A DNA stretch of 32,124 nucleotides. Source: Bacteroidales bacterium. Its GTDB lineage: Bacteria > Bacteroidota > Bacteroidia > Bacteroidales > Muribaculaceae. Positions 1 to 32,124 of the stretch are shown here, in pieces. The notes under the pieces are model-generated. The model was not told where the DNA came from. It searched no databases and saw only the letters and a program-made list of their open reading frames with translations. The DNA lies in NCBI GenBank assembly GCA_020860445.1, contig JAJBUH010000002.1, positions 1-32,124 of the forward strand, given 5' to 3'. Each line of letters begins with the position of its first letter. Positions within the stretch are counted from its first letter, which is position 1. The translations under genes and the position numbers were made by a program.

Positions 1-71
1 TATATAATCCCTTAAAAATCAATCCATTAATTAAATGTAGATAACTTTTTTTGGAAAAAAACATGTTTTGA

Positions 72-103
72 TTTGTAAATTTTGGTAAAAAGCAGTAATT
101 TTG
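72..103 (+). promoter_or_regulatory. Bacteroidetes-type promoter ahead of the dcw cluster
   Basis: TTTG at 72-75, a 20-nt spacer, and TAATTTTG at 96-103 match the Bacteroidetes primary sigma pattern (-33 TTTG, -7 TAnnTTTG). The predicted transcription start is near 110, about 35 nt before the rsmH ATG at 145. It supports that ATG over the TTG at 82, which would lie upstream of the transcript. No mraZ end is visible in bases 1-144, so this may be the first promoter of the cluster or an internal one. Confidence 0.6.
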
Positions 104-144
104 AAGTCGGAAAATCAGCTCGCACCTTTAATCTCAGGAGATTT

Positions 145-1071
145 ATGAATCAAGACGTCTACCATATACCCGCCTTACTGCCCCAAGTGATAAGCGGCCT
201 TGACATCCGTCAAGACGGCATCTATGCTGACTTCACTTTCGGCGGAGGTGGCCATTCGCGCGCCATTCTGGCCGAACTTGGGCCCGAGGGTCGCCTCTTG
301 GCCTTTGACCAAGACATCGAGGCCATAGAAAGAGCCAAGCCTGACCCTCGCTTGACAATGGTGCATGGCAATTTCAGGTATATGGAAAATTTCATGCGTT
401 TCTACGGCGTGATGCCCGGCCAAGTCGACGGCATATTGGCCGACTTGGGCGTGTCATTTCATCATTTCGATGACCCGGCCCGCGGATTCTCGTTTCGCTG
501 GGACGGCCCATTGGATATGCGCATGAATCAGAAAGGCGGACGCACCGCTGCTCAGATACTGGCGGAAGAGAGCGAAGAGCGACTGGCTGACATTTTCTAT
601 CTCTACGGAGAGCTGAAGACTGCGCGTCGCATAGCTGCTGCCATCGTCAAAGCTCGGGGTGCAGAGCCAATTGCCACTGTCGAGCAACTGTTGGCAGTAG
701 TAAAGCCGATGATTAATCCCAAGCAGGAAAAGAAAGAGCTGGCCCAGGTATTCCAGGCATTGCGCATTGAGGCAAACGGCGAACTTGACTCACTCAAGTC
801 GATGCTCAAGCAAGCACAGGCTATGCTGGCCCCCGAAGGTCGCCTGGCTATCATCACCTACCACTCGCTCGAAGACCGCTTGGTGAAGAATTTCATGAAG
901 ACCGGCAATTTTGAGGGCAAGGAAGACAAGGACTTTTTCGGCAAGGTCAGTTCTCCGTTCCGCTTGCTCACCAACAAGCCCATCGTGCCTGACGACGAGG
1001 AGATAGCTCTGAATCCGCGCAGCCGCAGCGCCAAGCTGAGAATAGCAATCAAAAAGGAGACAGAAAAATGA
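145..1071 (+). CDS. rsmH: 16S rRNA (cytosine(1402)-N(4))-methyltransferase RsmH
   Basis: This is a 308-residue cytoplasmic SAM-dependent enzyme that N4-methylates C1402 of 16S rRNA, in the ribosomal P site. The N-terminus has the family opening YHIPALLPQV and the glycine-rich SAM loop FGGGGHS (about residues 32-38). DGILADLGVS, GFSFRWDGPLDMRM and the C-terminal ITYHSLEDRLVKNFM and NPRSRSAKLR blocks are all typical of RsmH (MraW), and the length is normal. The frame is open upstream to a TTG at 82, but ATG 145 is chosen because AGGAG (137-141) precedes it and family similarity starts there. Its TGA overlaps the next start as ATGA, implying translational coupling to the ftsL-like gene. Confidence 0.97.
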   Translation: MNQDVYHIPALLPQVISGLDIRQDGIYADFTFGGGGHSRAILAELGPEGRLLAFDQDIEAIERAKPDPRLTMVHGNFRYMENFMRFYGVMPGQVDGILADLGVSFHHFDDPARGFSFRWDGPLDMRMNQKGGRTAAQILAEESEERLADIFYLYGELKTARRIAAAIVKARGAEPIATVEQLLAVVKPMINPKQEKKELAQVFQALRIEANGELDSLKSMLKQAQAMLAPEGRLAIITYHSLEDRLVKNFMKTGNFEGKEDKDFFGKVSSPFRLLTNKPIVPDDEEIALNPRSRSAKLRIAIKKETEK

Positions 1072-1451
1072 AAAACTCAAAGGCTAATACCAAAGGGCAG
1101 AAAAAGGGAGCCAAGCGCACCGGCAATGCCAAACAAAGAGTGATACGCACTGGCAAAGGCCTTTTCTACGGAGATGTCCTTTCCAGCACTTTCTTCAGTC
1201 GCTACAAATTCACTGTGGTGCTGGTGATAGGCATGCTTATGCTCTACATCACTTACAAATATGAGTGCCAAACCCACATGGAGACCATAGCTAAACTCGA
1301 AAAAGAATTGACTATAGTCAAGTCGGAAAGCATCAGGGAGCAGAGCACCTACAAGAGCCGCACCCGCGAATCGGCCATGCAGCATCGCATCGACAGCCTC
1401 AACCTGGCTCTCCGACCCCAAGACAAACCACCATATAAAATCAAGTATTAA
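1068..1451 (+). CDS. ftsL: FtsL-like cell division membrane protein
   Basis: This 127-residue bitopic protein has a very basic N-terminal tail (about 45 residues rich in K, R and G), one membrane helix near residues 48-63 (KFTVVLVIGMLMLYITY), and a coiled-coil-like segment (METIAKLEKELTIVKSES) in the periplasmic part. FtsL is poorly conserved. The call rests on this topology plus position between rsmH and ftsI, where ftsL sits in most bacteria. In the divisome FtsL works with FtsB and FtsQ to activate the FtsW-FtsI synthase. The start overlaps the rsmH stop by 4 nt. A heptamer repeat begins directly after its TAA. Confidence 0.75.
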   Translation: MKNSKANTKGQKKGAKRTGNAKQRVIRTGKGLFYGDVLSSTFFSRYKFTVVLVIGMLMLYITYKYECQTHMETIAKLEKELTIVKSESIREQSTYKSRTRESAMQHRIDSLNLALRPQDKPPYKIKY

Positions 1452-1467
1452 GTCAAAAGTCAAAAGT
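1452..1467 (+). repeat. Short heptamer repeat between ftsL and ftsI
   Basis: Two copies of GTCAAAA plus a partial third follow the ftsL stop. This is the complement orientation of the TTTTGAC family that fills other spacers of this cluster. The rest of the gap to ftsI (1468-1527) shows nothing recognisable. Confidence 0.75.
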
Positions 1468-1527
1468 ATTAGATAGGATTTCCTGAAAGGGAAAATTCAA
1501 ATAGATCAAAAGTGACTGAATAGGTAC

Positions 1528-3690
1528 ATGAAGAGTAAGCGCGGACAAATAATATTCAGATACGGTTTGGTGTCGCTCATTATCACTGCCCTGGCATTCG
1601 CAATCGTTTGGCAGGCGGTGAGCACCACTGTCGTGCATGCCGACCAGTGGAACCAAAAAGCCGATTCGGTGCTCAACACCGTATTTTTCGTGCAGCCTAA
1701 GCGCGGAGACATCCTCGCTGCCGACGGCACGGTACTGGCCACCAACCTTACATTATACAATATATGCCTCGACTATCGGGCTTGCGCTCGACACGACTCC
1801 CTCTTTGCTGTCACTATCGACGAACTCAGTGACAGCATGGCCAAATATTACCATCAGCGCAACAAGGAGGAATGGCGCGACTATCTGGCCAAGCCTCTGG
1901 CTAAGAAAGCCTCGGAGCGCAAGCGATATCACGTGCTGCTCAAAAATTCGACTTATGCCGATTACCAGCGTCTCCTGAATTTCCCCTTCTTCAAGGAATA
2001 CAAAAAGAGGTACGACCATGGCCTGTATGCCAATCCCCAAGAGATGCGCATGATGCCCTATGGCTCAATGGCAAAGCGCAGCATTGGCCGCTGCAATTAC
2101 CGCCGTGTGGCCAAATTTGACGGGGCTACCATGTCGAAGGATTCGGCTGATGTGCTGCGCGGTTATTCCGGCTTGGAATATGTCCTGGATTCATTGCTAT
2201 ATGGCCAGGCTGGAACCGCAAAATACATAGCTCTGACCCGAGGAGTGAGGAGCTGGGTAGATCAGCCGGCTGTCGACGGATTCAACCTGCGCACCACCAT
2301 CGATATCAATATGCAAGACATTGTTGAGAACGAGTTGGTAGAGATGTTGCAGAAGACCAAGGCCGAATGGGGCACATGCTTGCTGATGGAGGTTCAGACT
2401 GGTGACATCAAGGCTATCTCAAATCTCGACCGCGACAAGGATGGCAATTACATCGAGGCCATGAATTATGCCTTGCAAGCTTTTGAGCCCGGCTCGGTGA
2501 TGAAGCCCATCTCCATGATTGTGGCCCTCGAGGATAATTTTGCTCCGCTCGACCGTGCCTTCCCTATTGGCAGTTCTTACGCTTATGCCGGTGGCAGTCC
2601 TATTCGAGACACCCACTCGCCAGCCTATCTGCCGGTGAGTCGATTTATCGAGTACTCTTCTAATATCGGCATGACCAAACTCATCGCTCCTCACTATGAG
2701 AATAACCTGAACGGATTCCGTGAGCGTCTGCGCGAACTCGGTTTCTTTGACACCCTGCGCACCGGCATGGCTGGTGAGCGTCCGCCATACTTCCCCACCC
2801 TCGATCCCAAGGCTGGCGGCAAGGTATCGCTCTCGCGCATGTCGTATGGGTATTCTACAATGATTCCGCCGCTATACACTTGCGCTGTCTACAACGCTAT
2901 CGCCAACAAGGGCAAATTCGTAAGGCCGCGCATGGTGCAAGAGATAATAGCTCGCGACGGCAGCTCATCGCGCACGGTGCCGGTGAGCTATGTGCGCGAC
3001 AGTATCTGTTCGCAAAAAAATGCCAACATCCTGATGGATATGCTCTATTCAGTAGTATATGGCGAGGGTGGCACGGCCAAGAGCTTGCGCAACAATATTG
3101 TGCATGTAGTAGGCAAGACAGGTACTTGCCGTATCGCTTATGAGGCTAAGCGCGATTCTACCGGCAAGAAACTTCCGGGCCAAAAGATTGGTTACAAGGA
3201 GGGTCAATATCGATTGGCTTTCTGCGGAGTGTTTCCCTACGAAAATCCCAAATACACCTGCATGGTGCTTATATCTAATCCATCGCCTGAATTCCGTGGG
3301 GCTGCCACGACTTCAGGATTTGTGGTGAAGAATGTGGCGCTCAAGATGTTTGCCCATGGCATGCTTGACCGTCATTCAGATTTCAATGAGGGCACAAATC
3401 CTGGCTCAAATCTGCCCACTATCTATGCTTGCGACCAGCAGACATTTGATGGCGTAAGGGCCATAGCCGGGGTTGAGCGCAGCAAGCACATGAAGGAACC
3501 GGCCAAATTGCAAGAGGGCAAGGTGCCCGATGTGTTGGGCTTGGGTATGCGCGAGGCGTTGGCTAAGATTGAAGATGCCGGGTATGCCATAGTGGCACAC
3601 GGCTCGGGGTATGCCGCCAAGCAGACACCCCCGGCTGGAGCGCCCGCTCGCGCTGGAGATAAAATTACTGTAACATTTTCAACCAGATAG
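1528..3690 (+). CDS. ftsI: Septal penicillin-binding protein (class B transpeptidase) with a C-terminal PASTA domain
   Basis: This 720-residue class B PBP cross-links septal peptidoglycan. A membrane anchor lies at about residues 11-31, followed by the pedestal/dimerisation domain that opens with PKRGDILAADG (57-67). The transpeptidase domain carries the catalytic SxxK as SVMK (323-326, nucleophile Ser323), SxN as SSN (377-379), and KTG at 530-532. A PASTA domain occupies about 665-720 (KVPDVLGLGMREALAKIEDA onward), a feature common in Bacteroidetes FtsI and the related Spo5D-like PBPs. In the dcw context it pairs with FtsW as the septal synthase. The ATG at 1528 is followed by basic residues and the anchor. 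No strong Shine-Dalgarno is visible, as is usual in this phylum. Confidence 0.95.
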   Translation: MKSKRGQIIFRYGLVSLIITALAFAIVWQAVSTTVVHADQWNQKADSVLNTVFFVQPKRGDILAADGTVLATNLTLYNICLDYRACARHDSLFAVTIDELSDSMAKYYHQRNKEEWRDYLAKPLAKKASERKRYHVLLKNSTYADYQRLLNFPFFKEYKKRYDHGLYANPQEMRMMPYGSMAKRSIGRCNYRRVAKFDGATMSKDSADVLRGYSGLEYVLDSLLYGQAGTAKYIALTRGVRSWVDQPAVDGFNLRTTIDINMQDIVENELVEMLQKTKAEWGTCLLMEVQTGDIKAISNLDRDKDGNYIEAMNYALQAFEPGSVMKPISMIVALEDNFAPLDRAFPIGSSYAYAGGSPIRDTHSPAYLPVSRFIEYSSNIGMTKLIAPHYENNLNGFRERLRELGFFDTLRTGMAGERPPYFPTLDPKAGGKVSLSRMSYGYSTMIPPLYTCAVYNAIANKGKFVRPRMVQEIIARDGSSSRTVPVSYVRDSICSQKNANILMDMLYSVVYGEGGTAKSLRNNIVHVVGKTGTCRIAYEAKRDSTGKKLPGQKIGYKEGQYRLAFCGVFPYENPKYTCMVLISNPSPEFRGAATTSGFVVKNVALKMFAHGMLDRHSDFNEGTNPGSNLPTIYACDQQTFDGVRAIAGVERSKHMKEPAKLQEGKVPDVLGLGMREALAKIEDAGYAIVAHGSGYAAKQTPPAGAPARAGDKITVTFSTR

Positions 3691-3732
3691 TTCCCGAATC
3701 TGTTGAATATATTTGGAAAAAACTAAACCGCC

Positions 3733-5205
3733 ATGACACTTAAGGAACTATACAAATCCATAGGAGTTGAACCTCAGCATGGAGACAACGACATACAAGG
3801 CATAACTGCCGACTCGCGCGCCGTGAAACCCGGTTGGCTGTTTGTGGCCGAACCGGGGGTTAATGTCGATGGCCACCAATTCATTAAGGGGGCTGTCGAG
3901 GCTGGCGCTGCCGCTATAGTTTGCAATCATCTGCCAGAGGGGAGCAATGAGCATCCCGAGGTGGAATGGACGGTTGTGCCCGATTCGGCCATAGCTCTCG
4001 GGGCCTTGGCCGATGCTTGGTATGGGCATCCGTCGAGCAAACTGACATTGGTGGGCGTAACTGGCACCAATGGCAAAACCACCATTGCTACCCTGCTCTA
4101 CGATATGGCTCGCTTGATGGGCGAAAAAGCCGGTCTGCTCTCGACTGTCGCCAACAAGATCGAGGATAAGGTATATCCCGCTACTCACACCACACCCGAT
4201 GTGATTACAATACACAAGTTGTTGGCTCAGATGGTTGATGAGGGGTGTACTTTCTGCGCCATGGAGGTCAGCAGCCACGCCTGCCATCAAAAGAGAATAG
4301 CCGGACTGAGATTTGACGGTGGCATATTCACTAATCTCACTCGCGACCATCTCGACTACCATAAGACATTTGCCAACTATCTGGCAGCCAAGAAGAGTTT
4401 CTTTGATGGCCTCTCGCCCGAGGCTTTCGCTCTCACCAATATAGACGACCGCAATGGGTTGGTTATGCTGCAGAATAGTCCGGCTCGCCATTACACCTAT
4501 TCGCAGCGCGCCATGGCCGACTTCAAGGTAAAGGTCATAGAGGATCGTCTCGATGGCATGCTCTTGGCATTTGATGGCCGCGAGGTGGTGACAGCCTTTA
4601 CGGGCGGATACAATGCCTCGAATCTCGCTGCTGTCTACGGAGCCTCGCTTTTGCTGGGCTGGGACAAAGAAGAGGTGTTGGAGAAGATAAGCCGCCTCCA
4701 CCCGGTGGCTGGCCGTATGCAGACCATACACTCGCCATCGGGAGTGACTGCCATTGTCGATTATGCCCATACGCCCGACGCTCTGGTCAACACTCTGGAT
4801 GCTATTATCGAGACCCTAAAATCCGGTGGAAATCCGCAAGGCCATCGCATAATCACTGTGGCCGGCTGTGGGGGCGACCGCGACCATGGCAAGCGTCCGC
4901 TGATGGGAGAGGAGGCTGCCAAGCGCAGCGACTTGCTGGTTATAACCTCAGACAATCCGCGCAGCGAAGACCCGGCTGACATTGCCGCTCAGATGCTGGC
5001 CGGAGTGCCGGAGGATTTGCGCGACCGCACTGTCACCATACTTGACCGCGCCGAGGCCATACGCTACGCATTGCAGCAAGCCGCTCCCGGCGATGCCGTG
5101 CTGATAGCCGGCAAGGGCCACGAGGATTACCAAATCATAGGCTCGGAGAAGCATCATTTTGATGATTGCGAGCAGGTGCGCCAGGCTTTTGGCCTCCCCA
5201 CTTAA
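3733..5205 (+). CDS. murE: UDP-MurNAc-L-alanyl-D-glutamate--meso-diaminopimelate ligase MurE
   Basis: This 490-residue cytoplasmic Mur ligase adds the third residue of the stem peptide using ATP. Visible motifs are the N-terminal substrate site (GITADSRAVKPGWLFVA), the P-loop GTNGKTT (111-117), THTTPD (151-156), and MEVSSHA with the following NLTRDHLDYH block. The specificity motif DNPR (407-410) is the meso-diaminopimelate-selecting form, so the organism should have DAP-type peptidoglycan. GKGHEDYQ near the C-terminus is also typical. The gene lies 42 nt after ftsI. murF does not follow, as is usual in Bacteroidetes clusters, and a heptamer array fills the gap to mraY. Confidence 0.97.
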   Translation: MTLKELYKSIGVEPQHGDNDIQGITADSRAVKPGWLFVAEPGVNVDGHQFIKGAVEAGAAAIVCNHLPEGSNEHPEVEWTVVPDSAIALGALADAWYGHPSSKLTLVGVTGTNGKTTIATLLYDMARLMGEKAGLLSTVANKIEDKVYPATHTTPDVITIHKLLAQMVDEGCTFCAMEVSSHACHQKRIAGLRFDGGIFTNLTRDHLDYHKTFANYLAAKKSFFDGLSPEAFALTNIDDRNGLVMLQNSPARHYTYSQRAMADFKVKVIEDRLDGMLLAFDGREVVTAFTGGYNASNLAAVYGASLLLGWDKEEVLEKISRLHPVAGRMQTIHSPSGVTAIVDYAHTPDALVNTLDAIIETLKSGGNPQGHRIITVAGCGGDRDHGKRPLMGEEAAKRSDLLVITSDNPRSEDPADIAAQMLAGVPEDLRDRTVTILDRAEAIRYALQQAAPGDAVLIAGKGHEDYQIIGSEKHHFDDCEQVRQAFGLPT

Positions 5206-5209
5206 CTCC

Positions 5210-5300
5210 TGACTCTTGACTCTTGACTTTTGACTTTTGACTTTTGACTTGATACTCCCCTCTCCTACGTTATAACTTATCACTTATACTTTATACCTTA
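5210..5300 (+). repeat. In-phase heptanucleotide array between murE and mraY
   Basis: The 91 nt divide into 13 consecutive heptads. They run TGACTCT twice, TGACTTT three times, TGACTTG, then degenerate units (ATACTCC, CCTCTCC, TACGTTA), and finally TAACTTA, TCACTTA, TACTTTA and TACCTTA. Most units keep ACT at positions 3-5. The array starts 4 nt after the murE stop and ends 6 nt before the mraY ATG, so essentially the whole spacer is repeat. It leaves no room for a Shine-Dalgarno beyond AGG at 5304-5306. Confidence 0.85.
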
Positions 5301-5306
5301 CATAGG

Positions 5307-6557
5307 ATGCTTTACTATTTAATGCAAGCCTTAGGCGAACTCGACCTGCCCGGAGGGCGCCTGATTACATACATAACGGTGCGCTCGGGGTTAGCCTTCG
5401 TGCTGGGGATGCTTATAGCCATTTTCATCGGTCGCAAAATCATACAGCGTTTGCAGCTGATGCAAGTGGGCGAGATAGTGCGCAATCTGGGTCTCGAAGG
5501 CCAGATGGCCAAAAAAGGCACTCCTACTATGGGCGGTGTGATAATCCTGATATCCACCTTGGTGCCATGCTTATTGGTAGCTAATCTGAGCAATGTATAT
5601 ATGCTGTTGCTGTTGTTTGCCACCCTTTGGCTTGGCATGATCGGTTTTATCGATGACTACAAGAAACTGCAGAAACATAATAAAGACGGCATCAAGGGCA
5701 AGTACAAAATCATCGGTCAGGTGGGCATAGCCCTGATTGTGGCCGCTGTGATGTACCTCAATCCCAATATGGGCATTGTCGAAAACAAGGAGATCCTGAG
5801 CCCTGACACGAATCGTGTGGAAGAAGTGGTGTATGAAGACGAATTGGTTAAGACCCCGCAGACCACCATACCGTTTGTCAAAAACAACAACTTCAACTAT
5901 TCATGGCTCACCGAATGGATGGGCAAATACGCTGAGACGGGCGGATGGATAGCTTTCTTCCTGGTCACTGTATTTTTGGTGACAGCTACCAGCAACGGCG
6001 CCAACCTAACCGATGGCTTGGATGGCTTGGCGTGCGGCTTGTCGGCCATCAATGGCACTGCCCTCGCCATCATGGCTTATCTCGGCAGCAACATCATATA
6101 TTCCTCTTACCTCAACATCATGTACATACCGGGCTCGGAGGAGATGGTGGTGTATATGGCTGCTTTGGTGGGAGCCTTGGTAGGATTCCTGTGGTACAAT
6201 GCGGCTCCAGCGCAGGTGTTTATGGGCGATACTGGCTCGCTGATGCTTGGCGGCATTATTGCCATATTCGCAATCCTCACTCGCAAGGAATTGTTGTTGC
6301 CGATTTTGTGCGGCATATTTTACATAGAAGATTTGTCGGTGATGGTGCAAGTGGCTTATTTCAAGCGCACTGGAGGCAAGCGCATATTCAAAATGACGCC
6401 TCTGCACCACCATTTCCAAATGGCTGGAAACAGCGGCATACAGGCCTTGATACAGAGGCCGCTGCAACCTATACCCGAATCAAAGATAGTGACGCGATTT
6501 TGTATTATTGGCATTATTCTTGCCGTAATCACATTCGTAACATTGAAAATTAGATAA
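5307..6557 (+). CDS. mraY: Phospho-N-acetylmuramoyl-pentapeptide-transferase MraY
   Basis: This 416-residue polytopic membrane enzyme transfers phospho-MurNAc-pentapeptide to undecaprenyl phosphate, forming lipid I. Diagnostic motifs are KKGTPTMGG (69-77), the Mg-binding DDYKK (116-120), NLTDGLDGLA (233-242), MGDTGS (306-311) and HHHF (367-370). About ten hydrophobic segments are present. A long polar stretch at about residues 155-210 (NKEILSPDTNR to TEWMGKYAETGG), facing the periplasm, is typical of Bacteroidetes MraY. Residues about 374-390 add a short loop before ESKIVTRF. murD follows after only 2 nt, so the two are probably translationally coupled. Confidence 0.97.
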   Translation: MLYYLMQALGELDLPGGRLITYITVRSGLAFVLGMLIAIFIGRKIIQRLQLMQVGEIVRNLGLEGQMAKKGTPTMGGVIILISTLVPCLLVANLSNVYMLLLLFATLWLGMIGFIDDYKKLQKHNKDGIKGKYKIIGQVGIALIVAAVMYLNPNMGIVENKEILSPDTNRVEEVVYEDELVKTPQTTIPFVKNNNFNYSWLTEWMGKYAETGGWIAFFLVTVFLVTATSNGANLTDGLDGLACGLSAINGTALAIMAYLGSNIIYSSYLNIMYIPGSEEMVVYMAALVGALVGFLWYNAAPAQVFMGDTGSLMLGGIIAIFAILTRKELLLPILCGIFYIEDLSVMVQVAYFKRTGGKRIFKMTPLHHHFQMAGNSGIQALIQRPLQPIPESKIVTRFCIIGIILAVITFVTLKIR

Positions 6558-6559
6558 TT

Positions 6560-7903
6560 ATGAAGCGATTGGTAGTGCTGGGAGCTGGCGAAAGCGGAGC
6601 CGGCGCAGCAGTGTTAGGCAAAGATAAAGGCTGGGAGGTGTTTGTGAGCGACTATGGCAAAATCGCTCCCGAGCACAAGCAACTGCTCGAGGCCGAAGGC
6701 ATCGAGTGGGAGGAGGGCCATCATTCGATGGACCGCATACTTATGGCCGATGAGGTGGTGAAGAGCCCCGGCATCCCATTGGATGCCCCGGTGATTAAGC
6801 AAATCAACGAGAAGGGAATCCATGTGATTTCTGAAATTGAGTTCGCATCGCGCTACACCGATGCCAAGATGGTGTGCATCACTGGCAGCAATGGCAAGAC
6901 TACCACCACTCTGCTTACCTATCACATACTCAAGGCCGCTGGCCTGAATGTAGGCTTGGCCGGAAATGTAGGCAAAAGTCTCGCCCTGCAAGTGGCTCGC
7001 GAGAATTTTGATGTGTATGTGATTGAGTTGAGCAGTTTCCAGCTCGACAATATGTATGACTTCCGCGCCAACATAGCCGTGATACTCAACATCACTCCCG
7101 ACCACCTGGACCGCTATGACCATAAGATGGAAAATTACGTGAGAGCCAAATTCCGCATACTGCAGAACATGACTCCCATGGATGCTTTCATCTATTGGCA
7201 GGACGACCCCGTAGTGGCTGCCCAGATGCGCCAGATGCAGATTGAGACCCAGATGTATCCATTTGCCGAGCATAAGGAGGAGAATACTGCCGCTTATGTC
7301 GATGCAGAGAATAATCTGATCATCAATACCCCTGACAATCATCTGTCGATGCCTCGGGCTGACTTGGCGCTCAACGGATTGCACAACCTGTACAATTCAA
7401 TGGCTGCTGGCATCTCTGCCTCGCTGTTGGATATCCGCAATGAGGTTATCAAGAAAGCCCTATCGGATTTTCAGGGCGTGGAGCATCGCCTCGAGCCTTG
7501 CGGCGAGGTTGACGGCGTGAAGTACATCAACGATTCCAAGGCTACAAATGTAAACTCGACATGGTATGCCTTGGAGAGCATGACCACACCCACAGTGCTG
7601 ATTCTTGGCGGCAAGGACAAGGGCAACGATTACTCAGAAATCTTGCCATTGGTCAAAGAAAAGGTGGTTGGCATCGTAGCCATGGGCAAGGACAATGACA
7701 AGATTATGAAATTCTTTGACGGTGTGGTGCCTACGGTGGATACTCATTCGTTGGCTGACGCTATCGAGGCATGCCGCAAGATGGCCAAGCCGGGACAGAC
7801 AGTATTGCTCTCGCCCTGCTGCGCCAGCTTTGACCTCTTTGACAATTACGAGGATCGCGGCCGCAAATTCAAAGCCGCAGTAGCAACACTAAGTCAAAAG
7901 TAA
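6560..7903 (+). CDS. murD: UDP-N-acetylmuramoyl-L-alanine--D-glutamate ligase MurD
   Basis: This 447-residue cytoplasmic Mur ligase adds D-Glu to UDP-MurNAc-L-Ala. Evidence is the Rossmann-like opening VVLGAGESGAGAA, the P-loop GSNGKTTTT (109-117), ELSSFQLD, the NITPDHLDRY block, YINDSKATN, LGGKDKG and the C-terminal LSPCCASFDLFDNYEDRG, all standard MurD motifs. Length is normal. The start lies 2 nt after the mraY stop. The last four codons (L-S-Q-K) and the stop are encoded by a heptamer-type repeat also present downstream of ftsW, so the extreme C-terminus is probably repeat-derived. Confidence 0.97.
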   Translation: MKRLVVLGAGESGAGAAVLGKDKGWEVFVSDYGKIAPEHKQLLEAEGIEWEEGHHSMDRILMADEVVKSPGIPLDAPVIKQINEKGIHVISEIEFASRYTDAKMVCITGSNGKTTTTLLTYHILKAAGLNVGLAGNVGKSLALQVARENFDVYVIELSSFQLDNMYDFRANIAVILNITPDHLDRYDHKMENYVRAKFRILQNMTPMDAFIYWQDDPVVAAQMRQMQIETQMYPFAEHKEENTAAYVDAENNLIINTPDNHLSMPRADLALNGLHNLYNSMAAGISASLLDIRNEVIKKALSDFQGVEHRLEPCGEVDGVKYINDSKATNVNSTWYALESMTTPTVLILGGKDKGNDYSEILPLVKEKVVGIVAMGKDNDKIMKFFDGVVPTVDTHSLADAIEACRKMAKPGQTVLLSPCCASFDLFDNYEDRGRKFKAAVATLSQK

Positions 7904-7915
7904 TCAAGTCAAAAG
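7891..7915 (+). repeat. 25-nt repeat copy overlapping the murD stop
   Basis: These 25 bases are identical to 9295-9319 and belong to the AAGTCAA heptamer family. The copy includes the last murD codons and TAA stop (7901-7903) and runs into the ribosome binding site of ftsW. With the other copy it brackets ftsW as a direct repeat. Confidence 0.9.
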
Positions 7916-7922
7916 GGAGGAG
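7915..7922 (+). promoter_or_regulatory. Strong Shine-Dalgarno deciding the GTG start of ftsW
   Basis: GGGAGGAG lies 3 nt before GTG 7926. A clear Shine-Dalgarno is unusual in this window. It supports GTG as the ftsW start, because no in-frame ATG precedes the first membrane helix. Confidence 0.65.
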
Positions 7923-7925
7923 ATA

Positions 7926-9293
7926 GTGGAGACGACTACTAATACAACTATAAATGCAGCTGAAGCCCGAGCAAAGGCCGAACAGGCACTGCTTGAGATA
8001 CAGCCACGACGCACCGACAAGCAGATATGGGGCATTTATATTGCTCTGTGCCTGATATCGGTGGTTGAGCTATACAGCGCCTCGAGCCACGAAATCACAG
8101 CATCCAACGTGTTCGCTCCGGTGCTGCGCCATGTGATGTTCTTGATTGGCGGACTGGCCATCATGCTAATCTTGCAAAAGACTCACTATAGCAAATTCCT
8201 GAAATGGAGTTATCTGTTTGCCATATTGAGCGCTGTTGCCATGCTCTATACTTTGAAATACGGCGACTATATCAACGGCGCACGACGCAGTTTTTCGGTA
8301 GGCGGATTCTTTGCCATACAACCGGCTGAGATGGTCAAGATTTCGGCTGTGCTTGTGATAGCTGGCATCTTGTCGCGCTCGCAAATGCGCAAGAGCGCCG
8401 ATGTCACCACCCGAGGATTGATTCAGGTGACACTGTGCGTGCTGATGGCAAGCGGTTTGCTCTTTACCCAAGGCTTGACAAATACGCTGCTGCTGATGGC
8501 AATCAGCTTGTCGATGATGCTGATTGGCGGAGTGAGCTGGAAAAAGATGGGCATTGTGCTTGGCGTGTTCATCATCTTGGCGGGCTTTGGATTTGGAGTG
8601 AAATCGGTGATAGAGGGTTTCTCAAATCCCGAGGTCACCCAGGTGCAAAAAGAGTTGGTGGTGCCCGGCACCAATATCACTGTTGGAGTTGACAAGGTCG
8701 ATGATGGCAAGAAAAATTCTATTGGGCGCTGGTCGACCTGGGAAAATCGCGTGGCTCGCCATTTCAAAAGCGACAAATACAACGATCCCATATCTGACAT
8801 GAATCAGCAAGAGCAATATTCCTACATAGCTCAAGCTCACGGCGGTATCTTTGGGGTAATGCCCGGAAATTCCCGCGAGACAGCCCGACTGCCACTGGCA
8901 TTCTCTGATTACATCTACGCTATCGTAATCGAAGAGATGGGCCTATTGGGAGGACTGTTTGTGCTGGTGATGTACTTGTGGCTATTGGCGCGCGCTGGCC
9001 GCATAGCCAATCGATGCCAGACTGCCTATCCGGCCCTGCTGGTGATAGGCATGGCGGTGTTCATAGCTTTTCAGGCTATGGCCCACATGGCGATAGTCAC
9101 CGGGGTATTCCCGGTATCGGGGCAACCCCTGCCGCTGATATCCAAGGGAGGCACCTCGATATTGATAACGTCGATGGCTCTGGGTATTATGCTCAGTGTG
9201 AGTCGTTTTGCCGCTCGCAAGGGCAAAAAATCAGAGATACGTGATGAACTCTCGGCCCTCCCCGACGAGGTCAAAGCCGCCAACCCCACATAA
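7926..9293 (+). CDS. ftsW: SEDS peptidoglycan glycosyltransferase FtsW
   Basis: This 455-residue SEDS-family polytopic protein polymerises septal glycan strands from lipid II with FtsI. A 34-residue polar N-terminus is followed by about ten membrane helices. Family marks are YSASS after the first helix, NGARRSFSVGGFFAIQPAEMVK (the SEDS G-x-R-x(5)-G-x(5)-QPxEhxK block), and PVSGQPLPLISKGGTS near the C-terminus. The usual tryptophan in the G-x-R-W-i segment is replaced by serine. A long extracellular loop at about residues 235-300 is typical for Bacteroidetes. It starts with GTG, supported by the Shine-Dalgarno at 7915-7922. Heptamer repeats flank the gene on both sides. Confidence 0.95.
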   Translation: METTTNTTINAAEARAKAEQALLEIQPRRTDKQIWGIYIALCLISVVELYSASSHEITASNVFAPVLRHVMFLIGGLAIMLILQKTHYSKFLKWSYLFAILSAVAMLYTLKYGDYINGARRSFSVGGFFAIQPAEMVKISAVLVIAGILSRSQMRKSADVTTRGLIQVTLCVLMASGLLFTQGLTNTLLLMAISLSMMLIGGVSWKKMGIVLGVFIILAGFGFGVKSVIEGFSNPEVTQVQKELVVPGTNITVGVDKVDDGKKNSIGRWSTWENRVARHFKSDKYNDPISDMNQQEQYSYIAQAHGGIFGVMPGNSRETARLPLAFSDYIYAIVIEEMGLLGGLFVLVMYLWLLARAGRIANRCQTAYPALLVIGMAVFIAFQAMAHMAIVTGVFPVSGQPLPLISKGGTSILITSMALGIMLSVSRFAARKGKKSEIRDELSALPDEVKAANPT

Positions 9294-9294
9294 C

Positions 9295-9366
9295 AAGTCA
9301 AAAGTAATCAAGTCAAAAGTCAAAAGTGACAAGTCAAAAGTAATCAAACCAAAAATAACAAGTAAG
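9295..9366 (+). repeat. Heptamer array between ftsW and murG
   Basis: Tandem units AAGTCAA, AAGTAATC, AAGTCAA, AAGTCAA, AAGTGAC, AAGTCAA, AAGTAATC, AAACCAA, AAATAAC and AAGTAAG run directly from the ftsW stop. Two units are 8 nt and the rest 7. The first 25 nt are identical to 7891-7915. This is the reverse orientation of the TTGACTT arrays before mraY and ftsA. Confidence 0.85.
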
Positions 9367-9393
9367 GCAGCCAGCCGTATGTCGGCTACTGTT

Positions 9394-9414
9394 CTGGGCC
9401 ATTTAATGGCCCAG
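9394..9414 (+). other. Perfect hairpin in the murG leader
   Basis: CTGGGCCAT, loop TTA, ATGGCCCAG form a 9-bp perfect stem 16 nt before the murG ATG. A weaker 5-bp hairpin (AGCCG, loop, CGGCT) lies just before it at 9373-9387. No T-run follows, so this is more likely an mRNA stability, processing or translation-control structure than a terminator. Confidence 0.55.
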
Positions 9415-9430
9415 CCAATAAAATAAGAAT

Positions 9431-10534
9431 ATGCGAGCCTTAATAAGCGGAGGAGGCACCGGCGGACACATTTTCCCCGCCCTCTCAATAGCAAATGCAC
9501 TGCGACGCCGCTACCCCAATGTGGAGATCCTGTTTGTGGGGGCGGAAAATCGCATGGAGATGCAGCGGGTACCCGCTGCCGGTTACGAAATAATAGGTCT
9601 GCCGGTGGCAGGCTTTGACCGTAAGCGCCCTTGGCGAAATATCAAGGTGCTGTGGCTGCTCTGGAAGTCGATGCGCAAGGCCAAAAAGGTGGTGCGCGAC
9701 TTCCATCCCGACATAGCCATAGGCGTGGGCGGCTTTGCCAGCGGCCCAACCCTCAAGGCTGCCCAGAAAGCCGGAGTACCTACACTGCTGCAAGAGCAAA
9801 ATTCCTATCCCGGGGTCACCAACAAGATATTGGCTAAGAATGCCGAGGCTATATGTGTGGCTTACGAGGGATTGGAAACTTTCTTTCCCGGTGAGAAGAT
9901 TATCCTCACTGGCAATCCGGTGCGCAAGGATCTCACTTCTTGCCCATTTAATACGCGCGAAGCCAAGGCTCATCTCGGATTCGACCCAGAGAAACCCTTG
10001 GTGCTTGTGGTGGGAGGCAGCTTAGGAGCTCGCACCATCAATCAGAGCATGAAAGCCGGCCTCGACAAATTCGCCAAGGCTGGGGTGCAAGTCCTATGGC
10101 AGACCGGCCAATACGGAGCCGAGGAATGGGCCAAAGCAGCCGCTGATGTGCCTCTGGTCGAGGCTACCCAATTCATAACAGACATGGCTACCGCATATCG
10201 GGCTGCCGACTTGGTAGTGGCACGCGCCGGTGCCGGAACAATCAGCGAACTCGAAATCTTGGGCAAACCCACAATCTTGGTGCCATCGCCCAATGTGGCT
10301 GAGGACCATCAGCGCAAAAACGCCAAGGCTCTGGCTGACCGTGGAGCTGCGGTGATGATTCTCGATATCGATGCTCCAGCACAGATGGTCGACAAGGCCA
10401 TCGAGTTGGTCAAGGATAATGAGGCCCTGTATGAGTTGGGCGAAAATATTGAGAAGCTGGCATTGCCAGACGCTGATGAAAAGATAGTAGATATAATTAC
10501 ACAGATATGGAAGCAAAAAGGGTGTATTTCGTAG
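9431..10534 (+). CDS. murG: UDP-GlcNAc--lipid I N-acetylglucosaminyltransferase MurG
   Basis: This 367-residue GT28 enzyme works on the inner face of the membrane and adds GlcNAc to lipid I, giving lipid II. The N-terminus has the signature GGGTGGHIFPA (about residues 7-17). GVGGFASGPTLKAA and LQEQNSYPGVTNK are standard, as are the C-terminal donor-site motifs VVGGSLGARTIN, ARAGAGTISEL and PSPNVAEDHQRKNA. Length is normal. The ATG lies just after the hairpin at 9394-9414. The 3' end overlaps murC by 28 nt. Confidence 0.97.
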   Translation: MRALISGGGTGGHIFPALSIANALRRRYPNVEILFVGAENRMEMQRVPAAGYEIIGLPVAGFDRKRPWRNIKVLWLLWKSMRKAKKVVRDFHPDIAIGVGGFASGPTLKAAQKAGVPTLLQEQNSYPGVTNKILAKNAEAICVAYEGLETFFPGEKIILTGNPVRKDLTSCPFNTREAKAHLGFDPEKPLVLVVGGSLGARTINQSMKAGLDKFAKAGVQVLWQTGQYGAEEWAKAAADVPLVEATQFITDMATAYRAADLVVARAGAGTISELEILGKPTILVPSPNVAEDHQRKNAKALADRGAAVMILDIDAPAQMVDKAIELVKDNEALYELGENIEKLALPDADEKIVDIITQIWKQKGCIS

Positions 10535-11880
10535 GAATAGGCGGCATAGGCATGGCCGCTCTCGCCCGCTATTATTTGTCAAAGGGATACTCGGTGGCTG
10601 GATACGACCGGGCACCCTCGGCTCTTACCCACGCTCTCGAACACGAAGGCGCTGTCATAAGCTATGAAGATTCGCTTGAGGCTATACCCGAGGAGTTTCG
10701 CACCCCCGGTAGCGCTCTGGTAGTCTACACTCCGGCGGTGCATCCCGGCAACGTGCCACTCGATTATTTCAACGCCCATCAGTTCCCGGTGCTGAAACGC
10801 TCGGCTGTGCTCGGCCTCATCACCAAGGGCTCAAAGGGCCTGTGCTTTGCCGGCACTCATGGCAAGACCACAACCTCGTCGATGGCTGCCCATATATTGC
10901 ACAATTCGCCGGTTGGTTGCAACGCATTCCTTGGTGGCATACTGCGCAATTATGACAGCAATCTGCTGCTGAGCGACACATCGCCATACTCAGTGATTGA
11001 GGCTGACGAGTATGACCGCTCATTCCATACCCTGATGCCCTATATCGCAGTGATTACTGCTACCGACCCCGACCATCTCGATGTCTACGGCAATGAGGAG
11101 AATTATCTTGAGAGTTTTGCTCACTTCACTGAGTTGATACGCCCCGATGGTTACCTGATTATCCACGAGGGCCTCAAGCTCAAGCCGCGTCCTGCCGCTA
11201 CGGTCAAGACTTATACTTACAGCCGCGACCATGGCGATTTCCATGCTGAGAATGTGTGCTATGGCAATGGCACTATCGTCTTCGACTTTGTGGCTCCCGA
11301 CACTGTGATTCGCGATGTCGAGCTGGGCGTGCCAGTCGAGATCAATATCGAAAACGCCATCGCCGCTATGGCTGCTTGCCATCTCACGGGCCAGGCGTCG
11401 GAGGAATGCATGCGCTGCGCTATGGCTACATTCCAGGGCGCCGAGCGCCGCTTCCAGTTCATGCTCAAGGAGCCGGGCCAGAATGGCCGCGTAATCATAG
11501 ATGACTATGCCCACCACCCTGATGAGCTGAAAACCAGCATTCGCTCGGTGCGCCAGCTCTATCCCGACCGTAAACTCACTGTGGCTTTCCAGCCCCATCT
11601 CTATAGCCGCACCCGTGATTTCGCACCGCAGTTCGCTGAGGCTCTGTCGATGGCCGACGAGGTGGTGCTCACCGATTTGTACCCAGCTCGCGAGGCCCCA
11701 ATCCCCGGAATTTCGTCAAAAACTATCTTCGATTTGGTAAATTGTCGAGAAAAATCGTTAATTTCCAAAGAAGATTTTGTAAAGACGATGAAAAATCGTA
11801 ACTTTGAAGTCTTATTATCGTTGGGGGCTGGAGATTTGTCGACATATCTGCCCCAATTAGTGAAGGAACTTAAGAATTGA
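10507..11880 (+). CDS. murC: UDP-N-acetylmuramate--L-alanine ligase MurC
   Basis: This 457-residue ligase adds the first amino acid, L-Ala, to UDP-MurNAc. Motifs are the nucleotide-fold opening VYFVGIGGIGM (10-15 is GIGGIG), the P-loop GTHGKTTTS (116-124), EADEYDRSF, TDPDHLD, RRFQ, the IIDDYAHHP signature and FQPHLYSRT. Length is typical. It begins inside murG (28-nt overlap) and its stop overlaps the TTG start of ftsQ as TTGA, so murG-murC-ftsQ are probably translated in a coupled way. Confidence 0.97.
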   Translation: MEAKRVYFVGIGGIGMAALARYYLSKGYSVAGYDRAPSALTHALEHEGAVISYEDSLEAIPEEFRTPGSALVVYTPAVHPGNVPLDYFNAHQFPVLKRSAVLGLITKGSKGLCFAGTHGKTTTSSMAAHILHNSPVGCNAFLGGILRNYDSNLLLSDTSPYSVIEADEYDRSFHTLMPYIAVITATDPDHLDVYGNEENYLESFAHFTELIRPDGYLIIHEGLKLKPRPAATVKTYTYSRDHGDFHAENVCYGNGTIVFDFVAPDTVIRDVELGVPVEINIENAIAAMAACHLTGQASEECMRCAMATFQGAERRFQFMLKEPGQNGRVIIDDYAHHPDELKTSIRSVRQLYPDRKLTVAFQPHLYSRTRDFAPQFAEALSMADEVVLTDLYPAREAPIPGISSKTIFDLVNCREKSLISKEDFVKTMKNRNFEVLLSLGAGDLSTYLPQLVKELKN

Positions 11881-12722
11881 CTAAGCAAGGAGTAATAAGA
11901 TGCGTGTTGTCGCTGTTGCTCACGGCCTATCTGGTTGTGGCCCTTTGCTACGCTTCGCAGCAGGCAGCGGCCGACCCCTACCGAGCCCTCAAGATTTATG
12001 TTGAGGGCAATTCGGCAGGCGGTTTTGTCACGCCCGATGACATACGCCACGAGCTCGGCTCGCTCAGCCGCGACATCACTCGCCTGCCAGCCGATTCGAT
12101 CAACACTCTGGCGATTGAGAAGCGCATCCTTGCCATGGACAATATCGAAACCGCCAATTGCGTGGTGCTCAACAATCGCACTCTTGCCCTGACCGTTGAG
12201 CCGTTGGTGCCGGCCGCTCGCATATTCGACACATCGACTGGTTCTAATTTCTACATCAACCGCTCGGGCAAGCGCATGAAGGCCAATGCTCGCTATCGCC
12301 TCGATGCCCCAGTGGTGGTGGGTCGATTCAGCGACAAAGTACAGCCGACCGATGCCCTGCCAGTGATTGATTACATTAACTCGCGCCAGGATCTCACGGA
12401 TTTGGTCAGTTCGATCAAGGTTACCCCCAAGGGCGACATTCTGTTGATTCCTCGCATTCGCGGCCATGTGATAAATTTTGGAGATTCGTCAGACATCGCC
12501 AACAAATTTGACCGCTTGCTGGCGTTTTATCGCCAAGTGATGCCCGTCAAGGGCTGGGAGTATTACGATACCCTGTCGGTGAAATGGCGAGGCCAGGTAG
12601 TGGCTAAACAGCGCAACAAGGCCCTGGAGCCGCAGCCTGACCTGGTGGGCGATGAGGAATACATTGATGATCCCGGCACCATGATGGCCACCACCGATAG
12701 TCCCCTCACCGATATGCAATAG
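11877..12722 (+). CDS. ftsQ: Cell division protein FtsQ
   Basis: This 281-residue bitopic protein has a short basic N-tail, one membrane helix (CVLSLLLTAYLVVALCYAS, about residues 9-27), then a periplasmic POTRA-like region beginning KIYVEGNSAGGFVTPDDIRH. The C-terminal block YYDTLSVKWRGQVVAKQR is characteristic of Bacteroidetes FtsQ. FtsQ links the early Z-ring complex with FtsL/FtsB and FtsW/FtsI. The start is uncertain. The given TTG overlaps the murC stop (TTGA) and keeps the basic residues before the helix. AAGGAG at 11887-11892 could instead serve GTG 11904. The ATG at 11900 is out of frame. ddl, found here in proteobacteria, is absent. Confidence 0.88.
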   Translation: MTKQGVIRCVLSLLLTAYLVVALCYASQQAAADPYRALKIYVEGNSAGGFVTPDDIRHELGSLSRDITRLPADSINTLAIEKRILAMDNIETANCVVLNNRTLALTVEPLVPAARIFDTSTGSNFYINRSGKRMKANARYRLDAPVVVGRFSDKVQPTDALPVIDYINSRQDLTDLVSSIKVTPKGDILLIPRIRGHVINFGDSSDIANKFDRLLAFYRQVMPVKGWEYYDTLSVKWRGQVVAKQRNKALEPQPDLVGDEEYIDDPGTMMATTDSPLTDMQ

Positions 12723-12737
12723 GTACATTATGATTTA

Positions 12738-12834
12738 TCACTCTTAACTTATCACTCTTGACTTCTAACTTCTCCTCTTGACTTTTGACTTTTGACTTTT
12801 GACTTGTTACTCTTGACTTTTGACTTTTGACTTG
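12738..12834 (+). repeat. Fourteen-unit heptanucleotide array between ftsQ and ftsA
   Basis: The spacer is an almost unbroken heptad run. In order the units are TCACTCT, TAACTTA, TCACTCT, TGACTTC, TAACTTC, a 6-nt TCCTCT, TGACTTT three times, TGACTTG, TTACTCT, TGACTTT twice and TGACTTG. Consensus is TNACTYT with ACT fixed at positions 3-5. It ends 3 nt before the ftsA ATG, so the whole ribosome docking region of ftsA is repeat sequence. Confidence 0.9.
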
Positions 12835-12837
12835 TTT

Positions 12838-14325
12838 ATGGACAATAGATACATAATAGCATTAGAGCTCTCTGGCTCACAAGTAAAAGGCGCTGCGGCC
12901 ACTATCAACTCTACGCCCGCCTATTCGCAATTTGCCATCCCCGTCGTCGAGGCTATCGCCTGTGAGGATAAGGTCAATTGCGTGCAGTACGGGCGTGTGC
13001 AAAATCTCATTGAGGCTGCCAAGGATGTTAATTATGTGGTGAAGAAACTTGAGAACGATCCCAAGCTCAAAGGCGGAAAAGTCATTGCCGCTTATGTGGG
13101 CATCAGCGGTCGTTCGCTCGGCTCGGTCCAAACCACGGCTGAACTGTATCTGCCCAGTGAAATGGAGATTACCGCCAACATAGTTAAGCAACTTGAACAA
13201 GAGGCCGCTAAGGGATTGGATGCCGATAGGAAGCCTCTGAGGATAGTGCCTCGCAAATTCTATGTTGACAACCAGGTTAATCCTAATCCGGTGGGCGCTC
13301 TGGGCTCAAAGCTCAAGGGCGAATACACTGTTGTGACTTGCAACAAGGCCAACCTGCGCAATCTGGAGATGCTGTTTGGCGACCGCTTGCAGCTCACTGT
13401 GCGCGAGTATGTGGTGACACCGCTCGCCGTGGCCGACCTATTGCTGAGCCAGGAAGAGCGCCAGTTGGGCTGCATGCTCGTGGATATGGGCGCTCAGACC
13501 ACTACCATATCGATTTACAAGGACCGCGCTCTGCAGTATCTGGCCACTCTGCCGCTTGGCTCGCAGAATATAACACGCGACATAGCCATGGGCCTCAATA
13601 TCATCGAGGAGCGTGCTGAGATGGCAAAATGCCATCAGGGCAACGCTATGGCCGATTCTATGGAATCGGCCTCGGATGAGAATGCCAAGATCAATTGCTA
13701 TGTGCAAGCGCGCATTGGCGAAATCAATGCCAATATCTATGCCCAGATAGGCTATGCCGGATTCAAGCCTACTGACTTGGCCGGAGGCATCATAATCACT
13801 GGCCGTGGCTCTAAGCTGCGCAATTTTGACATGGCCCTTGAAAACAAGACAAAGATGAAGGTGCGCCGCGCCTCAATCCCCAACACTATCACAGTGCAAG
13901 ACCGAGGCATCGATTCTGCCGACTTCGCTTCGCTCTTGGCCATTGTGTTGCAAGCCTCAAAGACTACAGATGTTGGGGGTTGCGTCAAGGCTCCCGAGCC
14001 AGCTGATATCAGCCTGGAGGAAAAGCCGGCATTTGGAGCTGGCCCGTCGCCTGTCCACGAAGAGGACAACAACGATGACGGTTGGGACAACGATGACGAG
14101 GAGAATGCCCAAATTGACGAGCGTCGTGAGCGCGCAATGCGTCGCAAAGCCGAGAAAGAGGCTGCCAAGCGCGCCAAGGAGGAGCAGAAAAGACGTGAGC
14201 GGGAGGAGCGCGAACTCGCGCGCCAGCAGCGTCCACGCTCGTCGGCTCTCGATTGGCTCAGAAACAAGATATACCAGGTGACCGCCTCAAACGATGATGA
14301 GGATGCCAACCTCGATGACAATTAA
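12838..14325 (+). CDS. ftsA: Cell division actin-like protein FtsA
   Basis: This 495-residue actin-fold ATPase tethers FtsZ filaments to the inner membrane. The N-terminal phosphate-1 region reads IALELSGSQVKGA, the SHS2/1C insert contains AYVGISGRS, the phosphate-2 motif is MLVDMGAQTTTISIY, and the adenosine motif is GGIIITGRGSKLRN. After the actin core comes an acidic then strongly basic, probably helical linker (about 410-470, rich in E, K and R). It ends near an amphipathic helix, SALDWLRNKIYQV, the likely membrane-binding element, and a further acidic tail. ATG 12838 is preferred over a TTG at 12820 that lies inside the repeat array. No Shine-Dalgarno is visible. Confidence 0.95.
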   Translation: MDNRYIIALELSGSQVKGAAATINSTPAYSQFAIPVVEAIACEDKVNCVQYGRVQNLIEAAKDVNYVVKKLENDPKLKGGKVIAAYVGISGRSLGSVQTTAELYLPSEMEITANIVKQLEQEAAKGLDADRKPLRIVPRKFYVDNQVNPNPVGALGSKLKGEYTVVTCNKANLRNLEMLFGDRLQLTVREYVVTPLAVADLLLSQEERQLGCMLVDMGAQTTTISIYKDRALQYLATLPLGSQNITRDIAMGLNIIEERAEMAKCHQGNAMADSMESASDENAKINCYVQARIGEINANIYAQIGYAGFKPTDLAGGIIITGRGSKLRNFDMALENKTKMKVRRASIPNTITVQDRGIDSADFASLLAIVLQASKTTDVGGCVKAPEPADISLEEKPAFGAGPSPVHEEDNNDDGWDNDDEENAQIDERRERAMRRKAEKEAAKRAKEEQKRREREERELARQQRPRSSALDWLRNKIYQVTASNDDEDANLDDN

Positions 14326-14373
14326 CCAAAATTATAGGGAATATTGAATATCCCCTCCCCTCTATATAGTTAT

Positions 14374-14401
14374 TCACTATTCACTATTCACTATTACTTT
14401 A
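14374..14401 (+). repeat. TCACTAT heptamer repeat before ftsZ
   Basis: Three exact TCACTAT units (14374-14394) plus TACTTTA precede the ftsZ ATG by 5 nt. The unit differs from the TGACTTT arrays but keeps heptad length and ACT at positions 3-5. An imperfect hairpin (GGGAATATT / AATATCCC, 14337-14354) lies upstream in the same ftsA-ftsZ spacer. Confidence 0.75.
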
Positions 14402-14406
14402 AGTAT

Positions 14407-15771
14407 ATGACTTCCGAAGATATAAGCAGCACCCACGACTTCTCGTTGGGCCCCGTTGCCTCCTCAGCAAATTCCTATTCGCCCCAAAAGATCAAGGTGA
14501 TCGGCGTGGGCGGCGGTGGCAACAATGCCATTGACCACATGTACAATATGGGCGTGAGGAATGTGTCGTTTATCGTGGCCAATACTGATAGGCAGGCGTT
14601 GGCTAATTCGCCTGTGCCCACCAAGGTGCTCCTGGGTCCCACTACCCTGAGGGGTCGAGGCGCTGGCAACCGCCCCGAGCGTGCCCGCATGGCGGCCGAG
14701 GAGAGTGCCCAGGACATCGACAATCTGTTTGACGATGATACCGATATGGTGTTTATCACCGCCGGCATGGGCGGTGGCACTGGCACTGGCGCCTCGCCGG
14801 TGATAGCCCGCATAGCCAGAGAGAGGGGCCTCCTCACCATTGGCATTGTCACTATTCCATTCCTGTTTGAGGGCCAGCGCAAAATCCTTAAGGCTCTGGA
14901 TGGCGCTAATGAGATGAGCAAGTATGTCGATGCCCTGTTGGTGATCAACAACGAGCGCTTGTCTGAGATTTACAAAGAGCTTGACTTCCTCAATGCTTTT
15001 GGTAAGGCCGATGATATCCTATCGATGGCCGCTATCAGCATCTCTGAGATTGTGACATGCGACGGCTACATCAACCTCGACTTCAACGATGTTGACAACA
15101 CTCTGCGCGATGGTGGCACGGCCATCATCTCGACTGGTTATGGCGAGGGCGAGAATCGTGTGCGCAAGGCTATCGATGATGCCCTACACTCGCCGTTGCT
15201 GCGCAACACCGACATCTTTGGCAGTCGCAAGCTGCTCTTTAATCTCTATTTCTCAAGAGATGCCGACGACAAGTTTAAGATTGACGAGACCAAGCAGATC
15301 ACTGAGTTTATCTCAAACATCGACAAGGATGTTGATGTGATTTGGGGTGTGGCATTTGACGAGACTCTTGGCAACAAGGTTAAATTCACCATCCTCGCTG
15401 CTGGCTTTGATGTGACTATCTCAGACGAGAATGTGATTAAGGGCACTGACGTGGCAGATGGACGCGTTGAGAGCGATGAGATAGCTCGCAAGACCGAGCA
15501 GCGCTTGGTGCAAGAGTATGGCTCCAAGATGGATGATTTCAATATCAAGAAGGAGGAGCAGAAATACATCATCCTCAAACCAGAGCAATTTGATGATGAC
15601 CGCATGATTGAAATCATCGAGCAAAATCCCGCCTACAATCGCAGCCGCGAGGTCAAGCAAGCCATCGCCTCAGCCGCCTCAGCCAATCCCAAACCTGCCT
15701 CCAACCCCCAATCTTCCAATCCTTCCTTCCAATCTGGAAGCAAGACCACCATCAGTTTCGACGACTTCTAA
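14407..15771 (+). CDS. ftsZ: Cell division GTPase FtsZ
   Basis: This 454-residue tubulin homologue polymerises into the Z-ring. The GTP-binding domain has IGVGGGGNNAI near residue 35, the tubulin signature GMGGGTGTGASP, and the T7 loop NLDFNDVDN, which completes the GTPase site of the neighbouring subunit. A disordered proline/serine/asparagine-rich linker follows (ASAASANPKPASNPQSS), ending in the C-terminal peptide TTISFDDF, the likely FtsA-binding tail. ATG 14407 is chosen over the open upstream extension to 14344, which encodes only spacer-like sequence. It ends the dcw cluster and is followed by a hairpin terminator. Confidence 0.98.
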   Translation: MTSEDISSTHDFSLGPVASSANSYSPQKIKVIGVGGGGNNAIDHMYNMGVRNVSFIVANTDRQALANSPVPTKVLLGPTTLRGRGAGNRPERARMAAEESAQDIDNLFDDDTDMVFITAGMGGGTGTGASPVIARIARERGLLTIGIVTIPFLFEGQRKILKALDGANEMSKYVDALLVINNERLSEIYKELDFLNAFGKADDILSMAAISISEIVTCDGYINLDFNDVDNTLRDGGTAIISTGYGEGENRVRKAIDDALHSPLLRNTDIFGSRKLLFNLYFSRDADDKFKIDETKQITEFISNIDKDVDVIWGVAFDETLGNKVKFTILAAGFDVTISDENVIKGTDVADGRVESDEIARKTEQRLVQEYGSKMDDFNIKKEEQKYIILKPEQFDDDRMIEIIEQNPAYNRSREVKQAIASAASANPKPASNPQSSNPSFQSGSKTTISFDDF

Positions 15772-15790
15772 ATCATCCCTTACAAAACTA

Positions 15791-15817
15791 CGAGCGAGGC
15801 CTATTAGGTCTCGCTCG
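15791..15817. terminator. Hairpin terminator after ftsZ, shared with the opposing island
   Basis: CGAGCGAGGCCT, loop ATT, AGGTCTCGCTCG form a 12-bp stem with one G-U pair. On the + strand a T-rich stretch follows, ending ftsZ. On the - strand TAGTTTTG follows, ending the frameshifted gene whose stop is at 15830. The same hairpin plus its CAAAACTA flank recurs at 17576-17610. Confidence 0.75.
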
Positions 15818-15829
15818 TCTAATCTTTCT

Positions 15830-16751
15830 CTAATCCTCCGTTAAATTCATTTGTTTACTAATCAGCTCTTTTATTTCCTCATAAGTTGACATTTCCTCTG
15901 GAAATGCATTCTTCGCGATAGCGGCGATCAAATGTTGGAGATATGTATGAGGCCAACTCATAGGTGATCTCAACACAGCAATCCCAATCAAAGTTAGGAG
16001 TCCTGAGTATAAACACTTTTTCATCTGGACTTTTCAAATTGGGGCTCCTGACTCTCAACCTCCAAATATCCTCATTGTATATTTTCAATCCAACCAGTAG
16101 ACGGTAGTAATACCAAGCTTCACTATGGATCTTCCTCTATGCAAAAAACATTCTCAGGCAACATAATATCTTCTTCTTCAAAAAGCAATATCCATTCCTG
16201 TTTTCGGATTCTGAAGTCTTTAGTATAGTAGGTACAGAAAGCTTCATATACCAAATGACCATCCCATTGTCTTGGTTGTTGACTGAGAAATTGAATGTTT
16301 TCACGTATATTGGTGAGGGTGAACGAAGAGACAGAAGGGTGATAGAAGAAGCACCAAATTCCAGACTTGCGATTGTCTTTGTATTCCCCTATTCCCTCAA
16401 GCGAGACCACAGCTTTTTCATTTTCTATGGACTCCAAATCATAGTAATATACAGGGCCCTCTAAAACTCCCTTCTGGTAAGTCTTAATGATGACTGCTGC
16501 GGAAGTGGCTATCTCATGAAAACTGTAGACCTCATGCGAGCCCACACCCTCGCAATGGCCATCAAACTCGTCAGCAACATAAATTTGATACCAAAGTCCA
16601 GCTTTCTCCCCGTTTTCATCTAATTTGTTCATGGCTGAAAAATCAATCATAACTGAATCTGCGGGGAAAAGGAGCTCTATTTCAAAACCTGAGCCCATGG
16701 CGGTAATCCAAAGGAAAAGAGAGTATATGAATGAGAATAATTTTTTTTCAT
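15830..16751 (-). pseudogene. Frameshifted gene for a secreted protein with MORN-like repeats
   Basis: The longest intact piece is 191 codons (16698 to 16123), with motifs NGEKAGLWYQIY, KGVLEGPVYYYD and NRKSGIWCFFY that resemble MORN_2 / YwqK-type repeats. Three frame breaks are visible. Upstream, ATG 16751 is followed by eight A; a ninth A would join it in frame to a hydrophobic stretch (LFSFIYSLFLWITAM), making a typical signal peptide. Near 16125 the frame changes to one encoding HSEAWYYYRLLVGLKIYNED and onward to DWDCCVEITYELASY. Near 15950 it changes again to a helical tail, KNAFPEEMSTYEEIKELISK, stopping 13 nt before the terminator. Together these would give about 290 residues. It may be a decayed gene or contain sequence errors. 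Function is unknown. Confidence 0.6.
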
Positions 16752-16847
16752 TTGATTCTGGTTTTTATATGGGGTAATCCTATGGAATCCGTTTGCACAA
16801 ACATATTGGCAAATTTTCTCATTGGATATCATTCTTTATTTATGGGA

Positions 16848-17275
16848 TTATTTGCGTTGGATGATTATTCCTATGAGGTTGTTTCGTTGCTCTGGATTAT
16901 CAAAGATTTTTATGAAGTCGTTCCATGCTTCTCGGTCGATCAATAGACATCCTGCTGATACCGGTTTATTTTTTGAGGTCATACCTGTTAATTTATTAAG
17001 ACCGTTTCAATGTCGTCTATGAGATCCCATTCGCGGTATCCCCAAAAAGCTTCTGTAAGGATAGAGTCACCGATCCAAGAACATTCAGCCTTGGTATTTC
17101 CAACGGCTATCGTGGTGCGGCTGAAATCCCATAGGCGCGATTCTGGCGTTAGGGATTCCTCCGTGGCCTCTGAAATGTCTAAGATTGCCCCCCTGTAGGA
17201 ATCACCTCTAGACCATTGGCTCACTATTGAGAAAAACAATAAGGCCCATATTGATATTACTGAATTGATTTTCAT
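16848..17275 (-). pseudogene. Probably frameshifted gene for a small secreted protein of unknown function
   Basis: From ATG 17275 a 95-codon frame encodes a signal peptide (MKINSVISIWALLFFSIVSQ) and a short mature part ending REWDLIDDIETVLIN at 16988. Another frame continues from ATG 16982 to TAA 16848, encoding VSAGCLLIDREAWNDFIKIF and an I-rich end. One extra A near 16993 would fuse the two as ETVLNKLTGMTSKNK, giving about 143 residues. No family is recognised. Two separate small genes 5 nt apart is the alternative reading. A strong promoter (17360-17391) lies upstream and the MORN-like pseudogene follows. The DNA is more AT-rich than the dcw region, suggesting acquisition. Confidence 0.5.
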
Positions 17276-17359
17276 GGTGAATAGGATTTTAAGGATGTTT
17301 AAAGGGTAAATAAAAGGATTATCATCATGGAAAAGAGGATACATTACAGTTTTTCAACA

Positions 17360-17391
17360 CAAAGATAAGGTATTAAAAGATAATTACCAAA
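17360..17391 (-). promoter_or_regulatory. Consensus Bacteroidetes promoter of the AT-rich island
   Basis: On the - strand, TTTG (17391-17388), 20 nt, then TATCTTTG (17367-17360) match the consensus exactly. The predicted start is near 17353, 78 nt before ATG 17275. The rest of the gene-free stretch to 17583 shows nothing else recognisable. Confidence 0.7.
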
Positions 17392-17583
17392 TAAAAAATT
17401 TAAGAAATGAGGATGCATTTATATAATTAGCCATTTCGTTGATTGAATAAAGTCAAATATAGAGATAATACAGAAGATACAGAGGCGACCTTGCTAGCAG
17501 TATGAATATCTCTTCAAGATCCTTAATGGCGAAGTTCGAGAAGCCCTCTTTGGGGACAATCATCCAAACTTAATGCAAAACTA

Positions 17584-17610
17584 CGAGCGGGGCTCATTCA
17601 GCCTCGCTCG
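17584..17610 (-). terminator. Terminator overlapping the end of the DUF4919-like gene
   Basis: CGAGCGGGGCT, loop CATTC, AGCCTCGCTCG form an 11-bp stem with one G-U pair. On the - strand it is followed by TAGTTTTG. The stem includes the last codons and TGA of the gene ending at 17594. It is the same terminator family as 15791-15817, with at least one compensatory pair change. Confidence 0.75.
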
Positions 17611-18310
17611 GGTGTTTTATGTAGTATTGCTCTAATACGGGTTGGAGATTGAAGTAGTAGGCGCCGGGGTCTTTTTCGCTCTTGGCGTTGACGGATACCT
17701 TTTCATAGTAGGGAGGGGTGAATTCCCGCGACTGCACTGTCTTGCCCGAGATGTTGAGGAAGTCAAACTCGTGGCGCGGATACACCACATACCAGGCATT
17801 CTCGGGATCGAGGCCGGTGCCCGACGAGGCTATGGTGAGCAGCAGGTGGTTAAGTTTGTTTTTCCAGATTTTGGCCAGATTGACCTTGCCGCGCTGCTCG
17901 TAGGCGTAGACCAGGTTTTTGAGCTGTATTAGGTCGAGCGGATTGTCGCGCAGAGCGCGAGAGGCATAATCGATCATGCGCTCCTTCTGGGCGTTGGTGA
18001 GTGATGATTGATAGTATAGGGGTTCAATCTCTTTGAGAGCCTCTTCATCGTAGGGTGCGCGGTATGGGTCATAATCCTCCTGGAATAGGGTGCCGTAGTA
18101 GAAATACTGGAAATCCTCGTTGGTCATCAGCGTGTCATTTGCCATGAATTGCTGAAGCAGCGAGGGGTAGTAGTAGCGTGAATCTTCGTTGATTGTCTCA
18201 GCCTTGATAGCGGCCAAATCAGGGGCCTCAGCAGCCGTCTTGGTGGCTGCAAAGGATATCTGGCCGATTACGAGGACTATGAGGGCTATAGCGGATAATA
18301 ATTTGCGCAT
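17594..18310 (-). CDS. Secreted DUF4919-like protein
   Basis: This 238-residue protein has a cleavable signal peptide (MRKLLSAIALIVLVIGQISF, then AATKTA). The mature part is rich in Y, D and E, with SRYYYPSLLQQFMANDT, FQYFYYGTLFQEDYDPYR and a central helical, TPR-like stretch (NPLDLIQLKNLVYAYEQRGK). It ends WYVVYPRHEFDFLNISGK and ...YYFNLQPVLEQYY. This pattern and length resemble the Bacteroidetes DUF4919 family, whose function is unknown. It probably acts in the periplasm. It lies downstream of the FKBP lipoprotein gene on the same strand, separated by hairpins, and no consensus promoter of its own was found. Its 3' end is embedded in the terminator hairpin. Confidence 0.75.
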   Translation of the reverse strand: MRKLLSAIALIVLVIGQISFAATKTAAEAPDLAAIKAETINEDSRYYYPSLLQQFMANDTLMTNEDFQYFYYGTLFQEDYDPYRAPYDEEALKEIEPLYYQSSLTNAQKERMIDYASRALRDNPLDLIQLKNLVYAYEQRGKVNLAKIWKNKLNHLLLTIASSGTGLDPENAWYVVYPRHEFDFLNISGKTVQSREFTPPYYEKVSVNAKSEKDPGAYYFNLQPVLEQYYIKHPSEAE

Positions 18311-18336
18311 CTCAGATGATTTTTAGTGATAGGAAA

Positions 18337-18360
18337 GCGCCAGCCCGGATAGGCTGGCGC
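18337..18360 (-). terminator. Hairpin between the FKBP and DUF4919-like genes
   Basis: GCGCCAGCC, 6-nt loop, GGCTGGCGC form a perfect 9-bp GC-rich stem. On the - strand a short T-rich stretch follows (TTTCCTATC). A second, imperfect hairpin (GCCA-AGGTT / AACCT-TGGC) lies at 18385-18405. They may terminate or attenuate transcription from the FKBP gene. Confidence 0.55.
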
Positions 18361-18430
18361 CCTTATGTTCAGACTGCCACGCAGGCCAAAGGTTTAACCT
18401 GTGGCTTGTGTTTATTTGGTGACAGTGGGG

Positions 18431-19348
18431 TTATTTCTTGTTCTGGGGATTTACCTCGACTACCTCGACTTGGTAAACTACAGCTTCGTTAGGACCGAGG
18501 TTGAAGCGGCGATTCTGCTCTACGCCATAGGCTTTCTTGCCGGGCACGTAGATGGTAGCCTTGCCACCCTGGCCGAGTTGCTCAAGACCCTCCTGCAGAC
18601 CCTCGGGACGAGTGGAGATGAGGATAGGACGAGCGTTGTTTTCGTCTTGGCGGTCAAATACGCGGCCATTGAGAGTGCTGGCTGTATAGTAGACCTTTAC
18701 GCGGTCTTTGGGCACGATGCGGTCGCCCTCGCCGGGATTCTCAATCTTGATGGCTACGCCGCCCTCGAGCATCTTCACCTCGGGGTCAGCCTTGACCAGT
18801 GAATCGATATATTGCTTGCCGGTGATTACGTTGTTGATGGCTTCGTCTGAGGCCTCGAGTTTAGCCTTCTCATACTTCTGCTGAGCGTCGCGCAGCTTGT
18901 TGAAGAGGATTTGGGCCTCGGCCTGTGATGCATTCATTACCTCCTCGTTGACGCTGTCGGCGAGGAAGCAGCGCGAGAAGTAGTTGTAGAATGTGGTGCG
19001 GTCGATGTCAAGGCCCAGGCTGTTTTGCCATTGGTTGAACTGGCCGATCAGGTTGAAAGCGGTGTACATGCCATAAGCGAACGATGTGGCAGTGTCAGAA
19101 TTGAGCACATATTTGAATCCCTTGAGGAACTCCTTCTTGTTGAGGGTGCTGTCTTGCTTGAGAGCGCGATCAAACTTGGTATTGTTCCGATAGCCTTGGG
19201 TTTGGGCCATAGCCACAATCAGAGAATCGGTCTGATTCTGAGTAAAGAGGGTGTCAAAGCCAGCGTTGTTCTTAGAGCCGTGGCCTGAGGTGCAAGCTGC
19301 AAGTCCGACAAGACCGGCTGCGGCTGCGAAAAGCAAAAGTTTTTTCAT
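18431..19348 (-). CDS. FKBP-type peptidyl-prolyl isomerase lipoprotein
   Basis: This 305-residue protein catalyses cis-trans isomerisation at proline and likely assists folding of envelope proteins. The signal peptide ends in a lipobox, LAAC, with lipidation at Cys19. Residues about 35-175 are helical and alanine/glutamine-rich, as in the dimerisation domain of FkpA/Mip-like proteins (FLKGFKYVLN, AQILFNKLRDAQQKYEKAK). The C-terminal FKBP domain, about 195-300, has DRVKVYYTASTLNGRVFD, GLQEGLEQLGQGGKATIYVP, KKAYGVEQ and VVYQVEVVEV. The canonical P-x-x-L-A-Y-G end of the active-site loop reads PGKKAYG. A good -7 box lies upstream on the - strand. Confidence 0.92.
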   Translation of the reverse strand: MKKLLLFAAAAGLVGLAACTSGHGSKNNAGFDTLFTQNQTDSLIVAMAQTQGYRNNTKFDRALKQDSTLNKKEFLKGFKYVLNSDTATSFAYGMYTAFNLIGQFNQWQNSLGLDIDRTTFYNYFSRCFLADSVNEEVMNASQAEAQILFNKLRDAQQKYEKAKLEASDEAINNVITGKQYIDSLVKADPEVKMLEGGVAIKIENPGEGDRIVPKDRVKVYYTASTLNGRVFDRQDENNARPILISTRPEGLQEGLEQLGQGGKATIYVPGKKAYGVEQNRRFNLGPNEAVVYQVEVVEVNPQNKK

Positions 19349-19390
19349 ATCGAAAAAATTTTAATTTTATTTCTTTTTTGTTTACGGCCG

Positions 19391-19398
19391 CAAAATTA
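19391..19398 (-). promoter_or_regulatory. -7 box of the FKBP gene promoter
   Basis: TAATTTTG on the - strand matches TAnnTTTG. The predicted start is near 19384, 36 nt before the ATG at 19348. No good TTTG lies at the expected upstream distance, so only the -7 element is supported. Confidence 0.5.
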
Positions 19399-19501
19399 CA
19401 AAAGTTTCTCCAATATTCCTCTATTCAAAGGCTTAAAAAATTAAAAAGTGATTCCTCAAGTAATTAAGGAGGATTTTTATGTGTATCTGAGAAATAATTT
19501 G

Positions 19502-19509
19502 TAACTTTG
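19502..19509 (+). promoter_or_regulatory. -7 box of the restriction-modification operon
   Basis: TAACTTTG matches the consensus. The -33 position holds only a weak TTTATG-like sequence. The predicted start, about 19516, is only about 9 nt before ATG 19525, so the endonuclease mRNA would be almost leaderless. Confidence 0.55.
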
Positions 19510-19524
19510 TGGAAAATCAGATTT

Positions 19525-20601
19525 ATGAAGGAAACTCCGGGCCTGTTTGGGCAAACCCATAATAATTCCAGTCGAGATTACTCAAAGGAAGAAAGTTGGG
19601 GAAAGAATCAATTCAATAGTTCTTTCCCTGCCTCTCTTATAGCCTATATGAGCTCTAAGGGAGTCAAGCCAGTATACCTCAAAACAGACGAAAACAACCA
19701 TGTAGTGCATGACTATATTAGCGGGACGGAATTATATAAGATAAATCCTCTATCAATGGATGCCTTCTATAATTTCGAGGCCTCATTTTCTGCTTATGAT
19801 AAATTTTATACTGGCGACCGTGAGACAATCGATTTGGTAATGGTAGACAGCGCATCAGATTCTCAATTGATTGGAATCGAGATAAAGCTGACTGCATTGC
19901 CCGATATGACCACCAATAAAAAGCCTGAAGATGAGTATAGTTGTGAAATTGTAGTAAGACCCCCAACAATTAATTTCATAGCTTGTAGTATATGCAATAA
20001 CTTCAGGACAAACAAGGAAAAAGACAAACTAAGGGAATTTCTTAGCATTGTACCTAAGATAAATCACTGGGAGGAACCAGAAGAGGTGTTGCCTCATTAT
20101 CAATCTATCCTATCTTCTATTCTGAAGATTAGTTCGTACCTCTCCAAGAAGCAGACCCCTCTGATTATGCAGACTGTCTGGAAAACCAAAGGCCACAAGG
20201 GTATTTTGGCAGATGATTGTCTGGATGTGTTTGTATGGTCTAATTTGGCCGTAATTCAAATGTGCGGTGACGTGGATAAGGCCAATCACTACAAAATCAC
20301 GCGTCCGATGCGTACTATAATATGGCTCTATCTAATGCTATTGGATTATGTGTCAATCCAAGGGCAGTTTGATTATAGACGAATAGTAAGGCTCCACTCC
20401 TATAATCTCGCTAATGATAAGGGCTATTCTATCAGTGGCTCACAAACGTATAAGTACCTAAAGAGCGCAGAGTTGACACACCCTCGAATCTCAAAGTATG
20501 AGATTAAAAATATCATATTGGGTGGAGGTCAGAATTATCTCAGCCCAGAACGTCGCTTTGATGCGGTAATAGTAAATAGTCCAGAATTATTTGAAAGATG
20601 A
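19525..20601 (+). CDS. Type II restriction endonuclease, HindVP-like
   Basis: This 358-residue protein lies immediately upstream of, and overlaps, a C5-cytosine methyltransferase. The opening PGLFGQTHNNSSRDY, then WGKNQFNSSFPASLIAYM, matches what is remembered of the HindVP endonuclease family (Haemophilus HindV recognises GRCGYC). A plausible PD-(D/E)XK metal site is D103 (TIDLVMVD) with E119-I-K121 (GIEIKLTALPD). ATG 19525 is preferred over TTG 19507, which lies inside the promoter's -7 box. Codon use is more AT-rich than in the dcw genes, fitting horizontal transfer. Its stop overlaps the methylase start as ATGA. The substrate would be unmethylated foreign DNA; specificity is inferred, not shown. 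Confidence 0.75.
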   Translation: MKETPGLFGQTHNNSSRDYSKEESWGKNQFNSSFPASLIAYMSSKGVKPVYLKTDENNHVVHDYISGTELYKINPLSMDAFYNFEASFSAYDKFYTGDRETIDLVMVDSASDSQLIGIEIKLTALPDMTTNKKPEDEYSCEIVVRPPTINFIACSICNNFRTNKEKDKLREFLSIVPKINHWEEPEEVLPHYQSILSSILKISSYLSKKQTPLIMQTVWKTKGHKGILADDCLDVFVWSNLAVIQMCGDVDKANHYKITRPMRTIIWLYLMLLDYVSIQGQFDYRRIVRLHSYNLANDKGYSISGSQTYKYLKSAELTHPRISKYEIKNIILGGGQNYLSPERRFDAVIVNSPELFER

Positions 20602-21638
20602 AGATTGTAGATTTGTTTTGCGGATGCGGTGGCATGAGTCTCGGTTTTCAGCTTTCAGGTCATGAGGTGATGGCTGGAATGGACTGTTGGGATAATGCCC
20701 TTGGTGTATACGAGGCGAATTTTGACCATCCAGCCTATAAGGTGGACTTATCTGATGTGGATAGTGCAGTAAAACTGGTTGAGGCCCTGCACCCAGAGAT
20801 GATTATAGGAGGTCCTCCATGCCAGGACTTCTCTTCGGCTGGAAAGCGCGATGAGAATAATGGCCGTGGTGACCTTACGGTAGACTACGCTGAAATAGTC
20901 TCAAAAGTAAGGCCTAAGTGGTTTGTAATGGAGAATGTGGCTCGCATTGTCAAGACCCAAAAACTCGTAGATGCGCGCGAGATATTCCATCATGCTGGCT
21001 ATGGATTGACACAAATGGTGTTGGATGCAAGTCTATGCGGAGTGCCGCAAGCTCGCAAACGCTTTTTCTTAGTAGGTTGCTTAGACAATGAGGATGGTTT
21101 TTTGGAATCGTATTTTATTTCTAAAATGTCTAAGAAACCTATGACAATAGCCGATTATATGGGTGATGAGATTGATTTTGAATATTACTACCGTCATCCT
21201 CGCAGCTATGCGCGGCGTGGTATATTCAGTGTGCATGAGCCAAGCCCTACTATCCGTGGCGTAAATCGACCCATTCCTGAGGGTTATCCCATACACCCGG
21301 GAGATCCTATAAAATCGACAGTTGGTCTGCGACCTTTAACTACAAAGGAAAGGAGCCGCATACAGACATTTCCTGCAGATTTCAAGTTTTTGGGGAATAA
21401 AACTGATACTGAGCAGATGATAGGCAATGCTGTACCTGTTAATTTGGGTCGTTTTGTAGGTCAATGTATCAGCGATTATCTCACTGACCATCCCGAATAC
21501 TTACCCTCAATTGACCACTTGGAGACAGATACTCCTAAAATAGAAAATCTCTATCATCCCTGGGAAGAGCGTAATGGCCAAATAGCCTATCTCCTATTTG
21601 ACCCCGAGACCACTTATCAGTCAAAAAAGAAGAAATAG
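20598..21638 (+). CDS. DNA (cytosine-5-)-methyltransferase of a type II R-M system
   Basis: This 346-residue enzyme protects host sites by C5-methylation using SAM. All catalytic motifs are visible: I DLFCGCGG (5-12), IV GGPPCQDFS (71-79, nucleophile Cys75), VI MENV (111-114), VIII QARKRFFLVG (151-160), IX RPLTTKERSRIQTFP (245-259) and X GNAVPVNLG (276-284). The target-recognition region lies between VIII and IX and includes PSPTIRGVNR. The gene overlaps the endonuclease by 4 nt, so nuclease and methylase levels are coupled, with the nuclease first. No separate controller (C) protein gene is visible. A terminator follows. Confidence 0.95.
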   Translation: MKIVDLFCGCGGMSLGFQLSGHEVMAGMDCWDNALGVYEANFDHPAYKVDLSDVDSAVKLVEALHPEMIIGGPPCQDFSSAGKRDENNGRGDLTVDYAEIVSKVRPKWFVMENVARIVKTQKLVDAREIFHHAGYGLTQMVLDASLCGVPQARKRFFLVGCLDNEDGFLESYFISKMSKKPMTIADYMGDEIDFEYYYRHPRSYARRGIFSVHEPSPTIRGVNRPIPEGYPIHPGDPIKSTVGLRPLTTKERSRIQTFPADFKFLGNKTDTEQMIGNAVPVNLGRFVGQCISDYLTDHPEYLPSIDHLETDTPKIENLYHPWEERNGQIAYLLFDPETTYQSKKKK

Positions 21639-21663
21639 TTGCCGTAAACCAAGAATTCCTATA

Positions 21664-21695
21664 TTGCCCCACTGTCTTTGTAGGCGGTGGGGCAA
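21664..21695 (+). terminator. Terminator of the R-M operon
   Basis: TTGCCCCAC (21664-21672) pairs with GTGGGGCAA (21687-21695), a 9-bp stem with a 14-nt loop, extendable by TG/CG. AAATTT follows. It separates the R-M operon from the regulator promoter. Confidence 0.7.
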
Positions 21696-21712
21696 AAATT
21701 TATGTGGGGAAT

Positions 21713-21743
21713 TTTGAGGAATCTCAAATTTTTAGTAATTTTG
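21713..21743 (+). promoter_or_regulatory. Consensus promoter of the TPR/AraC regulator
   Basis: TTTG (21713-21716), a 19-nt spacer, then TAATTTTG (21736-21743). The predicted start is near 21750, 24 nt before ATG 21774. Confidence 0.65.
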
Positions 21744-21773
21744 TGGTGCAATTACTATATGAGAAAATTTTAG

Positions 21774-23450
21774 ATGCCTGAATTTGTACGCAAGACATTA
21801 ATCCTAATAAGCCTTGTCTGCTTGGTCTCTCCACTTTATGCTTCAAAAACGCCTGAGGCTGACCGATTGGAGAGCCTGAATCTGCAGTGCCAAGCGCTGG
21901 CCAAGCAGCTCGATTACCAACAATTGTTGCCCGTGGCCCAAGAATACTATGAGACAGCCAGCGCCTCGGGCAATAAGGTTTACATATCCAAGAGCGCCTT
22001 TTCGCGAGGTGTGGCTTTGCTTTTCACTGGGTCCCCCAAAGAGGCCGAGCCCTACTTGCAGCAGTCCCTGGTGTTGGGCGAGGAGCTCGGCAACGATACT
22101 ATAGCCGCTCGCGCCCTCAATTGCTTGGGCATATTTGAATCGATGTACCACCAGAATCAGCGCACAGCGCAGCTGTATTTTCTTGAGGGTCTGAAACGCG
22201 CCACACAATCGGGGTTGCCGCATCTGCGAGCTACGATTTTGTCAAATCTGTCTCAGCTGAGCGAGCTGTCGGGCGATAGCGCGGGCTTGAACTATGCCAA
22301 GGAGTCGTTTGAATTGTCATCTGCCCTCGGTCTGGAGCATGAGCAATATTTCGCCGCTTATTTTACCGCAGTGCATGAGCATAAGCTCGGCAACCAAGAG
22401 GCGGCTACTCGATGGCTCGATGAGGCTATGCAGATATCATTTGCGCACAATTATGTCAACCGCCATATCCTCTACTCCTTGCGTTCGGCCATTTGCCTAA
22501 GCTTGGATAAAAATGCCGAGGCAGAGCGTTGGGCCAAATTGGCGATTGATTCGGCAAAGATTGTTGAGGGCATAGTGCCAGCCGAACCATATTTGCGCTT
22601 GGGGCAAGCTCTCAGCAAGCAGGGCAAGCATCAAGAGGCCATTGTGGCCTGTAAGGATGGCCTCAGGGCCAACGAGCGCGAGGGCGACAAGTCGTTACTG
22701 AAGCCCCTGTGCGAAACCTTGGCCCAAGAGTATGAGTTTTTGGGCTCAGATGCCAATTCTTCGATTTGGTGGAAAAAAGCCCTTGAGGCCACCGACAGCA
22801 TCAACTATCGCGATGCCAAGGAAATGGGGAGAGAGACATCCTTGGCTGTTGAGATATCACAGCGCAGCCAGCAGCTCAGGATGGAGAAGCAGCGCCTCGA
22901 GGCGCAGCAATGGATAATGTGGACTCTCGGCGCATTGGTGTTGGTGCTGATAGTGCTGATGGGTTACATGTATATTACCCACAAGCGCGAGCGCCGCCTA
23001 TATTCACACTTGGCGCAGACCACCCAAAAGGCGGTAAATCTCGAGGAGGAACTGCAGAGCGTAACCCGCGAAGCAGTGCCGGTCGGATACTCCAAGAAGA
23101 CGGAGCTCTATCAGGAGCTGTGCCGCCTGATGGAGGAAGAGCGCCTGTACACCAATTCACGCATCACTCGCGACATGCTGGCCGAGCAGCTTGGCACCAA
23201 CCATTCCTACCTCACAGAGATGGTCAAGGAAAATTCAGGCATGAGCCTGCCGGGATTCATCAACAGCTATCGCCTCAGGGAGGCCATCAAGCAGCTCTCA
23301 GATCCCAACCATGATGTGGCCATTAAAGACGTGTGCCAGAATCTGGGTTTTGGGTCGATGTCGAGATTTTATTTGCTCTTCAAGGAGCAGGTGGGCATGT
23401 CGCCATCGAGCTATCGCAAGTCGATAATGGAGCTGCAACCTACTTCTTGA
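21774..23450 (+). CDS. Membrane-spanning TPR protein with a cytoplasmic AraC-type DNA-binding domain
   Basis: This 558-residue protein has a signal peptide (LILISLVCLVSPLYAS, ending near residue 24). About 330 residues of periplasmic TPR-like helices follow, with repeats such as LNCLGIFESMYHQNQRTAQ and YLRLGQALSKQGKHQEAI. One membrane helix lies at about 380-402 (WIMWTLGALVLVLIVLMGYM), then a short coiled coil (AQTTQKAVNLEEELQS). The cytoplasmic AraC/XylS double HTH is at about 460-551, with ITRDMLAEQLGTNHSYLTEM and the second-helix signature DVCQNLGFGSMSRFYLLFKE. It should sense something in the periplasm and bind DNA from the membrane. Likely targets are the two secreted-protein genes just downstream, but that is inference from position. 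Confidence 0.88.
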   Translation: MPEFVRKTLILISLVCLVSPLYASKTPEADRLESLNLQCQALAKQLDYQQLLPVAQEYYETASASGNKVYISKSAFSRGVALLFTGSPKEAEPYLQQSLVLGEELGNDTIAARALNCLGIFESMYHQNQRTAQLYFLEGLKRATQSGLPHLRATILSNLSQLSELSGDSAGLNYAKESFELSSALGLEHEQYFAAYFTAVHEHKLGNQEAATRWLDEAMQISFAHNYVNRHILYSLRSAICLSLDKNAEAERWAKLAIDSAKIVEGIVPAEPYLRLGQALSKQGKHQEAIVACKDGLRANEREGDKSLLKPLCETLAQEYEFLGSDANSSIWWKKALEATDSINYRDAKEMGRETSLAVEISQRSQQLRMEKQRLEAQQWIMWTLGALVLVLIVLMGYMYITHKRERRLYSHLAQTTQKAVNLEEELQSVTREAVPVGYSKKTELYQELCRLMEEERLYTNSRITRDMLAEQLGTNHSYLTEMVKENSGMSLPGFINSYRLREAIKQLSDPNHDVAIKDVCQNLGFGSMSRFYLLFKEQVGMSPSSYRKSIMELQPTS

Positions 23451-23534
23451 AAACGCAAAAAACATTCCATAATACGCAAAATCAAGGGGTTACGAGATTA
23501 TAAAACGTCAATTGCGGTAGTAGAATCCCGAAAA

Positions 23535-23566
23535 ATTGGAATCAGAAAGATTAGGTGTTACTTTTG
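23535..23566 (+). promoter_or_regulatory. Promoter of the two-gene secreted-protein operon
   Basis: ATTG (23535-23538), a 20-nt spacer, and TACTTTTG (23559-23566) fit the Bacteroidetes pattern with one mismatch in the -33 box. The predicted start is near 23573, a 63-nt leader. The weak -33 box could suit an activated promoter; CGCAAAA occurs twice upstream (23453-23459, 23474-23480). Confidence 0.55.
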
Positions 23567-23635
23567 CAATGTCGATTTTTCACCGAAACCGAAAACTCAA
23601 ACAAAGCAATATAAACCACCTAAATCTTTTTAACA

Positions 23636-25711
23636 ATGAAAGGGAATTTTACCTTAAAGCAAATGGCTCTGACTCTCGCGCTATGCGCAAGCAGCTGGGT
23701 GTATGCCAATGCCGAGTATGAGCCTATGGCTCCGGCAGCAGCCACTGGATTCGAGGCTTCTCTCGATTGGTATTCAGAGCTCCATCTTTCCATCACAGTG
23801 CCCACAACTTGCATAGATGGCTCAGAGCTTACCCACGATGAGCTCAAGCTTACCTATGGATTCACCTACACCAACGAGGCTGGTGAAGAAGAAGATGTGG
23901 TGCTCGGAGGTGGAGTTGATGTGTATCGCACAGGCTACACCATGAGCATCAGCGCCCAACACTCAGATTTGGAAAACGCAGGTTTCAAAAATCTCTACTG
24001 CTATTTCTCTAATGACTTTGGCGATGGCCCTAAGGCATACAACCAAGTCTACACCGGATTTGACACCCTGCAGTCGCCTGCCCCCATTGCTCTTACCCAA
24101 GATAATGGCAATGTGACCCTCTCTTGGGCAGCAGTCGACGGTACCGTGAATGGCGGATATTTCGAGCCTGATCAGATCACCTATACTGTATTGCGCTATC
24201 CCGATGCCACAGAGTTCCGCAATCTCACTGGCACCACCCTCACCGATGTGATTGACAATAGCGATGATATCCAGCGCGACTATTTCTACACAGTGCAAGC
24301 TTTCAGCGATAGGATTAGCAGCGAGGTGGCCGAGAGCGAGCATTTCACCCTGGGTACAATAGTAAAGGGTGGAGAGGACACTGAGATTCCAGCTCCCGCC
24401 TCCATCACCGTTACCCCTGACCCATCGGGCGCTCTGAGCGCAGTGATTACCATTGAGGCCCCGACTGTCACAATCAGCGGAGAACCCATCAAAAACATTA
24501 CCCTTGCCGAACTATATCGCGATGACAAGGACGAACCTATCAAGGTGTATCCCTATGGCATCTATGGAACCGTGACTTATGTGGATGACAATTTCCGTTG
24601 GGCCGACCCCTATACATACACCGTAATTTGCTATAATGCCGCAGGAGCAAGCGAGCCAGCTGAAGCTACAGCTTATGTTGGCATCAATGTACCGGGGGCT
24701 GTGAAATATGCAACGGTAGTAGAGACCGAAAATCCTGGCGAAGTCACAGTGTCGTGGCCATTGGTGACCGAGGATATCGATGGCAATCCCATCAATCCCG
24801 ATTTTGTGTCCTACTATATATGTCCGGGCGAGGATATGAATATGTTTAGCGCTGGTTTCTTTGAGGTTCCAGCCGGCACAACCTCCTGCACCTTCTATGC
24901 CCTTGAGGAATACGGCCCGCAACAAGAAATGTATTGCTGCACCGTTTGGCCCTCGACCGAGAGTGGATTGGGCAGCTGCGCTTTGACCAATAAGGTGCTG
25001 ATTGGTGCCCCCTATACCTTGCCTTACGTTGAATCATTCTCAAGCTGGAATCCTCAATGCTACTTTGAATGGGAGCAGATCACTGAAACTGCCGAAGTGA
25101 CCGTATCTTACCCTTATGATGGTGAGTATTCCGATATTTCGAGCGTCGATGGCGACCATGGTTATCTGCGCGTCTATGCCGACCACGCCAGTACGATTGA
25201 GTTCCGCACTGGCAAAATCAATCTTGACTGCGAGAATCCTATCCTGACATTTAATTACTGGGGCATCACTCCCGACAATCTCAATCAACTCACTGTGTAT
25301 GTGCAAGAGTGGAACTCAGATGCAGAGCGCATGCGTGTAGATCGCATCAAGCTGCAAGGCGACAATGAATGGAAAGATGAGATGGTTGATTTGTCAGAGG
25401 CAAAGGGCCAGCAAGTGCAATTGATTTTCAGTCTGCGTGTCGAGGATCAAGTGTACAGCGGCTTAGATAATATCCGCATAGAGGACAATACCAGTTCGGC
25501 GATTTCGGTAGAGGCTGCCGAGACTCAGGTCACAGTCAATGGCTCAACCATCAACGTCAATGGTGCAGTTGGCCAGCAGGTATTGCTCTATAGTGTTGAT
25601 GGTCGACTGATTTCTAGCCAAAAGGCCAATGAATCAATTGCTATCACTGCTCCTCGTGGCATCTATTTGCTCTCAGTTGGTGGCATGACCCAAAAGATTA
25701 TAATCAAATAA
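23636..25711 (+). CDS. Secreted fibronectin type III protein with a T9SS-like C-terminal sorting domain
   Basis: This 691-residue protein has a signal peptide (FTLKQMALTLALCASSWVYA, ending about residue 26). Fn3-like beta domains follow at about 145-240 (PAPIALTQDNGNVTLSWAAV), 253-350 (PAPASITVTPDPSGALSAVI) and 353-460 (GEVTVSWPLV). A jelly-roll, cleaved-adhesin-like region lies at about 465-620 (PYVESFSSWNPQCYFEWEQI to SGLDNIRIED). The last 70 residues (VLLYSVDGRLISS, APRGIYLLSVGGMTQKIIIK) look like a T9SS type A sorting domain, implying export across the outer membrane and surface attachment or release. No catalytic motif is seen; binding or adhesion is likely. The stop overlaps the next start by 1 nt (TAATG). 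Confidence 0.82.
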   Translation: MKGNFTLKQMALTLALCASSWVYANAEYEPMAPAAATGFEASLDWYSELHLSITVPTTCIDGSELTHDELKLTYGFTYTNEAGEEEDVVLGGGVDVYRTGYTMSISAQHSDLENAGFKNLYCYFSNDFGDGPKAYNQVYTGFDTLQSPAPIALTQDNGNVTLSWAAVDGTVNGGYFEPDQITYTVLRYPDATEFRNLTGTTLTDVIDNSDDIQRDYFYTVQAFSDRISSEVAESEHFTLGTIVKGGEDTEIPAPASITVTPDPSGALSAVITIEAPTVTISGEPIKNITLAELYRDDKDEPIKVYPYGIYGTVTYVDDNFRWADPYTYTVICYNAAGASEPAEATAYVGINVPGAVKYATVVETENPGEVTVSWPLVTEDIDGNPINPDFVSYYICPGEDMNMFSAGFFEVPAGTTSCTFYALEEYGPQQEMYCCTVWPSTESGLGSCALTNKVLIGAPYTLPYVESFSSWNPQCYFEWEQITETAEVTVSYPYDGEYSDISSVDGDHGYLRVYADHASTIEFRTGKINLDCENPILTFNYWGITPDNLNQLTVYVQEWNSDAERMRVDRIKLQGDNEWKDEMVDLSEAKGQQVQLIFSLRVEDQVYSGLDNIRIEDNTSSAISVEAAETQVTVNGSTINVNGAVGQQVLLYSVDGRLISSQKANESIAITAPRGIYLLSVGGMTQKIIIK

Positions 25712-28700
25712 TGATTGATATGTTGCTTCCAAAACACACATTTTTGACAATGGCCAGCATGCTGGCCATTGTTTCAACATCTGCTGCCGCAGTCGAAAAG
25801 GCTGAGGTACGGCAAATGCCAGTGCAGAGTGTAGAAATACTCAAAGAGGCCTATCATGGGCTGAAATCTCAGAGAAAGGCTCCAGGGTTTGTTGGATCAG
25901 GCTCGGTATTTTTTGAGATGTTTGAATACGCTGACCCAGATCAAGACCCAAATCTTTATCCTCTGCCAGCTGGCTGGACTACCACCCCTACTCCAGGATA
26001 CAGCAATGACTATTGGCATTCTGGGAGCTTGATAATTAGCAACTCTACTCTCTACGGCGTGAGCAATGTGGGCATGGGCTATATTCTGGTACAGACCAAC
26101 GACCATGACTCTTGGGCATTCTCTCCAGCGATTAGCCTTGAGGCCGGAGTGGAATACACAGTGAGTTACTGGGTGCTGATGCTGGGTTCGCTCGACGATA
26201 CAGTCTACGAAGATTTGACAGTTTGCATAGGCAATGCCCCTGAGGCAGTTGCTATGACCACCCAGCTTGGGCGACAAAACGAAGATATTCTCGAATGGGA
26301 ACGCTATGCCTACAAATTCTGCCCCGAGGAAACGGGCGATTATTACATTGGATTCCACGCGACTTCTCCGGCATGGGGTAATGCTATCATAATTGATGAC
26401 GTGTCGGTAGCCACCGATGTGGCATACTGGGGAGCCGCCTCGATGCAATTTGCTGAGACCTACGACTTGTCGGCAGCGATGGAGCAGAATTATTTGGTAG
26501 GTAATCATGGTAGCGCCTCACTCACCCTCGAGCTCAAATCTTCCAGTCCTGAAATCAAGGTTGAGGGATTGCCTTTGACCTTGCGCCCTGGGCGTTATGA
26601 ATCTCTGCCCGTGACATTGAATGTAAACGAGGCTGGTGAATATACTGGCTCCTTCACTCTTGCTACCAACGACCCGTCACTGCCCGAGGTGACTGTTGAG
26701 GTGAAACAGACGGTCAATAAAGTTAATGCCACCGGATACTGGCGCGAAGATTTTGAGGATGGCTTCCCCCTGACTTGGACTCGCTATGTGTCATCTTATC
26801 CCCAAGGCCATAGAGGTGTCAACAAGAGCCAATCCATTGCCTTGTCAACTCAAATCGAGAGCTATTTCATTACGGATTTCACTTTCTTGGGCAATGCCCC
26901 AGTGCTGAGTTTCAGTTACGAAGGCGAATATGAGAATTTTGAAACCGGTGGCTTGCTCGCTATACCGACTGAAAGCGCTCAATTCTTGGTGGAAATCAGT
27001 GATAACGGAGGCATGACTTGGAATCCTGTCTATAATGTCAATCCTGAAGACAATCCTCACGATCCGACAATGGATTTCAAACGTGTGTCAGTGGATTTGA
27101 GCGCCTATGCCAACAAGGTATGCCAAGTGAGATTCTCGGCCGAAACGGCCCTGATTTATCCTTACTATTTCGGCCGTTGGAATTTTGACGATATCGAACT
27201 GGGTACTGTATTGGAGCATAATTTGGCAGTGCGCCCATTGCGCGGCAACTCTATTCTGACAGTGGGCCAAGAAACCAAATTTGAAGCTCAGGTGCGTAAT
27301 TATGGCCAAAATGAAGAACAAGATGTCGAGGTGCAAATCATCGACCAAAATGGCGCTGTGTTGGCCGTTGCGACTTTAAATAGTTTGGCGGCTGGCGCAG
27401 ACCAAGTTGTAGAAATTAGCTGGATTCCTGCTGAGGAATATTATGGCGACCTACGAGCCCAAGTGGCACTTGCCACTGACCAATATTCTGACGATAATGT
27501 GTCAGCGGGCATACCCGTAAGAATTGTGCCAGATGAACCAATAAGCGTGACTATTGGCACTGCTACTGCCAGAGGATATTTGCCTTGGGACCTGTTTGAT
27601 TGGGATTCCGAGACAGAGAGTATTTATTCTGCCGAAGACATGGGCACTGGTCCTGCTACTATTTATGGCATCACTCTATTCTACAATGCCAATGGTGGCC
27701 TCACTACCGAGCCGGTCGAACTGTATATCGGCTCAATCGATGGACCGGATTTCAGCGATCTCGGCGTGATGGAGAGCGGTCTGAGGAGAGTATACTATGA
27801 TGGTCTGTATATGGCCGATGGCGATGGTGAGGTATATTTGCCATTCTCTGAGCCATATCTCTATGATGGAGGCCATCTGGTGCTCTATGCCAAGAAAAAC
27901 CACCAAAATTATGTAGATCAGCATACCTTCTATCTTGAAAAGACTGAGGTGCCTAAGTCGGTCGATGGTGGCGAACCTTATTATTACCGACCGGTGGTGG
28001 AGTTCTGCATGAGCAATCCTCCTAAGGCCAATATTAGCGGTATGGTGAAATGCAATGAGCAGCCCGTGCAGAACGCAAAAGTCTCGGTGTTAGGCACAGG
28101 TTATGCCAGTGTCACTGATTCTAATGGCGAATACTCGTTTGATGTCCTGCCAGGCAGTTATACTCTCCTGTGCACTGCCTATGGATATAAAGACACTGAG
28201 GTTGTGACTGAAACTCTGGTTGAAAACCAATCTTATGTGATTGATATTGACATTGAGGCTCTTAGCTTGATCACTGTCTCAGGCAAGGTGGTGGATTCAG
28301 CCAACGGTCAGGAAATCTCTGGTGCCTTGATCCAGCTCTCTGGTTATGCCGATTATTCGACTCATACTGATGCTGATGGAACTTTTAAGATTGAGAATGT
28401 ATATGCTGAGATAGCTCAGGATTACGATGTCAAGGTGACAGCACCCTACTACTACACCCTACGCACTGCATTGAGCGCTGATTCCGAGGTGGTAACATTA
28501 GAGTTGAATGAGAAGTGCTATCCGGTGGCTTCAGCCTCGTGTTATTACAATGGGGCTGGCAATGCAGTGGTGACTTGGGAGGAGCCTCAGGCCGTGTTCC
28601 GCTATGATTCGGGCATCTTGGATTCTTCACTTGGATTTGACGACAATGATACGGGAGAACTGGAATATGCAGTGCTTGGCAATGCATTTGGCAACGCTTC

Positions 28701-29472
28701 GGTGGTGCGGTCTATTTCATGGTATACCGACAGCTATGGTAGCGAGCACCCGACAGTCGATGTATTCCTATTCCCCTTGGATCAATCGGGCATTCCGAGT
28801 GCTGCTCCAGCCTATCATGAGAGGATAGAAAATACTGATGATGTGTGGATGCAACAAGTATTGTCCAAACCCATTGCCTTTGACTATGGCTTCTTAGTGG
28901 CTATTTCAAGTGAGTATGGCAATGTCAGCATCGGCACGGCTTTGCCTACTGCCGAATATCCTTTGGCAGACGCTTGGGGATTCTACAATGCGCATTACGA
29001 AATGAATTCTTTCCATGACTATTATTCCGTATTCACCGAGCCCATGATGATTCGCGCCGCTGGCGATGACTTGGGTACTGTGAATCCAGTCACTGGCCTG
29101 GCTCCTGAAAATGTCAAGGCTCTTGCTCCTGTGGGATACAATGTGTATCGTATGCCATCGGTTGATTCTAAGCTGCGCAAGGGAGAATTGATTGCCGAAG
29201 GCATTACGGAGTTGACTTTTGTAGACTCTGACCCAAGCGTCACTTCTGCTAACTGCTATGCAATTGTGGCGATTTATCCTGGAGGGGAATCTGAGGATGT
29301 GCGCACCAATATCTTGGCTAATAGCGGAATCGCCACAATCGATGCCGATCAGGCTGAGGACGAGGCTGTTTACTATCGTCTTGATGGCATCAGAGTTGAT
29401 GGGCGTAATCTGTCATCAGGCATTTATATCCGTCTCGTCAACGGTCAAGCCCAAAAGATGGTGATTCCGTAA
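25711..29472 (+). CDS. Large secreted multidomain protein with jelly-roll and carboxypeptidase-regulatory-like domains and a T9SS-like tail
   Basis: This is a 1253-residue protein with a signal peptide (LTMASMLAIVSTSAAA). Two jelly-roll (choice-of-anchor/MAM-like) domains begin at FFEMFEYADPDQDP (about 67) and GYWREDFEDGFPLTWTRYVS (about 342). Between them is an Ig-like segment ending FTLATNDPSLPEVTVEV. A CARDB-like domain follows (AQVRNYGQNEEQDVEVQII). Two carboxypeptidase-regulatory-like beta domains start at about 773 (ANISGMVKCNEQPVQNAKVS) and about 850 (ITVSGKVVDSANGQEISGAL). The tail YYRLDGIRVDGRNLSSGIYI is typical of the short C-terminal sorting segment in Prevotella- and Muribaculaceae-type T9SS cargo. 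It starts inside the upstream stop codon (TAATG), so the two proteins are probably co-produced. No enzymatic motif is recognised. Confidence 0.8.
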   Translation: MIDMLLPKHTFLTMASMLAIVSTSAAAVEKAEVRQMPVQSVEILKEAYHGLKSQRKAPGFVGSGSVFFEMFEYADPDQDPNLYPLPAGWTTTPTPGYSNDYWHSGSLIISNSTLYGVSNVGMGYILVQTNDHDSWAFSPAISLEAGVEYTVSYWVLMLGSLDDTVYEDLTVCIGNAPEAVAMTTQLGRQNEDILEWERYAYKFCPEETGDYYIGFHATSPAWGNAIIIDDVSVATDVAYWGAASMQFAETYDLSAAMEQNYLVGNHGSASLTLELKSSSPEIKVEGLPLTLRPGRYESLPVTLNVNEAGEYTGSFTLATNDPSLPEVTVEVKQTVNKVNATGYWREDFEDGFPLTWTRYVSSYPQGHRGVNKSQSIALSTQIESYFITDFTFLGNAPVLSFSYEGEYENFETGGLLAIPTESAQFLVEISDNGGMTWNPVYNVNPEDNPHDPTMDFKRVSVDLSAYANKVCQVRFSAETALIYPYYFGRWNFDDIELGTVLEHNLAVRPLRGNSILTVGQETKFEAQVRNYGQNEEQDVEVQIIDQNGAVLAVATLNSLAAGADQVVEISWIPAEEYYGDLRAQVALATDQYSDDNVSAGIPVRIVPDEPISVTIGTATARGYLPWDLFDWDSETESIYSAEDMGTGPATIYGITLFYNANGGLTTEPVELYIGSIDGPDFSDLGVMESGLRRVYYDGLYMADGDGEVYLPFSEPYLYDGGHLVLYAKKNHQNYVDQHTFYLEKTEVPKSVDGGEPYYYRPVVEFCMSNPPKANISGMVKCNEQPVQNAKVSVLGTGYASVTDSNGEYSFDVLPGSYTLLCTAYGYKDTEVVTETLVENQSYVIDIDIEALSLITVSGKVVDSANGQEISGALIQLSGYADYSTHTDADGTFKIENVYAEIAQDYDVKVTAPYYYTLRTALSADSEVVTLELNEKCYPVASASCYYNGAGNAVVTWEEPQAVFRYDSGILDSSLGFDDNDTGELEYAVLGNAFGNASVVRSISWYTDSYGSEHPTVDVFLFPLDQSGIPSAAPAYHERIENTDDVWMQQVLSKPIAFDYGFLVAISSEYGNVSIGTALPTAEYPLADAWGFYNAHYEMNSFHDYYSVFTEPMMIRAAGDDLGTVNPVTGLAPENVKALAPVGYNVYRMPSVDSKLRKGELIAEGITELTFVDSDPSVTSANCYAIVAIYPGGESEDVRTNILANSGIATIDADQAEDEAVYYRLDGIRVDGRNLSSGIYIRLVNGQAQKMVIP
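25747..25772. repeat. 26-bp perfect palindrome inside the 5' end of the large secreted protein gene
   Basis: ACAATGGCCAG, CATG, CTGGCCATTGT is a perfect inverted repeat (11-bp arms, 4-nt centre), extendable with a G-U pair. It starts 36 nt after the ATG and encodes signal-peptide residues around TMASMLAIV. It could form an mRNA hairpin or a dyad protein-binding site. Confidence 0.7.
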
Positions 29473-29553
29473 AATAAATCATAATGCTCTAAGAATATGC
29501 CTTGGTAAAAATGTTGTAATAAGGCAATAAGGTAAAATTTTCTCATAAGTCAG

Positions 29554-29580
29554 GAAGGGACGCGGTGATCGCGTCCCTTC
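29554..29580. terminator. Bidirectional terminator between convergent genes
   Basis: GAAGGGACGCG, loop GTGAT, CGCGTCCCTTC form an 11-bp perfect stem. It lies between the + strand gene ending at 29472 and the - strand gene ending at 29602. T-rich sequence flanks it on both strands. Confidence 0.75.
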
Positions 29581-29601
29581 TTGGCTTATAGTATCTATTG
29601 G

Positions 29602-30657
29602 TCATCGCAAGTCTTGCAGATAAGGCAGGAGCCACTGGGCGTAGCGCAGGAAGCCGAGGTCGGTGAAATGGACGCAGTCGACGGTGCCCTCCCAGTCGGA
29701 GCCGCTGCCTACGCCGGGGGATAGGAGCATAGAGTTGGCATCGGTCACTGTGGCGTATTGGCGGCGCAGCTCAGCATTGAGAGCGGTGATGGACTGGTAT
29801 TTTTCTTGGTCGAAATTCATGTAGGAAAATAGCGGATTTTCAATCACAATAATAGGCGTGTCAGGATGGGCATCGCGCAGAGTGCGGTAGAATGGTAGAA
29901 ATCTCTCCCTCACAATCGTCGTGTCGCAATTGGGCATGCAATCGATGATGAATGCTGAGGCATCGGCTTGCGCCATCAGTTGGGCTGTGCAGAGGTCGAG
30001 CTTGCCTTGGCCGCTGAATCCGAGATTGATTATTTCACGGTCAAGCTGGCGGCTCAATATGTTGGTATGCGCCATGCCGGGACGCGAGGCGCATCCCCCT
30101 TGGGTGATGCTGGTGCCGTAGTAGACGATTGGCTTATTTCTGACAGGGCTTTCGTACTGTGGATTGGTGAGCTGGCTGCAGCTGTCAACCCCTATCTCAA
30201 GCGAGGTGACGCCATCATAGAGGGGCAGATACAGCATGAATTCGCGCCACGTGGGCACCATGTTCTGCGCCAAGGTCTTTTCGCCATTGCCCTCGCGGTT
30301 GGGAGCGCCTGAGCCGACGAAGCGCCAACCGTCTTCGCCCAAGCAATACAGGTCTACGCCTTTGATGCCACGGTTGGTCATGTGATCCATGGCGAAATTG
30401 TTGAGGGCTTTCCATCGAGCCTTCACCACGGGCGAATTGGTGGCGAACCGTATCGCCAACCCAGCGGTATTCTTGCCAAGATACCACTGCTGGTCTCTCA
30501 CCTGTCCTTTGAGCGAGGCTGGGAGGCGCTCGTAGCGCGTCTCGGTGCTGTCGTTCACTTTGCCATATAGCAGCAGCGTGTCAGCGCTATGCCACACTGT
30601 CTGGGCCTCAACCCCTATCGCCACTGCCAAGGCTGCCATCATCATCAATACTTTCAT
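29602..30657 (-). CDS. Secreted SGNH/GDSL-family hydrolase with an N-terminal GxDLY domain
   Basis: This 351-residue protein has a signal peptide (MKVLMMMAALAVAIGVEA). An N-terminal beta domain (about 20-165) contains GVDLY (100-104), the signature of the GxDLY domain that precedes Lipase_GDSL_3 hydrolases. The SGNH domain follows. Block I is GTSIT, with nucleophile Ser183. The block II glycine is in NLGFSGQG (211-218). Block III is DCMPN (239-243), and block V has Asp327 and His330 in VDCVH. It probably cleaves acyl or acetyl esters, perhaps from glycans, in the periplasm or outside. The substrate cannot be deduced. ATG 30657 is chosen because the signal peptide starts there. Confidence 0.9.
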   Translation of the reverse strand: MKVLMMMAALAVAIGVEAQTVWHSADTLLLYGKVNDSTETRYERLPASLKGQVRDQQWYLGKNTAGLAIRFATNSPVVKARWKALNNFAMDHMTNRGIKGVDLYCLGEDGWRFVGSGAPNREGNGEKTLAQNMVPTWREFMLYLPLYDGVTSLEIGVDSCSQLTNPQYESPVRNKPIVYYGTSITQGGCASRPGMAHTNILSRQLDREIINLGFSGQGKLDLCTAQLMAQADASAFIIDCMPNCDTTIVRERFLPFYRTLRDAHPDTPIIVIENPLFSYMNFDQEKYQSITALNAELRRQYATVTDANSMLLSPGVGSGSDWEGTVDCVHFTDLGFLRYAQWLLPYLQDLR

Positions 30658-30685
30658 AATTTCAAGGTTTATCTTATTTCTCTCG

Positions 30686-30693
30686 CAAAGGTA
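30686..30693 (-). promoter_or_regulatory. -7 box of the SGNH hydrolase promoter
   Basis: TACCTTTG on the - strand matches TAnnTTTG. The predicted start is near 30679, 22 nt before ATG 30657. No TTTG is present at the -33 position. Confidence 0.5.
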
Positions 30694-30726
30694 CGACAAA
30701 TTTTTGCACCGCAGACCAACCAGAGG

Positions 30727-30758
30727 GTTGATTTTCTGGTTTTATTGTTGTATCTTTG
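30727..30758 (+). promoter_or_regulatory. Promoter reading through the inverted-repeat element toward the phosphoesterase
   Basis: GTTG (30727-30730), a 20-nt spacer, then TATCTTTG (30751-30758). The predicted start near 30765 is about 395 nt before the phosphoesterase ATG, so the leader RNA would contain the whole inverted-repeat element. No better promoter was seen at 31101-31160. Confidence 0.5.
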
Positions 30759-30806
30759 CGATATGATTGTAAATAATAACCCGTCAAATTAAACTATAAG
30801 GCATAA

Positions 30807-31100
30807 AAACACGGAGAACACTGAGAACCACGGAGTCCACGGAGATTTTCTCATTCTCTGTCTCTTGCGTTCTAGAATCGGACCCAGAGGCGGCATAGCC
30901 GCAGCAGAGAACACAGAGCGCGGGGAAACTGTAGAGGTGGGCCAGGTACCATAGCCAGGCCCCGGAACCAAAGGATGGCACCCGCACTCCGAGACCTCTG
31001 GCACCGCTTCAGCGGTCTCCGTGACCGATTTGAGAAGCGTATGGTCTAAGGAAAGTGAAAATCTCCGTGGACTCCGTGGTCCTCCGAGCCCTCAGTGTTT
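30807..31100. repeat. 294-bp element with 44-bp terminal inverted repeats (MITE-like or structured RNA)
   Basis: The left arm (30807-30850) and right arm (31057-31100) are inverted copies. The inner 24 nt of each are perfectly complementary and the outer 20 nt differ at several positions. Each arm is built from CACGGAG-type units spaced about 9 nt apart. The GC-rich interior holds smaller hairpins: GCGGC-ATA-GCCGC (30890-30902) and ACCGC-TTCA-GCGGT (31003-31016), the latter extendable through GAGACC / GGTCTC. There is no convincing protein and no clear target duplication. It occupies most of the 500-bp gap between two divergent genes. Confidence 0.75.
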
Positions 31101-31160
31101 AAACATATAAATTAAAATTAAATTGAAAAGTTACAAATCTTAAATGAAAAATAAGCGTTG

Positions 31161-32060
31161 ATGGAAAAGGAAGAAGCAAAAAAAATTGTAGTGCTTGGTG
31201 ACATTCACGGGCGCAAAATATGGAAAGAAATCATTGAGAAGGAGAAACCTGACCTGGTGATTTTTATGGGTGATTACATCACCACTCATGACTATATTGA
31301 GGAAAAGGAGCAAATTGCCAACCTTGACGAAATCCTTGATTACAAGGAGCAGAATCCCGACAAGGTAATCCTGCTGCGCGGCAATCATGACGTGCAGCAC
31401 ATGGGCAAAATCCGTTCGCCGCAGGAGTTCATTGATGAGCAAATGAAAAAGAGAGGCTGCGACCGCGATTTCGATTTCAACGACGTCACTCGTTGGTCGG
31501 GCTACAGCAAATGGCTCGAAAAGCAGATGTTGGAGCGTTACGACCGCTTCTGCCGCGACAGCCAATGGGCGTATATCCATGACATTGATGGCAAGCCTTA
31601 TATCTTCAGCCATGCTGGCATTAGCAAGGACTGGCTCCACGACACTGCCCATCTCGACCCCTCCGACCCCGACTGGCTCAAGAAGCTCAACGAGATGCCC
31701 GTATCCAATGCCTTCAGCTTTATCCAAGGCAACCACAGAGACTGGGACGGCAGCTCGTCGGCACAACCGCCAACATGGATTCGCCCCCAGGTGCTTGCCG
31801 AGTGCAAGCTGCCCGGCTACAGTTTTGTGGTGGGCCACTCGCCTTGCAAGAAAGGTTGCATAAATATGCGCACCACTCCCCTCGATGAATGGCCTATCAA
31901 GCCTGAATATGGCGGATATAAGGAATATCCCGGCGGTGATGCCGACATCTGGCTCACCGATGCCCTCGGCAATGGCTCCTACCTCGTCATCGAGGACAAC
32001 AAAATTGAGCCCCACGACATCCCCCTCCCTCCCACACCCAAAAACATGGGGGGCGGGTAA
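31161..32060 (+). CDS. Calcineurin-like metallophosphoesterase
   Basis: This 299-residue protein has no signal peptide and is probably cytoplasmic. The binuclear-metal motifs are in order: GDIHGR (13-18), GDY (37-39), RGNHD (73-77), SHAG (150-153, His151) and GHSP (225-228, His226). These define the PPP-like calcineurin phosphoesterase fold. The GDxxDR position reads GDYITTHD, lacking the usual D-R, so it may not be a classical protein phosphatase or diadenosine tetraphosphatase. The substrate is unknown. ATG 31161 is preferred over the TTG three bases upstream. The 3' end is proline- and glycine-rich (PLPPTPKNMGGG). Its leader probably includes the 294-bp inverted-repeat element. Confidence 0.9.
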   Translation: MEKEEAKKIVVLGDIHGRKIWKEIIEKEKPDLVIFMGDYITTHDYIEEKEQIANLDEILDYKEQNPDKVILLRGNHDVQHMGKIRSPQEFIDEQMKKRGCDRDFDFNDVTRWSGYSKWLEKQMLERYDRFCRDSQWAYIHDIDGKPYIFSHAGISKDWLHDTAHLDPSDPDWLKKLNEMPVSNAFSFIQGNHRDWDGSSSAQPPTWIRPQVLAECKLPGYSFVVGHSPCKKGCINMRTTPLDEWPIKPEYGGYKEYPGGDADIWLTDALGNGSYLVIEDNKIEPHDIPLPPTPKNMGGG

Positions 32061-32124
32061 AAACCATTAATCCCAAACACTGGTGCGGCCTGGAGAAATT
32101 TGGACCCGCCCAGGCTCATAGAAC

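Follow-up and report, generated by a model that had tools for sequence, protein, structure and literature searches.

The dcw cluster and its spacers

The window, a 32,124-nucleotide stretch of the draft genome of a Bacteroidales bacterium (G000; 98.2% complete), carries a dcw division-gene cluster and a series of heptanucleotide repeats (Table 1). NCBIfam models agreed with the initial gene names for the ten proteins tested; four of these (FtsI, FtsW, MurC, and FtsA) scored below the curated cutoff, and their names are best-fit or positional. FtsL and FtsQ are named by position only.

Table 1. Genes, repeats, and hairpins at the locus (positions in the window)
Feature	Position	Strand	Basis
dcw cluster: rsmH, ftsL-like, ftsI, murE, mraY, murD, ftsW, murG, murC, ftsQ-like, ftsA, ftsZ	145..15771	+	gene calls; NCBIfam for ten proteins
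AAGTCAA array, 2.6 copies, overlapping ftsL stop codon, before ftsI	1450..1467	- (ACT strand is minus)	
TGACTTT/TGACTCT array (also CTTGACT), ~7 copies, overlapping murE stop codon, before mraY	5201..5256	+	
Lone AAGTCAA unit, murD-ftsW gap	7906..7912	-	
AAGTCAA array, 6.6 imperfect copies, after ftsW stop codon, before murG	9295..9341	-	
GC-rich double hairpin adjoining the array before murG	9366..9416	.	fold of spacer
TTGACTT/TCACTCT arrays, ending at ftsA start codon	12735..12836	+	
TATTCAC array, 3.6 copies, before ftsZ	14367..14399	+	
Terminator-like hairpin after ftsZ	15790..15818	+	

The initial annotation placed heptamers in six spacers of the operon. Arrays were confirmed in five of the six, with the orientations described before ftsI, mraY, murG, ftsA, and ftsZ and with ACT (or AGT) retained in almost all units. 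The ftsW spacer (7904-7925) holds a single AAGTCAA unit plus AAG and no array; the corresponding spacer of the sister species, G012, is 85 nt longer and contains an array, with AGT-type repeats flanking a hairpin on both sides. Between positions 1 and 14401, four period-7 arrays with at least 13/14 matches were found, compared with a mean of 0.005 and a maximum of 1 in 200 first-order Markov simulations; this strict limit misses the short ftsI array and the imperfect murG array.

Five of the six spacers folded no better than shuffles, and folding predicted the mraY and ftsA leaders to be unstructured. The murG spacer, with its double hairpin, folded at -29.7 kcal/mol (z = -4.6), and no T-tract was found 3' of the double hairpin. 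By eye, part of this double hairpin resembles the core of hairpins found elsewhere in the genome. Terminator-like sites were not in excess between positions 1 and 16500 (16 versus 15.2 in shuffles), and the hairpin following ftsZ, the sole plus-strand site of this kind outside genes in that interval, probably marks the operon end. A promoter scan of the operon retrieved 28 sites (18.1 in shuffles).

Abundance, direction, and turnover of the arrays

Sampling 882 kb of G000 and G012 yielded 97 period-7 arrays, compared with 0, 0, 6, 8, 15, 0, and 1 arrays for periods of 5, 6, 8, 9, 10, 11, and 13, respectively. In the 156,554 spacer bases, 80 arrays were observed versus none in 20 simulations. 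The possibility, raised at the outset, that arrays might be equally common inside genes did not hold: only two of the 97 lay more than half within called genes, with 71% of the sample called coding by a crude gene caller. Arrays of the same kind occur throughout the genome, and treating six spacers of a single operon as the unit is unsupported. The arrays are real, but the notion of one heptamer family proved too narrow; ATTTTTC, ACTTTTG, ACTATTC, ACTCATA, ACTTATT, and ACCAAAA, among several families, coexist with TGACTTT genome-wide. Nor is there clear intra-operon enrichment, since arms occur in 53/287 codirectional, 9/43 convergent, and 6/48 divergent spacers. The initial likening to the cyanobacterial STRR system was correct, as these are period-7 arrays dispersed in gene gaps.

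The orientation of the arrays relative to genes is nonrandom. Of 51 arrays lying at most 15 nt from a gene edge, 47 have the ACT-type strand reading toward the gene, and the same polarity emerged from other scores (45:5 using C>G and 43:8 using pyrimidine content). At start codons, the TGACTTT family directs ACT toward the gene in 31/33 instances. At stop codons, this family shows no polarity (15/30; 11/17 within 15 nt); thus, one simple rule fails to cover all families, and a strict symmetric polarity rule is weakened. A stop-codon filter was also considered as an explanation for the polarity. When the units are read through, the ACT direction of TGACTTT contains a stop codon, while ATTTTTC, ACTATTC, and ACTTATT have one only in the opposite direction. 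Because these units mostly all read ACT toward start codons, such a filter does not explain all cases.

Some arrays are paired, forming long hairpins in which the AGT-type arm always precedes the ACT-type arm (RRT..AYY; 20 spacers versus 0 reversed). Among array-bearing spacers, paired arms are found in 8/9 convergent and 11/53 codirectional gaps (Fisher test, P = 1.6e-4); in absolute count, codirectional gaps hold more paired hairpins than convergent gaps. Five chosen paired spacers folded with z scores of -7.6 to -14.4. Gap length outside the repeats did not convincingly separate paired from single arms (P = 0.054).

The arrays change rapidly between the sister species. The dcw proteins of G000 and G012 are 94 to 100% identical, and DNA identity averages 94% over 32 orthologous genes. 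Arrays are present in 8 of 23 orthologous gaps, and 5 of these 8 were rebuilt between the two genomes. The ftsQ-ftsA gap differs by +7 and -7 and the murE-mraY gap by 35 nt, equal to 5 units; in the ftsI and murG gaps, the unit family or the entire array has been replaced. Among 49 genomes of the genus, a TGACTTT 14-mer is abundant only in this pair (13 occurrences in one congener and none in the other 46). Near-identical genes, quickly replaced arrays, and congeners poor in or free of arrays together provide a natural experiment on array origin.

Origin of the arrays

Most likely, the arrays represent slippage repeats that proliferate and are filtered by selection. We give about an even chance to the view that STRR-like heptamers underwent a burst in the sister pair, in which growth by slippage was followed by selection according to place and direction. 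Given their fast change, their preferred direction relative to genes, and their occurrence throughout this genome and in one sister species, the arrays look like a burst of a known but unexplained repeat class, not a cell-division switch. The dcw gaps of 3 of 19 congeners (G035, G041, and G014) contain some heptamers, mostly of other units; thus, the burst is not strictly limited to the sister pair.

In such a burst, short seeds in gene gaps would grow or shrink by whole 7-nt units and be rapidly rebuilt, with genes spared because arrays within them would be harmful. Selection would then sort the arrays according to place and direction. Before start codons, the ACT-sense, unstructured orientation would persist. 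In convergent gaps, A-rich and T-rich arrays would be kept as paired arms on either side of a GC-rich tip, and the resulting long hairpins, which resemble bidirectional terminators, are candidates for such a function. Operons such as dcw would be left with mostly single unstructured arms, at which a transcription stop would therefore not be expected. A regulatory role of the arrays is possible. Counting against this explanation, we see no reason why an AGT-oriented TGACTTT array before a start codon should be harmful.

Loss of palindrome or mismatch repair was rejected as a cause. SbcD scored above the cutoff in both G000 and G012, and MutS1 is full length in G012 (the draft G000 gave only a partial MutS match, taken for MutS2); these two repair losses therefore offer no explanation. 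Phage spread was also rejected, a viral collection giving 13 and 4 stretches for two patterns.

Alternatively, leader arrays could be posttranscriptional sites bound by an RNA-binding protein of the S1, cold-shock, or CsrA type. The ACT-sense arrays near start codons (notably the TGACTTT family) and the unstructured mraY and ftsA leaders would suit such sites, and the accessible text on TAACTGA repeats reports the same placement (PMC4679880). However, the sisters have exchanged the unit family, or the array in its entirety, ahead of ftsI and murG, and arrays also lie after stop codons and in convergent gaps; we consider this alternative unlikely. We know of no protein that binds these heptamer repeats.

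A mobile palindromic element (REP/MITE-like) that inserts in gaps, with the arrays as its arms and single arms as remnants, appears rather unlikely. Consistent with mobility, a core sequence, CCATCCGGATGG, is abundant in G000 (75 copies) and G012 (94 copies) among the 49 genomes of the genus, with 7 copies in G047, one each in three further genomes, and none in the remaining 43; the backwards control gave one match, in G022. This core lies within hairpins of at least three arm families and the unrelated CACAGATT palindrome, and whole CACAGATT palindromes occupy two G000 gaps but are missing from the matching G012 gaps. However, one core carries differing arms and arms also occur without it, so the two do not appear to move as a unit. 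Presence or absence of other palindromes in the L187 gaps came without clear target duplication. Y1 transposase (Y1_Tnp) matches, found in 33/49 genomes of the genus, do not track array content, and a RAYT/REP transposase origin was rejected. REP sequences, MITEs, and intrinsic terminators resemble the present arrays as intergenic hairpins, some between convergent genes, with T-rich 3' arms; here, in contrast, each arm is a 7-nt tandem array, neither target duplication nor a linked transposase was evident, and termination is only predicted.

Neutral slippage alone, in which place and direction are unselected save for loss from genes, would likewise yield 7-nt indels and fast turnover, but the nonrandom direction (47/51 at gene edges; arm order 20 to 0) and the paired arms in convergent gaps make it very unlikely. 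An origin by templated synthesis of repeats, through a telomerase-like enzyme of the DRT10 kind (a reverse transcriptase reported to produce cDNA of tandem repeats, with units of 9 nt in one system; PMC12632851), is scarcely credible, as G000 has no RVT_1 match and several unit families coexist. G012 gave weak RVT_1 matches.

Related repeats in other taxa

Cyanobacteria and other organisms are known to carry heptamer arrays between their genes, and the literature covered gives no agreed function or origin. The present arrays match the known intergenic heptamers STRR, TAACTGA, and GGGNATC. The STRR of cyanobacteria are tandem heptanucleotides dispersed in gene gaps, and the 80 stretches listed, of at least 113 that match (TGACTTT)3, include many from cyanobacterial genomes. 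In contrast to STRR, the present arrays belong to another host phylum, comprise several A/T-rich unit families, and have documented hairpin pairing.

According to the accessible text of MacGregor 2015 (PMC4679880), TAACTGA direct repeats occur in Beggiatoaceae, Cyanobacteria, and Bacteroidetes (five of the last), and translational regulation was suggested in Beggiatoaceae, an effect through a binding protein being a proposal. Like the present units, these are ACT-bearing intergenic heptamers lying forward just upstream of start codons, and their distribution is patchy over some shared phyla, relatives having shorter gaps and no obvious repeats; the same text describes single-base variants as rare repeats in its main genome. 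The present system differs in its many coexisting unit families, in the pairing of arms into hairpins, and in the replacement of arrays between sister species within the division-gene cluster.

The GGGNATC and GGGGA(C/T)T heptamers of Xanthomonas and Nostoc (Rehm 2015; PMC4692102) are also noncoding, underrepresented between divergent genes, and different in length and sequence among close relatives. Their polarity is of the same kind, the G-rich strand being sense after stops and antisense before starts. In the present arrays, a run of three G is absent from both strands of all 17 units listed, which thus lack quadruplex G-tracts; polarity in such units argues against the quadruplexes considered in that paper as the general cause of placement.

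At 80 loci from other taxa, ACT-containing arrays that lie no more than 15 nt from a gene edge read toward the gene in 23/24 cases (48/72 over all distances), and arm order is 5 to 0. In Nostoc plasmid arrays, the C-strand reads toward the gene in 6/6 cases within 50 nt and in 11/15 overall. It is conceivable, if quite doubtful, that the differing heptamer arrays of Bacteroidota, Cyanobacteria, Patescibacteria, and Xanthomonas (published data) obey one gene-edge polarity and arm order through a shared, undescribed process. If so, 7-nt arrays would be built from gene edges or hairpin tips by that process rather than by separate local selection. The TGACTTT result at stop codons (15/30) counts against a shared cross-phylum polarity.

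As a feature common to all units, AYY was rejected, being present in 75/97 units of other taxa, no more than chance (0.67 to 0.84). ACT is found in 40/97 of these units, above chance (0.21 to 0.26).

Heptamer arrays in the division cluster and across the genome

The window (contig C14) belongs to a draft genome, G000, of 4.14 Mb in 281 contigs, and contains the dcw (division/cell-wall) genes. The initial annotation had assigned heptamer arrays to six spacers of this operon. By tandem-repeat search and direct reading of the sequence, arrays do precede ftsI, mraY, murG, ftsA, and ftsZ, but the gap before ftsW holds only a single unit. There are 4 strict arrays in 14.4 kb, versus a simulated mean of 0.005.

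The arrays are spread through the genome. G000 contains 119 + 74 exact copies of the 14-mer TGACTTTTGACTTT and 0 of its backwards reading. A sample was drawn of 536 kb from G000 and 345 kb from the sister species G012, taking in the window and the G012 dcw region. In it, period 7 dominates with 97 arrays; periods 5, 6, 8, 9, 10, 11, and 13 gave 0, 0, 6, 8, 15, 0, and 1, respectively. The most frequent units are ATTTTTC (n = 35), ACTTTTG (n = 13), ACTATTC (n = 13), ACTCATA (n = 8), ACTTATT (n = 8), and ACCAAAA (n = 4), with all others at 3 or fewer. Just 2/97 arrays have more than half of their length inside genes, as called by a simple codon-usage script with approximate gene edges, versus 71% of the sampled sequence called coding. 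An equal frequency inside genes, named beforehand as consistent with slippage only, is thus not seen. Because draft contigs terminate within heptamer arrays (see table), arrays are a probable cause of assembly breaks, and their true number is likely higher than counted.

Positions of features in the window and in comparison stretches (L handles)
Feature	Position	Strand	Context
dcw genes	window 145-15771		gene calls, protein family matches
Terminator-like site	window 14336-14356	-	ftsA-ftsZ gap
9-nt unit AACACGGAG, four copies	window 30808-30845		near window end
SbcD phosphoesterase family match	window 31227-31412		weak
Contig end within array	L031:5914-5968
Contig end within array	L043:5420-5476
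Palindromes, tandem CACAGATT arms	L187:11427-11668, 12599-12839		G000 gaps
Replaced hairpin sequence	L042:4479-4582, L208:16658-16744		beside AAGTCAA array

Polarity and taxonomic distribution

Polarity was usable for 88/97 arrays (both flanking genes within the stretch) and was scored by the AYY strand (ACT, ATT, ACC), a motif picked after inspecting the arrays. This strand runs toward the nearest gene edge in 68/88 arrays and toward the gene in 47/51 of those within 15 nt of an edge (starts, 17/19; stops, 30/32). Within 15 nt, scoring instead by C over G gave 45 to 5 in the same direction, and scoring by pyrimidine content gave 43 to 8. For the TGACTTT family, we combined 14 randomly sampled arrays (13 usable) with 56 targeted ones (2 in called genes, 50 usable). 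By nearest edge, 31/33 ran toward starts and 15/30 toward stops; within 15 nt, the values were 18/18 and 11/17. The rule for start codons can thus be taken as firm in this family. Polarity at stop codons comes mainly from the ATTTTTC family (18/20 within 60 nt).

The 14-mer is present in 6/99 genomes searched, including G000; among congeners, G012 has 116 + 53 copies, G041 has 9 + 4, and the remaining 46 have none. G000 and G012 measure 4.1 and 4.5 Mb, and the 47 other congeners 1.8 to 2.9 Mb. Across the order, (TGACTTT)3 was found in 8/393 sampled genomes (G000 included); apart from G000, G342 has ten copies and the others one or two. Both searches detect one unit only. Among 19 congeners besides G012, dcw gaps lack arrays in 16; the exceptions are G035 and G041, with two array-bearing gaps apiece, and G014, with one short array, mostly of units other than TGACTTT. 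G035 (stretch L167), which has no TGACTTT arrays, carries its own ATTCATA-like and AAGGATA/AAGGATT heptamers in the murE-mraY and ftsA-ftsZ gaps. The backwards control pattern gave 15 matches in G198 and 8 in G291; thus, these Bacteroidales carry arrays of another heptamer, TTTCAGT.

Named genomes yielded at least 113 (TGACTTT)3 stretches; the matches listed include cyanobacteria, Flavobacterium, Patescibacteria, other Bacteroidota, and some further groups. Viral contigs gave 13 matching stretches. The 80 named-genome stretches examined contained 211 arrays, of which 77 were located at the end of a stretch, 22 fell within called genes, and 40 lacked ACT. In this subset, ACT-bearing arrays run toward the gene in 23/24 cases within 15 nt of an edge and in 48/72 at any distance. 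On 250 kb of a Nostoc plasmid with 15 arrays of other units, the C-rich strand runs toward script-called genes in 6/6 cases within 50 nt and in 11/15 overall.

Our search for literature linking heptamer repeats with Bacteroidetes, which left subscription journals mostly uncovered, found only two papers. In the first, GGGNATC heptamers are reported with a polarity alike in kind to that of the present arrays, and are rare between divergent genes; quadruplexes are discussed and a function was not found (Rehm et al. 2015, PMC4692102). The second describes TAACTGA repeats preceding start codons in Beggiatoaceae, notes that Cyanobacteria and five Bacteroidetes also have some, and suggests translational regulation (MacGregor 2015, PMC4679880). 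TAACTGA is also counted in a later Thiomargarita genome paper (PMC4853749).

Paired arms and hairpin cores

Arms occur in 68/378 gaps. In 20 of these 68, an AGT-type arm is followed by an ACT-type arm within 130 nt, and the reverse order occurs in none; in the 80 stretches from other taxa, the order is 5 to 0. Paired arms occupy 8/9 convergent, 11/53 codirectional, and 1/6 divergent array-bearing gaps (convergent versus codirectional, Fisher 1.6e-4). Their complementarity is 22.9, versus a mean of 17.5 and a maximum of 18.9 for 20 shuffles of partners. Single arms in codirectional gaps are mostly AGT-sense on the stop side (18 versus 5 ACT-sense) and ACT-sense on the start side (20 versus 3 AGT-sense).

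Five paired gaps that we selected gave folding z scores of -7.6 to -14.4. Among six dcw gaps, only that preceding murG folds better than shuffles, owing to a separate GC hairpin. On the plus strand, the dcw array gaps contain no terminator-like site, and one such site follows ftsZ; overall, 16 were found versus 15.2 in shuffles.

Many arm pairs enclose the core CCATCCGGATGG. Among 49 genomes searched, it has 75 copies in G000, 94 in G012, 7 in G047, and one each in three more, and is absent from the remaining 43. The 20 sampled copies are all intergenic; 13 adjoin period-7 sequence, and several more lie at the apex of an unrelated palindrome whose arms are CACAGATT. That one core is combined with different arms speaks against movement of a whole element. 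In stretch L187, two G000 gaps carry palindromes with tandem CACAGATT arms that their G012 counterparts lack. Other palindromes, with CACGGAG, CCTTTGTG, and ACGTAAGC words, are present in one of the two genomes or in both.

Turnover between sister species

Cluster proteins of G000 and G012 are 94 to 100% identical, and dcw gaps exceed 60 nt in 5/11 and 6/11 cases, respectively; among the other 19 congeners, some with incomplete clusters, 11 have no such gap and 8 have one to four. Arrays occur in one or both species in 8 of 23 comparable orthologous gaps. The ftsA-ftsZ gap is near-identical (79 matches of 81 or 82), the ftsQ-ftsA gap differs by +7 and -7 nt, and the murE-mraY gap differs by 35 nt, or five units. 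The remaining five have been rebuilt. Of the three in dcw, ftsL-ftsI and ftsW-murG differ in unit family, and the entire 22-nt G000 murD-ftsW gap is contained in the 107-nt G012 version; in the two outside dcw, cores were swapped or arms grown. Array-free dcw gaps are almost unchanged (41 matches in 42 nt; 23 in 23).

Arrays may grow by slippage, with selection as the cause of their place and direction, a model to which we assign an even chance; the hairpins would act as terminators. Under slippage with selection, single arms in dcw are probably tolerated passengers, and they may mildly affect translation.

In stretches L042 and L208, hairpin sequence beside an AAGTCAA array was replaced between the sister species with the tail TTTCAAATAG retained; a similar tail occurs in the G012 murD-ftsW gap. 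The SbcD match near the window end falls under the cutoff (E = 7e-4), and the nearby 9-nt word recurs in CACGGAG palindromes elsewhere.
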